From IMG/VR virus record IMGVR_UViG_3300008108_000023, positions 64,001 to 128,000 of that record: a DNA stretch of 64,000 nucleotides; one strand, given 5' to 3'. Of this stretch, positions 1 to 64,000 are shown piece by piece. The position numbers and the translations under genes are program-made. A model generated the notes under the pieces. That model was not told the DNA's origin. It searched no databases and saw nothing but the letters and a program-made list of their open reading frames with translations. Origin of the DNA: a virus. The first letter of the stretch is position 1. Every line of letters starts with the position of its first letter.

Positions 1-296
1 TGACTCGTAATATCAATATATGAATAGGCGAAATAAATATTACCAATAAATTGAATGAGGGTTACAATACCAAATGGGAAATATACTTTTCTACCCATAT
101 CAGCTGATATTGCAGCCAACGCAGATAATGCGGCAATTTCGATACCTATTGATAAATAGATAGCCCAACTAATTGGGTTTGAAATTCCGTACCATTTAGT
201 TACGTGTGATATTGAAACCAACGCAACAGTTATAATTGGTATTAAAAACGCAGATACTATTAATGTTTTATAATTTTTATTAATCCAATTTTTCAT
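1..296 (-). CDS. Small multi-span membrane protein, 3' end outside window
   Basis: Open frame from an ATG at 296 that runs off the left edge after 98 codons. The product begins MKNWINKNYKTLIV and shows three hydrophobic stretches, at about residues 10-28, 42-62 and 72-92, separated by short polar turns, so it is probably an inner-membrane protein. Its ATG overlaps the TGA stop of the upstream gene (ATGA), which implies translational coupling. The N-terminus resembles that of the upstream protein (MKNFIQKN). No family was recognised. A holin role is possible given the small size and the neighbouring coiled-coil membrane proteins, but nothing in the sequence proves it. Confidence 0.6.
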   Translation of the reverse strand, partial: MKNWINKNYKTLIVSAFLIPIITVALVSISHVTKWYGISNPISWAIYLSIGIEIAALSALAAISADMGRKVYFPFGIVTLIQFIGNIYFAYSYIDITS

Positions 297-580
297 TTAA
301 CACTATTTTCCAACTTGCTTATTTCATTATCAATTTCAGTTTGACGGTTTACATCTAAAATTTTTCTATCAGTTGCTTGAATCATTCTTTTTTCTGATTT
401 CAATCCTTCAATTCTTAACCTAACATCCAATTCTTCTTTGGTGTAGGTAGAATCTTTAATTGACTCAATTTCCTTTCTCATTTTAGAGAGTTCTCTTCCG
501 TCGCCACAACTTTTAAAAAATCCTAAAAGTGCAACAACCAAAACGATTATTGTGAAATTTTTTTGAATAAAATTTTTCAT
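293..580 (-). CDS. Small membrane-anchored coiled-coil protein
   Basis: A 95-residue protein with one hydrophobic segment at about residues 8-23, followed by a charged, heptad-like helix (residues 30-93) rich in Glu, Lys, Ile and Leu. It is probably anchored by its N-terminus with the coiled coil outside the cytoplasm. A TATTTAT element lies 11 bases before the ATG and overlaps the end of the sigma factor gene. The TGA stop overlaps the ATG of the next gene. The architecture is that of an inner-membrane spanin or similar small phage membrane protein, but no family was recognised. Confidence 0.6.
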   Translation of the reverse strand: MKNFIQKNFTIIVLVVALLGFFKSCGDGRELSKMRKEIESIKDSTYTKEELDVRLRIEGLKSEKRMIQATDRKILDVNRQTEIDNEISKLENSVK

Positions 581-589
581 GTTTTTTAT

Positions 590-1402
590 TTATAAATAGT
601 TTAATAATCCATAACTGTCGTTACGAAGTTTCTTTAGTGCTTTATCACGTAGTTGTCTAATACGTTCTTTAGTGCATCCGAATTCATCACCCAAGTCTTC
701 TAAATTCATTTCAATACCGTTCAACCCATAAGACTTTTCAATAATGACCTTTTCTCTATCGTCAAGGATTGAAAGCATTTGAGAAACTCTTTTTTTAATT
801 TCTTCAGACGTATTTAAAATGTCTTCAGGGTTATCAGCGTTGACATTAATGATGGTATCGATTAATTGGTCTCCCTCTTCATTTATTTCATCATTCAAGT
901 TTACACAATGAGGTAGTACTATTTCTGCCCCATTATCTTCATAATTGATAAAGAAAGGGTCATCAACATTTAACTGTTCATTTTTCTTTCTTTTTTGATT
1001 TTCCTGAATAATGTTTGACGGCAGTCTTATCATCCTTGAATTCTCGTTTAGAGAAGCCATAATAGATTGTTTAATCCACCAAACAGCATATGAAATAAAT
1101 TTGTAACCACTGTTAGGGTCAAATCTTTCGGCGGCTCGTATGAGACCGATATTACCTTCGGATATTAAATCAATTAAATCCATACCATTGTTTTGATATG
1201 ATTTAGCGACGGTGATTACAAAACGTAGATTACCCACTACGAGTTCGTTTAACAAATCGACTCTTTCCTTCTTAGGTAGGTCTTTATTTTTTAAGAGTTC
1301 GAAGACTTCATCCTGTCTTTGGTGAGTAATTACCTTAATCTTTCGGATGTCTTTGATGTAGTTCTGAATTTCTTCAGTGTTGATTAGTAATGTTTTGGCC
1401 AT
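590..1402 (-). CDS. RNA polymerase sigma-70 family factor, Bacteroidota RpoD-like
   Basis: A 270-residue sigma factor that would direct host RNA polymerase to phage promoters. Region 2 spans about residues 50-120 and contains the conserved core-binding and -10 recognition helices (NLRFVITVAKSYQ, DLISEGNIGLIRAAERFD, FISYAVWWIKQSI). Region 4 spans about 200-262, with the helix-turn-helix at 235-260 (LEDLGDEFG, TKERIRQLRDKALKKLR). The stretch between (about 130-195) is short and diverged, so region 3 is reduced. Overall order and length match the short primary sigma factor of Bacteroidota (about 285 residues) rather than T4 gp55. It is the best candidate for reading the TATTTAT elements before the virion genes, although that link is inference. 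Confidence 0.93.
   Translation of the reverse strand: MAKTLLINTEEIQNYIKDIRKIKVITHQRQDEVFELLKNKDLPKKERVDLLNELVVGNLRFVITVAKSYQNNGMDLIDLISEGNIGLIRAAERFDPNSGYKFISYAVWWIKQSIMASLNENSRMIRLPSNIIQENQKRKKNEQLNVDDPFFINYEDNGAEIVLPHCVNLNDEINEEGDQLIDTIINVNADNPEDILNTSEEIKKRVSQMLSILDDREKVIIEKSYGLNGIEMNLEDLGDEFGCTKERIRQLRDKALKKLRNDSYGLLNYL
592..598 (-). promoter_or_regulatory. TATTTAT element before small membrane gene
   Basis: The sense strand reads CTATTTATA, 11 bases before the ATG at 580. It overlaps the last codons and stop of the sigma factor gene, so part of its match could be due to coding constraint. Confidence 0.4.
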
Positions 1403-1446
1403 GAATGTTCGGTTTGTGGTTCATGGGTAAAAATATGTAAAAAAAA

Positions 1447-1908
1447 TCAATTTTGGAAGCCATCCAAGAATTTTTTTTCGTCAGGAGTCAAACTGTCTAT
1501 CCCCTCCTGTTCAATTTTCTCTAAAATATTATCAAGGTCCATTGTTTCGTTAGGGTTCTCGGTGTTTTCTTTTTTATTATATTCTAACCTTAATGAACTA
1601 TATTCTTCACTTGGCTTAAACATAAAGTCCTTCATCTGTATAGGTAAATTGGCACTATATATACTTTCTCTTTCGAAGAGGAAGTAAAATTTCACATCCT
1701 CCATAGAAATAATATTGTGAAGTTCTTCAGAGAGCTCTTTTCTATTTGATTCGGATTCAAATATAACTATTATACTTTTAGACGTATCTTCAATAACAAA
1801 CCTAACCTTGGCAATTTTTGGACTAACTCCAAGAACTTCCAAACAAAAAAATTCAATGTCTTCGTGGTCTTCGAAATTCGCGAATAAAAATAAAAGATAT
1901 GTCTTCAT
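1447..1908 (-). CDS. Unknown 153-aa protein with Bacteroidota-type C-terminal motif
   Basis: The N-terminal 90 residues alternate strands and helices in a small alpha/beta pattern (MKTYLLFLFANF, KSIIVIFESE). Residues 95-120 are polar and probably disordered. The last 30 residues read LDNILEKIEQEGIDSLTPDEKKFLDGF, written here only to show the pattern iLekI-x3-G-x2-SLT-x2-EK-x-FL; this resembles the short helical motif at the C-terminus of many Bacteroidota membrane proteins (DUF6576-like). The gene is the last of three in a string behind a TATTTAT element. No function can be assigned; the motif supports a Bacteroidota host. Confidence 0.65.
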   Translation of the reverse strand: MKTYLLFLFANFEDHEDIEFFCLEVLGVSPKIAKVRFVIEDTSKSIIVIFESESNRKELSEELHNIISMEDVKFYFLFERESIYSANLPIQMKDFMFKPSEEYSSLRLEYNKKENTENPNETMDLDNILEKIEQEGIDSLTPDEKKFLDGFQN

Positions 1909-1917
1909 TCAAATAAA

Positions 1918-2346
1918 TTACTGTACGATTAAAAATACGGATAAAATTGCAATAAGTCCACCCCCAACGATGGTTTTGAACTTATTTTTCACCTTTTCTT
2001 TCTTCAACTGTAATTCTAAATTTTTTGTGTGATTTTCTAAAATTTGATATTTTTCGTCTTGAGATTTAATTATTGTTAAATAATTTTCCTCTTTCTTCTG
2101 CATGGTAACAATTACACTATCTTTCAGTGAAACCTTTTCCTCTAATTTTGTGATTTGTTCATTTGATAATTTCAATTCAGCAATCGCAGAATCACCTCTT
2201 AATAAGTCTTTAGCAATTGACTTAAATGTAGAAACCGGTAAACATTTTACTGGTTCGGGGGTTCGATTTTTATTATTTGTATCTGTCTGAGAAAAAGCTA
2301 TCAAGCTCTGGCTCAGTAAAATTAGAAACACGATTAATTTTTTCAT
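1918..2346 (-). CDS. Secreted coiled-coil protein with C-terminal membrane segment; candidate outer spanin
   Basis: A 142-residue protein with a clear signal peptide (residues 1-20, MKK then a hydrophobic core ending AFSQ), a Lys/Glu-rich coiled coil at about 45-120, and a hydrophobic C-terminal segment (122-142, GGGLIAILSVFLIV). The 5' end overlaps the upstream membrane/coiled-coil gene by 74 bases in a different frame. An inner-membrane coiled-coil gene overlapping an exported partner is typical of phage spanin pairs. There is no lipobox cysteine right after the signal peptide, which argues against a standard Rz1-like lipoprotein; the only cysteine is near residue 35. Confidence 0.6.
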   Translation of the reverse strand: MKKLIVFLILLSQSLIAFSQTDTNNKNRTPEPVKCLPVSTFKSIAKDLLRGDSAIAELKLSNEQITKLEEKVSLKDSVIVTMQKKEENYLTIIKSQDEKYQILENHTKNLELQLKKEKVKNKFKTIVGGGLIAILSVFLIVQ

Positions 2347-2665
2347 GATATACTTCCTTTACTATTGTTTTTTGATTTTTAATTTTATCGATACTATTAT
2401 CAACTTCTCCAATTTCTTTATTGATGTTGTCGATTTTATCGTCTAACATTTCTTGTTCTTTATACATGTTATTAATTACAACATTCAAAGAATCAATCTT
2501 CGCCTTATCTTCAGGTGACATACCCACTCGAGGTGTTAAAATGAAAATCATCCAATACAGAACGAACAACCCGAACACAACCATTAAAACGGTTTTATAG
2601 TTCTTTGCAAGAAAACCTGCAATTTTATTTGTATTTTCTTTTGCGTTTAAAAGTCTTTCGTCCAT
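2273..2665 (-). CDS. Membrane-anchored coiled-coil protein; candidate inner spanin
   Basis: A 130-residue protein with a cytoplasmic N-terminus of about 23 residues, one transmembrane helix at about 24-44 (VLMVVFGLFVLYWMIFIL), and an extended coiled coil at about 55-110. This is the layout of an i-spanin (Rz). A TATTTAT element ends 5 bases before the ATG, placing the gene at the head of a late-type string. Its 3' end overlaps the next gene, which encodes an exported protein. No sequence family was recognised; the assignment rests on architecture and overlap. Confidence 0.6.
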   Translation of the reverse strand: MDERLLNAKENTNKIAGFLAKNYKTVLMVVFGLFVLYWMIFILTPRVGMSPEDKAKIDSLNVVINNMYKEQEMLDDKIDNINKEIGEVDNSIDKIKNQKTIVKEVYHEKINRVSNFTEPELDSFFSDRYK

Positions 2666-2670
2666 ATGAT

Positions 2671-2677
2671 ATAAATA
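2671..2677 (-). promoter_or_regulatory. TATTTAT element before candidate spanin genes
   Basis: The sense strand reads ATATTTATA, ending 5 bases before the ATG at 2665. One of ten copies of the TATTTAT core found just upstream of virion or candidate lysis genes. Confidence 0.5.
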
Positions 2678-2687
2678 TTAATAATAA

Positions 2688-3362
2688 TTATTTTTTCTTT
2701 CTAATTATCTCATCGATAATGCCATAACTCAACGCATCTTCTGATGATAACCACAAATCTCTCGACGCATCCTCCATGACAACTTCGGATGGTTTGTTAC
2801 AATATTCACCCAATAGGTCAAATAGAATTTTATTTAATTTTTCCCATTCTTTCATATTAATCTTAGCATCCTGAATATTACCTTCAAAACCTCCTGAAGA
2901 CTGATGTAACATTGTTCTACTGAATCTTAGTGAACATCTCTTACCTTTTGTACCCGCACCAAGTAAAACCGAACCCATAGATGCTGCCATTCCAGTGTTG
3001 ATTGTACGAATATCCGAGTTGATATAATCCATTACATCCACCATTGATAATCCACTTTTTACAGAACCACCAGGACTATCAATGTGCATTGTGATATCAG
3101 TATTATCGATACTGTCTAAAAACATAAGTTGAGCTTGAACCACTGTCGACATGTTATCGTTTACAACACCCGCAACCCATATGATTCTTTCCATCATCAA
3201 TCGTGAGAATACATCCATCACGGTTACGTTCATTTGTCTCTCTTCCAATATGTATGGAGTTAAACTGTCTTCAACTTGTTTGTTGTAGTGATGTAAATTT
3301 AAACCGCTAATCCCTTTGTCCTTAGCGAATAGTCCGAAGTCTTTATATAGTTTACTGTTCAT
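2688..3362 (-). CDS. clpP: ClpP-family serine protease
   Basis: A 224-residue ClpP/crotonase-fold peptidase with a complete catalytic triad: Ser128 in GMAAS, His153 in MLHQ, and Asp202 in SRDLW. The oxyanion-loop motif DSPGGSV (residues 95-101) and the C-terminal signature SSEDALSYGIID are also present, so it should be active. The first 45 residues precede the fold and may be a propeptide or partner-binding segment. In phages, ClpP-like enzymes act either as prohead proteases or as modifiers of host proteolysis. No capsid genes are nearby and the neighbours are gp46/gp47, which leaves the role open. No TATTTAT element precedes it. Confidence 0.93.
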   Translation of the reverse strand: MNSKLYKDFGLFAKDKGISGLNLHHYNKQVEDSLTPYILEERQMNVTVMDVFSRLMMERIIWVAGVVNDNMSTVVQAQLMFLDSIDNTDITMHIDSPGGSVKSGLSMVDVMDYINSDIRTINTGMAASMGSVLLGAGTKGKRCSLRFSRTMLHQSSGGFEGNIQDAKINMKEWEKLNKILFDLLGEYCNKPSEVVMEDASRDLWLSSEDALSYGIIDEIIRKKK

Positions 3363-3401
3363 GTGAATTATTTTTTTTAAATCTAAGAAAAAAAAGTGAT
3401 A

Positions 3402-5768
3402 TTAAGAAATTTTTGGTGTGATAAAATCAATTGAACTAATGTTGTTATCTTTTTTGACCATAACCAAATTGTCCGACCAGTTTCTAATTAATGGGTTATG
3501 GGAAATAACAAATATGTGTTCAAAATAATCTTTAATTTTTTTGAAGAACTCTCCCACCATTTCCAAATTCTCATCCGCAATTTTACCAAATACTTCATCC
3601 ATTACAACAATATTTGGTTTGGGTAATGACGATATCTTGGTTAATACGCTTCGAAGGGCAAGTGATGAAATAGTTCTTTCATAACCCGAACCACTAACGA
3701 GTGGTTTTACTACTCTAGTTTCAGTATCAATCATTATAAATTCAACCTCGTTTCTCTCGTTGATGTTCAATTCTAAAATAAAGTGACAACTATCAACTAA
3801 AAGTCTGTACAACTCTTGGTTAATTAGTGGGACCATATTTTTTAAAATAACCTTTGAGATTCCATTCTTACCGAAAACGGTTAGGTAAACCTTGAAGATA
3901 GATTGAGTTTCATTTTCAACTTTTATCTTTCTAATTAAATCCTTATTAGTTTCAATTTTTTCAGTTAAAGTTTGATTCTGATTTTTTAATCTTTCAATAG
4001 TAGTGCCATAACTTCTTAGATTTGCATTGAGGGTTTCAATTTGAGACTTTAAACCCACAATTTCAGCATCTATTCTTTGATTCTCTTCTAACTTTTGTTT
4101 GTTGCGGTCATAGTTATCAAGTTTTGTTTGTAACTTTTCAATTTCTATTTTTTTCTGCTCGACCTCCAACTCATACCTTGTCTTTTTAATTTTGTTTTTT
4201 TCGTACCCATCGTACTCTTTTTTCAAATCAATAAAGACCTTTTCCTTTTCAGTTAATTCATCATACTTCTTACGATTATCTGTTTGAATTTTCCTAATTG
4301 ATTCGACCAATTCTTTTAATTTATTTATTTCATCAGTGTGGTCAACCTCAGCTAATGCTCTTTTACAGGTCGGACATATTTGTCCTTCCTCTAATTGTTT
4401 TATTAGTTCTTCGTTTCGTTTAATGGAGTCAGCATTTACTCTACCTTCCACAACTATTCCATTCATTTCATCTTTTAGTAACAAATGATTTTCCTCAAGA
4501 TAAAACTGTGAAGGTTCTTTTACATTAACAGAATCGGCGTTAGTAATTGAAACTTGTTTTTGTTTTTCCAAATTACTAATATCAACCTTTATTTGACTTG
4601 TATTGGTACGAATTAAATCTTGGTCAATATCTGTGTTTCTTTTTGACAACAAATCATCTCTTTTATTTTCCGCATTTTTTAAGGTTGACTGAGTTTTTGT
4701 TGTTTCAATTTCTAATCTAGATATTTCTGATTTGTTTTCATCGATACCTTCTTGAAAAGAAGTAATCTCTGTTTCCAAATCATTCATATTATGATTATTG
4801 GAAATCAATTTTTTACTCCATTCACTTTGAATTGTTTTACAGATTTCTTCTTTTTCTTTAAGAATTTCTAAACCTAAAAACTTTGTAAGTATTAAACCTC
4901 TTGCAGTAGGTTTTGATTCAATGAGTTCTTCTAAATTATTTCCAGTTGTTAATATTGTTGATAGAAAATCTTCCTCTGTGCCGATTGCCTTTGTTATAAA
5001 ATCTTCAGTTTCTCTACGTTGTTCACCTGTTAAATTTTCAATCGTACCATCTTGATTTTTTTTATAAAAATCCAATTTATTTGTGACGGTATAATCACCA
5101 CTTTTTGTTTTCTTACGTGAGCTTATTCTCTCAATAATGTAGTCCTCATTGTCTATGGTTATGTATCCCTTAACTTTTACTTCGTCATTGTTACTGAACC
5201 TATTGAAAATTTCTGAATTGGTTTTAGTTTTTGTGGTTTTATTAAAAAATAAAAACATCATTAAATCAACTGTTGCAGTTGACTTACCACCAAAATTTTT
5301 GGGTGTAGATTCTACAACTGTGATGCCGGGTAATATGGTAAAATCAATCTCATTGTTTCCCCCATAGGACAGGAAATTTGAAAATTCAACCTTTTTGATA
5401 TACCATTTAGTGTATTTGATTCTATCACCGTTTTTACGGATGAATTCTTCATTTACTTTATTGTCAAGATTATTAAGTCTTTCTAATGATATATTGATTT
5501 CATTCTCCTCAACGAAATCTTTCATCAAAGTTTTTTGGTACTGAAAATCAGAAATATTTTCTGTTATGTCTAATGACGCTAATTTTGTTTGGTCATCATT
5601 GGATATAACTTTAGTTATAATTTGAACGTACTTTGTGTTGTATTTCTTTTGAAAATATGATTTAACTCTATTGAGTTTTTCAGAGGTGAAGTTCTCATGT
5701 GTATCCTGCCATGTAACTTTAATGTAGGGATTTTTAAGATTGGTTACTTCTTTCTTTGTAGTGTCCAT
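3402..5768 (-). CDS. 46: gp46-like recombination endonuclease ATPase subunit (Rad50/SbcC family)
   Basis: A 788-residue SMC-like ATPase that should pair with the gp47-like nuclease to resect DNA ends for recombination-dependent replication. After about 125 N-terminal residues comes an ABC head. The P-loop at about 155-165 reads PKNFGGKST, lacking the usual first Gly. Two long coiled-coil arms (about 300-450 and 475-620) flank a zinc hook CPTC at about 463. The ABC signature region VSGSGYERT lies near residue 690 and Walker B (VVMDEVFG) near 722. It overlaps the start of the upstream 168-aa gene. The atypical P-loop and the N-terminal extension are the unusual points. Confidence 0.93.
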   Translation of the reverse strand: MDTTKKEVTNLKNPYIKVTWQDTHENFTSEKLNRVKSYFQKKYNTKYVQIITKVISNDDQTKLASLDITENISDFQYQKTLMKDFVEENEINISLERLNNLDNKVNEEFIRKNGDRIKYTKWYIKKVEFSNFLSYGGNNEIDFTILPGITVVESTPKNFGGKSTATVDLMMFLFFNKTTKTKTNSEIFNRFSNNDEVKVKGYITIDNEDYIIERISSRKKTKSGDYTVTNKLDFYKKNQDGTIENLTGEQRRETEDFITKAIGTEEDFLSTILTTGNNLEELIESKPTARGLILTKFLGLEILKEKEEICKTIQSEWSKKLISNNHNMNDLETEITSFQEGIDENKSEISRLEIETTKTQSTLKNAENKRDDLLSKRNTDIDQDLIRTNTSQIKVDISNLEKQKQVSITNADSVNVKEPSQFYLEENHLLLKDEMNGIVVEGRVNADSIKRNEELIKQLEEGQICPTCKRALAEVDHTDEINKLKELVESIRKIQTDNRKKYDELTEKEKVFIDLKKEYDGYEKNKIKKTRYELEVEQKKIEIEKLQTKLDNYDRNKQKLEENQRIDAEIVGLKSQIETLNANLRSYGTTIERLKNQNQTLTEKIETNKDLIRKIKVENETQSIFKVYLTVFGKNGISKVILKNMVPLINQELYRLLVDSCHFILELNINERNEVEFIMIDTETRVVKPLVSGSGYERTISSLALRSVLTKISSLPKPNIVVMDEVFGKIADENLEMVGEFFKKIKDYFEHIFVISHNPLIRNWSDNLVMVKKDNNISSIDFITPKIS

Positions 5769-6250
5769 TTGTTCTTCTTTAAGTTATAGGTTTGAACGTG
5801 TTCTTTTTTAAATGACATCCATTTTTCTATCTCTTCACTATTGTTTGGTTTGAATTCTGTGAAAAGTATTTTGTCTTTATTCTTAATTGTGGTTGGTTTT
5901 ATTAATATAACTTGAGTAAAATCTCTGTTTGTTCTAATAAACCAATGCTTATTTTTGTTTGGGGTTATAGTATCACCTACTTTATCGTACCAATACTTTA
6001 CCTTCCGTATTGGAATATTAACAGTCCTAAAATCATAACCACTAATCAAGGAATATTCATTCTCCCAAAAATCACCAATCCAACCCCCTCTTTCCAACTC
6101 CACACCAAATGAATTATCGTCAACACAAATTAAATCAATTGCTTTTGAATTAGGATGTGACTCGAACAAAATGTTAAAAACTTCTTTAATGAAAATTTTA
6201 GCAAAATTTCTTACTTCAGTGTCATCAAAACTTCTTTTTATGTAACCCAT
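5744..6250 (-). CDS. Unknown 168-aa protein upstream of gp46
   Basis: A mixed alpha/beta protein rich in Trp and Lys, with no signal peptide or membrane segment. An N-terminal amphipathic helix (about 8-32) is followed by strand-rich sequence (GVELERGGWIGDFW; HWFIRTNRDFTQVILIKP) and a basic C-terminus (LKKNKWTLQRKK). It overlaps gp46 by 25 bases, so it is co-translated with recombination genes and may act in DNA metabolism. I do not recognise the family. Confidence 0.65.
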   Translation of the reverse strand: MGYIKRSFDDTEVRNFAKIFIKEVFNILFESHPNSKAIDLICVDDNSFGVELERGGWIGDFWENEYSLISGYDFRTVNIPIRKVKYWYDKVGDTITPNKNKHWFIRTNRDFTQVILIKPTTIKNKDKILFTEFKPNNSEEIEKWMSFKKEHVQTYNLKKNKWTLQRKK

Positions 6251-6278
6251 TTAAAATTTTTGAACATCCCGTCAGGGT

Positions 6279-6623
6279 TTATTTATTGAATCTACTTTCT
6301 TCAAAGAATTCAACTATTCCATTTATAGCCCATACACTTCCCGCGGTAAACATACCGTCAAAGAAAATAGATGGTAACCAATGAATACCAAAATGAGTTG
6401 TCATTCCCCCGAGACAGATTGAAAAGAAGAATCCAACCCATGTTGATGTACATAACATACAACTAATCAATCCTGAAATAAAATTTCCAACTCCTTGTAA
6501 AGGAGCGTATTCATTTTTGGCCCAATTATGTATGGAATCTCTTACAGAGTCAAAAATAGAACCGTAAACGATTATAGTGCTCATTCCATATGCTGCCATA
6601 ATCCAAATAAAAATGTTTGTCAT
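6279..6623 (-). CDS. Small integral membrane protein with CxxC, DUF1360-like
   Basis: A 114-residue protein with three probable membrane helices, at about residues 3-24, 45-72 and 85-105. The centre carries a cysteine motif (SCMLCTSTWVGF) resembling the C-x2-C-T-x-x-W-x-G signature of DUF1360-type membrane proteins found in Bacillus and many phages, whose role is unknown. It ends with a charged tail (EESRFNK). It sits alone between unknown and DNA-metabolism genes with short AT-rich gaps on both sides. Confidence 0.65.
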   Translation of the reverse strand: MTNIFIWIMAAYGMSTIIVYGSIFDSVRDSIHNWAKNEYAPLQGVGNFISGLISCMLCTSTWVGFFFSICLGGMTTHFGIHWLPSIFFDGMFTAGSVWAINGIVEFFEESRFNK

Positions 6624-6671
6624 GTTTGAATGTATTTTATAAAATATATGAAAAAAAAATCAATAAAAAAA

Positions 6672-7187
6672 TTATTCACCATATAAAGATGAGAGGTTAC
6701 TGTCCTTCATAAATTTACCCTTTCTGCCGAGACCCTCTAATGATTTTGTTAGACTTTCCAATTCAGACTTTAATTTCTCATTTTCAACTTTTAAAGTGTT
6801 TAATTCTTCGTCATTTTTTACCTCAATAATCTTTTCAATTGGGACTTCTTTTATAACCTCTCTTACTACAATCTGAGTATCCCCTTTTATCTCCACCGGT
6901 ACCTCTTTAATAACTTCAACAGGTACCTCTTTAATAACTTCTCGAATAATTTCAATTGGTTTTTCAATTATCCTATCTACGGGAATCTCTTTAATAATTT
7001 CTTTGATTACTTCCTTCTCTACTATCTTTTCACCAGATGAAAATCCAAATGGTACTTCACCGTACTTTACAATATTGAAACCTTTTTTAAAAACTTGTTC
7101 CGCAAATTCTTGAGGATTCTCAATTTTGTTTAATTCACAATACTTTATGAATTCATTATCTAATATTAAGTAGTTTTTCTGATTCAT
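6672..7187 (-). CDS. Repeat protein with (I/V)KE(V/I)P units and coiled coil
   Basis: The ATG at 7187 is preferred over the TTG two codons upstream; the product is about 171 residues. Residues 1-50 form a small globular domain (NYLILDNEFIKYCELNKI). Residues 55-120 consist of a degenerate repeat of alternating charged and branched residues, such as EVIKEVPVEVIKEVPVEI, with Pro about every 7-12 residues, giving an extended rod. Residues 125-155 form a coiled coil. The start lies inside the end of the gp47 gene. Similar Lys/Glu/Val/Pro repeats occur in other phage proteins of unknown function. No role can be assigned. Confidence 0.65.
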   Translation of the reverse strand: MNQKNYLILDNEFIKYCELNKIENPQEFAEQVFKKGFNIVKYGEVPFGFSSGEKIVEKEVIKEIIKEIPVDRIIEKPIEIIREVIKEVPVEVIKEVPVEIKGDTQIVVREVIKEVPIEKIIEVKNDEELNTLKVENEKLKSELESLTKSLEGLGRKGKFMKDSNLSSLYGE

Positions 7188-7962
7188 TGTCAATATCTAA
7201 TATGTCAGATATGGAGAAATGTAGAAAAGGTTGTTCATTCTCTATATCATAAGTATGGTATTCATCGTTTACCACGTCATAAACACCGTATCCGTGATAA
7301 TTAACTGTCTCACCAAAATTTTGTTGAATCAGAGAACCAATCATGATAGCTTTACCTCCGTTGGGTAAGTCAAACATTTGTCTTTTATGGATATCACCAC
7401 AAAGTAATAAATCCAAACCAACAAAGTTTAATGGTGAGTAGGCATTTTCAAACTCGAACCCTAAATCAGTGGACAAACCTTGTATTGGTCCATGAAATAA
7501 ACCAACATAAAATTTATTATCCTCTTTTTCAAAATCGGGTTTTTGATTGTGTTGATATAAAGAGTAAACCACCCAATTAATGTTCTCATCCTCATATACC
7601 CCACTGTTTTTGAAATATTTGACATTTTCATTATTCAACATTTCAACAATTGGGGTAATACTATCCAATCTACTCACATTATTTTCTAAAAAATCATGGT
7701 TTCCTGGTATTATTATAACAGGTCCGATGTTTTCGTGTAACTGTGTTAGGAACCAAGATGTGAGCATCATTTGTTCGTTTGAGATATTAATTTTTTGATG
7801 AGCAATGTCACCAGTAATGACCACTCTTATCTCATCGTAATTACAATCTTCCACTCTTCTCATCGCATCGTCAATTACCATCTTGAATTGTTTCTTATAC
7901 ATGTCATGTAATTGAAAGGTCCTGATGTGTAAATCAGATATGTGTATAATTTTTCTTATCAT
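7156..7962 (-). CDS. 47: gp47-like recombination endonuclease subunit (Mre11/SbcD family)
   Basis: A 268-residue calcineurin-like metallophosphoesterase, the nuclease partner of gp46. All metal-binding motifs are in order: ISDLHI (Asp9, His11), VITGDIAHQ (about 49-56), PGNHDF (about 86-91), LFHGP (about 154) and CGDIHKRQ (about 188-195). It lacks a long C-terminal extension and is close in size to the minimal phage gp47 family (T4 gp47 is larger, about 339 residues). It overlaps the repeat-protein gene downstream and the nuclease gene upstream by a few bases, so the recombination set is tightly coupled. Unlike in T4, three small genes separate it from gene 46. Confidence 0.93.
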   Translation of the reverse strand: MIRKIIHISDLHIRTFQLHDMYKKQFKMVIDDAMRRVEDCNYDEIRVVITGDIAHQKINISNEQMMLTSWFLTQLHENIGPVIIIPGNHDFLENNVSRLDSITPIVEMLNNENVKYFKNSGVYEDENINWVVYSLYQHNQKPDFEKEDNKFYVGLFHGPIQGLSTDLGFEFENAYSPLNFVGLDLLLCGDIHKRQMFDLPNGGKAIMIGSLIQQNFGETVNYHGYGVYDVVNDEYHTYDIENEQPFLHFSISDILDIDNESEKLLNIR

Positions 7963-8813
7963 TTTAAGTATTTTTTTATATCCATTTGTAAAATCGAATT
8001 GGTCATGTCCGATGGGACTTTGTATTCCGTAAACGTCCCATTATCTTTAAGATGTGTAATGACACAACCTAATAATTTGATATCTGAAAACTTACTACCT
8101 TCCAACATTTTTAATAATAGTTTACCATACAATGGTAGTTGAACATAATAGTGACTTAGAGCGGTATCATAATAGTTTTCAAAAGGGTGTAACATTTTTG
8201 AAGTATAGGGTTGTATTTGAAAATTCTTTTCTTGGTTTGTTTTCCAATCCGTAACAACAATTCCAAATCCGTCTTTTTGTTTGTTCATCATCAGCCAGCA
8301 TTTATCAGGTTGACCAACATATCCTAGTTCAGGGTCACCCAACACCATTTCAGTATCTAAGAGTACCGCACCTCTTTCTTCCATCAAGGTTAAAAAATCT
8401 TTACCCGCTGATATCATACTGTCACTCTTCATGATTTGTTGATTGTCACATTCAAAAATTGGTTGTCTCACATCTTTATAATTACCATATCTACCAACTA
8501 AATCAGTTTCTAACATGTAATGAACCCTACTACCTAAATTTGTAGAGTAATCACCCGCTTTCTTCCATTTTTCTAACAATAAACGAGTTTCTTCCTCGTC
8601 ACCATCTGTCATTTGGTAAGCTTTAGATTCTGCATCAAATGGGATGTAAAATTTTTTAATGACTTTTGATACGGATGGAAAATTATTTCTATGTTTTCCA
8701 TCTAAATCTCTCATAAAATAAATGTGTTCATCTTCATAAAAAGTAAGTTCTAACTCCTTTTTTCTAATTTCAACACACTCTCTGATTTCCTGTGCTATTT
8801 CTGTTAAATTCAT
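7959..8813 (-). CDS. PD-(D/E)XK nuclease, RecB/Cas4-like
   Basis: A 284-residue nuclease with the signatures of the PDDEXK_1/RecB exonuclease group: GSRVHYMLE with His98, Glu155, GQPD with Asp170, the catalytic pair TDWK (Asp189, Lys191), and the downstream Q-x3-Y motif (Gln225, Tyr229). No helicase domain or Fe-S cysteine cluster is seen, so it is a stand-alone nuclease. It overlaps gp47 by 4 bases and ends just before the primase gene, pointing to a role in recombination, replication or host DNA breakdown. The exact polarity and substrate cannot be told from sequence. Confidence 0.85.
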   Translation of the reverse strand: MNLTEIAQEIRECVEIRKKELELTFYEDEHIYFMRDLDGKHRNNFPSVSKVIKKFYIPFDAESKAYQMTDGDEEETRLLLEKWKKAGDYSTNLGSRVHYMLETDLVGRYGNYKDVRQPIFECDNQQIMKSDSMISAGKDFLTLMEERGAVLLDTEMVLGDPELGYVGQPDKCWLMMNKQKDGFGIVVTDWKTNQEKNFQIQPYTSKMLHPFENYYDTALSHYYVQLPLYGKLLLKMLEGSKFSDIKLLGCVITHLKDNGTFTEYKVPSDMTNSILQMDIKKYLK

Positions 8814-8814
8814 T

Positions 8815-9753
8815 TTAATCTAATTTAAATTCTTTGTATTCGGTTAAGTTTCCTTGTAAATCTGCAATGTCTTTGTCTTTAGGTAGTTTCACGATGTTTA
8901 TCTTACCCAATAGTTTACCACAATTTAATTTGTGATATAATTTTTCTGCGTCGTCCCACGCATCACCATCTAACAATATTGTCACTTCACATCTAAGGTC
9001 ATATATTTTATTAAAGAGTAAATCACTTATGTACTTACCTAACATTGGGACGGCATTATCTAAAAAAATAGAGTCAAACGCACCCTCGACTAAATAAATT
9101 TTTTTTGACCAATCTATCAAACTTTCATTAAAAATAATTGTCTCTTTTTGTACGTCAGGATTTTTATATTTTAATTTAGTTTTTGACAAAAATGAACGTG
9201 CAACAAAGTAATTGATTTGTCTCCATTCATTATAAGATGGAATTATTATTCTATTCTCATATGGTCCTGAGAATGCAAACCCTATATTGTGTTTTCTTAT
9301 TATTTTGTCAGTAACGTTTCTCTTTTTTAGATACGCCATGGCTTGTCTATAGTGGTGAGTCAATTTAACACCGTCACTTGGATTGTTAAGTGCAATAAAT
9401 TCTTTGGGTAATTCAACTTGTTTGAATTGTTTTACCACAAGTTCTACCTCATCAGGTTTTAATAACTCATATCTTTTTAGATGTTTTTCGTTTCCATATT
9501 TTTTTATGAGTTTGTAAACCGAGCCATGGGTATTGTATAATTCAGAACATGACCAACACTTATAAACCAACATTTTGTAATTGATTTCCAAGTTACCTTT
9601 ACCATCACCGTGGTCTAATCCTTTGATTTCGTGGGAACATACTGGACAATCAAACGCCAACTGTCCTTTGTATTCGTTGTGCATTCTACAGTCACCAAGA
9701 ATATCTTCAAGGATGTCAATAACAGGTTTGTATTCAATGGCAACTGATGGCAT
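8815..9753 (-). CDS. 61: DNA primase, gp61/DnaG-like
   Basis: A zinc-finger plus TOPRIM primase that makes RNA primers for lagging-strand synthesis with the gp41-like helicase. The start is placed at the ATG at 9753 (MPSVAIEY, 312 residues); the longer frame begins inside the T-run of a terminator and adds a spurious hydrophobic leader. Zinc ligands are Cys36/Cys39 (CPVC) and Cys66/Cys69 (CWSC). The TOPRIM domain follows at about 215-290, with the acidic motif VEGAFDS and the LLDGDAWDD triad. The intervening RNA-polymerase domain includes SGPYENRIIIP. The gene abuts the nuclease gene. Confidence 0.9.
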   Translation of the reverse strand: MPSVAIEYKPVIDILEDILGDCRMHNEYKGQLAFDCPVCSHEIKGLDHGDGKGNLEINYKMLVYKCWSCSELYNTHGSVYKLIKKYGNEKHLKRYELLKPDEVELVVKQFKQVELPKEFIALNNPSDGVKLTHHYRQAMAYLKKRNVTDKIIRKHNIGFAFSGPYENRIIIPSYNEWRQINYFVARSFLSKTKLKYKNPDVQKETIIFNESLIDWSKKIYLVEGAFDSIFLDNAVPMLGKYISDLLFNKIYDLRCEVTILLDGDAWDDAEKLYHKLNCGKLLGKINIVKLPKDKDIADLQGNLTEYKEFKLD

Positions 9754-9794
9754 AGATAAAATATACAAAATAAAAATTGTAAAACCAAACCGCA

Positions 9795-9834
9795 TAAAAA
9801 AAGGTGGGGGTTATACACCAAAACCTCCCACCTT
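9795..9834 (-). terminator. Intrinsic terminator after the RuvC-like gene
   Basis: On the minus strand, a 12-base-pair GC-rich stem (AAGGTGGG-A-GGTT against AACCCCCACCTT, one bulged A) with a loop of about 9 bases is followed by seven T residues. It lies between the RuvC-like gene and the primase and excludes the ATG at 9795 as the primase start. Confidence 0.8.
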
Positions 9835-9924
9835 ATGTCAAAATACTAATGCTATCTTGACATTATTAGTTATTGAATCAAATTCTTTTCAAAGTATACA
9901 CAATCATTTTCATAAAAACAAATT

Positions 9925-10533
9925 TTAATTGGAAATACCTAATTTTTGCATGTTCACAAATCCAATCACCGCTGTTGCCGCATCACTCATATCGTAGTTT
10001 TCTTTTTTCAATTGACCGTTTTTACCATACAACCACTCTACCTCAGGACAAACGGTATTTACGTTTTCCCATATAATGTGTTTCTTGTCTATATCTTTAG
10101 GTAAACCACCAAATAAAACATTCTTACCCTTATCGTTTTTACCAACTAAGCTTGGAAATGCATATTTTCTTGCATTGTAGGTGGTAATGAAAGTAGGTAC
10201 AATACCTAAAATCTCATAACACGATTTGAGAATCATTGTGTTGTATCTCAATAATGTTCCAACAGTGTAAATGTTATTTGAATTTAATAGTGGTTCCTCA
10301 ATAACAACTCGTGTTATCCCCACATCTTTATAATCTTCTAAATGTTTTTTAAACGCCTGTGCCTTCTTTAGAAGTTCCTCAATCTTATCTTCAGGTTGAG
10401 GTTTTATTTTAGGAGAAAAGTGTGTCAATTCTAAAAGTCGCGAAGAATTAACATCAAATAGCGCCCATCCGATGGTCTTGGTTGAAATGTCTAATCCCAA
10501 AATTTTGGGTGCATTCTTAAATTTTATACTCAT
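9925..10533 (-). CDS. ruvC: RuvC-like Holliday junction resolvase
   Basis: A 202-residue RNase H-fold protein. The catalytic acids sit in the expected places: Asp15 in ILGLDISTKTIGWA, Glu in VVIEEPL (about 79-80), and the C-terminal SDAATAVIGF with Asp near 183. This pattern is that of the RuvC/phage resolvase superfamily, which cleaves branched DNA before packaging and would stand in for T4 endonuclease VII (gp49). The central stretch (ARKYAFPSLVGKND) resembles the substrate loop of other phage members. It is followed by a strong terminator. A long AT-rich spacer of 89 bases after the stop holds no gene. Confidence 0.85.
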   Translation of the reverse strand: MSIKFKNAPKILGLDISTKTIGWALFDVNSSRLLELTHFSPKIKPQPEDKIEELLKKAQAFKKHLEDYKDVGITRVVIEEPLLNSNNIYTVGTLLRYNTMILKSCYEILGIVPTFITTYNARKYAFPSLVGKNDKGKNVLFGGLPKDIDKKHIIWENVNTVCPEVEWLYGKNGQLKKENYDMSDAATAVIGFVNMQKLGISN

Positions 10534-10571
10534 ATAAAAATTATATGAGATATCATTTAAATTGTAAAGAG

Positions 10572-12722
10572 TTAGAAATCTATTTTTATTGCGAATACTT
10601 GTGTTCCGCTTCTTTTTACAGGATTGGCGGTCTTACCTATTGCCAACACTTCTTTATTTTCGTTCAATAAAGCAACTTCTGTAATTCTCTTATCTTGACC
10701 TGTAGTATACGTTGGATTTTGTGTAACATTAAATTGACTAGCCGGTAAGTTCACCAAGAAATTCATTTTCTCAATATCCGTTGCTCTTACCAATTTAATA
10801 CTACCAGGAAAAGGTTGTTCATCACCAAACTGTGGTGCTGTTGATGGTTGATTTGGTATCTCACCAATATAAGATTCTAAATCAAATATTGTAGTATCAT
10901 TATCGTACATGTCAAAAGTAACTTGAAATGAATAATCAACTAAGTTCGCAGGGTTAATTGTGTTACCAACAGTATGATTTGGTATATATTGAGTCATATC
11001 CAATAATTTCCAAAGATTTGGTTCAGGTAAATCACCATAATTGGTAACTTGAATTAATAATTGGAACTGATTAGCTATAAACCCATTTTTAAAATTACAA
11101 GTACTACCTGTTACCATATCTGTGAAATAACCATTTGCGAACTTGACATATAACTGACAGGGAGTTGTATAATAGGTACTACCTGTTGTTGTTTCGAATT
11201 TAGTATAGTAGTTACAAGGTAATCCATTCATTTGGGTATCACCCGTGTAGTTTAACATGTATGTTAACCATATAGTCTGTTCAGTTGAACCAGAATAAAA
11301 AGATTGTGCGGCTGGTAAATCACTTGGTAATAAGTTTATTTTTGGTGAAGGTAGTGTGTACTTTCTGTTAGATTTATAATCCATAACAGCAACCAACTCT
11401 TGGTCGTCAATGACAACTACTTTATTGTTTACGAAAATTTTACCAACTCTATTTCCAATCTCATCTAATAGATATCTGTACTTGATTTTTTGGTATGCGT
11501 TTTTCTTCGAACTAACAAAGTAATCTGTTGTGTCCATAGTAAGTAAAGCACCTATTGTTGTACCAGTATTTCTATGGTATTGAATAAATGGGATATATAC
11601 TTCAAAATATTCTAAATCTGTTATCGTGTTACCAATTGAGTCTTCTAACAATGCTTGAGATTCCGTATTATTTGTGCTTATATAATCGTCGTACTTATAG
11701 AATCTTTCAGGGTCATTTTTTAAATCTCCGAGTTCTGAATAATGGATTACAGCAATACATCTTTGTTCCTCAGGAGTAACTTCAATCACTTCATTATATG
11801 AATTTTTATAAGAAGTGGGGTTAGTTACCGTGGTACCTGAACTTGTTGTAAATGTTTGACCACTTGATGTTGTATAACCTAAAAATTGTTTAGTTGATAC
11901 GTGTTTGTTTGATGTAAAACCTGTTATGTTTTCGTCCACACCATTAACGTCAAAACCGATTGGTTTCATACCCCAAACGACATTCATGGTCCATGAATTT
12001 AATTGTTGTGTTGGGTCAATTTCCGCGGGTTTACAGTTTGGATTATATGTTACACTTACAGGATATTCATTTTCACAAGAATTACATACCACTTGAGCGG
12101 GACCTGTACATCCTGAAAAATTAGGTGTCGCTCTATCAAGATAAAGTGTATTTCCTGTTACACCTGTAATTTTATATGTTAAACTGTTTGTTTCACCAGT
12201 GATTACAGGATGATTTGGGTCATTACCACAAAATCCACCATAAACTATTGTAATATACTCACAGTCATTAAAACTAGCACCTGTTAATACGGTCACACTA
12301 TTATCACCTGTCATCGCGGATAATGATATTTGTTGAGTTTCACACTCAACACTCGTTCCTGTACAATTACTACTATCATAATCAATATACTCGGTTACAA
12401 AACCGGCAGGACCCATAACGTTTCTTAAAGTATCGGTGGTTGAAGATTGTACGGGAATACCATAAACCGTAGAACCCGTGTTACTACTATCTAATTTATA
12501 GGGATATTTTACACCCCCTTCTTTATCAAAGGGTGCAAAGACCATTTGAAATGGTTGTGAGTTTAATCCTGTAAAATTATCAAACGGTGATGTGTAATCA
12601 AATTCAGAATCCCCAATTTGAAAATATGCGATGTTAAAACTACCTTTTGCAATAGAATTTCTACCCTTTTGGGTGATTCTAACTGATAAAAATTCTGAAT
12701 TATTATTACTTAAAAAACTCAT
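10572..12722 (-). CDS. Virion structural protein, tail or baseplate associated
   Basis: A 716-residue, beta-rich, Thr/Ser/Asn-rich protein. The N-terminal 45 residues (VRITQKGRNSIAKGSFNIAYFQIGDSEF) look like the start domain of large T4-like virion proteins, and the C-terminus (VLAIGKTANPVKRSGTQVFAIKIDF) is strand-rich, as in proteins that insert into a baseplate or fibre. A Cys-rich section lies at about 115-225. It follows a TATTTAT element and is the last gene of the Thr/Pro fibre cluster, so it may form the base for the fibre proteins. No precise family was recognised. Confidence 0.6.
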   Translation of the reverse strand: MSFLSNNNSEFLSVRITQKGRNSIAKGSFNIAYFQIGDSEFDYTSPFDNFTGLNSQPFQMVFAPFDKEGGVKYPYKLDSSNTGSTVYGIPVQSSTTDTLRNVMGPAGFVTEYIDYDSSNCTGTSVECETQQISLSAMTGDNSVTVLTGASFNDCEYITIVYGGFCGNDPNHPVITGETNSLTYKITGVTGNTLYLDRATPNFSGCTGPAQVVCNSCENEYPVSVTYNPNCKPAEIDPTQQLNSWTMNVVWGMKPIGFDVNGVDENITGFTSNKHVSTKQFLGYTTSSGQTFTTSSGTTVTNPTSYKNSYNEVIEVTPEEQRCIAVIHYSELGDLKNDPERFYKYDDYISTNNTESQALLEDSIGNTITDLEYFEVYIPFIQYHRNTGTTIGALLTMDTTDYFVSSKKNAYQKIKYRYLLDEIGNRVGKIFVNNKVVVIDDQELVAVMDYKSNRKYTLPSPKINLLPSDLPAAQSFYSGSTEQTIWLTYMLNYTGDTQMNGLPCNYYTKFETTTGSTYYTTPCQLYVKFANGYFTDMVTGSTCNFKNGFIANQFQLLIQVTNYGDLPEPNLWKLLDMTQYIPNHTVGNTINPANLVDYSFQVTFDMYDNDTTIFDLESYIGEIPNQPSTAPQFGDEQPFPGSIKLVRATDIEKMNFLVNLPASQFNVTQNPTYTTGQDKRITEVALLNENKEVLAIGKTANPVKRSGTQVFAIKIDF

Positions 12723-12731
12723 GGTTATAAT

Positions 12732-12738
12732 ATAAATA
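12732..12738 (-). promoter_or_regulatory. TATTTAT element before 716-aa virion gene
   Basis: The sense strand reads GTATTTATA, 9 bases before the ATG at 12722, in the 37-base gap between two virion genes. Confidence 0.55.
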
Positions 12739-12759
12739 CTTTAGTTGAGATAATCAATT

Positions 12760-15681
12760 TTAATTACATGTTCCAGTGCTTGTAAAAGTACCGTCACCAT
12801 CATTCGTAACTTGAGGTGTTGGTGTTAAATAACCACAGTATGTCTCAGTTGTACCATTCCCAACAGTAATAAATTGAAGGGTACCGGTACAGTCAGTATA
12901 ACTAAATGTGGTATGACCTCCTGTTCCTGTCGTTCCTCCATCGAATTCCCATAGTATGTCACATGGAGTAGCCGAACTGGTTGGGGTGAGTGTTGGTGTT
13001 GGGGTATTTGTTGGTGTTACTGTATTGGTAGAAGTCACGGTCGGTGTTGGTGTTACAGTTTCAGTTGGTGTAACTGTATTAGTAGGTGTTACAGTATTCG
13101 TTGGGGTTACGGTCGGTGTTGGTGTTACAGTTTCAGTTGGTGTAACTGTATTAGTAGGTGTTATTGTTGGTGTTGATGTGGGCGAACCACCGGGTGATGT
13201 TGTAATTGTTGGAGTTACTGTATTAGTAGGTGTTACAGTATTCGTTGGGGTTACGGTCGGTGTTGGTGTTAAAGTATTGGTGGGTGTGGGTGTTACAAGT
13301 GGTATGATTGAATCGGAGCAAATACCCACCCTAGAACCTGAGGCACCACCATTACCTGATATGGTCATCGAGATAAATGGTGTTGAATTTGTTATTATGA
13401 ATTTTCCACCACCATTGACAAAAAGTGGTGCGGTTGAGCCACCAATAATTGTGTTACCTGTTATTGTTACATAACAACTTAACGGTGAAGATATTGTGGG
13501 GGTACCTGTATTTGTTGTAAATGTGAAATCTTCATCACTAGTACCACCCATACCGGTTATAAAAACAACTAAATCATTTACTGGTGAACTAAAATTGTAT
13601 CTATATGAGAAAGGTCCTGAATTTCCTAAAAAGTTATGATAGTCGGTCATTACAATAGTGTCACCAACACAGGATGACGTGTATCCAGATGTATTTTCGG
13701 TAACACTACCACTATATGTTGATGTTATAGAAACACCGTTCACTGTCGAGGGGACATAAACGCTATCGTTACAAGTATACCCTGTTGATGGTGTACTACT
13801 AACAGTTGGTGTTGGGGTAAGTGTTGGTGTATTCGTAGGAGTCGCACTCTGAGTCGGTGTTACTGTTGGGGTGGGTGATGATATCGGTGTCGACGAACTA
13901 TCACAACAATCATCCAAATTAACTCTAAAAACTTGTTCACAACAACCTTCACAATCAATTCTAACATATATCTCCATTAATGTTGGGTCTATACCTGTAA
14001 TATCACAAATATCTCCTGTGGACATACTTGTACATGAAGTTATACCTGTTATGTTAGTTGAAGTTAATCCGGTATAGACCGTACAATTTGTATAATTAGA
14101 ACCGGAATTAAATGAAATCTTAACGCCTTTTGGGGTGACCAAATCGTTTACACAACCTGAAGGTGTAACAGTAGGTGTAGGGGTTTTTGTTGGGGTGTTG
14201 GTGGGTGTTGGGGTTGGCGAACCACCAGGTGTTGATGTAACTGATGGTGTAACGCTAGGTGTTAGAGTCGGTGTTGATGTTACTGTAAGTGTAACTGTCG
14301 GTGTTAAAGACGGAGTTGTTGAAGGTGTTTCACTTGGTGTATTAGAGGGTGTTGCCGATGGTGAAGTAGTTGGTGTGGGCGAACCTCCTGGTGATGAAGT
14401 AACTGTAGGTGTAACTGTATTTGTAGGGGTTGATGTATTGGTTGGAGTTACTGATGGTGAGGTAGTTGGTGTGGGTGTAGGTGAATCGCCTGGTGATGAA
14501 GTAACTGTAGGTGTAACTGTATTTGTGGGAGTTGATGTATTGGTTGGTGTAGGTGAACCGCCAGGTGAAGTTGTGACTGTAGGTGTAACTGTATTTGTAG
14601 GAGTTACTGTTGGTGTGACAGATACAGTTGAAACCGGCGAACTTGTTGGTGTTACTGTTGGTGTTACTGTTGGTGTGACAGATACAGTTGAAGCTGGTGA
14701 ACTTGTTGGTTCAGGAGTGACTGTAGGTGTGACTGTCGGAGTACTAGTTAATGTAGGTGTTGGGACCGGTAGTGAGTCACAATTTTGGTAGTCCTCACAA
14801 CCACCATTAGGATTCACAACTATATTAGTTGGGTCACTGAATGTAATTGTTTGATTGTCAAAACATACACATTGATAAACCGTAGCAAAAGGTGCGATGG
14901 TTCCGGAAGTTTGAAGCAAACCATAACAATCAGTATATGAATATGTAATTGTATTTCCATCTTCACTTATGATTTGTTTACACACACAATCCGTACATAT
15001 TGATGGTGTTGGTGTTGGGGTGGGGGATAGTGTTGGTGTTACAGTGTTAGTTGGTGTGGGTGTAACTGTTTTAGTAAGTGTTGGAGTTGGGGTTGGGGTT
15101 TCTGTGGGTGTTTCTGAAGGTGTTGGGGTTGGGGTTTCTGTGGGTGTTTCTGTTGGAGTTGGGGTTTCTGTGGGTGTTTCTGTTGGAGTTGGTGTCGGGG
15201 TTGGTGAAGGACATGATGGACACTCACCAGCTGTACAACTTGGTTGTGAAACCCACGTCCCAGTGTCGTCAACTGTTGCGGTTGAAGGGCCCGACGCAAC
15301 CGCAATATAACAATCCGTATTGTCAGTGTATACACTACCTACTATATAATTTAATCCACTTTGTACTTCATAAATAGTGCCTCCTTGTTCACAACATTTT
15401 TCAAAAAAAGTGGTTTCTTGACATTGTGAACCACTATCATTTGCAGTACTATTCGATGCGGTTAATGGAGAATCGTTTTTAAAATAATATAAACTAGGTA
15501 ATCCATTTTGTATGTCGGTACAAATAGTATAACTACCATTTGAAAAACTTGTTGTTGTAAGTACACCATTACAGTTGTAATAAGCAACATACACCTTACC
15601 ATTATTAACAGGGTTAGTGTTACCGGTGGCATTACCGGTATCCAATGAACTTATTGTGACGTTATATAATTGACAAGCCAT
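12760..15681 (-). CDS. Multidomain Thr/Pro-linker virion protein with Cys-rich modules
   Basis: A 973-residue protein made of five compact domains joined by four low-complexity linkers of T-P-T-x type. The domains lie at about residues 1-155, 226-304, 508-597, 628-792 and 904-973; the linkers at 155-225, 305-507, 597-627 and 792-903. Several domains share a pattern of paired Cys with a YxDC-x-G turn (for example YSYTDCYG and FSYTDCTG), which suggests related small beta domains. The linkers differ from those of the giant gene, with more SP, ET and GGSP units. It lies 3 bases from the next gene upstream and shares domain style with the 854-aa and giant proteins. It is likely a fibre or decoration protein; family unknown. 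Confidence 0.65.
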   Translation of the reverse strand: MACQLYNVTISSLDTGNATGNTNPVNNGKVYVAYYNCNGVLTTTSFSNGSYTICTDIQNGLPSLYYFKNDSPLTASNSTANDSGSQCQETTFFEKCCEQGGTIYEVQSGLNYIVGSVYTDNTDCYIAVASGPSTATVDDTGTWVSQPSCTAGECPSCPSPTPTPTPTETPTETPTPTETPTETPTPTPSETPTETPTPTPTLTKTVTPTPTNTVTPTLSPTPTPTPSICTDCVCKQIISEDGNTITYSYTDCYGLLQTSGTIAPFATVYQCVCFDNQTITFSDPTNIVVNPNGGCEDYQNCDSLPVPTPTLTSTPTVTPTVTPEPTSSPASTVSVTPTVTPTVTPTSSPVSTVSVTPTVTPTNTVTPTVTTSPGGSPTPTNTSTPTNTVTPTVTSSPGDSPTPTPTTSPSVTPTNTSTPTNTVTPTVTSSPGGSPTPTTSPSATPSNTPSETPSTTPSLTPTVTLTVTSTPTLTPSVTPSVTSTPGGSPTPTPTNTPTKTPTPTVTPSGCVNDLVTPKGVKISFNSGSNYTNCTVYTGLTSTNITGITSCTSMSTGDICDITGIDPTLMEIYVRIDCEGCCEQVFRVNLDDCCDSSSTPISSPTPTVTPTQSATPTNTPTLTPTPTVSSTPSTGYTCNDSVYVPSTVNGVSITSTYSGSVTENTSGYTSSCVGDTIVMTDYHNFLGNSGPFSYRYNFSSPVNDLVVFITGMGGTSDEDFTFTTNTGTPTISSPLSCYVTITGNTIIGGSTAPLFVNGGGKFIITNSTPFISMTISGNGGASGSRVGICSDSIIPLVTPTPTNTLTPTPTVTPTNTVTPTNTVTPTITTSPGGSPTSTPTITPTNTVTPTETVTPTPTVTPTNTVTPTNTVTPTETVTPTPTVTSTNTVTPTNTPTPTLTPTSSATPCDILWEFDGGTTGTGGHTTFSYTDCTGTLQFITVGNGTTETYCGYLTPTPQVTNDGDGTFTSTGTCN

Positions 15682-15684
15682 TTA

Positions 15685-16035
15685 TTACGTTATTTGAACA
15701 ACATTAACATTAAATGCACATGGGTAGTAACAATCACTACATCTTAAATCAACTAATGCTAATTGATAACCACCTTGCAATTTTGGTACCGATGATGGTA
15801 CAGGGTTTATGTGTCCGTCACAGTGTTCCACAAATACAAAAATTTGTGGTATGTTATCCAATAAACTTATATTAAACGTATATCCCGTTGATATTGGAAT
15901 TAAAACTTCAACCCCATTGATATAATTTGCATCATCAATATTATGTGTTAACCCTGTGTAGATATAGTACCCGTTACAAGGTGTTTGTCCTGAAAAATTT
16001 GATATTGTTACTGAGTATGTTACTAATGACGGCAT
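15685..16035 (-). CDS. Small beta-rich virion protein without linker
   Basis: A 116-residue protein, strand-rich, with paired cysteines (LRCSDCYYPC near residues 98-107) and the phrase GYYIYTGLTHNIDDANYING. It resembles a single globular domain of the neighbouring multidomain proteins without the Thr/Pro linker, so it may be a free-standing version of one module. It follows a TATTTAT element and lies 3 bases before the 973-aa gene. The role is probably structural; no family was recognised. Confidence 0.6.
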   Translation of the reverse strand: MPSLVTYSVTISNFSGQTPCNGYYIYTGLTHNIDDANYINGVEVLIPISTGYTFNISLLDNIPQIFVFVEHCDGHINPVPSSVPKLQGGYQLALVDLRCSDCYYPCAFNVNVVQIT

Positions 16036-16041
16036 TATTTC

Positions 16042-16048
16042 ATAAATA
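16042..16048 (-). promoter_or_regulatory. TATTTAT element before 116-aa gene
   Basis: The sense strand reads ATATTTATG, 6 bases before the ATG at 16035. It sits in the 25-base gap after the 282-aa gene. Confidence 0.55.
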
Positions 16049-16060
16049 TAAATTCAATGT

Positions 16061-16909
16061 TTAATTACAATAATCGGGATTTAAATCACAATCTATAAAT
16101 GCAATACCACAATAGTTAGGGTCTGTTATGGTTCCACTTAAACCGGTTTGTGCAACTAAGTATTCACCAGCACTTGGATTGAGTGTAATATTTCCACTAT
16201 CCTGTGATGAACCAATGAATATTTGCCATTGTGGTGATGTGTATACCGCAATTACCACCCCTGAACTATTAACCTTATAAAAAGTAATTGGGATATTTGA
16301 AGTGGCGGTTGTTACACTACCTAAATTATCTTTTAGTGTCCAAGTAACTTCATATTGTATATTTTCATCTATCGTTTCAATACTGTACCATAAACAATAT
16401 GATGAAGGGGTGTTTTGTGTTGGAGTAGGAGTTGGAGTCTTGGTAACTGTTGGGGTTGGTGATAAACCAGGAGTTTTTGTTGGAGTAGGGGTTGGTGTAA
16501 TTGAAGCGTTCGGTGTCTTAGATGGTGTAGCGGTAACTGTTGGTGTTTTTGTAACTGTAGGTGTTGGGGTTGGGGTTCTTGTAACTGTAGGTGTTGGAGT
16601 TGGACTTATTGGTGGGTCACACTGTACCTCAACACTAAAACATAGTGTATCATAACAAGGAAACGCTTTACTATCGTGAGTGTAAATATTTTTAATTATA
16701 TAACGACCTGTAGTGTCGTCTGTCATTTTAACCCAATATTGAGTATTAAAACTTAAGTTTGTAATTGTAACAGCTGTAAGAGTTAAACCTGTTGCGTAAA
16801 GTGTAAATGTTGAATTGTTCGTTTCAGGATACGGGCTATCACCGGACTTGTATCTAATTGAGTACGTACCATCATTGATTATATTGTATAAACGAACATT
16901 TAATCCCAT
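16061..16909 (-). CDS. Two-domain virion protein with Thr/Pro linker
   Basis: A 282-residue protein. The N-terminal domain (about 1-98) has a fibronectin-III-like strand pattern ([30 protein letters not shown]). A T-P-T-x linker follows at about 100-165, then a C-terminal beta domain with four Cys (165-282, ending [12 protein letters not shown]). It is the smallest member of the Thr/Pro-linker set. A TATTTAT element lies 26 bases upstream, the longest spacing seen. Probably a fibre or adhesin component; the FN3 call is from pattern only. Confidence 0.6.
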
Positions 16910-16935
16910 TTTTTAATTATTGATTTCTATATTTG

Positions 16936-16942
16936 ATAAATA
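16936..16942 (-). promoter_or_regulatory. TATTTAT element before 282-aa gene
   Basis: The sense strand reads ATATTTATC, 26 bases before the ATG at 16909, within the 63-base intergenic gap. Confidence 0.5.
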
Positions 16943-16972
16943 TAAAAAATCCTATTTTATAGTAAAGTTATT

Positions 16973-19537
16973 TTAACATCCATCACCAATTGTATACTGA
17001 GTAGTTACCGAACCAGAAACTACTTCATAAATTACACTTCCAATTTGAAAAAACCCATCAAATGTTGTTGTTAAGTTATTATTCGTGTAGATGGTAACAC
17101 CTGAATCATAAATATTGACCACATTTGGTAATGTGTATAATGTTACACTATACGAACCTGAACACAACACAACCCCACTACAGTAATTTGTACATCCAAC
17201 CATATTCCATTCTTGATATGTCGGACTAGGTGTTGGTGTAACTGATGGAGTTTTAGTTGGGGTTGGGGTTTTAGTTAAAGTAGGGGTTGGGGTTGGGGAA
17301 ACCGCTACCAAGGATGAACCACAAATTTCGTATAGAGCATTATCATTTATACCATATATTGTATTTGTCGGTACATACAAAGGTTTAGAAATACCGTCAC
17401 CAATAATTTCACTAAATATACCTGTTGTCGGGTCTAGAACACCTAAGAATCCATCTGACAATGTTGAATATCTGCTAATATATAATTTACCGTTATCAGG
17501 ATTATATATCATAGACCTTGTTGAGCCAAAAATCCAAGTTGCTCCCGATATTGAATTTAAAGTAAGTGTGGTGTTTGTTGCAACATCTATTTTGTATACC
17601 GTAGACGCACTAACTAAATAAATAATATTGTTCGTCACATCCAAAGCAATTAAACTTGCTGAGGTGATTGGTAGTGATGTACCATCTAACGAAATAGTAT
17701 TACCAGAACAAGAATATATTCTACCACTCTGAGCGAAATATAATTTATTATTATTAGGATTGTAAACAGTCGCTTCAGGGTTTGATAAAGTTATACCTGT
17801 AATTTGGTTTGTAAAAGTATCTGTTGAACCATCTATGACACTAATTTGTGAAACTGAAAAATTTCCACCTGTTTGACTAAATGCATAAATTTTATTTAAA
17901 ACAGAATTATATTCAATTTTTCCTAAACCTGATGTTATTCCCGAAATTGATATTGACGATGTTGTGTTTGTGTTTAAATTTCTTATTAACATTTTAACAG
18001 GAAATGATGATTCCCAACTGTATAATTTGTTGTTAGTTGAGTTATATCCTAATAATAAACTACTTCCTGACCATGTAAATTCATTTGTTAAACTTGTTGA
18101 ATTTGGGACAAAAGATTGTACAACACTTGATGCGTTTAGAACGTATGCTTTGTTATTTGATGATGAATAAACCATACCTTGTCTACCAACGGCAGAATAT
18201 GAATTCGTTGCGGCAAGAGTATTTCTAACTGAATCACTACAACCACCTGATGGTGTTGGGGTCAGGGTCGGGGTTACGGTATTAGTAGGTGTTACACTTG
18301 GGGTCGCAACTGGATTACCGGATGGACTTGGTGTTGGGGTTTTTGTTGGGGTCGGGGTTGGAGATACAATAGGTACAGGTAATGTAAAATTCACAGAATT
18401 AGTACACGTACCAGTACTTTGAACTGTAAATGTTGTTATTGAATAACACACAAGTGCGGTATACCCAGATAATAATTGAGATGTTGTCACACCAGTTGCA
18501 ATTAATACTATAGTTCCTCCTGTTGTTGTTCCCGAAATATTATAAGGTCCGGCTTGCGTTAAAAAATAAATTGGGTGTAATGAGAATGTATATTGAGTAC
18601 ATCCTGTAGGTACTAGTGAAGGTGATGGGGTTACTGTGGGTGTTACACTAACAGTTACCGAAGGTGTTAATGAAGGGGTATTTGTGGGTGTATTTGTTGG
18701 TGTAACCGAAGGTGTCGAACCTAACGTACTTGACGGTGTATTTGTGGGTGTATTTGTTGGTGTAACCGAAGGTGTCGGAGTTAGACTTGGAGTTTTTGTT
18801 GGAGTTACAGTATTTGTTGGGGTTGGGGTTTCGGAAGGAGTTTCGGAAGGAGTTTGTGTTAATGTGGGTGTTGGAGTTGGGGTCACACTCGGACAAACTA
18901 CAGTACAGAAACCATTGAAAGATATCCCTGCATATGGGTAACTCGGGTCGTAACAAACATATGTTGGTGAAAATGAACCACTATGATATACACCACAACA
19001 GTCCGTATAATACCAATTTGGTGAATCGGTTATACCTGAGTAACATAAAGTTGGTGTGGGTGTTGGAGTAGGGGTAGGAGTTGGACTTGGTGGTGTTAAA
19101 CAGTCAATACAATTTGTAAAAAGAGCATTTTCAGAAATTAATTGTGCAACAGTATAATTGTAAGTGGTGCTACCAGTGCCTTGTTCATAAACTCCTGTAT
19201 AGTTGTAACATGTACCATCATAAGAAATTGTTGCACCTGTACTTTGGAAATACTGATTAACTTCTGAATTTTTTAAACCAAAGTAAACAAATGCCCCTGG
19301 TATTTGGCAATGTTCAAATTGCCACCCATTAAAATCGTCGTTACATTGTTCACAGGTTGTATAACCACTAAAAATAACCGTACCTGACGGTCCACCTCCG
19401 ACATTTCCTGTTGAAGACCAACATTGGTAATCAGCAAAAATCGTGTCACCCGATAATACTAAACTGTCATCGACGACAAAATCATAGTATGACGCTGGGT
19501 CTAAACAATTTTGAAATGTTATTATTTGTGCTGGCAT
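16973..19537 (-). CDS. Thr/Pro-linker virion protein with a YVTN-like beta-propeller
   Basis: An 854-residue protein of five globular parts joined by T-P-T-x linkers. Residues 1-147 are a Cys-rich N-terminal domain; 163-212 a small Cys-rich module (NWYYTDCCG); 308-392 a beta domain; about 434-740 a propeller-like region; and 771-854 a C-terminal beta module. The propeller region has recurring strand turns such as VYNPNNNKLYFA, IYNPDNGKLYIS and VYSSSNNKAYVLN about every 40-50 residues, the hallmark of YVTN/NHL-type propellers. This is consistent with a surface-exposed binding protein. Several linkers contain G-rich template sequence. A TATTTAT element precedes the gene. Confidence 0.65.
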   Translation of the reverse strand: MPAQIITFQNCLDPASYYDFVVDDSLVLSGDTIFADYQCWSSTGNVGGGPSGTVIFSGYTTCEQCNDDFNGWQFEHCQIPGAFVYFGLKNSEVNQYFQSTGATISYDGTCYNYTGVYEQGTGSTTYNYTVAQLISENALFTNCIDCLTPPSPTPTPTPTPTPTLCYSGITDSPNWYYTDCCGVYHSGSFSPTYVCYDPSYPYAGISFNGFCTVVCPSVTPTPTPTLTQTPSETPSETPTPTNTVTPTKTPSLTPTPSVTPTNTPTNTPSSTLGSTPSVTPTNTPTNTPSLTPSVTVSVTPTVTPSPSLVPTGCTQYTFSLHPIYFLTQAGPYNISGTTTGGTIVLIATGVTTSQLLSGYTALVCYSITTFTVQSTGTCTNSVNFTLPVPIVSPTPTPTKTPTPSPSGNPVATPSVTPTNTVTPTLTPTPSGGCSDSVRNTLAATNSYSAVGRQGMVYSSSNNKAYVLNASSVVQSFVPNSTSLTNEFTWSGSSLLLGYNSTNNKLYSWESSFPVKMLIRNLNTNTTSSISISGITSGLGKIEYNSVLNKIYAFSQTGGNFSVSQISVIDGSTDTFTNQITGITLSNPEATVYNPNNNKLYFAQSGRIYSCSGNTISLDGTSLPITSASLIALDVTNNIIYLVSASTVYKIDVATNTTLTLNSISGATWIFGSTRSMIYNPDNGKLYISRYSTLSDGFLGVLDPTTGIFSEIIGDGISKPLYVPTNTIYGINDNALYEICGSSLVAVSPTPTPTLTKTPTPTKTPSVTPTPSPTYQEWNMVGCTNYCSGVVLCSGSYSVTLYTLPNVVNIYDSGVTIYTNNNLTTTFDGFFQIGSVIYEVVSGSVTTQYTIGDGC

Positions 19538-19554
19538 TTATTACTATTCTTTCT

Positions 19555-19561
19555 ATAAATA
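19555..19561 (-). promoter_or_regulatory. TATTTAT element before 854-aa gene
   Basis: The sense strand reads GTATTTATA, 17 bases before the ATG at 19537, in the gap after the giant fibre gene. Confidence 0.55.
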
Positions 19562-19581
19562 CTTAAATCATTATTTTATCA

Positions 19582-22500
19582 TTAACATGCTTCTCCACAA
19601 AATGTGTTACAATAATCACCACAACCAGTACCGTATGTATATTGCGAAGTATATATTGGTGGTACGAAGTTTCCTCTAAACAATATAAACACATTTGTCA
19701 CTCTCATAAGACAAACGCTATAATTACCAGGGGCGTTATAACCTTGTGTTGTGAATGTACCATCACAACATTGGTATGCAAAGTATACTTGATTATCATC
19801 TGAGGCTGTTAAATCATTAATATCAACAAAAAAGTCTGTACACAAACAATCACCACAAGCACCATCATACGTTATCTCCCCACCATAAGGACCTAATACA
19901 CTTGGAATACTACATGAACATATCTCAATTGTACCACTTGCTGGGTACACATTTGGGTCAAGTATTTCTGTGGGTGTTCCTCCACCGCAACAAGTGGTAT
20001 AGTTAACTATATTACCAGGTCCTAATCCTGTAATAATATATGACTCACAAACACATGGTGGAGTTGGGGTTGGGGTCGGAGTTGGAGTTGGGGTTGGGGT
20101 TGATGACGGATTTGAAACCGGAGATGGTGTTGGAGTGTTTGTTGGAGTGTTTGTTGGAGTTACAGTCTTGGTTGGTGTATTTGTAGGAGTATTGGTTGGT
20201 GTTAAAGTTGGAGTAACTGTCCTTGTTGGAGTATTTGTAGGGGTAAAGGTTGGAGTTACAGTCTTGGTTGGAGTATTTGTAGGGGTAAAGGTTGGAGTTA
20301 CAGTCTTGGTTGGTGTATTTGTAGGGGTAAAGGTTGGAGTTACAGTCTTGGTTGGTGTATTTGTAGGAGTATTGGTTGGTGTTAAAGTTGGAGTAACTGT
20401 CCTTGTTGGTGTATTTGTCGGTGTTTTTGTTGGGGTTAAAGTTGGTGTAACTGTTGGTGTAACTGTTGGGGTTGGTGAAGGACAAGGGTGATAAGTTTCA
20501 CATTCAGTACATGTATTGTATGTACCATACGCAGTGATTGCGGAACCAGGTACTCCTGGTCCGACTGAGTTTGTAACAAAATAACAACAACCATTAATTG
20601 ATATATAACGGTTTACTAAAAGATTTGGGTTAAATCCATTTTGACAACCAAATTGAATTGTATATTGTCCTGTTGTACCACAACATCCACATCTTTGTAA
20701 ATCGAAAATCCAAGTGGCGCATGGGTTAGCTCCAATACATGTTTCACATGTATCAACACTAAATGATGATGGTGGATAATACCCGTCAACCCCACTAAAG
20801 TTTGGTGGTGAGTAGGTTTGACTATAACCTTCAACAAAATAACAACATCCATTTATAACAATAGTTTGACCTTGTGAAATACCGCTTTGAACATAGGTCA
20901 AATTAGTTGTTATACTTAAATAAGAAATAGTATTACCTAAAATACCACCATCACAACATGGTAATAAATAAACATAACCAACCTGTAAGGATGGTGATGG
21001 TGTTACTGTGCTTGTTGGTGTTAATGTAGGAGTTAAAGTTGGTGTAACTGTTTTTGTTGGTGTATTGGTAGGGGTTACGGATGGTGTTCTCGTAGGAGTA
21101 ACACTATTGGTTGGGGTGTTAGTCGGGGTTAAAGTTGGTGTAACTGTTCTTGTTGGTGTATTGGTAGGGGTTACCGTAGGGCTAACAGTGGCGGCTGGAG
21201 TTCTTGTTGGAGTAACAGTATTTGTTGGGGTATTGGTTGGTGTGAGAGTTGGTGTAACTGTTCTTGTTGGTGTATTGGTAGGGGTTACCGTATTCGTAGG
21301 TGTAACAGTTCTGGTTGGTGTTGGTGTCGGGGTTGGTGATGGACAAAAATTTAGAGTTTCTCCTAAACATTGTGCACAACTTGTCTGAACAGTAGTGTAA
21401 ATCGTACCTCCAGGTCCTACCTGTTGCACATACGTTGCACATAACTGAATGTCTTGTAAATAAAATACCGTACCTAACAATGTACCTAATGGTACTTGAC
21501 CATAATAAACATTGGTGTCACCAGGACAACATGATTCAAATCTAGCAGCAACATACTGAGGACTAGCCGTTGGGGTTACTGTTTTGGTTGGTGTCAATGT
21601 TGGTGTAACAGTATTTGTTGGAGTGTTAGTTGGTGTTACGGTTGGACTAACTGTGGCAGCCGGTGTTCTTGTTGGTGTAACAGTATTTGTTGGGGTATTT
21701 GTTGGAGTTACCGTAGGACTAACAGTGGCTGCTGGAGTTCTTGTTGGGGTATTGGTTGGGGTAACAGTATTTGTGGGGGTTACTGTGTTCGTTGGGGTAT
21801 TGGTAGGTGTATTTGTTGGTGTTAATGTTGGACTAACAGTAGCCGCTGGTGTTCTTGTTGGTGTAACAGTATTTGTTGGGGTATTTGTTGGAGTTACCGT
21901 ATTTGTTGGAGTATTAGTTGGGGTGTTAGTTGGTGTTACAGTGTTGGTTGGTGTATTAGTTGGAGTTAAAGTTGGTGTAACTGTTCTTGTTGGTGTATTG
22001 GTAGGTGTAACTGTATTCGTAGGGGTGACTGTATTAGTTGGAGTGTTGGTTGGAGTATTAGTTGGAGTTAAGGTTGGACTAACAGTGGCAGCTGGTGTTC
22101 TTGTCGGGGTTACGGTATTAGTAGGGGTATTGGTTGGAGTTACCGTATTTGTTGGAGTATTAGTTGGGGTGTTGGTTGGAGTAACAGTGTTGGTTGGGGT
22201 GTTAGTAGGGGTGTTGGTCGGTGTAACTGTATTTGTTGGAGTAACAGTATTAGTAGGTGTGTTTGTTGGTGTGTTAGTCGGTGTTAATGTTGGACTAACA
22301 GTAGCCGCTGGTGTTCTCGTAGGAGTTACAGTATTGGTAGGAGTATTGGTAGGAGTAACGGTGTTTGTTGGGGTGTTTGTAGGAGTATTGGTTGGTGTTA
22401 CAGTATTGGTTGGAGTATTGGTTGGTGTAAAAGTTGGTGTAACAGTTTTTGTTGGTGTATTAGTAGGAGTATTGGTCGGTGTGACAGTGTTGGTTGGTGT

Positions 22501-22803
22501 TACTGTATTTGTTGGAGTATTGGTTGGGGTATTGGTTGGTGTAAGGGTAGGACTAACAGTGGCTGCCGGAGTTCTTGTTGGAGTAACAGTATTGGTTGGG
22601 GTATTGGTTGGTGTAACAGTATTAGTCGGCGTATTGGTTGGAGTATTTGTTGGTGTGACTGTATTCGTTGGAGTGTTAGTAGGTGTAAAAGTTGGTGTGA
22701 CGGTTCTTGTTGGTGTATTGGTTGGTGTAACGGTATTGGTTGGGGTGTTTGTGGGTGTAAGGGTAGGACTAACAGTGGCGGCCGGAGTTCTTGTTGGAGT
22801 CAC
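19582..22803 (-). CDS. Downstream fragment of the giant Thr/Pro repeat gene (frameshifted)
   Basis: This frame has no credible start: the first usable codon is a GTG inside repeat units, and the frame stays open upstream to 23091. It carries on the repeat exactly where the 35690 frame leaves it, so it is the C-terminal part of the same gene. After about 430 residues of repeat come Cys-rich modules: one at 21340-21566 ([13 protein letters not shown]), two tandem related ones at 20486-21000 sharing INGCCYFV and paired C-x2-C, and a C-terminal domain at 19585-20060 with many Cys (CVCESY, ICSC, GDCLC, TFCGEAC). The Cys-rich tip could be the distal, ligand-binding part of a fibre; this is inference. 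Confidence 0.6.
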
Positions 22804-25800
22804 TGTATTGGTCGGTGTGTTGGTGGGTGTGACTGTGTTAGTAGGTGTATTTGTAGGTGTATTAGTTGGTGTGACTGTATTTGTTGGAGTGTTTGTTGGG
22901 GTGTTTGTGGGTGTAACAGTATTAGTAGGAGTATTGGTTGGTGTTACAGTTTTGGTTGGAGTGTTAGTAGGTGTAACAGTATTAGTAGGTGTATTGGTAG
23001 GTGTATTGGTTGGTGTAACAGTATTCGTAGGAGTATTTGTTGGAGTATTTGTTGGACTAACAGTAGCTGCTGGTGTTCTTGTTTTACAGTGTTAGTCGGA
23101 GTGTTAGTTGGTGTATTCGTTGGTGTAACGGTATTTGTTGGGGTGTTAGTTGGTGTATTTGTTGGTGTTACTGTATTGGTAGGAGTATTTGTAGGACTCA
23201 ATGTAGGTGTAACTGTATTGGTCGGTGTTAAAGTTGGTGTAACTGTCTTTGTTGGTGTATTAGTAGGTGTCTGAGTTGGTGTAACTGTATTAGTCGGAGT
23301 ATTAGTAGGCGTAACAGTGTTTGTTGGAGTATTGGTTGGGGTATTTGTAGGAGTTACCGTATTGGTTGGGGTGTTTGTAGGAGTATTGGTAGGGGTGACA
23401 GTCTTGGTTGGAGTATTTGTGGGGGTAACAGTATTTGTTGGGGTAACCGTATTAGTTGGTGTGTTGGTTGGAGTATTTGTTGGGGTTAGAGTTGGTGTAA
23501 CAGTTTTTGTTGGTGTATTAGTTGGAGTAACGGTATTTGTTGGGGTATTGGTTGGGGTATTTGTAGGAGTTACCGTATTAGTCGGGGTATTAGTAGGCGT
23601 AACAGTGTTTGTTGGAGTATTGGTTGGGGTGTTTGTAGGAGTTAAGGTAGGTGTAACAGTCTTGGTTGGGGTGTTGGTTGGTGTAACTGTATTAGTAGGT
23701 GTGTTAGTTGGTGTAACTGTATTAGTAGGTGTATTTGTTGGAGTATTTGTTGGGGTAACAGTATTCGTAGGAGTATTGGTCGGTGTTAATGTAGGAGTAA
23801 CAGTTCTTGTTGGAGTATTTGTTGGGGTAACAGTATTCGTAGGAGTATTAGTAGGTGTTAATGTAGGTGTAACAGTCTTGGTCGGAGTGTTTGTAGGAGT
23901 ATTTGTTGGTGTAACAGTGTTTGTTGGTGTTACCGTGTTTGTAGGAGTATTGGTAGGAGTGTTCGTTGGAGTATTGGTTGGTGTTAATGTAGGTGTAACA
24001 GTATTAGTAGGTGTTAATGTAGGTGTAACAGTCTTGGTTGGGGTGTTTGTAGGAGTATTTGTTGGTGTAACGGTGTTCGTAGGGGTAACTGTAGGACTCA
24101 ATGTAGGGGTTACAGTATTGGTCGGAGTATTAGTAGGTGTTAATGTAGGTGTAACAGTCTTGGTTGGTGTATTGGTTGGGGTAACCGTGTTAGTTGGTGT
24201 GTTGGTGGGTGTTACTGTATTAGTAGGAGTAACTGTAGGACTCAATGTAGGAGTTACAGTCTTGGTTGGTGTATTAGTGGGTGTGTTTGTTGGTGTAACA
24301 GTATTGGTTGGGGTAACCGTGTTAGTTGGTGTGTTGGTTGGAGTATTTGTTGGGGTATTGGTTGGGGTGACTGTCTTAGTCGGTGTATTAGTTGGGGTTA
24401 CTGTATTTGTTGGTGTAACCGTATTTGTTGGTGTATTTGTGGGTGTATTGGTTGGAGTTAAAGTTGGTGTTACAGTTTTTGTTGGTGTGTTGGTCGGTGT
24501 AACTGTATTTGTTGGTGTATTTGTGGGTGTATTGGTCGGTGTAACTGTATTTGTTGGAGTATTTGTTGGGGTGTTAGTGGGTGTAACAGTATTAGTAGGA
24601 GTATTTGTGGGCGTATTGGTCGGTGTAACTGTATTTGTCGGAGTATTGGTTGGGGTATTTGTTGGTGTAACGGTGTTCGTAGGGGTAACTGTAGGACTCA
24701 ATGTAGGGGTTACAGTGTTTGTAGGAGTGTTTGTGGGAGTGTTGGTTGGGGTAACTGTATTAGTAGGAGTAACTGTAGGGGTGACAGTTTTAGTAGGTGT
24801 ATTAGTTGGAGTATTGGTAGGGGTTACAGTATTAGTAGGGGTATTTGTAGGAGTTAATGTAGGAGTTACAGTCTTGGTTGGGGTATTTGTTGGTGTAACG
24901 GTGTTCGTAGGGGTAACTGTAGGACTCAATGTGGGAGTCACCGTATTGGTCGGAGTATTGGTGGGGGTTACTGTATTAGTAGGAGTATTAGTAGGAGTAT
25001 TGGTTGGGGTTACCGTGTTGGTCGGAGTTAAAGTTGGTGTAACAGTTTTTGTTGGTGTATTGGTTGGAGTTACAGTGTTCGTAGGGGTATTTGTTGGTGT
25101 TAGAGTTGGTGTAACAGTTTTTGTTGGTGTATTAGTAGGAGTTACGGTGTTAGTTGGAGTGTTGGTAGGTGTGTTAGTTGGTGTTACAGTGTTGGTTGGT
25201 GTATTAGTAGGTGTCTGAGTTGGTGTAACTGTCTTGGTTGGGGTATTAGTTGGCGTTACAGTATTGGTTGGGGTTACCGTATTTGTAGGAGTTACGGTAT
25301 TGGTTGGAGTAACAGTATTAGTCGGCGTTACTGTGTTAGTTGGGGTGTTAGTGGGGGTAACAGTATTAGTAGGAGTAACGGAATTCGTGGGAGTGTTTGT
25401 AGGAGTGTTTGTTGGTGTTAATGTAGGTGTTACGGTTTTTGTTGGTGTATTGGTTGGGGTTACTGTATTTGTAGGAGTATTTGTAGGAGTTAAGGTAGGT
25501 GTAACAGTATTGGTTGGGGTATTGGTAGGTGTGTTGGTCGGGGTGACTGTGTTAGTTGGTGTAACTGTATTAGTTGGTGTATTCGTAGGGGTTTGAGTTG
25601 GTGTAACAGTATTGGTTGGGGTATTTGTTGGAGTTAAAGTTGGTGTGACAGTTTTTGTTGGTGTATTGGTAGGAGTTACGGTATTTGTAGGAGTATTAGT
25701 CGGTGTCTGAGTTGGTGTTACGGTGTTTGTTGGAGTATTGGTTGGAGTTAATGTAGGTGTTACAGTCTTGGTTGGTGTATTAGTTGGTGTTACAGTATTA

Positions 25801-28800
25801 GTAGGTGTAACAGTATTAGTAGGTGTAACAGTGTTTGTAGGTGTAACGGTATTGGTGGGAGTCACCGTATTAGTTGGTGTGTTAGTTGGGGTTACGGTGT
25901 TGGTTGGAGTAACGGTATTTGTTGGGGTGTTTGTAGGAGTGTTTGTTGGTGTTAATGTAGGTGTTACGGTTTTTGTTGGTGTATTGGTTGGTGTAACAGT
26001 ATTTGTTGGTGTGTTGGTGGGTGTGTTGGTGGGTGTTACAGTATTAGTTGGGGTATTAGTAGGACTCAATGTTGGGGTAACAGTATTCGTTGGTGTTACA
26101 GTATTGGTTGGAGTGTTTGTTGGGGTATTTGTTGGGGTTACGGTATTAGTAGGGGTATTGGTTGGAGTTAATGTAGGAGTAACAGTCTTGGTTGGTGTAT
26201 TAGTTGGCGTAACAGTGTTTGTTGGGGTGTTAGTTGGGGTATTTGTAGGGGTTACCGTATTGGTCGGAGTGTTGGTTGGTGTTAATGTAGGAGTAACAGT
26301 CTTGGTTGGAGTGTTTGTTGGGGTAACAGTATTGGTTGGAGTCACTGTATTAGTTGGTGTGTTGGTCGGTGTATTTGTTGGGGTTAAAGTTGGTGTGACA
26401 GTTTTTGTTGGTGTATTGGTTGGGGTTACTGTGTTAGTAGGAGTGTTTGTAGGTGTATTAGTAGGGGTATTAGTATTAGTCGGGGTATTGGTCGGTGTAA
26501 CTGTATTCGTTGGAGTAACGGTAGGAGTTAATGTAGGAGTAACAGTCTTGGTTGGTGTATTAGTAGGTGTGTTAGTAGGGGTTACCGTATTGGTTGGGGT
26601 GTTAGTCGGGGTAACTGTGTTAGTTGGTGTGTTAGTTGGTGTGTTGGTCGGAGTTACCGTATTTGTTGGAGTATTTGTAGGGGTTAAGGTAGGCGTAACA
26701 GTTCTTGTTGGAGTATTGGTCGGTGTAACTGTATTCGTTGGAGTTACAGTGTTAGTGGGGGTTACGGTATTGGTCGGCGTTACAGTGTTAGTCGGTGTTA
26801 CCGTATTAGTTGGAGTATTTGTTGGCGTAACAGTGTTTGTTGGAGTTACAGTGTTTGTGGGGGTATTGGTTGGAGTATTGGTGGGAGTCTGAGTTGGGGT
26901 GACTGTCTTAGTTGGGGTATTGGTCGGGGTAACTGTGTTGGTTGGAGTAACGGTATTTGTTGGGGTATTGGTCGGGGTATTGGTTGGAGTTAAAGTTGGC
27001 GTAACAGTGTTTGTTGGTGTATTGGTAGGTGTTACAGTATTAGTTGGGGTATTGGTTGGAGTTAAAGTTGGTGTAACAGTTTTTGTTGGTGTATTAGTTG
27101 GCGTTACAGTATTAGTTGGTGTGTTAGTTGGTGTGTTTGTTGGGGTTACCGTATTGGTCGGAGTTACCGTAGGACTCAATGTAGGAGTTACAGTATTAGT
27201 TGGTGTGTTGGTTGGTGTGACTGTATTCGTTGGAGTGTTAGTAGGTGTCTGAGTTGGGGTAACAGTATTTGTTGGAGTATTGGTAGGAGTATTGGTAGGG
27301 GTTACAGTATTGGTAGGAGTATTGGTAGGGGTTACAGTATTGGTAGGAGTATTCGTTGGGGTTAGAGTTGGTGTAACAGTTTTGGTAGGAGTATTAGTAG
27401 GGGTTACAGTATTTGTAGGAGTTACCGTAGGACTCAATGTGGGAGTCACCGTATTAGTTGGTGTATTGGTTGGGGTTACGGTGTTGGTTGGAGTGTTTGT
27501 AGGTGTATTAGTTGGAGTAACAGTATTTGTAGGTGTATTAGTCGGGGTATTGGTTGGTGTTACGGTGTTGGTTGGGGTTAAAGTTGGTGTGACAGTTTTT
27601 GTTGGTGTATTGGTTGGCGTAACAGTGTTTGTCGGAGTATTAGTTGGGGTGTTGGTTGGTGTATTAGTTGGAGTTACAGTGTTGGTTGGAGTGTTAGTTG
27701 GTGTTACGGTATTGGTTGGGGTTACTGTGTTTGTAGGAGTATTGGTCGGTGTATTCGTTGGGGTTAGAGTTGGTGTAACAGTTTTGGTAGGAGTATTAGT
27801 AGGAGTTATAGTATTCGTTGGTGTGTTGGTCGGTGTAACAGTATTAGTTGGGGTGTTGGTTGGGGTGTTGGTTGGAGTAACAGTATTAGTTGGAGTATTA
27901 GTTGGGGTGTTGGTTGGAGTAACAGTGTTTGTTGGGGTTACCGTAGGGCTCAATGTGGGAGTTACAGTTTTAGTAGGGGTGTTTGTTGGAGTTACGGTGT
28001 TGGTTGGGGTATTGGTTGGTGTGTTAGTTGGTGTAACTGTATTAGTGGGAGTCACTGTAGGGCTCAATGTTGGAGTTACAGTGTTGGTTGGGGTGTTAGT
28101 TGGTGTATTGGTTGGTGTAACTGTATTCGTTGGAGTGTTTGTAGGAGTGTTGGTTGGGGTTACAGTATTAGTTGGTGTGTTGGTTGGAGTTAATGTAGGT
28201 GTAACGGTTCTTGTGGGGGTGTTGGTAGGGGTTACGGTATTAGTTGGAGTGTTTGTTGGGGTATTTGTTGGGGTTACGGTATTAGTTGGAGTGTTTGTTG
28301 GGGTATTTGTTGGGGTTACGGTATTAGTAGGGGTATTGGTTGGGGTATTTGTTGGGGTTACGGTATTAGTAGGGGTATTGGTTGGAGTTAATGTAGGTGT
28401 AACGGTTCTTGTGGGGGTGCTGGTAGGGGTTACGGTGTTAGTTGGAGTGTTGGTAGGTGTGTTAGTTGGCGTAACGGTGTTAGTTGGAGTCACAGTCGGA
28501 CTCAATGTAGGTGTTACTGTATTTGTTGGGGTGTTGGTAGGGGTATTTGTAGGTGTTACGGTGTTGGTAGGTGTAACTGTTGGACTCAATGTAGGAGTCA
28601 CAGTATTTGTTGGTGTATTTGTAGGTGTGTTAGTTGGGGTAACGGTATTAGTTGGAGTGTTGGTTGGTGTATTTGTTGGTGTTACTGTGTTAGTAGGGGT
28701 ATTTGTGGGAGTATTTGTAGGTGTTACGGTGTTGGTAGGTGTAACTGTTGGACTCAATGTGGGAGTCACAGTTTTAGTAGGAGTATTTGTAGGTGTTACG

Positions 28801-31800
28801 GTGTTGGTAGGTGTGTTTGTTGGGGTATTGGTTGGAGTTACCGTATTCGTCGGAGTATTAGTAGGGGTGTTAGTTGGAGTTACAGTGTTTGTTGGTGTGT
28901 TTGTAGGGGTATTGGTAGGTGTTACTGTGTTAGTAGGAGTATTTGTAGGAGTATTGGTTGGTGTTACGGTATTTGTAGGAGTTACAGTTGGTGTTAATGT
29001 AGGAGTCACCGTGTTTGTTGGGGTATTGGTGGGAGTATTTGTAGGGGTTACCGTATTTGTCGGTGTATTGGTTGGTGTTAAAGTAGGTGTAACCGTTCTT
29101 GTTGGAGTGTTAGTTGGTGTAACCGTATTTGTAGGAGTATTAGTAGGGGTGTTGGTAGGGGTTACAGTATTCGTAGGGGTATTGGTTGGTGTATTCGTGG
29201 GTGTGACAGTATTAGTTGGTGTTACGGTTGGACTCAGTGTAGGGGTTACTGTATTGGTTGGAGTGTTAGTTGGGGTATTTGTAGGTGTAACTGTATTTGT
29301 TGGGGTGTTTGTAGGTGTATTAGTTGGTGTAACTGTATTAGTTGGTGTATTCGTAGGGGTTTGAGTTGGTGTAACAGTATTTGTAGGAGTCACAGTCGGA
29401 CTCAATGTGGGAGTCACGGTCTTAGTCGGTGTGTTAGTAGGGGTAACTGTGTTCGTAGGAGTTACCGTAGGACTCAATGTAGGGGTGACAGTGTTGGTTG
29501 GAGTATTGGTTGGTGTGTTGGTTGGTGTTACGGTGTTTGTAGGAGTTACTGTATTAGTAGGAGTGTTCGTAGGGGTATTGGTAGGGGTTACTGTGTTAGT
29601 TGGAGTGTTAGTAGGTGTATTGGTAGGAGTAACTGTATTGGTTGGTGTATTTGTGGGTGTAACAGTGTTAGTTGGTGTGTTAGTTGGTGTGTTGGTAGGA
29701 GTTACGGTGTTAGTTGGAGTATTTGTAGGTGTCTGAGTTGGTGTAACTGTATTCGTAGGGGTTACAGTCGGACTCAGTGTAGGTGTTACTGTGTTAGTCG
29801 GGGTAACTGTAGGTGTATTTGTTGGAGTTACAGTGTTGGTTGGGGTGTTGGTTGGAGTTACGGTGTTCGTTGGAGTATTGGTTGGTGTATTAGTTGGGGT
29901 TACTGTATTAGTTGGAGTATTGGTTGGGGTATTGGTTGGAGTTACAGTCTTGGTTGGTGTGTTGGTTGGTGTTACGGTGTTTGTTGGAGTATTGGTTGGA
30001 GTGTTTGTGGGGGTGTTGGTTGGTGTTACGGTGTTTGTTGGGGTGACTGTATTGGTTGGAGTGTTTGTTGGGGTGTTGGTGGGAGTATTTGTAGGGGTTA
30101 CCGTATTTGTCGGTGTATTGGTTGGTGTTAAAGTAGGTGTAACCGTTCTTGTTGGAGTTACAGTCGGACTCAATGTTGGAGTTACTGTATTGGTTGGTGT
30201 TAGTGTCGGGCTTAATGTTGGTGTAACAGTACTAGTTGGGGTATTGGTTGGGGTGTTGGTTGGAGTTACCGTATTGGTTGGTGTATTCGTCGGTGTATTT
30301 GTAGGTGTAACAGTATTCGTAGGTGTTACAGTTGGAGTATTGGTTGGGGTTACTGTGTTAGTTGGAGTATTGGTGGGGGTATTGGTTGGAGTAACAGTAT
30401 TTGTTGGTGTCACAGTCGGACTCAATGTTGGTGTAACAGTTTTTGTTGGGGTATTTGTCGGTGTCTGAGTTGGTGTTACGGTATTGGTTGGCGTATTGGT
30501 AGGAGTATTGGTTGGCGTATTTGTTGGAGTTACGGTATTAGTTGGTGTGACTGTATTGGTTGGGGTGTTAGTCGGCGTGTTCGTAGGGGTGTTGGTTGGT
30601 GTTACCGTATTTGTTGGTGTATTAGTAGGTGTGTTAGTAGGTGTTACTGTATTTGTAGGCGTGTTCGTGGGAGTCTGAGTTGGTGTTACAGTGTTAGTAG
30701 GAGTGTTAGTTGGCGTGTTAGTGGGTGTAACAGTATTAGTAGGAGTCACCGTTGGACTCAATGTAGGTGTAACAGTATTGGTTGGTGTGTTGGTCGGAGT
30801 GTTGGTAGGAGTTACAGTATTAGTAGGAGTCACCGTTGGACTCAATGTAGGTGTAACTGTATTTGTTGGGGTATTTGTTGGGGTATTGGTAGGAGTTACT
30901 GTATTAGTCGGAGTGTTGGTCGGGGTGTTGGTTGGAGTAACAGTGTTGGTGGGAGTATTGGTTGGAGTGTTAGTTGGTGTATTTGTTGGGGTTACGGTGT
31001 TGGTTGGAGATACCGTATTTGTAGGAGTATTGGTTGGAGTGTTAGTTGGGGTTAGTGTTGGGGTTACGGTGTTTGTTGGGGTATTGGTAGGTGTATTGGT
31101 TGGTGTAACGGTATTTGTAGGAGTAACAGTGTTGGTTGGAGTATTGGTAGGACTTAATGTTGGCGTATTAGTTGGGGTTACGGTGCTGGTTGGAGTCACT
31201 GTTGGACTCAATGTAGGTGTAACTGTATTTGTTGGTGTGTTGGTAGGAGTGTTTGTAGGAGTCACAGTATTAGTAGGAGTCACAGTTGGACTTAATGTGG
31301 GAGTTACTGTATTAGTTGGAGTGTTGGTAGGTGTGTTAGTTGGGGTTACTGTATTTGTCGGGGTATTGGTTGGGGTATTTGTTGGTGTAACGGTGTTGGT
31401 CGGAGTGTTTGTGGGAGTATTTGTAGGAGTTACTGTGTTCGTAGGAGTTACTGTAGGACTCAATGTTGGTGTTACTGTATTTGTTGGGGTGTTAGTAGGA
31501 GTGTTTGTTGGAGTCACCGTGTTTGTTGGGGTATTGGTGGGAGTATTTGTTGGTGTAACAGTATTTGTTGGGGTGTTAGTTGGGGTGTTGGTAGGAGTTA
31601 CCGTATTGGTTGGTGTGTTAGTTGGGGTGTTGGTAGGAGTTACCGTATTGGTTGGTGTGTTAGTAGGAGTGTTTGTTGGTGTAACAGTATTGGTTGGTGT
31701 GTTAGTAGGAGTGTTTGTTGGTGTAACAGTATTGGTAGGAGTTACAGTTGGGGTGTTGGTTGGAGTTACAGTATTAGTAGGCGTATTGGTAGGAGTATTA

Positions 31801-34800
31801 GTTGGAGTTACTGTATTTGTAGAAGTATTGGTAGGAGTATTGGTAGGGGTGACAGTATTGGTGGGCGTATTGGTAGGAGTATTGGTTGGGGTGACTGTAT
31901 TTGTTGGAGTATTTGTTGGGGTGTTAGTTGGAGTTACTGTATTTGTAGGAGTATTGGTAGGAGTATTGGTAGGGGTGACAGTATTGGTGGGGGTGTTTGT
32001 AGGAGTATTGGTAGGGGTGACAGTATTGGTTGGAGTATTAGTTGGGGTGACTGTATTTGTTGGAGTATTTGTTGGGGTGTTGGTAGGGGTGTTGGTAGGA
32101 GTTACAGTATTGGTTGGAGTAACTGTATTGGTTGGAGTGTTTGTCGGGGTATTTGTAGGTGTCAGTGTCGGTGTTACGGTATTTGTTGGAGTATTAGTAG
32201 GAGTGTTAGTTGGTGTAACCGTATTTGTTGGTGTATTTGTGGGTGTATTGGTAGGAGTAACTGTATTGGTAGCCGTATTGGTAGGAGTGTTGGTTGGTGT
32301 ATTAGTTGGTGTGACTGTATTGGTCGGAGTTACCGTCGGTGTATTTGTTGGGGTTACGGTATTGGTAGGGGTTACTGTTGGTGTATTCGTAGGCGTGTTT
32401 GTTGGGGTTACGGTATTTGTTGGAGTATTAGTGGGGGTATTCGTAGGTGTATTGGTTGGTGTTACGGTGTTAGTTGGGGTATTTGTAGGGGTTTGAGTTG
32501 GTGTAACGGTATTGGTTGGAGTCACTGTTGGACTCAATGTTGGCGTTACCGTATTGGTAGGAGTATTAGTTGGCGTATTGGTAGGAGTAACTGTGTTGGT
32601 TGGGGTGTTGGTAGGAGTGTTAGTTGGTGTTACAGTATTAGTTGGTGTGTTAGTTGGTGTGTTTGTTGGTGTTACGGTGTTCGTAGGGGTGTTAGTAGGT
32701 GTCAGTGTTGGGGATACCGTATTGGTAGGAGTGTTAGTTGGTGTATTTGTAGGGGTTACCGTATTGGTAGGAGTATTAGTTGGTGTATTTGTAGGAGTAG
32801 CAGTATTAGTAGGGGTATTTGTTGGAGTATTGGTCGGTGTTACAGTGTTTGTTGGAGTGTTGGTTGGTGTTACAGTGTTTGTTGGGGTGTTTGTCGGAGT
32901 GTTGGTTGGGGTATTCGTTGGTGTTACAGTATTTGTAGGGGTTACGGTGTTGGTTGGAGTATTGGTGGGGCTTAATGTTGGGGTATTTGTAGGGGTTACG
33001 GTGTTGGTTGGGGTCGCTGTTGGAGTCAATGTAGGTGTAACTGTATTGGTTGGGGTATTGGTAGGAGTATTGGTTGGGGTAACAGTATTGGTAGGAGTAA
33101 CTGTTGGACTCAATGTAGGAGTAACTGTATTGGTAGGAGTGTTTGTTGGTGTATTGGTTGGTGTTACAGTATTAGTTGGAGTATTTGTTGGAGTTAAAGT
33201 TGGTGTAACAGTTTTTGTTGGTGTATTAGTTGGGGTGTTAGTAGGAGTTACTGTATTGGTTGGTGTGTTTGTGGGAGTATTGGTTAATGTAACGGATGGT
33301 GTTACAGTGTTGGTTGGTGTTACCGTTGGAGTATTGGTGGGTGTTGGGGTGCTCGTTGGAGTTGGTGAGGGTAACATTGTATAATCAATGTCACAAGAAG
33401 GTGCTGGTGTTGGTGAAACCGTCACAGTTACACTTGGTGTATTTGTTGGAGTTACAGTATTGGTTGGAGTTACAGTATTTGTCGGGGTGTTTGTGGGGGT
33501 AACTGTATTGGTTGGAGTCACTGTTGGACTCAATGTTGGTGTTACAGTGTTAGTAGGAGTGTTGGTCGGCGTGTTAGTTGGAGTATTGGTTGGTGTTACG
33601 GTGTTAGTTGGTGTTACCGTAGGACTCAATGTAGGAGTCACAGTATTGGTAGGTGTATTGGTTGGAGTATTGGTTGGTGTTACGGTGTTAGTTGGTGTTA
33701 CCGTAGGACTCAATGTAGGAGTCACAGTATTCGTTGGTGTGTTTGTAGGTGTATTAGTCGGAGTTACGGTGTTGGTTGGAGTTACGGTATTTGTGGGAGT
33801 GTTTGTAGGAGTGTTGGTAGGAGTGTTTGTTGGAGTTACGGTGTTGGTTGGGGTATTGGTTGGGGTATTGGTTGGTGTAACGGTATTTGTAGGAGTATTT
33901 GTAGGTGTCTGAGTTGGAGTTACTGTATTCGTCGGTGTGTTTGTTGGGGTGTTGGTAGGAGTTACGGTATTGGTAGGACTTAATGTTGGAGTGTTAGTTG
34001 GAGTATTTGTTGGAGTTACTGTGTTGGTTGGAGTATTCGTAGGTGTAACCGTATTTGTTGGTGTATTAGTTGGGGTGTTTGTAGGTGTATTAGTTGGTGT
34101 CACAGTTTCTGTTGGAGTCACTGTAACAGTATTGGTTGGTGTGACTGTATTGGTAGGGGTTACGGTGTTGGTTGGTGTAAGTGTTGGTGTTTCTGTGGGA
34201 GTATTTGTTGGTGTGTTGGTGGGGGTATTTGTTGGTGTTTCGGTTGGTGTATTTGTAGGTGTATTAGTTGGAGCTACCGTATTTGTTGGAGTTACAGTTG
34301 GAGTGTTAGTTGGGGTAACCGTTGGTGTAACAGTATTGGTAGGAGTATTGGTTGGGGTTTGAGTTGGTGTAACGGTTGCAGTATTTGTTGGTGTTAGGGT
34401 AGGTGTTTCAGTTTGTGTTACAGTGGGTGTATTGGTTGGAGTTACAGTATTGGTTGGAGTTACAGTTGAGGTATTAGTCGGAGTGTTAGTTGGTGTTATG
34501 GTGTTGGTTGGGGTATTGGTAGGTGTTTCGGTAGGGGTAACGGTTGGACTCAGTGTTGGTGTTACTGTGTTAGTCGGAGTATTAGTTGGGGTGTTGGTTG
34601 GTGTTTCGGTAGGGGTAACGGTTAGGGTTACGGTGTTGGTTGGAGTATTGGTTGGTGTTTCGGTTGGTGTTTCGGTTGGTGTATTAGTTGGGGTAACAGT
34701 ATTGGTTGGAGTTACAGTTGGGGTAACAGTTGGGGTAACAGTTGGAGTTACGGTGTTGGTTGGGGTATTGGTTGGTGTTTCGGTTGGTGTTTCGGTTGGT

Positions 34801-35495
34801 GTATTAGTTGGGGTAACAGTATTTGTTGGGGTGTTAGTGGGTGTTTCAGTCGGTGTATTAGTTGGGGTATTGGTTGGTGTTTCGGTAGGGGTTACTGTAT
34901 GAGTTGGTGTATTGGTAGGTGTTTCGGTAGGGGTTACCGTATTTGTTGGAGTTACAGTTGGAGTTTCGGTAGGGGTAACTGTATTTGTTGGGGTGTTGGT
35001 AGGTGTTTCAGTTGGTGTATTGGTTGGGGTTACCGTATTTGTTGGGGTTACAGTTGGAGTTTCGGTCGGAGTAACAGTTGGTGTCTCGGTTGGTGTAACT
35101 GTATTCGTAGGAGTTACAGTAGGTGTGTTGGCTGGTGATTCGGTTGGAGTTACTGTGTTAGTTGGGGTAACTGTAGGAGTTTCAGTTGGGGTAACCGTTG
35201 GGGTATTTGTTGGGGTATTGGTTGGAGTTACTGTGTTAGTTGGAGTAACTGTAGGAGTTTCAGTTGGGGTAACTGTAGGCTCGTTTGTTGGAGTATTAGT
35301 CGGAGTTACGGTATTCGTAGGAGTATTTGTTGGAGTGATAGTATTGGTTGGGGTAACAGTAGGTGTTTTTGTAACCGTAGGTGTAACAGTAGGGGTTTTG
35401 GTAACTGTTGGGGTTGGGGTATTTGAAGTAAAGGTTGTTGGTGTTGGTGTTAATGATGGTGTAAGTGTTGGTGAAGGTGTAGGTGAAGGTGTAGG
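21570..35495 (-). repeat. Thr-X dipeptide repeat array, about 14 kb, coding
   Basis: Continuous low-complexity coding repeat. On the sense strand, codons follow ACN CCN ACN AAY, with ACN GTN ACN CCN at intervals of about 42 bases. All four Thr and all four Pro codons are used, so DNA units are seldom identical over long stretches. The plus strand is almost wholly G and T. A single short interruption lies at about 33368-33405. Shorter arrays of the same kind lie at about 20110-20480 and 21009-21338, and as linkers in the three neighbouring genes. Confidence 0.9.
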
Positions 35496-35690
35496 GCAAG
35501 GAATCTCAGCCACACAAGTTTTATCAAGTGACGGAAAATAAACTGAGTAAGTACCTAAGTAGTAGTTTGTGTCGTAATAATATGGCATCACGACAGTACC
35601 TAAATTCAAGGTACCGCCAGTACAAGGATAAAATGTGATAACACCAATTTCACCATCAAAATTACCTGTGTTTATTTTTATTAATGCCAT
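22944..35690 (-). CDS. Giant Thr/Pro repeat protein, N-terminal fragment (4248 codons)
   Basis: It starts at the ATG at 35690. Residues 1-64 form a small globular domain ([16 protein letters not shown]; two Cys) that could attach it to the virion. From about residue 65 to the end, nearly every second residue is Thr, with Pro, Asn and Val alternating in units such as [12 protein letters not shown]; spacing between Val positions is often 14 residues. Lys, Arg, Leu, Ser, Glu and Gln replace Asn in places. One short non-repeat insert ([11 protein letters not shown]) lies near residue 765. The last 46 residues are out of frame ([10 protein letters not shown] onward) because of a 4-base loss near 23085. 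With that restored, the gene would span 19582-35690 and encode about 5370 residues. It lies next to tail genes and is probably an extended fibre or linker. Confidence 0.65.
23081..23087 (-). other. Frameshift junction in the giant gene
   Basis: The sense strand reads GTAAAACAAGAACACC here. All other copies of this unit read GTAACACCAACAAGAACACC or a synonymous form, so four bases are missing. Upstream reads T-N-T-V in one frame, and downstream reads [10 protein letters not shown] in the -1 frame. The A-AAA run also allows a -1 slip by lysyl-tRNA, so a recoding site cannot be excluded, but no standard slippery heptamer or clear stimulatory hairpin is seen. Confidence 0.7.
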
Positions 35691-35730
35691 TTAAATCTAC
35701 AGTCTTATCTATATCTATTTTTATTATAAA

Positions 35731-35759
35731 AATATACTCATTTATTCGGGTATTGTCAA
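35731..35759 (-). promoter_or_regulatory. Sigma-70-type promoter candidate before the giant gene
   Basis: The sense strand carries TTGACA (35754-35759), a 17-base spacer and TATATT (35731-35736), a near-ideal bacterial -35/-10 pair. Transcription would start near 35724 and leave a leader of about 33 bases before the ATG at 35690. The match is by eye. Bacteroidota primary sigma factors prefer other motifs, so its use in the host is uncertain. Confidence 0.4.
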
Positions 35760-35780
35760 CGTCTATTTTTACAGTTTTTA

Positions 35781-38700
35781 TCATGGACAATCAAAAATGG
35801 AACTACTTAATTCCTCATTAGTTGGTTCTGTAGGACAATGGTTGGCATCGATATAATATTGACCGAGGTTGAATCCAATATTTGGATGTTTATCGTATTT
35901 GTGTTTCATCAGAATTTGGTCGCTGTTATTTCCATTGAAAACAACAACAAATTCATCAGTTAGTGGTGTATTGTCTAATTCAAAATTTAGATTGAAGTAT
36001 AATCCTGTATCGCAATAATTTAAGTCGACATCAATTACTTCTATGGTTTTACCATATTTGTTTATTAAATAATCCCCATGGTTATATAATTCTTTCGGAT
36101 GGTCACAACAAGGTTCAATAAAATCTGTTGGTTTTTTTTGTAATTCCTCTGGGAACCTATCGTCAAAAAAGTAAACACTATTTGTAGGTGTTCCAAAATT
36201 TTCAATGATTCTATTTGTATAAACTCTTAGTTGTGTTGTTGGTAAAACTTCAAAAACTTCATAAGTATTATTTTGGGTTAATCCTGTAATGATACTTTTC
36301 TTGATTGATGCTAAACATTCAATGTCTGTAATTTCAAGTTTTTGATAGTTGTACGTAAATGAATACCCTGATACAGGTCCATTCACAATTTGTTGGTGAC
36401 TATATTCTGTACATTGTTTGTAAGATGCAGATAAAACATATTCCCCAACATTTAAATCACAAACACTTTTACCACTTATCGTACCACCACTAATATAACT
36501 TTCAATATTGTCATCTGTAGTTTGGTTGTCAATGGTTAATCCGCTATCAACTACTAAAACTATAGAGTCACATTTTAAACCATAGTTAAAGTTTGATTTG
36601 TATTCAACTTTTGGTTGTATTGTGTAACCTGTGTAATTGTCACAATATGTTGCACCTGAAACAACTGAAATTGGGGATGATATTGTTCCTTGGTAACCAA
36701 CAATACTAAATAATTCTACGTGACTTTTTCCTGATGGTGTTGGACATGGGTCATGTTCAATTTTGGGTTGTAGACCTTCAATTTTGAATTTTACTTCTTT
36801 ATTTGCTGCATCTACAATATTAAAATCTATTACATCATTTTCTGAAAAACCAGTTAATTTATATACACAATCACTAACTTTTTGAATGTAAACATCCGCA
36901 TTTTCATTTGTTCCACTTACACAATTAGCATAAATGTTAAATGGCCATGTTGAACCTTGTTGGATACCTGTTTTGTATCCAATTACTTCAAAAAACACAT
37001 CACTCACTAATGTACATCCACTGTTTGAGTCGCAATAAACGGTATTATCAGTATAAACTTTAACACTGATTCCATTTGTATTTTTTGTGATTTTGTAATC
37101 GGCATCAAATCGATAATCAAAATAGTCGACCACTGAACATTCGTTTGGACCTAATTTTACGGATGAAAACTTAACTTTTTCAACACCATTTTCATCAGTG
37201 TATGTTGTGTATTTTATTAATGGTATTGTTTCTGAAAAATATGTTTGGCCTGTGGTTCCCGTGAAAGCAGAATAGGGTTCATACCCTGCACTATTTCTTG
37301 TAATAGTTACGTCATCAATCAATACAGATAACGCCGATAACCATAGTTCTTTAATTTTAGTAACATCAGGTTCAAGATAATCTTTATAATCACATATTAA
37401 GGAAAGATTTACCGTATCACCACTGGTGACCCCACTTGTACATCCTGTAAATGGTTGTGCATCAAATAATTTTGCACTGTTTGAAGTGTTACTTGTTCCA
37501 CTAACAATCACATACATAGAGGATGTTAGACCCGTGTAGTCGGCCCCACCATAAACTGTTCCATCAATTTCAATTACAGGATAGTAAGTAACACCTGTAA
37601 GGTTTATTAAACCTCTAAAATTATTTTCTTCACCTAAAATATTTTCTAAATCTTCCTCAATTACATTTTCAAAATCAGGGTATAGTTCCTCAATAAATTC
37701 TAATGGTTGACAATCATATCTATATTGATATTTTGGTCTACCAAACACGTTATTTTCTATTAAATTACCGCCGGTCCATTGAGTGGTTGATGGTACTAAT
37801 TGTTCAACTAATTGTGGCCAATAAGGTGATAATTTATTAACAAATTCAATAACATTTATTTGATTATATGGTGTAAAACCTGTTGTTTGTGATATATAAT
37901 CTCTATAGACATCTTCTAATTGAATATAATTTTTTTTGTAACGAATTTTGTTAGAATTTGTTACAAGTCCATGAATAAAGGTGTCTAAAAATTCAGCAAA
38001 AGTTTTACCTGTTTGGGGTAATAAAGTATTTGTACCAAAACTTATTAATAATTCTCTACTTTGTCTAAAGATATCATAATCTATACCTCGTGATGGTGAG
38101 ATATAAATTCCAATGTTTTTTCTATTTAAAATTAATAAATAATCATCCTCAATTGGTTTTCCGTCTTTATTATCGACCGCGGAAACCAATTCATAACCGG
38201 TATCTAAACCTGGTAATGTTCTATATAAATCAAAGTATTCTTCTCCGTATGTGTAGTTTTTATTCTTTGTTTTAATTGTTTTGGTGTTACCCGTTAGTAT
38301 TGAGTTACTACTGTCTAAAACGAGTGGAGTACGGTGTGATAATGTAATATCGTACCATCCTGAACCTTTACCAAAGAATATGTTTTCAGTTTCGTTATAT
38401 GCTCTTCTTGGTAGTCCAGTTTTTTCGTCTACAGGGTAACCCTCTCTGTCAAATGTTGTTGACGCTGAGTAGTAAACTTTAGAATATGTGAAACCTGTAC
38501 TATCAAAGGTGGCGTAAGAATATCTTTTGTTACCTTGAATCGCATCGTATATGTCTTGTTGTAAATTAAAACTAGATGGAATTGACGTTACTTTATAAAT
38601 GTATTCATCAATCCTAATCAAAGGCTCGGGTGCCCCCAAAAATTTTAAAAAGAAATCAATAGAGGATTTTGTTCCTTTTGATTTATAAATGTGAGCAAGA

Positions 38701-40025
38701 TTTATAAGTAATCTTCGATAAAACTCATACTCAGCTTCAATTAAATTCGTACCGGTTGATACTCCGTCATAATTTGATTGTAATCTTGAATATAAAACAT
38801 CATTTAGACTATTTTCATCGAATAAATTTAATGTTGATAAACCTAAATTTTCTGCTAAGTTTTTTAAAAGTACATCAGGTAAATTATTAATTCCATCATA
38901 ACTTACGTTTCTCATATAAGCTATGTTGTCTATGTATTTCTTTACACTATCAAAGCTTTGACCATATAATTGAAATACACTTTCAGCTCTTTTATCTTCG
39001 GTGTCAAATTCAAATAACTGTGGTGCGGCTAAAAATCTAACCATTAGATTAGATTTATACACATCTATCTCATCAGCAATATCTTTTAATTTACCAACAT
39101 ATAAATCGTAATCAAAACCGGTTATTTGTATGTTATAACCATCATTAGATATTGGCCAAGTTATTACAACATCAACCAAAGATGTTTTTGAATTGTCTTG
39201 AACATCTCTCGGTACTTTAAATGATGAAGTATAAATTGGATTTGTTTCTCTATTTAAAAGTGATTCCTCTAAATCGTCTAACCCTTCGAAAAATTCTTCA
39301 ACTAAACCATCGTTTGGTCTTATCAATAAATTTTCTGAATATGTTGAACCAGTAAATGGTTGTCCATATACCTTTAAGTAAATTCTATTGTTTGTATTCG
39401 GTTCGCTGTATTCTAAAATTGGATATGGTGTGTTATTTGTAACAACAACATATTTTGTATAAGACGAATAAAAATTTCTTAATTCGTTTTCAGTTTCTGG
39501 TTTAACTACTGAATTAGGCTCAACAAAAACTAAATCAAAAGGATTGAATATTTTACTTCTTTCGATGTAAAAAGTTGTGGTATTGGTGCTATCGTTATAT
39601 GTTATTCCACTAGCACTGTAATTAGAAACACCTATAGGACTGTCCGATAAGATTGAAATTCCACCCGGAAACTTGTTTATAATTCTAGTTAATGAAACTA
39701 AAATTCTACTTGTTAACGAACCAAATAAAGATTTATCGGCATATTTTTTGTTGCCCTTAAACCTTACTTCGTCAGTTCTCTTTTTTCTTGGTGTTGCTGA
39801 TGTTGTTTGAATACCCTCAACCTCTTTTAACGTATCTAATGTTAAAAATTGAGAGAATGGGTTACTCGTAAAATTTTTAGAATCTTTGTCAGGGATAGAC
39901 TTATCAAGCGCAAATACGGTGTTGGTTAGTGCAGATGAACCATCAGTTATCTGTCTACCAACTAAGAAATCATTAAATGTTTCCGCTCCGCTTGACGCTT
40001 GACTCGGTACTTTTCTCCTTGCCAT
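35781..40025 (-). CDS. Large tail/baseplate protein with a tail-protein-I-like region
   Basis: A 1414-residue virion protein. Residues about 350-480 contain the pattern of P2 gpI/TIGR02242-type tail proteins: a helical stretch (LYGQSFDSVKKYIDNIAYM), LAENLGL, then RRLLINLAHIYKSKGTKSSIDFFLKFLGAP, split here for description only. Such domains join baseplate to fibres. The N-terminal 70 residues are basic and polar; the C-terminal half (about 800-1414) is beta-rich with scattered Cys, like stacked Ig-type domains. The ATG overlaps the stop of the 305-aa gene. Its position directly before the giant repeat gene makes it a candidate attachment protein for that fibre. Confidence 0.65.
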   Translation of the reverse strand: MARRKVPSQASSGAETFNDFLVGRQITDGSSALTNTVFALDKSIPDKDSKNFTSNPFSQFLTLDTLKEVEGIQTTSATPRKKRTDEVRFKGNKKYADKSLFGSLTSRILVSLTRIINKFPGGISILSDSPIGVSNYSASGITYNDSTNTTTFYIERSKIFNPFDLVFVEPNSVVKPETENELRNFYSSYTKYVVVTNNTPYPILEYSEPNTNNRIYLKVYGQPFTGSTYSENLLIRPNDGLVEEFFEGLDDLEESLLNRETNPIYTSSFKVPRDVQDNSKTSLVDVVITWPISNDGYNIQITGFDYDLYVGKLKDIADEIDVYKSNLMVRFLAAPQLFEFDTEDKRAESVFQLYGQSFDSVKKYIDNIAYMRNVSYDGINNLPDVLLKNLAENLGLSTLNLFDENSLNDVLYSRLQSNYDGVSTGTNLIEAEYEFYRRLLINLAHIYKSKGTKSSIDFFLKFLGAPEPLIRIDEYIYKVTSIPSSFNLQQDIYDAIQGNKRYSYATFDSTGFTYSKVYYSASTTFDREGYPVDEKTGLPRRAYNETENIFFGKGSGWYDITLSHRTPLVLDSSNSILTGNTKTIKTKNKNYTYGEEYFDLYRTLPGLDTGYELVSAVDNKDGKPIEDDYLLILNRKNIGIYISPSRGIDYDIFRQSRELLISFGTNTLLPQTGKTFAEFLDTFIHGLVTNSNKIRYKKNYIQLEDVYRDYISQTTGFTPYNQINVIEFVNKLSPYWPQLVEQLVPSTTQWTGGNLIENNVFGRPKYQYRYDCQPLEFIEELYPDFENVIEEDLENILGEENNFRGLINLTGVTYYPVIEIDGTVYGGADYTGLTSSMYVIVSGTSNTSNSAKLFDAQPFTGCTSGVTSGDTVNLSLICDYKDYLEPDVTKIKELWLSALSVLIDDVTITRNSAGYEPYSAFTGTTGQTYFSETIPLIKYTTYTDENGVEKVKFSSVKLGPNECSVVDYFDYRFDADYKITKNTNGISVKVYTDNTVYCDSNSGCTLVSDVFFEVIGYKTGIQQGSTWPFNIYANCVSGTNENADVYIQKVSDCVYKLTGFSENDVIDFNIVDAANKEVKFKIEGLQPKIEHDPCPTPSGKSHVELFSIVGYQGTISSPISVVSGATYCDNYTGYTIQPKVEYKSNFNYGLKCDSIVLVVDSGLTIDNQTTDDNIESYISGGTISGKSVCDLNVGEYVLSASYKQCTEYSHQQIVNGPVSGYSFTYNYQKLEITDIECLASIKKSIITGLTQNNTYEVFEVLPTTQLRVYTNRIIENFGTPTNSVYFFDDRFPEELQKKPTDFIEPCCDHPKELYNHGDYLINKYGKTIEVIDVDLNYCDTGLYFNLNFELDNTPLTDEFVVVFNGNNSDQILMKHKYDKHPNIGFNLGQYYIDANHCPTEPTNEELSSSIFDCP

Positions 40026-40942
40026 TATTCTGTTATAGTATCAAAGTTTAAGGTTTCGTCTACGTCATTTCTTTCTTCACGAATCTCATATAATGTTTCA
40101 TTAAATTCGTCTTTAACTTCGTAAAGATTGTATTGTCTATAGATGTTATTATTATTGTCATAGATGGTATAGATACCTTGTGAAACCGCTTTACTTTGAT
40201 TACCATAAAGAGCATGTGCCAATGTTGAAGCATCATGTTCAACCATTTCTACCTCAATTGTGGTGGGATTTAAATATGTGTTTGTTAATATGATTTTTTG
40301 TGATGGTACACCAATAAATGGAACCGTATTTGGTTTATTTGTTGGTGCTGAAGATGGTGTTACTGTTAAAAACATCAAATTGGTTGCCTGTTCACTATAC
40401 TGATATCTGATAGCTTTTTGTGATGTACTTGTTAAATTTGAAACAATTGGTGTACAGTAGAACGAAGATGTTACGATTCTATAAAAATTTGGAATTTTTT
40501 TATTGTCAGATGAATTAATGTACTCAATTCTATATCCAACAAGTCCTTGTGGTGTAAATTTATTTCTATCATCAGCAGGAACATTGGATAAGTCAATGAC
40601 CAATCCTCTAACTGAAGGTAGAGACGCTAAAATTCCACAATCAGTAATTGAAGTTCTTATTTGTTTTGGTCTTATATGGAGTGTGTATACACCTAAATCC
40701 GCAAAATCGGATGCGGTTAATTTTAAGTTGTACAATCCACCTAAGATTTCAACATTAGGTGCTGAAGTATCATCCGTGGTGTTCGAATTATGATAAACAG
40801 GGGTTAATACTTCAGCTGAACTTAATTTCTTAAGAGTAACAGTCGAAGTGCTATTTCTATCCGCAACGTAATGAAAATAAATTTCAACGTCTTCGGGTGA
40901 CACATCTGATGGTCTAATTATACCGTAACTACCTACTGCCAT
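40025..40942 (-). CDS. Beta-rich virion protein, 305 aa
   Basis: A mostly beta-strand protein with no signal peptide and two or three Cys. The N-terminal 110 residues (EDVEIYFHYVADRNSTSTVTLKKL; GLYNLKLTASDFADLGVYTLHIRP, abbreviated) have the look of an Ig-like or bacterial adhesion sandwich. The C-terminal 60 residues are acidic and helical (YEVKDEFNETLYEIREERNDVDE). It follows a TATTTAT element and is coupled by TAATG to the 1414-aa gene. Probably part of the baseplate or fibre base; family not recognised. Confidence 0.6.
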   Translation of the reverse strand: MAVGSYGIIRPSDVSPEDVEIYFHYVADRNSTSTVTLKKLSSAEVLTPVYHNSNTTDDTSAPNVEILGGLYNLKLTASDFADLGVYTLHIRPKQIRTSITDCGILASLPSVRGLVIDLSNVPADDRNKFTPQGLVGYRIEYINSSDNKKIPNFYRIVTSSFYCTPIVSNLTSTSQKAIRYQYSEQATNLMFLTVTPSSAPTNKPNTVPFIGVPSQKIILTNTYLNPTTIEVEMVEHDASTLAHALYGNQSKAVSQGIYTIYDNNNNIYRQYNLYEVKDEFNETLYEIREERNDVDETLNFDTITE

Positions 40943-40953
40943 GTTTTTTTATA

Positions 40954-40960
40954 ATAAATA
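40954..40960 (-). promoter_or_regulatory. TATTTAT element before 305-aa gene
   Basis: The sense strand reads ATATTTATT, 11 bases before the ATG at 40942, in a 24-base intergenic gap. Confidence 0.55.
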
Positions 40961-40966
40961 TGAAAA

Positions 40967-42133
40967 TTATTGTTTTCTAATATTAAAATATCCGTTTCCA
41001 TAAATTGATAATTCACCTGTGTTGTCAATTTCAGATAATCGTAATGTTTTTTCCATTACACCTTGTTTTCCTCTTTCAACAAAAATGTCAGAATAGATTA
41101 CTGGTTCATCAATAAATCCTAAGAAATGTTCATTTCTTGTAATAACCTTATTGATGACTTCTTCTTTTGTAAATCCTGATGTTGTACCAGTAATTGTAGT
41201 GATTCCATCCTCAAAATCTTGATAATACAAATTATCAATTGTGTATGCACTGTAAGCCACACCATTTGTTACTCCTGTAGTTACACCTGAGTATGTATTT
41301 GAACCGTATAATTTTAATTCGCTAATTTTACTTTTACCAATTGCAGCATATGTAAATGTGGTATAACCTGTGTTGGTTCCATTATAGTCTAAATCGTTTA
41401 GATAATTTTGACTTTGACCCGATATGTTGGTGTATGGTATTGTGAACCCGGAGAATGTCCCTAATGGGTTAGAGACAGTGGTATTTGAAGGTACTTGTAC
41501 TTTCTTTTTAGTTTCAAACTGACTCCATGGTGTGTTGATTGAAATTGATATGGTTGTTTCGCCGGTGGATGAATATGTTTTTGTTGCGGTAATTCCAGTT
41601 GTTGATAGAATACTTGTAGTCCCGTCTCCCCAACTGACAGTAAAATCGATAAAATGTATTTCAGAAACTTTACTCGTGTCCACCGTATTGTAAACCTGAA
41701 CTGTGTTACCGGTCTGAGTATAAGAAAAGTTACAAATTTGTTCAACTTGTTCAAGTTCCCCATCAAAACCAACCATTACACCCATTTCGTCAACGTGTGT
41801 TTCTAAAAATATCGGTAACATGTGTTCACCATACGCCTCCCCTTTTGTAATATTGTTCCAACCATATAGTTCTAAAGTTAAATCACAACCAGCGTCTCCG
41901 TAAGAGTTGGTTGGTATGGTGGTTCCCGTCCACATGTAGTATCCATTACTAACAGTACCACCAGTGACGTTATACACTATAAAACCATCTAAAGGGTCAA
42001 GATATTGAGACTCCGACCACGATATTAAACTACCCAAACTATTGTACCAATATGGACCATCGTTTGAATACAATTTAACATTAGGAATATTTTTCCTAAG
42101 TATTTCGTATTTTGTTGGTGATTTAATATCCAT
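40967..42133 (-). CDS. Virion protein with a PKD-like domain, 388 aa
   Basis: A beta-rich structural protein. Residues about 160-205 hold a PKD-type signature (FTVSWGDGTTS, then TKTYSSTGETTISISI), an Ig-like fold common in surface-exposed proteins of Bacteroidota and phages. The N-terminal part is rich in Tyr, Trp and Gly (GPYWYNSLGSLISW, NGYYMWTGT), and the C-terminus (about 330-388) is polar with EKTLRLSEIDNTGELSIYGNGYF. The ATG overlaps the stop of the upstream 277-aa gene as TAATG. It belongs to a chain of six coupled virion genes after gp6. The exact baseplate role is unknown. Confidence 0.6.
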   Translation of the reverse strand: MDIKSPTKYEILRKNIPNVKLYSNDGPYWYNSLGSLISWSESQYLDPLDGFIVYNVTGGTVSNGYYMWTGTTIPTNSYGDAGCDLTLELYGWNNITKGEAYGEHMLPIFLETHVDEMGVMVGFDGELEQVEQICNFSYTQTGNTVQVYNTVDTSKVSEIHFIDFTVSWGDGTTSILSTTGITATKTYSSTGETTISISINTPWSQFETKKKVQVPSNTTVSNPLGTFSGFTIPYTNISGQSQNYLNDLDYNGTNTGYTTFTYAAIGKSKISELKLYGSNTYSGVTTGVTNGVAYSAYTIDNLYYQDFEDGITTITGTTSGFTKEEVINKVITRNEHFLGFIDEPVIYSDIFVERGKQGVMEKTLRLSEIDNTGELSIYGNGYFNIRKQ

Positions 42134-42966
42134 TATTGTTTTCTTTCATAAAAATTTATTGGTGCGGTTACTATTCCTTTTCTTGTACCTAATGAACCAT
42201 TATACGCATAAACTATGTATGAATAATTTGTTCTATCTATAATTACTTTATAGTAGACATCTTCTTCTTCAGCATACGGTGTTGTTGCATTTACATTTTT
42301 TGATTTATTTACAAAATCAATAACACTTCCGTCTTTTGCATTATAGTACTTGGCGGTCATATAAAATGTATTTCCCGTAATATTTGTTTCATCAAATGGT
42401 GAATCATCCGCAAACCAAAAAAAGTACATATTTTCCGTATTTCTGTAGTTTGAACCAGTGAAAACAGGGACATAAACAAAATCGTTTAGAGGTAACGTAG
42501 CTCCCGACGGTGTGCCTGTATAATATATTCTTTCACCAAGAGGGAGTGATAAATTCTTTGCAAAAACCAATCTTCTATTCGTTTGATTTGGTGATGCGTC
42601 ATTATTAGTTTTGTAAAACTCTAATCTGAAAAAACTTTCTGTTGACTGTTTTAACATTTTAGAATTTTCTTCCATTGTTATTCCAACGTCTTCATAATTT
42701 TGTGAGTAATTACCAAAACTATTCAAAAAATAAAAATTATACCATATGTCCGTTTGGTTAAAAGTATTATCAGTTACCGGTGAAACTTGGTCATATGCGG
42801 TATGTATGTATCTTACAGTTTCATAATTTTCAGTTGGGTTGATGATTTCATATAAAATCTCTTGCTCCATCTGCTCAGCATTATCAGTCCAACCCAAATC
42901 TGTTTTAAACATTTGGTTTGATGGAATTATAATTGTTTGGTCATTATTTTTAGCAAGAATTTTCAT
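42133..42966 (-). CDS. Virion protein of unknown role, 277 aa
   Basis: A protein with many aromatic and Asn residues, no cysteine, no signal peptide and no membrane segment. Strand-rich sequence (TIIIPSNQMFK; RRLVFAKNLSLPLGERIYYTG; NMYFFWFADDSPF) suggests a compact beta domain. The N-terminus begins MKILAKNNDQTIIIPS, similar in style to the next gene upstream (MDKKRIILPSKKFF), so the two may share an attachment motif. It is coupled on both sides, 1 base from the 586-aa gene and TAATG to the 388-aa gene. Family not recognised. Confidence 0.6.
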   Translation of the reverse strand: MKILAKNNDQTIIIPSNQMFKTDLGWTDNAEQMEQEILYEIINPTENYETVRYIHTAYDQVSPVTDNTFNQTDIWYNFYFLNSFGNYSQNYEDVGITMEENSKMLKQSTESFFRLEFYKTNNDASPNQTNRRLVFAKNLSLPLGERIYYTGTPSGATLPLNDFVYVPVFTGSNYRNTENMYFFWFADDSPFDETNITGNTFYMTAKYYNAKDGSVIDFVNKSKNVNATTPYAEEEDVYYKVIIDRTNYSYIVYAYNGSLGTRKGIVTAPINFYERKQ

Positions 42967-42967
42967 A

Positions 42968-44728
42968 TTAACATTTAAACTTGTTTACGTTCTTAACTTT
43001 ATCTTGTTTATTCCTGTAGATATTTTCGTTTCGTAAATAAAAATCAATATCACTTTTTACATAATGTATATTATTAATAAAAGGAAAGTTGGTACCGAAA
43101 CCATCAGGGTCAATAAATCCATGGTCGTATAAATCTCTCCATTTCCATAACGCCTCGTCTTCAAAATATTTTGAATTCTGTGGTAATCCGTATACTTGAT
43201 TTGTTGTTGAAGTTTCAATATATGGTGACAATTGTCTTAGTTTTACTCTATGGTGTGGTTGATAATAAAGACCATACATGTTTGTCATTGAACCACCTGA
43301 AAAGGTTACAGTTGTACCCGTTTGTCCATAATCAAAAACAAATAAAGGATTAGAGAATCTGTGATATGATTCACTTATAATTCTTTCTTTTAATTCTGAA
43401 CGATTGTATTCAACAAAGGCACCATGTAAAACTGTACCAACAGGTAAATCTACACCTGTTGTAAAATTATAGGTTGTTGCACTAATCGTTCTCGAGAAAC
43501 CACTTGTTAATATGGACGTTTCAGTAGTTCCTGTACCATTAAAATGTTCGTCAACCCATGTATCATGAAAATTGAATTTCCAACCAACTTTAGGTGGGTA
43601 TTCAAAATAACCGTTTCTATTGGCCAAAATGGTACTTACATAAACTTCAGTTGGTAAATAACCTAAATTATTAGTTAATCCCGTAAGAACAAATGGTTCT
43701 TTGAAATCATAAATTAATGATTCCATCATATTCCTTTCAACCAAAACATCAGAAACACCAGCACTATTTTCTAAAAGTAATTTTCTTTCGTTTTCCCAAA
43801 TAGATGACTCAAATCCAATTTTGTCTAATATATAATCTTCCCTTTCTGTTAGTGTTTTGTGTTTGTGAACGTAATAATTAGATGTGGAACCTGTTATGTC
43901 ATTTCTGTCAAGACATCGTTTACCAAAAACAACTGTTGAAAGTGTTGAACCAGAGGGTAATTCGGATTTAGATATTTCTAAAACATATTTTTCAGAATTA
44001 TATATTGAGTCACCAACACTTATAATTGTGAATGTTTTACCCGTGACATTTACCGCGTTATTAAAACTACCTCCGCTTAGTGTAATAAATTCACCCGATA
44101 ACATTCCGTGTTCTACAGGACTTGTTAACTTGTATGTGTTACCATTGCTTTCAACCCTAAAAGGTATTCCATCGCCTGATGTAAAACTAAAATAAGTTCC
44201 ACCACTTAATGAATATTTCATCGGATAAGCACTGTCTTGACCATAAACATATGAAAGGTATATGTTCCAATTGTGATATGGTGCTTGTATGGACGATATT
44301 GAGGTGTGTTCAGTTTCTCCTGAATAAGCAAAAATGGGACTGTACGTTGTTAATGATGAAATAGTTTGTATAGTGTTTATTTGTCTTACCACATCTTTTC
44401 TTAAAAAAGCAAATTCTTGGTAGGGTATGAAACCTGTAAAATCATTATTACCACCGTCACCAACCAAATACAGTCTTTTTAATAATGGATTATATTCAGA
44501 TGAACCACTATAAAGATTTCTAAAAACCATTTTTAGTTTACCATGAATTTTATAGCTATTACTTTCGTTCCTTTCTTTATTAAAGAGCTCCGCGTTACTT
44601 AGAATAATTGTTCTGTCACCTTCTCTTAAAAGATTCTCAGTTTCCTCTAACCCAACACGAATTGTTTGGTCTTCATTGATTGAACCAAAAAATTTTTTAG
44701 ATGGTAATATAATCCTTTTTTTATCCAT
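42968..44728 (-). CDS. Virion protein of unknown role, 586 aa
   Basis: A large beta-rich protein with few Cys. The N-terminal stretch MDKKRIILPSKKFFGSINEDQTIRVGLEETE is followed by strand and loop segments containing many Gly-Thr-Tyr motifs (NDFTGFIPYQEF, SLSGGTYFSFTSGDG). A C-terminal section (about 480-586) is aromatic and basic (YYQPHHRVKLRQLSPY, ENIYRNKQDKVKNVNKFKC). The start overlaps the stop of the 1374-aa gene (TAATG). Gene order after gp25 and gp6 suggests baseplate wedge or fibre base. No family was recognised. Confidence 0.6.
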   Translation of the reverse strand: MDKKRIILPSKKFFGSINEDQTIRVGLEETENLLREGDRTIILSNAELFNKERNESNSYKIHGKLKMVFRNLYSGSSEYNPLLKRLYLVGDGGNNDFTGFIPYQEFAFLRKDVVRQINTIQTISSLTTYSPIFAYSGETEHTSISSIQAPYHNWNIYLSYVYGQDSAYPMKYSLSGGTYFSFTSGDGIPFRVESNGNTYKLTSPVEHGMLSGEFITLSGGSFNNAVNVTGKTFTIISVGDSIYNSEKYVLEISKSELPSGSTLSTVVFGKRCLDRNDITGSTSNYYVHKHKTLTEREDYILDKIGFESSIWENERKLLLENSAGVSDVLVERNMMESLIYDFKEPFVLTGLTNNLGYLPTEVYVSTILANRNGYFEYPPKVGWKFNFHDTWVDEHFNGTGTTETSILTSGFSRTISATTYNFTTGVDLPVGTVLHGAFVEYNRSELKERIISESYHRFSNPLFVFDYGQTGTTVTFSGGSMTNMYGLYYQPHHRVKLRQLSPYIETSTTNQVYGLPQNSKYFEDEALWKWRDLYDHGFIDPDGFGTNFPFINNIHYVKSDIDFYLRNENIYRNKQDKVKNVNKFKC

Positions 44729-47700
44729 TATTCTTGAGATGGGAACGCACCTTTTGGTCCAAATAATTTTATAAATTTATCAACCGCAGTTGCGCCTGGT
44801 CTTAATCCAAAATAAAATAAGAATGGTGTTGATAATATTTGTTTATTACCAGTATAATTTACTTGTGTTGGTTTTAATATAAAATCAACATCATTATTCC
44901 ACGGTTTTGAAGCCCATCCCCCCACCTCTCCAACTCTAATCCACAAAGTACCTGCATCCGGTGATAAAGTGGTTCCTGATGTTATATGTAAAACAGTAAA
45001 CCCTTCCTCTTGATTGTTGTAGTTTAGATGCACGTCGTTTGTATCTTCAACATCAAACGAACCATCGTTAACATCAGCACCTGCGATTGTGAATGTATCT
45101 CCCGAATATGTTTTTGTCATCGGAAATAAAACATAATTATATGTTGAATCACCCGTAAACGCATAATTATACGTCATTCCTTGTAATCTCTGAGAAACAA
45201 CAGTGGCATAATCCCAAGATTGTCCATATCCTTCACCAAAACCTTGTCCGTCCTTATCCCAATAAAAAAATGGAACAATTTGTGACGATTCTGTTAACCT
45301 ACCTGGTTCATTTAGACAAACTCTAACCCTATAACCGTCATCGTCTAAAACAAAATTTATCGGCATTGGTCCATTCGTTGTTCCGGATTGTGATTTAAAT
45401 AATTGAACATAATCATCAGGGTCAAGAATTACAGGACTGTATTGACCATAATATCTATTTTGTAAATCAAATTCCTCAATACCGGCTTCATTGTTAATTG
45501 ATATTAATTGTAAAACGTCACCATTTAATATTTCTTTATTAGTGTTAAACGGGTAGTATGAAGTGTATCCATTATTAGAGAAAAAATCTTTATAATTATA
45601 ATTGGCGTTTGTGTCAAGTCTGTAATTAATGTAAAGACCCAACATTTCTTTAAAATTTTGATACGATGTTGAACCTATACTTCTAACAATAGAGCAATTT
45701 GGGTCTAATGTTGGGTCTACACAAATTTCTTTAATAAATTCATCTCTTGGACCTAAATCCATTATTGTTGTTGGGTGTCTTAGGGTACTGAATTCAGAAC
45801 CTGATGCCGTTTTTTGGAAAATCGAGCCGTTCCATTTTGTGGACCTGTAATAAAATTTTTTTACTGCGTCATTTGATGTTTTTTCTGAAACTTTATAATA
45901 TAGTAAATTTTGACAGTAATTGGTCCCTCTGACGTTCAAATCTAAAGTTTCTTCATTGTCCCATCTCACTCTAGCTTTGAAAGGGAACATATAAAGAGAA
46001 CCCGCTAACCAGTTGTCAAAAAAGGAATAATTAGCAATACCTTCGCAGAAAACTTTATTTACCAATTTTCTTCTTGCATATTCTCTGATTAATTTAAATT
46101 GTACATCTCTATTGTCTGTATGAGCCGCGGGAATTACTGTGTAAACACCAAATCTAAATTCAGAAAAACCACTTCTCGTGTCACATTTTATCGAACAAGG
46201 GTTTTTGGACAAGTCATTAGCTGCTGCTTGTCCAACTACCATTAAGTTTAAATTATTACAATTTGTACCAGGGTTTGCCGTTGTTCCACTATAATCGGCA
46301 GTAGTACCGCTTGCACAGTAACTTATTTTTACAATACCACTATCGTCATATATTGTATTTTGAGATAAACACCCTTCGGGTAAAGATGTGGAATCAAACG
46401 AGCTTGTTGTTGAACCGGTTATCGGGTAATTTGAATCGTATATTTCGTAAGTGAATCCCGACCAAACATAATCTTTTGGGATTGTTGGGTCGTTCCATTG
46501 TAACCACGAATTTGCGGACGCTAAATCTCTACCTAAAACACCTGTTGTTGAACCACAAGTATAGTTTCTGTAAAGAAAAGTATAACTATTTCCTGTTGTT
46601 AATCCACTTAATGCTGTAATATCGGCCGTTTGTGCACCTGAATGAGCTAGATAAGAAGTAACCCTTATGTAATAATTTCTATTAGGATTTACTATTATAT
46701 TGTTTATAATTGTTGATAATGATTGTCCATACGTGTAACCCGTATAATAATAAGATGTTAAACCACTTGAGGGTGATTCACTTAAAAAATATTCTCTTTC
46801 AGTTGGGTCATAGTCACATATAAAAATATCTGTCACCGTGGAATCACAGGTTCCTGTTACCACGGGTACACCATCTCCACCAGCGTAGGACATAGAACCA
46901 TCTCTAGCGCAAACACCTGTAACTGATGACCCACTAAATGGTATTGATTGGGATTGAATTGAGTTATTAGTACAATCTCTCCAAGTATAGGTGGTTGTGC
47001 CAGTAGTTGGTGGTGGTAAAGTGTATGTTGTACAATTAACCAAAAAAGTAAGTTTGTCTCGAACCGCGGTACCACTAGCGACTTTTTGATATATGTTAGA
47101 AGGGTCGGTGTCAGTCGACGAATCTTCCGTAAAAACTTGAATTTCATCACAAGATTCACATTCGGGATATATTGTTAAACTTAATCTTACTGTTCCCAAT
47201 GCTTGTAATGGTTCAATAATTGATTCATCCCACCCGTCAAAAGGTGCCCAATAAAAAGTCCATCCTAAAATATTCCAAGGACCAATTCTAACTTTTTCAT
47301 AAATTAATTGAAATGGAGCAATGATAATTTGAACAGCACCAACAAAGGCGGTATATATGACTCTTTCGAACGCATTAATAATAATCGCCAAAAGAATTGC
47401 AAAACTAAACTTTCTCCACGCATAATTTATTGGTGGGGTGACAACACTTGATTCGCAATCTTCTTCCGCTTTTGGTGCAATATCTTTTATACCTAAAAAG
47501 TTGTCTTTACCACCTTTAAAATGCCCACCCATGTAAGATGTTACAGTGTAGACTTTGTTATATGTAAATCTATAGAAATAATCCTCAGGATAATAACTTC
47601 CATAAGTCTGATTGAATATTACTGATGAACTTGTGGCTGAAGTTGGGTAGTCGTCCCAATTTAATGAAAACGCATATGAACCATCAACGTCGGAATTGTA

Positions 47701-48852
47701 CTCCCTAATGTTTGGTATCAAATAACTAGCAACATATCTAACCCTACCTAAAGTTTCATTTTTACCTGATATTCTGAATCTATAACAAGCCGATGTTGGT
47801 ATTCCTTTGTTAGGGTCATTTGTTGTTTCATTTTCACCAAATTCATTTGTGTACACAAAATCCATGTTCATGGGTAATGGGACCACAAATGAACCATCGT
47901 CCTCGATATCTTCTTGTATTTCGTATCTCTCAAGTATTGGTCGACCACTACTGTCTTTATTTGGTGTAAACCTTATTATTTCAATAACAGCATCAAATGT
48001 GGTTAAATCACATTTTCGACCCATCTCACCTCTTGGTCTACAATTTTTATTTATTGTATTTTTACCTTTATCCGAATATATTGAACCTAATAGATACGCT
48101 TTTGGCTCTACTTTAACCCCTTTACTTGATAAATCAAAATCAGTTCTGGTTAATCCAATTTCACATAAATCTTCGTTACCCCAAAAAGGATAAACTTCTA
48201 TAGTTTGATTAAAAGAAACTATTTGAGGTAAAGTGTCTAAATCATTTGACGCTTTGTACGAATATGTATTTTTGAATTTGTCAACACCTAAACCTTGTCT
48301 AATAAAATCGTCAGGTCTAAGTGAAAAACACCCAATATCAGATAAATCTACATCAACATGAATTGTTTGTGTCCCTACAGGAACACCCCAAATCATGAAG
48401 TCACCAGCATCGTTTGTTTTTACAGTGTATTTGTAATATTTTTCATAAACCTCAAGAACCTCTTCTCTCGTTAAAATATCTTTTTGGTCAGGGAATGTAC
48501 CGGTTGGTTCGTGTCCACCGTGTTGTTTTCGACTTGGTAAAAGATTATATCTATATCCTTCATCATTTTTACTATCTACCGTGGTAAATGGATATAACTC
48601 AGAAATTACGGGGTCGTTTGAATCTTCTTCGGATATTGGAATGAAAATAGAAACTCTAGCATTTGGAACACCGAATCCATTGTTTACAAAGATTCTTCCA
48701 CAAACAACACCATAGTCCGCACACATTGAGGAGTATACCTCCGTCTGTGTGAATTTAAGGGATAATATTTCCAATAAGTCAAAGTCGTTTTTTAATTCGA
48801 CAACAACTTTTTGGTCTTTACCTATATTTGTGGAAATTCTGTGTTTCTGCAT
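44728..48852 (-). CDS. Large baseplate-associated protein with carboxypeptidase-regulatory-like fold
   Basis: A 1374-residue protein immediately downstream of gp6, the place of gp7 in T4. Residues about 45-155 show a CarboxypepD_reg/Cna-B-like sandwich split by a charged insert: YGVVCGRIFVNNGFGVPNARVSIF, then the closing KTNDAGDFMIWGVPVGTQTIHVDVD, shortened here as motif only. A strongly hydrophobic stretch lies near 480-530 (FAILLAIIINAFERVIYTAF, then IIIAPFQLIYEK), odd for a soluble virion protein. The C-terminal half has many Cys and Thr/Ser. It follows a TATTTAT element. Position suggests a wedge protein; sequence does not prove it. Confidence 0.6.
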   Translation of the reverse strand: MQKHRISTNIGKDQKVVVELKNDFDLLEILSLKFTQTEVYSSMCADYGVVCGRIFVNNGFGVPNARVSIFIPISEEDSNDPVISELYPFTTVDSKNDEGYRYNLLPSRKQHGGHEPTGTFPDQKDILTREEVLEVYEKYYKYTVKTNDAGDFMIWGVPVGTQTIHVDVDLSDIGCFSLRPDDFIRQGLGVDKFKNTYSYKASNDLDTLPQIVSFNQTIEVYPFWGNEDLCEIGLTRTDFDLSSKGVKVEPKAYLLGSIYSDKGKNTINKNCRPRGEMGRKCDLTTFDAVIEIIRFTPNKDSSGRPILERYEIQEDIEDDGSFVVPLPMNMDFVYTNEFGENETTNDPNKGIPTSACYRFRISGKNETLGRVRYVASYLIPNIREYNSDVDGSYAFSLNWDDYPTSATSSSVIFNQTYGSYYPEDYFYRFTYNKVYTVTSYMGGHFKGGKDNFLGIKDIAPKAEEDCESSVVTPPINYAWRKFSFAILLAIIINAFERVIYTAFVGAVQIIIAPFQLIYEKVRIGPWNILGWTFYWAPFDGWDESIIEPLQALGTVRLSLTIYPECESCDEIQVFTEDSSTDTDPSNIYQKVASGTAVRDKLTFLVNCTTYTLPPPTTGTTTYTWRDCTNNSIQSQSIPFSGSSVTGVCARDGSMSYAGGDGVPVVTGTCDSTVTDIFICDYDPTEREYFLSESPSSGLTSYYYTGYTYGQSLSTIINNIIVNPNRNYYIRVTSYLAHSGAQTADITALSGLTTGNSYTFLYRNYTCGSTTGVLGRDLASANSWLQWNDPTIPKDYVWSGFTYEIYDSNYPITGSTTSSFDSTSLPEGCLSQNTIYDDSGIVKISYCASGTTADYSGTTANPGTNCNNLNLMVVGQAAANDLSKNPCSIKCDTRSGFSEFRFGVYTVIPAAHTDNRDVQFKLIREYARRKLVNKVFCEGIANYSFFDNWLAGSLYMFPFKARVRWDNEETLDLNVRGTNYCQNLLYYKVSEKTSNDAVKKFYYRSTKWNGSIFQKTASGSEFSTLRHPTTIMDLGPRDEFIKEICVDPTLDPNCSIVRSIGSTSYQNFKEMLGLYINYRLDTNANYNYKDFFSNNGYTSYYPFNTNKEILNGDVLQLISINNEAGIEEFDLQNRYYGQYSPVILDPDDYVQLFKSQSGTTNGPMPINFVLDDDGYRVRVCLNEPGRLTESSQIVPFFYWDKDGQGFGEGYGQSWDYATVVSQRLQGMTYNYAFTGDSTYNYVLFPMTKTYSGDTFTIAGADVNDGSFDVEDTNDVHLNYNNQEEGFTVLHITSGTTLSPDAGTLWIRVGEVGGWASKPWNNDVDFILKPTQVNYTGNKQILSTPFLFYFGLRPGATAVDKFIKLFGPKGAFPSQE

Positions 48853-48858
48853 TATTCT

Positions 48859-48865
48859 ATAAATA
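48859..48865 (-). promoter_or_regulatory. TATTTAT element before 1374-aa gene
   Basis: The sense strand reads CTATTTATA, 6 bases before the ATG at 48852, within the 52-base gap after gp6. Confidence 0.55.
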
Positions 48866-48904
48866 GAAAATTATGGATTTCCAGAAAAATAAATAAAAAT
48901 TAAA

Positions 48905-50737
48905 TTAGAATGTAGTCGTTCCTAATGTTTTTACTCTAACTTTTATATCTTTCTGAGGAAATCTTATTTGATATATTTGGTTAGATTTCATATAGATAGT
49001 CATATCGGATTGAGCAATTTCTTTTGTGGTTGGGTCAATATATGATTGTAACACTTCAGAAGATGAATATTCTCCACCTACGTTATTGAAAACTCTTATA
49101 TCGACAGCGTTTACCACTCCATTTACTTCACCTATTGTTTTATATAAATCACCAACAAATAATGGGTCACCCATTTTTCTTTTTTCAATTGAAAAATAAC
49201 TAACAGTATCCTCGATAATAGTTTTAACAATCTCTGTTTGGTTACCATTTTTATCAATAACAACGTCAATCTCTAGTGTGAAATCAACCACTTCACCGCT
49301 TTGAACTTCTAAAAAGTCATTAACCATTCGGTACTCGGCTAAGTAAGATAAAATGTTGTTTTTTAATGTGTTTGAAACAGTATCAATAAGATTACCATTC
49401 TCATCATATGACAATAATTTAATTTTTATTTTATTGTCTTCTTCCATCACGTTTACCTTAGCGGGAGCCCCATATGTTGATGGCATTGTCTCAATTAAAG
49501 ATTTATAATCATTAAGAGTTACCGCCCTATTTTGTGCAGAGAAGTTATATGCTATCATGTTTCTAACTTCTTCAATTGTGGGTTGGTCCGCACCTCCAAC
49601 AGCTGGTGTTACGTTGGTTACGGTTAAAGAATTTTGTACTTGAGTGTTCGTTGATGAGTTAGGTCCATTAATAGAAAATTCAACATTATCTACACTTGTA
49701 ATAATATCAATACCGAGATTACTATCCTTACCTCCTCCAATTCTATATTTTATGAATAACGTTGTATTTGATTTCGGTAAAGCACCTAATGATAGGTTAT
49801 TCAAATACGTTCCAAGACTTACTCTTAAAGTACCTTGGTTATAGTTGTCCAAATTATCCAATGGATTAACATTACCAGAACCAAATGTTACCGAAAAATA
49901 ATTTTCGGGAGTATATTCTGTAATAAATTTATTTGTAACTGGAACGTATGTTCCCGATATGAAATTATCACTATCAGATGCCGATGTTGGGTCGGGCACA
50001 AATACTTTATCTTGTATTAATGATTTTACTTCGTACCATTTATTTTCAGAACTTAAAAATTCAGAGTTAGTTGGATTATTTACAAAGTTTGTTCCCTCTT
50101 TATGAATTACTCCACTCACCCCTAATATGTTTTGTTCAGGTAAGAATATTTTTAAGAAAGGTTTTTGGTCAACTTCTGTTATAACTTTTCTATATATTCT
50201 TGTTACACCATTTACAACAGCTTCTCTTTTTACAATTGAGTATGATATGAGTCTATTATTACCATCAAAATTTGGGATTTTTAATCTGTTTGGTTCACCT
50301 CTTTTATTGAAGGGATTTGAGAAATCAATATCGTCGATGGTTTCAAAAACTTGTCCCCCACCCGATACTTGTGCACCTGATTTTATAGTCCCCAAATAAC
50401 GCTCATCTTCTTTATCTCCTCTAACAGGTACTTGTATTGTAAAATCACACAAAGAAACCGATGGTCTATTACCTGGTATTCTCATACCATATGTTTTGGC
50501 AATATGATACAATGATTGTCTTTGTTGTGCAAAATCTAGCATTGTCTCTTGCCAAACCCTATCAATGTGAAAATGTAAATTGTCTGTCACAGCGGCATTT
50601 AAATCCAATAAAACAGAATAAATTGATGCGTCATTTGTATTCTTAATCAAATCGGGATAATATTCCCTTGTGAGATTAACTAGTTCCTGTCTTAAACTCG
50701 CAAAGTCTCTGACGGCGTATGATATTTTTTTAGCCAT
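48905..50737 (-). CDS. 6: Baseplate wedge protein, gp6/baseplate-J-like
   Basis: A 610-residue protein with the hallmarks of the T4 gp6/P2 gpJ family. The helical N-terminus (SYAVRDFASLRQELVNLTREYYPD; DNLHFHIDRVWQETMLDFAQQRQSL, abbreviated) is typical of gp6-type wedge proteins. The central core carries the baseplate-J segment GGADQPTIEEVRNM followed by NRAVTLNDYKSLIE at about 390-430. The C-terminal domain (about 480-590) includes DPLFVGDLYKTIGEVNGV. In the baseplate it forms the wedge ring that changes shape at contraction. It starts 1 base after the stop of gp25, the same gene pairing as in many contractile systems. Confidence 0.88.
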   Translation of the reverse strand: MAKKISYAVRDFASLRQELVNLTREYYPDLIKNTNDASIYSVLLDLNAAVTDNLHFHIDRVWQETMLDFAQQRQSLYHIAKTYGMRIPGNRPSVSLCDFTIQVPVRGDKEDERYLGTIKSGAQVSGGGQVFETIDDIDFSNPFNKRGEPNRLKIPNFDGNNRLISYSIVKREAVVNGVTRIYRKVITEVDQKPFLKIFLPEQNILGVSGVIHKEGTNFVNNPTNSEFLSSENKWYEVKSLIQDKVFVPDPTSASDSDNFISGTYVPVTNKFITEYTPENYFSVTFGSGNVNPLDNLDNYNQGTLRVSLGTYLNNLSLGALPKSNTTLFIKYRIGGGKDSNLGIDIITSVDNVEFSINGPNSSTNTQVQNSLTVTNVTPAVGGADQPTIEEVRNMIAYNFSAQNRAVTLNDYKSLIETMPSTYGAPAKVNVMEEDNKIKIKLLSYDENGNLIDTVSNTLKNNILSYLAEYRMVNDFLEVQSGEVVDFTLEIDVVIDKNGNQTEIVKTIIEDTVSYFSIEKRKMGDPLFVGDLYKTIGEVNGVVNAVDIRVFNNVGGEYSSSEVLQSYIDPTTKEIAQSDMTIYMKSNQIYQIRFPQKDIKVRVKTLGTTTF

Positions 50738-50738
50738 A

Positions 50739-51191
50739 TTATATGTTAATAATTATAAAATCGGACGAAACAAAAGGTTCGTTATTTATGTCATAGTCAA
50801 TTCGAACTTTTGCGGTATATGGTTTGGTTGAATAATCAGAAACTCTAAACAATCTTGAGTCCTCATCTTCTTGTGGGCTCATAGATTCTTCAGGGTCTTG
50901 GTCAGCGGGTGTAACTCTAATTGATTTTATTTCTAAATTAGGTATGTATAATTTCACCGCAGTTCTTATTTCATCTTCTATCTGACCCCATGTTACAGCG
51001 TCATTTGGTTCAAAAATAAATTCATATAATCTAGTCCCAAAATCAGGTAAATAATATCTTGAACCCTTTCTTGTTAATAACAAGTGAATCAAGTTTGCAC
51101 GAATCTCTCTCTCAGGGGTTTCGGTCATAACCAAAAAATCACCCTTAGGACTAATTCTGAATGGAAAATCTATACCATATGTAATCGCCAT
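50739..51191 (-). CDS. 25: Baseplate wedge subunit, gp25-like
   Basis: A 150-residue protein of the GPW/gp25 family. Residues about 28-105 hold the family core: EREIRANLIHLLLTRKGSRYYLPDFGTRLYEFIFEP in outline, with the conserved GxRxYxPxFGxxL pattern, then WGQIEDEIRTAVKLYIPNLEI. gp25 initiates sheath assembly in contractile tails and contacts gp6, the product of the next gene. The C-terminus from 110 is longer than the minimal family. A TATTTAT element ends 4 bases before the ATG, so this gene probably heads the virion transcription unit. Confidence 0.9.
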   Translation of the reverse strand: MAITYGIDFPFRISPKGDFLVMTETPEREIRANLIHLLLTRKGSRYYLPDFGTRLYEFIFEPNDAVTWGQIEDEIRTAVKLYIPNLEIKSIRVTPADQDPEESMSPQEDEDSRLFRVSDYSTKPYTAKVRIDYDINNEPFVSSDFIIINI

Positions 51192-51195
51192 ACTA

Positions 51196-51202
51196 ATAAA
51201 TA
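51196..51202 (-). promoter_or_regulatory. TATTTAT element before gp25
   Basis: The sense strand reads ATATTTATT, 4 bases before the ATG at 51191. A transcript starting a usual distance after a -10 element would be leaderless. Confidence 0.55.
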
Positions 51203-51227
51203 TAACTAAAGAACAAATACTAATAAA

Positions 51228-51255
51228 TAAAAAAATCCCAACCGAAGTTGGGATT
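51228..51255 (-). terminator. Intrinsic terminator after nrdA
   Basis: On the minus strand, a perfect 9-bp stem AATCCCAAC/GTTGGGATT closed by a TTCG tetraloop is followed by a run of T. It separates the nucleotide and replication genes from the gp25 virion unit. Confidence 0.85.
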
Positions 51256-51260
51256 ATATA

Positions 51261-51295
51261 TTGTTTGATTTTTTTGCTCCTGTATAATCAAACAA
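51261..51295. repeat. Perfect 10-bp inverted repeat beside the nrdA terminator
   Basis: TTGTTTGATT at 51261-51270 is mirrored by AATCAAACAA at 51286-51295 with 15 bases between. There is no T-run on the minus side, so it is not a second standard terminator. It may be an operator or an mRNA structure. It lies in the 150-base gap between nrdA and gp25, which otherwise holds no gene. Confidence 0.5.
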
Positions 51296-51341
51296 AGTAG
51301 ATGTATGGTTAATTATAAAATATCAATGGAGCCACCTACAG

Positions 51342-53774
51342 TTACGAGCCACAACCTTCACATTCAAAAGGAGAATCTGTTGGTCTTGATGGTATTGACA
51401 TCTCCACGACTTCTTCTTCTTTTTGATTATTTTGGTTGTATGAAGTATTTTGTACTTCTTTAGCTTCAACTGTGGGTTTTGCTGTTGAGGTGTCGATTCC
51501 TAAACCCTTTAATGGGTCAACAGCAGCTCTGGTTCGTAAATAATACATACCCGTTTTTAAACCAAGTTTCCATCCATAAAGATGTGCGGCTAAAACTTTG
51601 GTTTTGTTTGCGTTGTCAATAAATAAATTTAAAGACTGTGATTGGTCAATGTAAATTGACCTGTTTGCCGCCATGGTTAAGATTCTTTTTTGAGACATTT
51701 CCCAAACTGTTTTGTAAACTTCTTTCACATCAACAGGTACCTCAGGAATGTTTTGAACAGAACCATTTTCCATGATTAGTTTTTTCTTTAATTCGTCAGA
51801 CCACAATCCTCTTTCAAGTAATTCATTTACGAGATGTTTATTGATTACAATAAATTCACCTCCTAATGTTCTTCTTGAGTAAAGGTTAGATGTAAATGGT
51901 TCAAATGCTTCATTATTACCAAGAATTTGTGCGGTAGATGCTGTTGGCATAGGAGCAACTAATAGAGAGTTTCTTACACCATGTTTAACAACATCTTTTC
52001 TTAGTGACTTCCAATCCCATCTTCCACTTGTGTCCTTGTCTGTTTTACCCCATAACTCGTATTGAAATTGACCTTTAGATAACGGAGAACCTTCAAATGA
52101 AGAGTACGCCCCGTTTTCAACAGCCAAGTCTTTAGACGATGTGAGAGCCGCGAAATAAATTGTTTCAAATATTTCTACTTGTAATTTGTCCGAATCCTCA
52201 CTTTCAAAAGGTAATTTTAACATACAAAACACATCCGCCAATCCTTGTACACCTAAACCAACTGGTCTATGTTTCATGTTTGAAAGTTTTGTTTCCTCAG
52301 TAGGGTAAAAATTCAAATCAATAACGTTGTTTAGGTTTTTCACAACTTGATATACATTATCATAAAGTAGTTCATGATTAAATTCTTTATTAATGATGTA
52401 TTTTGGTAATGCGATTGACGCTAAATTACAAACCGCTTGTTCTGTTGGGCTTGAGTACTCAATAATCTCGGTACACAAATTAGATGATTTAATTGTACCT
52501 AAGTTCTTTTGGTTTGATTTGTAATTAGCAGCATCCTTGTACAACATGTATGGGGTACCGGTCTCAATTTGTGCCGTTAAAATTGCGTCCATTAATTTTC
52601 TCGCTTTAACAACTTTTCTTGCTCGACCCTCTTTCTCATACCTTTCGTACAATTCTGTGAATTCTTGAGTAAAAGAAAATGGGTCATCATAAGCGTCTGA
52701 CAAACCAGGAGCTTCATCAGGTGAAAATAGTGACCACTCCCCGTCTTCCTCAACTCTTTTCATAAAAAGATTGGGTGTCCACATCGCTAAGAATAAATCA
52801 CGAGCCCTTAATTCTTCTTTACCGTGATTTTTTCTCAAATCAATAAATTCAAAAACATCTGCGTGCCATGGCTCAAGATAAATCGCGAAAGAACCTTTTC
52901 TTTTACCACCCTGATTAATCCAACGAGCGACTTCATTGTATGTTTTCATCATCGGGAGTAGTCCGTCTGATTCACCACCTGTTCCTTTAATATATGAACC
53001 CTTGGCTCTAACATCATGAACATGTAGTCCGATACCACCAGCCCATTTTGAAATTTTAGCAACATCTTTAATTGTGTCAAACAAACCATCAATGTCATCA
53101 CCTTTATTACCAATTAAGAAACAAGAAGACATTTGTGGTCTACGAGTACCGGCATTAAACAAAGTTGGAGTTGCGTGAGTGTAAAAATGTTGTGATAAAT
53201 CGTCATAAATTCTCAAAGCAGTTTCTAAGTCACCATTACAAATACCAACAGCAACTCTCATGTACATATATTGAGGTCTTTCAACGATTCTTCTTCCGAT
53301 TTTCAAAAGGTAAGAACGTTCAAGAGTTTTAAATCCAAAATAATCAAAATCAAAATCTCTCTCTTGAACAATCGCACCATCTAAAGATTCTTTGTTTTGA
53401 ATCACAAATTGATAAACCTCATCTGATATTAAAGATGAATCTTTTCCTGTTCTTGGTTCAATAAATGAGTGAAGTTCTTTAATACATTGGGAAAACTTTT
53501 TTGGTGTCGTTTTATGTAGATTTGACACCGCCAATCTTCCAGCTAATTTAGCATAGTCTGAATGTGTTGTTACCATAGACGCAGCCGTCTCGGCTGCTAA
53601 TGTGTCCAACTCAGTTGTAGATATACCATCGTAAATCCCTTGAGTAACTTTAAGAGTCACTAATGTTGGGTCAATGTATTCTAAATTCAAATCATCACAG
53701 AAATATTGTATTCTTCTGGTGATTTTGTCATATCTCATTTCTTCCAATGAGCCATCTCTCTTTTTTACTTTCAT
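51342..53774 (-). CDS. nrdA: Aerobic ribonucleotide reductase, large subunit (class I)
   Basis: An 810-residue NrdA that reduces ribonucleoside diphosphates to feed phage DNA synthesis, with the NrdB encoded next to it. An ATP-cone allosteric domain occupies about residues 1-90 (KVKKRDGSLEEMRYDKI). Active-site elements are present: the first redox Cys in QMSSCFLIGN (about 220), the N-x-C-x-E thiyl-radical motif in SSNLCTEII (about 430), the partner Cys in AVCNLASIAL, and the radical-relay Tyr pair in GMYYLRTRA. The C-terminal tail ends CEGCGS, the dithiol that regenerates the active site. The gene is followed by a terminator. There is no sign of an intron or intein. Confidence 0.96.
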   Translation of the reverse strand: MKVKKRDGSLEEMRYDKITRRIQYFCDDLNLEYIDPTLVTLKVTQGIYDGISTTELDTLAAETAASMVTTHSDYAKLAGRLAVSNLHKTTPKKFSQCIKELHSFIEPRTGKDSSLISDEVYQFVIQNKESLDGAIVQERDFDFDYFGFKTLERSYLLKIGRRIVERPQYMYMRVAVGICNGDLETALRIYDDLSQHFYTHATPTLFNAGTRRPQMSSCFLIGNKGDDIDGLFDTIKDVAKISKWAGGIGLHVHDVRAKGSYIKGTGGESDGLLPMMKTYNEVARWINQGGKRKGSFAIYLEPWHADVFEFIDLRKNHGKEELRARDLFLAMWTPNLFMKRVEEDGEWSLFSPDEAPGLSDAYDDPFSFTQEFTELYERYEKEGRARKVVKARKLMDAILTAQIETGTPYMLYKDAANYKSNQKNLGTIKSSNLCTEIIEYSSPTEQAVCNLASIALPKYIINKEFNHELLYDNVYQVVKNLNNVIDLNFYPTEETKLSNMKHRPVGLGVQGLADVFCMLKLPFESEDSDKLQVEIFETIYFAALTSSKDLAVENGAYSSFEGSPLSKGQFQYELWGKTDKDTSGRWDWKSLRKDVVKHGVRNSLLVAPMPTASTAQILGNNEAFEPFTSNLYSRRTLGGEFIVINKHLVNELLERGLWSDELKKKLIMENGSVQNIPEVPVDVKEVYKTVWEMSQKRILTMAANRSIYIDQSQSLNLFIDNANKTKVLAAHLYGWKLGLKTGMYYLRTRAAVDPLKGLGIDTSTAKPTVEAKEVQNTSYNQNNQKEEEVVEMSIPSRPTDSPFECEGCGS

Positions 53775-53781
53775 AATCTAA

Positions 53782-54759
53782 TTAAAAATCTATATCTTCA
53801 AATGATGTATCCATATCTTCAATGGAAACGTTATTATTCACACCAGCTTTTTGATATTCAGCAACTCTTTTTTCAAAGAAATTAGTCTTACCTTGAAGAG
53901 CAATATTTTGCATGAAATCAAATGGATTTTCAACATTGTAGACCTTTGAACAATTTAATGACATTAATAGTCTATCGGTCACAAATTCCAAATATTGAGA
54001 CATCAAATCTGAATTCATACCAATTAGTTTAACAGGTAGTGCCTCTAAAATAAATTCTTTTTCAATCTCTAAAGCTCCACAGATAATGTCTTTAATTCTC
54101 TTCTCACTTAATTTATTTTCAATATGGTGATTAAACAAATGACAAGCAAAGTCACAGTGCATTCCTTCATCTCTTGAAATAAGCTCATTTGAAAAGGTTA
54201 AACCCGGCATTAAACCACGTTTTTTGAGCCAGAAAATAGAACAGAATGAGCCAGAAAAGAAAATACCCTCAACAGCAGCAAAGGCAATAAGTCTTTCAAC
54301 GAAGGTACCCTTTTCAATATACTTTAACGCCCATTCCGCCTTTTTCTTAACAGCAGGGATTGTGTCAATTGCATTAAATAATCTACCTTGTTCTTGTTTA
54401 TCCTTGATATATGTATCAATCAACAAAGAATAAGTTTCACTGTGAATATTTTCCATCATGATTTGGAAACCATAAAACATTTTAGCTTCCGTATATTGTA
54501 CCGCATTCACAAAATTCATTGCAATGTTTTCATTTACAATACCATCCGAAGCGGCGAAAAATGCTAATACGTTTTTAACAAAATGTTGTTCATCTTCATT
54601 TAGTTTGTTTTCCCAATCATAAATGTCTTGAGCTAAATCAATTTCTTCAGCAGTCCAAAAACATGCTTCTTGTTGTTTGTAAAGTTTCCAAATGTCGTGG
54701 TGTTCGATTGGAAAAAGGACAAAACGTCCTGGATTTTCTTTCAAAATCTTCTCTGTCAT
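53782..54759 (-). CDS. nrdB: Aerobic ribonucleotide reductase, small subunit (class Ia type)
   Basis: A 325-residue ferritin-like R2 protein that houses the diiron/tyrosyl-radical cofactor. Ligands are visible: Asp41 in WTAEEIDL, Glu103 and His106 in ENIHSETY, radical Tyr110, Glu164 in AVEGIFF, and Glu198 and His201 in RDEGMHCDF. The [15 protein letters not shown] stretch is very close to that of eukaryotic R2 proteins, a form also common in Bacteroidota. The C-terminus ([12 protein letters not shown]) is the acidic, Phe-ended tail that docks on NrdA. It ends 7 bases before nrdA and should be co-transcribed. Confidence 0.95.
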
Positions 54760-54773
54760 GGTGATAATAATTA

Positions 54774-56150
54774 TTAATTTCTGTTTAAAGTTTCCTGTCT
54801 TTTGGTGAAAGCTTCTCTCACCCTGTCAGCAGCGTTTTTTTGTTTCTCCTCTTTATGACCAAGGAGTGTTGTTTGAGACTCAGTATCAATGACTAACAGT
54901 CTATTGTCAAATTTACAATTCTGCCAAATAATTCCGTCACGACCAATTCTTGACTTAAGTAAAGTCATGGTTGCTAAGTTATGTTCTTTTTGTTCTATGG
55001 TTTTACCTATTGATAAAATTACGTGGGCAATTTGCGCTTTTTTAATTGACCCACCCATTTGGTCACTGTTTACAACTTCAGATGAAATAGATTCTCTGTT
55101 ACCCTGAGTAGCCGTCCATATAACAATTCCAAATTCACTTGTCATCGCTTCTAAACTTCTCATTACTGAACCTTCACCTTTCCATTCTTCACCGAAATTA
55201 GATTTTTCGGGACTGATACAGTCGACATAATCAATAACTAAAAGGTCAATCTTTTTACCTTCTGAAATTCTTTTTCTCAATCGAGATTTAATCTCAGATA
55301 TTGAAACTGAATCACTTGGTAACTTTAAAATATCCAAGGTTCCTTTACTTTGAGTTTGAACCTCGTTTATCTTTTCTTTTACAAAATCTTTATTTTCAGG
55401 TTGTTCATCGGGTGCAATTCCTGACCAAATTGTGTAATGTTTCTTTTTGATGTTATCGGGATTGTCTTCAAAAAATATTTGAAGAACATTGTACCCATGT
55501 AAGTAAGCAGTATTTGCAAATAATGATAATATGGTCGTTTTACCCGTACCTGTTGGTGCTAATACAACACCAAGTTCCCCAATACCCAAACCACCTTTTA
55601 AAGCGGTGTCAAGACCCTCTATACCTGTTGGTATTGGTTGTCTATTATCTTTTTCTAAAGCGGCGTCGATATTGTGAAAAACATCCATACATTCTTCAGG
55701 TGGTAATCCGACTTGTAGTGCCTTTTGAATAATACCTTCAATCTTATGATACTCTTGGAATTTACCATTTTCAATAATGGTTGTTACCATTTTAAGTTCC
55801 TTCTTTAAATTTTGTTGTTTACAAAAATTCAAAGCCTCTTCTCTGACCATTGGGTCATCTACGGTATTTTCTTTGATGTCGTGAATTGTATCTAAATGTA
55901 TTCTCGCGGTTTCTTGTGAACCCATTTCAAGAATTATAGTTTGACACAAACTTTGATAATCAGGAATTTTCCCATATTTCTGATAGTACTCTTTGATATG
56001 GGAGGTAATAAATCTAAAAGAACTATTATCAAAATATTTGCTCTCGATTACATCAATAATCTGTTCACCGTACTTTTTATCCTCTACAATTGATTTAATT
56101 AACGTTTGTTGAAATGACGCTCCGAGAAAACCAAAATTTTTTTCTGACAT
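54774..56150 (-). CDS. 41: Replicative DNA helicase, gp41/DnaB-like
   Basis: A 458-residue hexameric helicase that unwinds DNA at the fork and works with the primase encoded at 8815-9753. Residues 1-150 form the helical N-terminal domain ([21 protein letters not shown]). The RecA-like core begins near 175, with Walker [10 protein letters not shown] (198-206), Walker B LLVIDYVD (about 303-310) and a DnaB-type motif near ATQGNRES. The C-terminal 40 residues are basic and charged ([15 protein letters not shown]), similar to other phage gp41 proteins. It lies 14 bases upstream of nrdB in the same transcription direction. Confidence 0.93.
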
Positions 56151-56164
56151 AGTTTTTTATTTTT

Positions 56165-56608
56165 TTATAATTGATAGTTTAAATAAGTTGTTTCCAAATC
56201 TCTAGATGATAAAATGTCGGTTAAATCTGACAAATATCTCTTTAAATAAGGACGAATGTCTACCGTATATCTAACCTTTGGGTGATAGACTTTAGCGGAA
56301 AACATCCTTTGAATAAATACATCGTCACCCATCTTAATCTCGAGCAAAAAGTACTCTTTTTCATTTTGTTCATCGGTTTCTGCACTATCCAAACCGTAAA
56401 AATAATCACGATTTTCATGTAGATAATCCAATGTTTTTGTTTTCAAATCTACACCAATATCGTCACAAATATTTTTAACGTAATAGTGTAAATCCATAGA
56501 ACGTCTCGACTTTGGGTTATGCTCTCTTACATTGAAGAAGCGCTGACAGATAATGTTTCCTTCTAATGTCAAAAGGAACTCGAACTTTGTTACTTCTTGA
56601 TTACTCAT
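56165..56608 (-). CDS. Unknown 147-aa protein with an internal duplication
   Basis: Two similar halves are seen by eye. Residues about 9-52 (FLLTLEGNIICQRFFNV, then HNPKSRRSMDLHYYVKNI) match about 85-130 (FLLEIKMGDDVFIQRMFSA, then YHPKVRYTVDIRPYLKRYL). The shared pattern is FLL, QR-x-F, HPK-x-R, x-D-x-x-x-Y-x-K. It looks like a small strand-helix module repeated in tandem, so it may act as a pseudo-dimer. Its 5' end overlaps the RNase H gene by 8 bases and it sits just upstream of the helicase gene, which suggests a replication-linked role such as a loader or inhibitor. Family not recognised. Confidence 0.7.
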   Translation of the reverse strand: MSNQEVTKFEFLLTLEGNIICQRFFNVREHNPKSRRSMDLHYYVKNICDDIGVDLKTKTLDYLHENRDYFYGLDSAETDEQNEKEYFLLEIKMGDDVFIQRMFSAKVYHPKVRYTVDIRPYLKRYLSDLTDILSSRDLETTYLNYQL

Positions 56609-57623
56609 TGTTTTTGATTTTAATTAATTTTTTATTCTTTTCTTTTCTTGTTAATCTTAAAAATGGATTGAGGAAGTTTATCCACGCATCATCCGATTTT
56701 GGAAGTAATAAAAATATACCATCTTCCATCATCATCTTCATGGTGTTTTTATATGACCGACCTTCAGGGTCAATCAAATCGTTTATTAATGAAGTTATAG
56801 ATTCCCTTGCTTCATCAGTTAAGAAAGGATTATCAAGACTTACAATACGACTATTGACATCAAAAAATTCCTCACCTAATATCCCATATTTGGTAACACC
56901 TGTCAGAAGATTCTTTACAAGACGATTATCGTTGTCTTCCTCAAATAAATTGTTAAATCTTTCAAGAATAAATTCAACGGTAATCTCTTCGGTTTTAATT
57001 TCAGGAACTAATGAAATTAATCTCCTGACACCTAAATTTTTGATGCCCGCAATATTATCCGATGGGTCACCACAAATCATCTTGACCAATTTTATATTCT
57101 GTATAAGAATTTGTTCATGGTCATAAACGAACATATCATTTGGTTGGTATATTTTACTGTGTGAGGGATTAAAGAGTTTGGTATTTTCTGAAACTAATTG
57201 AGTCAAATCACCATCTGAAGAAAAAATTATTTTGTTTTCTTTTGGTGAGTTTTGAACATAATATGCGATTGAATCGTCTGACTCACAGAATTCATATTCA
57301 CCTTGTCTAACAAATAGTTCTTCAAGATATTGTTTAATTCTGTTTCTTTGTTTTCCGTAAGAATGTAATTCTTCTTCAGACCTGATACGAGATTTTCTAT
57401 TCTCTTTGTATTGATGGTAGAACCTTTTTCTTGTTATAGAACCATCTTGTCCATCCCAAAAAACGACAATCTTATCCAAATGATGGATTTCAATTGTTCG
57501 TCTTAAGGTGTTTATAAAATGATATATCCCACCAATATGTTCCCCCTTATAAAAGTGATTTTTTAATCCAAAAAAACCAATAGTAAGTAAATTGTCACCA
57601 TCTACCAATAATACATTAGACAT
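56601..57623 (-). CDS. rnh: RNase H, 5'-3' exonuclease (FEN-1/T4 Rnh family)
   Basis: A 340-residue PIN-like nuclease that removes RNA primers from lagging-strand fragments. Catalytic acids are in place: Asp8 and Asp10 in VDGDN, Asp57 in FWDG, Glu114, Asp116 and Asp117 in ESDDSIAYY, Asp137 and Asp139 in SSDGDL, and Asp186 and Asp189 in CGDPSDNIAGIKNLG, the helix-3-turn-helix DNA clamp. The basic arch region at about 64-100 is also present. Length is near T4 RNase H (305 residues) with a longer C-terminus. It lies among helicase, UvsX and gp32 genes, as expected for a replication set. Confidence 0.9.
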   Translation of the reverse strand: MSNVLLVDGDNLLTIGFFGLKNHFYKGEHIGGIYHFINTLRRTIEIHHLDKIVVFWDGQDGSITRKRFYHQYKENRKSRIRSEEELHSYGKQRNRIKQYLEELFVRQGEYEFCESDDSIAYYVQNSPKENKIIFSSDGDLTQLVSENTKLFNPSHSKIYQPNDMFVYDHEQILIQNIKLVKMICGDPSDNIAGIKNLGVRRLISLVPEIKTEEITVEFILERFNNLFEEDNDNRLVKNLLTGVTKYGILGEEFFDVNSRIVSLDNPFLTDEARESITSLINDLIDPEGRSYKNTMKMMMEDGIFLLLPKSDDAWINFLNPFLRLTRKEKNKKLIKIKNNE

Positions 57624-57654
57624 TAATCATCACTCTTATAGGGTTAAACAAAAA

Positions 57655-58653
57655 TTAATCTTCTTCTTCGAAATCGTAAGTTGTTGATTCCGCTAAATCA
57701 AAGTCGCTAGACCCTAATTTTTCTTTCCAAAAACTTGAATATTCTTTTTTATACGACTCCAAAGCTTCTTTGGTGTCGGCAATATATCCATTATGGACAA
57801 CGATAACTTTACCGTCTTTGTAACCTAATCCATTAACGTGGTTTTTAAGGATTGAAATTTTGGTTCTAACAGCGTAAACAATTTTTCTACCGTCTTTGGT
57901 TGCATCAATGTGGTTGATACCTGATTTTTTCTGATTACCAAATAAGAAGATAAGTGAAGACGCTAATTTTAATGCTTCACCACCTTTTGGTTTGATTTCA
58001 GGTTGACCCATTGGATTGTCAGGTAATTCTACCCATGGTTGATTCACCACAACCATTGTCAAATAATATGACGAGTCTTTAGATGGGTAATCTTCTTTTT
58101 TTGATTTGGTAATTCTTGAGTGAATACCCATACCAATTTTATCGGATAATGCACTTGCGTTGTGTTGTTTACCACCTTTACCATCAAAAGTCATCTTACA
58201 TGGTATTGAACCAATTGAATCCCAACAAAATAAAATGTGTCTTGGGATTTCACCTTTTTCATGAGCATCAATGATGTCATTTATAAAATCGGTTGCTTGT
58301 TCAATATAGTCAAATGAATCATTGAAAATAAAATCACCTGTCCACTCGCCATTCGCATCTTTTTCAGCTTGGAAACCAAGTTCAATTGCGTGTTCCCATT
58401 TCCATTTTCTTTCAGTGATAATAAGTACGGGTAAATGGCCTTTCTTTTGTGCATCAACCGCAGCTAAAATCATTGCGGTTGTTTTTGATGAGTTTGTATG
58501 TCCTAAGAACATATTAATACCTCCCATCACGGGTCCTGGTAATCCACATGCGTTGTTAAACGCCTCACCACAATAATAAAAGTTTTCATCCTTATATTTT
58601 GTTTTTGATGAGAATTTGGATATATAATCGAATTCTTTTTTCTTGATTGCCAT
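57655..58653 (-). CDS. uvsX: UvsX-like RecA-family recombinase
   Basis: The ATG at 58653 (MAIKKKEFDY, 332 residues) is preferred; the longer frame begins with a TTG inside a terminator hairpin. The protein forms filaments on single-stranded DNA for strand exchange. Walker A is GHTNSSKTT at about 51-59, and the second ATP motif ILFCWDSIGSI lies near 145. The region around SALSDKIGMGIHSRITKSKK and MVVVNQPWVE fits the DNA-binding loops of the UvsX/RecA family, and MGQPEIKPKGGEALKLASSLIFLF is the typical C-terminal core (split here as a pattern). The tail is acidic (TYDFEEED), as expected for gp32 and UvsY contacts. No UvsY was recognised in the window. Confidence 0.9.
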   Translation of the reverse strand: MAIKKKEFDYISKFSSKTKYKDENFYYCGEAFNNACGLPGPVMGGINMFLGHTNSSKTTAMILAAVDAQKKGHLPVLIITERKWKWEHAIELGFQAEKDANGEWTGDFIFNDSFDYIEQATDFINDIIDAHEKGEIPRHILFCWDSIGSIPCKMTFDGKGGKQHNASALSDKIGMGIHSRITKSKKEDYPSKDSSYYLTMVVVNQPWVELPDNPMGQPEIKPKGGEALKLASSLIFLFGNQKKSGINHIDATKDGRKIVYAVRTKISILKNHVNGLGYKDGKVIVVHNGYIADTKEALESYKKEYSSFWKEKLGSSDFDLAESTTYDFEEED

Positions 58654-58678
58654 TGTATATTTTCTATTGTTTTTAATT

Positions 58679-58724
58679 AAAAAAGAAGAACTTGGACACA
58701 ATGTCTAAGTATGTGTCCAAGTTC
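58679..58724 (-). terminator. Intrinsic terminator between gp32 and uvsX
   Basis: A perfect 13-bp stem GAACTTGGACACA/TGTGTCCAAGTTC with an 11-base loop is followed on the minus strand by a T-rich tract. It starts 8 bases after the gp32 stop. Strong expression of gp32 with partial read-through into uvsX would fit. Confidence 0.85.
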
Positions 58725-58731
58725 ATTTTAA

Positions 58732-59589
58732 TTAGAATGGTAGGTCGTCATCCCCCTCCATGTCTTCTTGTGGGTCAACTTGAGGAACTGATGTTTTTGT
58801 TGGTGAAGATGGTTTAGACATTTCAATTTCTTGAGTGGAATTTGAAACATATTTACCAGTTGTTGTATCCCATCTTGGGACTTCACCTTTAGCAATCATT
58901 TCTAAATACTCTTCAGGTTTTTTAGAATATACATCAGACCAAACCAATTCATCATTAATCCAAGTATCTGCAATAACTGAATCAGAGTGTAGTGGTGATT
59001 GGTCTTCAGGGATGATAGATGTAATTGTTGTGTATTCTCTACCGTTACCCGCCTTAGTTAGGTTAAGATTAAGAATCAAATCCCTTCCTTTCTGTGGGTC
59101 GGTAATATCACCTTTATTTCTGAAAAGAGGTGCAATTTTATCCAAAACACCTTCACTTTTAGTGTTTCTTTTAAATCTCCAAAATTTAACACCATCTTGT
59201 TCTCTATCTCTATCAATAACTTTTACGATATAGAACATTTTAGATTTATACTGACGAGCTAAAATAGCATCTTGTTCGTCACCTGTCATTTTTAATCCTT
59301 CATGTACTTCGTTCAATGGTGAACGTTTACCTTCTTGATTTGGGTCATACAGTTTAACCCAATTACCATCAACCTGTACCTCGTGGAAATACACGGGAAC
59401 AAATGGGCTACTACCATCTTTCATAGGTAGGATTCTAATTCTTCTTTCACCACTTCTTTCACCTTTTGGTAGGAGTGTGGTAAAATACTTCTTCATTCTA
59501 TCCTCTTGGGATACCTTGTTTGTGTTGCCGCTTGCGACCTGTTTGTCTTTTTCGTACTGTGCCAGTACTGACTCTGTTGTTGACATCAT
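58732..59589 (-). CDS. 32: Single-stranded DNA-binding protein, gp32-like
   Basis: A 285-residue protein that coats single-stranded DNA at forks and recombination sites. The basic N-terminal arm (about 12-38), the OB-fold core (about 45-225; FVPVYFHEV, WRFKRNTK, ILNLNLTKAG) and the acidic C-terminal tail ending GDDDLPF match the gp32 layout. The tail binds helicase, UvsX and other partners. The protein contains no cysteine at all, so it lacks the zinc-binding site that T4 gp32 has in its core. A terminator lies on each side of the gene, so it is probably its own transcription unit. Start: the first of two adjacent ATG codons; the second is equally possible. Confidence 0.88.
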   Translation of the reverse strand: MMSTTESVLAQYEKDKQVASGNTNKVSQEDRMKKYFTTLLPKGERSGERRIRILPMKDGSSPFVPVYFHEVQVDGNWVKLYDPNQEGKRSPLNEVHEGLKMTGDEQDAILARQYKSKMFYIVKVIDRDREQDGVKFWRFKRNTKSEGVLDKIAPLFRNKGDITDPQKGRDLILNLNLTKAGNGREYTTITSIIPEDQSPLHSDSVIADTWINDELVWSDVYSKKPEEYLEMIAKGEVPRWDTTTGKYVSNSTQEIEMSKPSSPTKTSVPQVDPQEDMEGDDDLPF

Positions 59590-59636
59590 ATGTTTGTTTT
59601 TTAAAAGTTAGAAAATGTTTCTATGTAAAGTATAGA

Positions 59637-59665
59637 CAAAAAAAGTCAGATTACAAAATCTGACT
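59637..59665 (-). terminator. Hairpin terminator between Dps-like gene and gp32, possibly bidirectional
   Basis: A perfect 9-bp stem AGTCAGATT/AATCTGACT with a 4-base loop. A run of seven T follows on the minus strand and a run of nine T on the plus strand (59669-59678 area). The rest of the 108-base gap is AT-rich with no gene. Confidence 0.85.
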
Positions 59666-59697
59666 CTCTTTTTTTTTAAAATTGTTTTGGGAAGGGG

Positions 59698-60072
59698 TTA
59701 CTCAAGAGTTAAAAGATACAGTAATTTATTCAATAAACCAAGCATCTCATCTCTTAAATTTAACAAATCAGTGTCTAATCTATCATCTAAGTCATCTGAG
59801 AACTCAACAAGAGCTTCAGTACAAACTTTGACCATGTCAACGGGATTGACCTCTGAAAGGTTTACTAACTGAATAGTATTTGTATCCTCTTCAAGTGTAA
59901 ATCTACCATATTTACCCATGGCAACCTCAACAAATTCGTCAATAAGGTCTGATAAACCATCATAGGTTTTACCAAAAGCGTCGTGCCTGGCAATACCTTT
60001 TGTTTGCCAATGGTTTATTTTCATTTGTAATTGTAAACCTAATAAGAAGTTTACTTTAGAACTTAAATTCAT
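59698..60072 (-). CDS. Small helical protein with Dps/ferritin-like pattern (DUF5856-like)
   Basis: A 124-residue, nearly all-helical protein. The N-terminal helix contains QMKINHWQTKGIARHDAFG, reminiscent of the Dps ferroxidase segment (x-HW-x3-G-x3-H-x-x-F) followed by YDGLSDLIDEFVEVAMG, as in Dps. The second half has two more helices (MVKVCTEALVEFSDDLDD, LLNLRDEMLGLLNKLLYLL). Full Dps metal ligands are not all evident, and the protein is shorter than Dps (about 160 residues). Similar small proteins are known in T4-like cyanophages (DUF5856). It overlaps the 209-aa gene by 17 bases. Role unknown; a virion or DNA-protecting function are both possible. Confidence 0.7.
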   Translation of the reverse strand: MNLSSKVNFLLGLQLQMKINHWQTKGIARHDAFGKTYDGLSDLIDEFVEVAMGKYGRFTLEEDTNTIQLVNLSEVNPVDMVKVCTEALVEFSDDLDDRLDTDLLNLRDEMLGLLNKLLYLLTLE

Positions 60073-60685
60073 CTTCCTCTGTTTCTGCGTTAAAACTATC
60101 TTTTATTGTGTCGTTTGAATAATCTTCAATATCTTGCTTGGTGAGGACGTATTCGTTTTTACCTGTTTGTTGCATCTCACCTTGTTTTTGAGCAAAAAAC
60201 TCTTGGGGATTTAGATTGAAAGGGTATGAATCCAAAGAACGTAACTCCAACTTTTCTTGTGGTGATTTTTCTTTCATGGTTTCAACCTTGCTACCTAATT
60301 CATCAATTTTGTTCATTACCGCATCCATCTGAGATAATTTTTGTTCCAAATCTGTCAGTTTAGTAAATACTGTTTCCATTTTACCAACAACATCATTGTT
60401 ATTAGATTTGCTATCATCCAAATCCTTTTTAATTGATTTAGTCATATTAACTAAATCTGTGATATCGATTTCTTCGGTATCTTCCACGGGTGCTGCCGGT
60501 GCTGGTGGGACTTCAGCGGGCATCGGTGCTGCTGGGTCCATAGGTGGTACATCACCAGGTGGTGGGGGTGGTACATCTCCAACAGGAGGTGGTACTTCAC
60601 CTTGTTCCATTAAGGTTTTTGCATATTTGTTAATCGCGTTGTATCTCGCGAGTTCTTCCATAAGTGATTTTTCTAATTTTTTCAT
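60056..60685 (-). CDS. Proline-rich coiled-coil protein, 209 aa
   Basis: The N-terminal helix (MKKLEKSLMEELARYNAINKYAKTL) is followed by a Pro/Ala-rich linker at about 30-72 (PPPVGDVPPPPPGDVPP), an acidic patch, a coiled coil at about 75-140, and a polar C-terminus with LDSYPFNLNPQEFFAQ and an acidic end. It contains no Cys and no membrane segment. It is in one string with the 68-aa and Dps-like genes behind a TATTTAT element, so it may be a late protein, for example a scaffold or minor virion component. Family not recognised. Confidence 0.65.
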   Translation of the reverse strand: MKKLEKSLMEELARYNAINKYAKTLMEQGEVPPPVGDVPPPPPGDVPPMDPAAPMPAEVPPAPAAPVEDTEEIDITDLVNMTKSIKKDLDDSKSNNNDVVGKMETVFTKLTDLEQKLSQMDAVMNKIDELGSKVETMKEKSPQEKLELRSLDSYPFNLNPQEFFAQKQGEMQQTGKNEYVLTKQDIEDYSNDTIKDSFNAETEEDEFKF

Positions 60686-60687
60686 AG

Positions 60688-60894
60688 TTAGTCTTGTAAA
60701 AGTTGTCTACCGTCTTCGGTTATAAATTTTTTGTTTATTCTTTCTACTATACCATCCTTAGACCTGATAACATAACATTCACCGGTTTGAAGGTCGCATT
60801 CTTCTGTTTCCATTCCGTCTTTTGAAACGGATTTTACTTGTTTTGGATTTTTCATGTAGTTATCCAAAGTATTATTCAATTTTTCGTTGTTCAT
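60688..60894 (-). CDS. Small unknown protein, 68 aa
   Basis: A short charged protein with two Cys in a strand-turn-strand segment (EECDLQTGECYVIRSKDGIVERINKKF, shown as pattern C-x6-C-Y). The N-terminal 20 residues are helical (MNNEKLNNTLDNYMKNPKQ). It heads the string followed by the 209-aa and Dps-like genes, two bases apart, with a TATTTAT element 13 bases before its ATG. Function unknown; the coding call rests on tight packing and the upstream element. Confidence 0.6.
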   Translation of the reverse strand: MNNEKLNNTLDNYMKNPKQVKSVSKDGMETEECDLQTGECYVIRSKDGIVERINKKFITEDGRQLLQD

Positions 60895-60907
60895 GGTATT
60901 TTCTTTA

Positions 60908-60914
60908 ATAAATA
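60908..60914 (-). promoter_or_regulatory. TATTTAT element before the 68-aa gene
   Basis: The sense strand reads ATATTTATT, 13 bases before the ATG at 60894, in the 45-base gap after the large virion gene. Confidence 0.5.
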
Positions 60915-60939
60915 TCTAAAAAAGTGGAAAACTTAAAAA

Positions 60940-63900
60940 TTAATCCATTTTAAAGTATACAACGTCTCCATCGTATAGTCCTAATTCGGACATAAGTTTC
61001 GGTGACATACCCATACCAATCTCGGTAGACTTCGGTCCTCTACTAATTGGACCTTCAACCACTATTGAACCAACAGTTTTGTCTAATTGGTAATTAGGAT
61101 TTACTGTTAATTGAGTATTGTTTTTAGGGTTCTTAAATGTTGTTTTAGCAGTTTTTATAACATCATTAGTAATGGTTCTTGACAATTGAAAATCCACATT
61201 ATAGAATTTATAACTTGAATCCTTAACGTCAGACCATGTAATTCCGTTTGTGAGATTAAATCCTTGTGCGTCATCTATTGGGTATTTTTCTCCACCCATT
61301 TTATATACAATAGTTCTAAACCATTCCTCATTACCGTTTCTAACTTTTTGTATTAGACGAGTTTCATTATATCCATTATATGGTACACCAAATCTGTTAA
61401 TACCAACTTCTTGAATAACCGTTTCACCCTGTATATTTTTACCTTGTCTGTCCGTAACATATGGTATTCCTTGGTATATAACTTCTTGGTCGGTGTCGGT
61501 ATCGTTAGCGGCTCTCTGTTTGATTTTAGCAATAGCTTTTGCTTGAATTTTATCAAATAGAATTCGATAACTTGCAACAAATGAGTCTTTAGGGTCAGGT
61601 AATGAAGTATATGGTATTCGTGTTCCTGAAAAACTTGTTGAGATGTTATTACCCTTGATTTGATGAGAAACCTCAGTAATCCAATATGAACCCCTAAACA
61701 TAGGTATGTTTTTTAAGTAAAAGAACATTGTTGGTTGAATCATAACGTTACCCATGGCAGTTACACCACATTTATATGATGCTTGTTTATAATAATCGAA
61801 TAAACTTGTGTCTACATTATGAACACCAGCACCTGAAGCCGACCTTGATAGATTTTCTAAAACTTGAAAAGACTCTGATGTATTTTTTAGTGTACTTTGG
61901 TCTAATGTAACTCCTTTGAATATACCTTGATTTTGGTCACCAAAACTCACCTCAAACGCAACTACCCTATTAGATTTTGATAAATCGTTTTGTGAGAAAC
62001 CTTCTAATGATGTTATTAATAATGGGTTTGGAGTTTGTCCACCAATATAAAAACTATCGTCAACAAACTTATACGCCTTACTATTGGACATATCAATTCT
62101 TTTCGATGTTTGTCCAACTAATTGTATGATAACTTTTGGTGTCGCCTCTTGATAATCAACCTCTAAGAATGTACCAAATAAAGTTGATGCCACTTTTTTT
62201 GATGGTGTTATTTTATTCTTATTTGTCAAGTTATTACCATAAAAATTTATATAGGCAGGTAACGCTCTCATATCTAATCCAGTACCTTGTATTATCATAG
62301 AAATGGCGTTGTACAAAGGAAGTTTAGAGTTGTTTGGGTCCAATAAAGGTGTAAACTTATCTATGTTTAAATAAAATTTATCACCAATGTCTCTATTGGC
62401 TTTGTCTAAGAATAAAAATTCCTCAAGTAACAAACGTTGACCAATTGAATTACCGGCGGTCCATTTATCGTTAAATGATTTGAAAGTGTTATACAATTCT
62501 AACTTTGTTTGAGTTGAATTGTAACCTCTAAACATATCAATACTAGCAGCAGGATTACCCGTGGCGTTACTCGTTAAATTACCTAATAATGGTAAAAGTG
62601 TATTCAAATACAAAGCAAGTCTAGCTTCAGCCCCTTTTGGAACATTTGTTCCACCTGTATTTTTAAGTATTATTGAATCTTGTAAATAAGTTAAAAACGC
62701 GGCTTTGGTGTTGGTTCCTCCCGCTTTTCGATATCCACCATATATTTGAGCCAACGGCCTATGTTTTTTTATGTTATCTTCAGTTAATTTAACGTCCAAT
62801 AAACTAAAGAAATTAACATAGTAACTATCAATATCTTCACCAATATATAATTTAATAAAATTAAGATTTGGGGTTGTTAAATCTGAAGCACTGAAAGGTT
62901 GTGGTTTATAAGTTGTCAAAGACTTATAAGGTTGAACCGCTGTCAAACCATATAAAGAATTGGCATCAATTTCTTTTGGGTTTGCTAACGTAAATTTTAT
63001 TAAGTTGTTAGCACTTAATATATCTGTAGTGATAGATTCAGCGTTTCTTTTTTGTCTTTCTTTTAATGTGTTACCAATTAATAAATCAATATCATTACTA
63101 TCATCGTCTTTCTTTTCAACAACGGATAATTTCTTTAACATATCTTGGAATTTAGGATAACTAATATTCCTAAAAATGTTATACGGTATTTCTTCATTTA
63201 TTTTTTCACTAGCAAAATCAAGAAAGAAACTTTCAAAATACTCAAGTATTTGAGGGCTAAATGTACCGATTAAATCTAACGCCTTTTTGTAATTAGTTGA
63301 TATTGAATATGTGTTACCTGTTGTCCTAAAATAATCGTACGGACTTGGGAACGTTTGTCCACTAAAACTAGTTGAAAGAGTGTCGTTTAGGTACCAAAGT
63401 GTTTTAAATGTCAACTCCTCAGCTACTGTGAATGTGTTACTATTGGATATGTCACTATTTTTATGTCCCCCAAGAGATGGTAATAAAGTGTAGTTTTTGT
63501 CTGAGGTTATGTATTTGGAATTATCCATAACCACGTCCCAATAATTCATACCGCTTTTTTGTGTAACCCTATGTAATAATTTACCCGATGTACTTGTGGA
63601 AGAATATGAAACATTACCTAAAGTTATATCATAAGTTGCATAGTCATTTACTATTTGACTGTACACAGTTTGATAGAACGGTCTAATACCTGCATTAGTG
63701 TAACCAGTATATGTAACACCTGAAGTTGAACCTGATGATGTGGAAATTTTTGGTACTATATCAAAGGTCACATATTCATCATAAACAGCAAATACTGTGG
63801 CACCTGTTAGTCCTGTAAGTGGAGTTTGTGAAATTGTAAATCCTGTAGTACTTGTAATATTTGTAATGTACGTATTCGGCGCTGTTTGTCCTGTACCAGC

Positions 63901-64000
63901 AATAACCGTAACGGTCATTCCTGTTTGTAGTCCTATTGTACTTGGTACATTAATCGTAGTACCACTACTACTTGCGTTTGTTGATGTGTATGTTATTAGT
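60940..64000 (-). CDS. Large virion protein, 5' end outside window; possible baseplate hub
   Basis: The frame is open to the right edge; the internal ATG at 63918 is not the likely start, since reading upstream gives in-frame sequence (TTINVPSTIGLQTG) in the same style. Over 1000 residues are present. The N-terminal part visible here is Thr/Gly-rich beta sequence. The middle (about 190-700 from the internal ATG) is mixed. The region MFFYLKNIPMFRGSYWITEVSHQIKGN resembles tail hub proteins related to gp27/VgrG, and the C-terminal 60 residues (GPKSTEIGMGMSPKLMSELG, then YDGDVVYF) look like a double-psi barrel. Hub identity is tentative; a structural role is more secure. Confidence 0.6.
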   Translation of the reverse strand, partial: LITYTSTNASSSGTTINVPSTIGLQTGMTVTVIAGTGQTAPNTYITNITSTTGFTISQTPLTGLTGATVFAVYDEYVTFDIVPKISTSSGSTSGVTYTGYTNAGIRPFYQTVYSQIVNDYATYDITLGNVSYSSTSTSGKLLHRVTQKSGMNYWDVVMDNSKYITSDKNYTLLPSLGGHKNSDISNSNTFTVAEELTFKTLWYLNDTLSTSFSGQTFPSPYDYFRTTGNTYSISTNYKKALDLIGTFSPQILEYFESFFLDFASEKINEEIPYNIFRNISYPKFQDMLKKLSVVEKKDDDSNDIDLLIGNTLKERQKRNAESITTDILSANNLIKFTLANPKEIDANSLYGLTAVQPYKSLTTYKPQPFSASDLTTPNLNFIKLYIGEDIDSYYVNFFSLLDVKLTEDNIKKHRPLAQIYGGYRKAGGTNTKAAFLTYLQDSIILKNTGGTNVPKGAEARLALYLNTLLPLLGNLTSNATGNPAASIDMFRGYNSTQTKLELYNTFKSFNDKWTAGNSIGQRLLLEEFLFLDKANRDIGDKFYLNIDKFTPLLDPNNSKLPLYNAISMIIQGTGLDMRALPAYINFYGNNLTNKNKITPSKKVASTLFGTFLEVDYQEATPKVIIQLVGQTSKRIDMSNSKAYKFVDDSFYIGGQTPNPLLITSLEGFSQNDLSKSNRVVAFEVSFGDQNQGIFKGVTLDQSTLKNTSESFQVLENLSRSASGAGVHNVDTSLFDYYKQASYKCGVTAMGNVMIQPTMFFYLKNIPMFRGSYWITEVSHQIKGNNISTSFSGTRIPYTSLPDPKDSFVASYRILFDKIQAKAIAKIKQRAANDTDTDQEVIYQGIPYVTDRQGKNIQGETVIQEVGINRFGVPYNGYNETRLIQKVRNGNEEWFRTIVYKMGGEKYPIDDAQGFNLTNGITWSDVKDSSYKFYNVDFQLSRTITNDVIKTAKTTFKNPKNNTQLTVNPNYQLDKTVGSIVVEGPISRGPKSTEIGMGMSPKLMSELGLYDGDVVYFKMD

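Follow-up and report, generated by a model that had tools for sequence, protein, structure and literature searches.

The gene at positions 590..1402 (minus strand) of the window, the 64,000-nucleotide stretch of viral DNA analysed here, encodes from an ATG start a protein of 270 amino acids which is, almost beyond doubt, an RpoD-type sigma factor. With a probability of roughly 0.6, we consider it to be a second sigma of a jumbo T4-related phage, acting on promoters of the -33/-7 form before the switch to late transcription. That the protein reads a -33/-7 promoter appears probable; that it reads specifically the relaxed, middle class of such promoters is a close call, which we put slightly short of even. 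The labels early, middle and late are assigned throughout by gene content.

Pfam detected both Sigma70_r2 (PF04542, residues 55-122, E=2.2e-17) and Sigma70_r4 (PF04545, residues 210-261, E=9.2e-12) above their gathering scores, the protein matched PHROG 351 (RNA polymerase sigma factor, E=1.7e-52) and its top PDB matches were SigA, RpoS and RpoD, with E-values as low as 1.5e-37. The limits of regions 2 and 4 are those of Pfam; those of region 1.2 (about residues 9-57) and of a 3.2-like finger (about residues 163-186), which follows a shortened sigma-3, come from our reading of the alignment. When 17 core-family phage sigmas were aligned with RpoD of E. coli and of 27 Bacteroidota, the phage proteins were found to lack about 15 residues between regions 3.0 and 3.2, where there is little conservation, and the predicted structure of the window's sigma has pLDDT values below 50 at residues 147-172 and 176-185. 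A full sigma-3 domain was thus not found in this protein, and we class it as RpoD-like rather than as a complete primary sigma because sigma-3 is incomplete. The region 2.3 aromatics Y105, W108 and W109 (E. coli Y430, W433 and W434) are invariant in the 17 core phage sigmas, the stretch ISYAVWW in region 2.3 is common to the phage sigma and Bacteroidota RpoD, and in region 4.2 E585, R588 and Q589 are retained with R584 replaced by K (E. coli numbering). In regions 2.4/3.0, at least seven positions conserved in the 27 Bacteroidota RpoDs are altered in at least 85% of the 17 core phage sigmas (440-442, 444, 446, 454 and 458 among others), the changes including Q441A, A444N, Q446N, L454S and G458Q. 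The DNA-contacting residues are taken to be those of E. coli sigma-70.

Relatives of this sigma are encoded at 45 viral loci (29-100% identity, some of them partial), so that the gene is no chance ORF. Among the matches listed (the best 80 of 589), the nearest cellular relatives share 33-43% identity and are mostly from Bacteroidota; since the scan of genome contigs for cellular RpoDs used peptide patterns biased to Bacteroidota, this list alone is no proof of a Bacteroidota affinity and the tree is more telling. A first tree of 60 rows had long branches, one of them the Lak-B5 sigma, whose place is unsure. The second tree comprises 46 rows, with 14 phage sigmas and 22 RpoDs of Bacteroidota and relatives; its comparators are E. 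coli RpoD, RpoS and RpoH together with two SigAs of the Firmicutes type. Long phage rows (Lak, Vibrio, Salicola and others) were left out, as were L042, L045 and five host rows, and the tree is silent on their position. The 14 phage sigmas form one clade (support 100/99), which joins RpoD of Bacteroidota and relatives, with Gemmatimonadota and Latescibacterota rows among them (91/84, at a fork that is not starred), and is set apart from E. coli RpoD, RpoS and the two Firmicutes-type SigAs. It stands beside the 22 sampled RpoDs and is not nested in them, which implies that the capture is old or that its source is unsampled; to judge from these sequences, an origin by capture of a host RpoD is plausible.

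The first-pass annotation had described a phage sigma close to a Bacteroidota primary sigma, with regions 2 and 4 well kept and the middle reduced and altered. Both descriptions hold, the former through the Pfam, PHROG 351 and PDB matches and the two supported groupings, the latter through the two Pfam domains and the residues missing between 3.0 and 3.2. Its further proposal of a captured host RpoD, to be checked by a phylogeny with host and phage sigmas, is borne out in that the protein falls on the Bacteroidota side of the tree and groups with RpoD of Bacteroidota and relatives, but not in its position, which is outside the sampled Bacteroidota RpoDs rather than within them. Several other records call for a remark. 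LR756500 (W03), a 462 kb uncultured phage record, has two matches to the sigma-family profile; L114 and L121, titled Bifidobacterium breve and Polynucleobacter, fell among Bacteroidota RpoDs and are probably mislabelled or contaminated MAG contigs; and L163 (MT839976) and L164 (OR846618), GenBank "phage" records which by eye have the full Firmicutes SigA form, are probably bacterial contigs.

The window derives from a 155 kb viral fragment (G000). G008, which at 288 kb is longer, represents the same phage, the collinear blocks of the two records being 98.8-100% identical. The surroundings of the sigma gene are T4-like: SbcC/SbcD-like nuclease subunits (gp46/gp47 in the T4 annotation) lie near it, and the other T4-like neighbours are an exonuclease, a primase, RuvC, a ClpP-like protease, UvsX, a DnaB helicase, ribonucleotide reductase and baseplate wedge proteins. 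The virus is probably a jumbo T4-related phage with a Bacteroidota host, the host being suggested by the affinity of the sigma, by the -7 consensus and by the kinship between its gp55 homologue and the one in a Flavobacterium phage. The gene directly upstream of the sigma gene (1447..1908, minus strand, 153 aa) carries DUF6576 at its C-terminus, and at 18 of the 25 sigma loci the last codons of this gene can be made out by eye before the sigma gene; a functional tie between the two could exist. Elsewhere in the window, a 4248-aa ORF at 22944-35690 (minus strand), with no Pfam domain, lies in a region dense with short tandem repeats, whose units are of 12-30 bases and multiples (among the matches listed, 150 of 309).

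The same phage encodes a homologue of T4 gp55. In 4 of 29 records, each longer than 200 kb, phrog_234 (identified as T4 gp55) matched an ORF of 232 aa (185 in T4), which in G008 lies at 40517-41215 (L058:1159-1857, minus strand in L058), about 102 kb upstream of the sigma gene. A relative of this protein is encoded in 109 stretches of IMG/VR, of which 80 were kept. A profile built from 27 of them (A3) matched 8 of 30 records, including immuto (1.7e-20), the complete 160 kb genome of a cultured Flavobacterium phage; across the T4 genome it matched gene 55 (6.3e-5) and nothing else, and an 11-row HMM recovered T4 gene 55 at 2.3e-7 as the sole hit in a 24 kb T4 stretch. The immuto copy is gp118 (NC_055915, 78174-78872), annotated as hypothetical. 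By eye, the C-terminal stretch of the gp55 homologue resembles a helix-turn-helix. A fold search with it placed sigma factors at the top of the list and the gp55 chain 7d7c_F at rank 49 (E=4.2), with nothing at E<=0.001 and a model pLDDT of 71.8; the gp55 assignment is therefore based on the profile searches. A search for gp45 matched none of 29 records, and none of its controls matched either. Both sigmas are present in ten records (G005, G008, G009, G013, G018, G026 and G029-G032). No gp55 match was obtained in 5 of the 15 records longer than 150 kb that carry a core-family sigma (G000, G003, G004, G006 and G012), where its expected position, going by the G008 layout, would lie beyond the end of the record; the profile search found no gp55 homologue in G024 either (166 kb, with a distant sigma).

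The two proteins are distinct. The RpoD-like sigma had no phrog_234 match at E<=0.01, phrog_234 had no match in G000, and the sole match of the gp55-like HMM in G008 at E<=10 was the 232-aa protein and not the RpoD-like sigma. Members of the gp55 family lack a full region 4 and depend on a co-activator and the clamp; in the sigma, region 4 is present. The sigma-family HMM weakly matches the gp55 homologue (1e-5), which is expected if region 2 is common to both, and the two are, judging by these profiles, distant kin.

In T4, gp55 serves a short, -10-only late promoter, TATAAATA (PMC1524935). This T4 form was tried as the late motif here and rejected: it precedes 7 ORFs in G008 (2.0 expected), and in the window alone TATAAATA/TATTTATA occurs 6 times on both strands against 9.1 expected. 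The related element TATTTATA, by comparison, precedes 42 of 371 ORFs in G008 at a distance of no more than 60 bp (2.0 expected) and 24 of 223 ORFs in immuto (1.6 expected). In the window the bare motif count is not above chance; what is non-random there is the placement before start codons. On the minus strand of the window it is found, as a T4-type late-promoter-like element, at 591..598 upstream of the ORF 293-580 and at 2670..2677 (ORF 2273-2665), both ORFs being without assigned function, at 12731..12738 (ORF 10572-12722, for which no family was found), at 19554..19561 (ORF 16973-19537, phrog_15511, of unknown function) and at 48858..48865 (ORF 44728-48852), and TATTTAT at 51196..51202, also on the minus strand, precedes a baseplate wedge gene (50739-51191) which we take to be gp25-like. 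When the G008 sites were aligned on TATTTATA, no -35 or other second element appeared upstream. Of 48 hand-picked immuto genes, 19 have one of the forms TATTTAT and TATTTAA within 70 bp, including those for terminase, gp20, sheath, tube, hub and tape measure as well as GroES and PhoH; neither form was present within 70 bp of the immuto major capsid and baseplate wedge genes, nor of those for ssb, recombinase, helicase, polymerase and primase.

An element that acts in translation rather than as a promoter would agree with the position of TATTTATA 3-42 bp before start codons and with the lack of Shine-Dalgarno leaders in Bacteroidota (PMC6847099). It would also agree with 10 of the 42 sites, where the element ends 3-5 bp before the called ATG and so leaves no room for an ordinary leader, barring a miscalled start. 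We regard such a translation-leader element as quite unlikely. The distance to the start is variable, the early blocks of G029 (3 of 117 ORFs) and G030 (1 of 176) have few copies of TATTTATA, though that of G008 does not (11 of 115), and the immuto genes that follow it include several structural ones but none of the replication genes listed.

Immuto also bears on which protein reads the motif, since two HMMs at E<=10 and the sigma-family profile found no RpoD-like sigma in it. The first-pass annotation had suggested that the sigma of the window perhaps reads TATTTAT, as an analogue but not a homologue by descent of T4 gp55. The element itself is real on the coding (minus) strand, as the G008 enrichment attests, and together with the altered -10-facing residues of the sigma this would fit a captured RpoD that has replaced gp55. 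Such a replacement is nevertheless very unlikely: a gp55 homologue is present in the same phage, TATTTATA is equally enriched in immuto without any RpoD-like sigma, and the motif has no -35 element, yet the sigma retains region 4 with its -35-binding helix. The suggested reading of TATTTAT is thus not supported, and of the comparison with gp55 the statement that the protein is outside that family stands, whereas the role of gp55 would fall to its homologue. Most likely, as far as motif and gene content indicate, TATTTAT goes with the late class and the gp55 homologue; that the RpoD-like sigma is not its reader we hold with considerable confidence. With the short promoter belonging to the T4-type factor, an earlier stage of infection is the most likely one for the RpoD-like sigma.

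In G008, G029 and G030, the promoters other than late ones have in common a -33/-7 form that includes TAnnTTTG, the -7 consensus of Bacteroidota RpoD (sigma-A) (PMC9723704). Its strict version, TTTGG...TAnnTTTG (TTTGG and a -7 ending in G), accounts for 48 of the 84 promoters that fall in the early blocks of the three genomes (G008 212-246 kb, G029 41-58 kb, G030 235-259 kb) against 6 of 100 outside them (p=8e-15; by genome, 19/24 versus 3/38, 15/31 versus 2/30 and 14/29 versus 1/32), where it is to be noted that the block limits were set after inspection of the data and that the three genomes are related. The genes of the early blocks are small, many of them have a strict TTTGG-N-TAnnTTTG promoter to themselves, and they are likely host-takeover genes: ten proteins picked from the 24 inside-block sites of G008 comprised one ParB-like protein and nine without known function, whereas ten picked from its 38 outside-block sites comprised ssb, two methyltransferases, two glycosyltransferases, a dehydrogenase, a protease and three unnamed proteins. 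Relaxed promoters lie before ssb, ruvC, methyltransferase and clpP, and before the sigma gene as well. The candidate -7 of the latter, TATTTTTA (1428..1435, minus strand, 25 bp before the ATG; site G008 142547), is seen by eye at the same position in close relatives, and TTCC occupies the -33 position 19 bp upstream of it (1455..1458, minus strand), where several relatives have TTTG and the subclade of the window has TTTA, TTTC or TTCC. In this subclade the sigma gene is thus a candidate for control by a relaxed -33/-7 promoter.

A separate third, middle motif, TTTTYTTnTATAnTT, had emerged from expectation maximization on 76 upstream regions from which genes with TATTTA and TAnnTTTG had been removed (scores of 66.7 with 25 starts and 68.1 with 60 starts, whereas 12 shuffles with 25 starts scored 38.5-49.5). 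When the three genomes were pooled it merged with the -33/-7 motif, with nothing clear left after removal, and was rejected; we therefore describe strict and relaxed forms rather than two unrelated motifs.

Whether the phage sigma distinguishes these forms is less certain. It may have the same specificity as host sigma-A, which it would supplement or outcompete on all -33/-7 promoters, for example after inhibition of sigma-A. The retained region 4.2 contacts and 2.3 aromatics agree with this, as does the fact that strict and relaxed promoters are alike in architecture and spacing and are fitted by one motif; the altered 2.4/3.0 positions and the concentration of strict sites in the early block argue against it, and we find it possible but somewhat doubtful. 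We also entertain, tentatively and at less than even odds, a sigma cascade that Bacteroidota jumbo phages would owe to two separate acquisitions, an RpoD-derived sigma with its -10-facing surface retuned from the unusual TAnnTTTG of the host to a phage-specific relaxed middle promoter and a T4-type gp55 reading TATTTATA.

In our preferred reading, a second sigma working before the late switch, host sigma-A would start the early block, as the motif and gene class there suggest. The phage RpoD-like sigma would bind the host core polymerase and join or replace sigma-A on -33/-7 promoters outside the early block, its likeliest targets being relaxed middle promoters, both that of its own gene and those of ssb, ruvC, methyltransferase and clpP. 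The gp55 homologue would then move the core enzyme to TATTTATA for the late genes, again on the strength of motif and gene class. The step that assigns the sigma to relaxed promoters is the weak one, because immuto, which lacks this sigma, shows a similar pattern, strict in the early block and looser elsewhere: by eye, TTTAG occurs in the -7 region at 20 of 20 hits in its strict early block (60-77 kb) and at 3 of 12 hits outside, where the looser promoters include those of ssb and primase. The relaxed class thus need not depend on an RpoD-like sigma.

By its published description, phage vB_PcaM_CBB has a similar layout, with a sigma-70 containing regions 2-4 (CBB_513), a gp55-like protein (CBB_244) and three kinds of promoter, namely RpoD-like early, divergent RpoD-like, found for the most part before a region with many DNA-synthesis genes, and T4-like late ATAAATA (PMC5259590). 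An arrangement of two sigmas and three promoter classes is thus already published for CBB, and the phage studied here resembles CBB (and GAP32) in it. CBB differs, on that description, in its enterobacterial host, in a middle class with a -35 TGAAACG instead of the relaxed -33 and -7 end, and in its late ATAAATA instead of TATTTATA. All group 2 jumbo phages are described as encoding sigmas, either minimal or near-RpoD, the latter perhaps acquired from cells, and the gp23-type members include the Bacteroidetes phages Lak-B8 and Tenacibaculum PTM1 (PMC7824862, 2021). The sigma of the window resembles their "more complete" sigmas in being near cellular RpoD, and we did not find its clade among the group 2 sigmas described there. 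The phages are like T4 (PMC1524935) in having a gp55 homologue and a short late promoter made up of a -10 only; they differ from it in the TATTTATA motif and in an RpoD-like sigma that is not the gp55 homologue. The strict promoters carry the -7 element of Bacteroidota sigma-A (PMC9723704), from which the phage sigma is distinguished by a sigma-3 about 15 residues shorter, by the changed 2.4/3.0 positions and by a clade of its own. In the open-licence literature we found no paper on TATTTATA as a phage late promoter and, among the matches listed, none recognisable on such a late promoter in Flavobacterium or Bacteroidetes phages.

The promoter consensus of Bacteroidota is distinctive, and the takeover of transcription by their large lytic phages is, according to the searches made, little studied. 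The unannotated gp55 homologue of immuto phages gains a likely function, and with it a candidate late promoter. The phage group is found in many environmental metagenomes and, with two sigmas and three readable promoter patterns, the timing of gene expression in these uncultured phages might become predictable from sequence.
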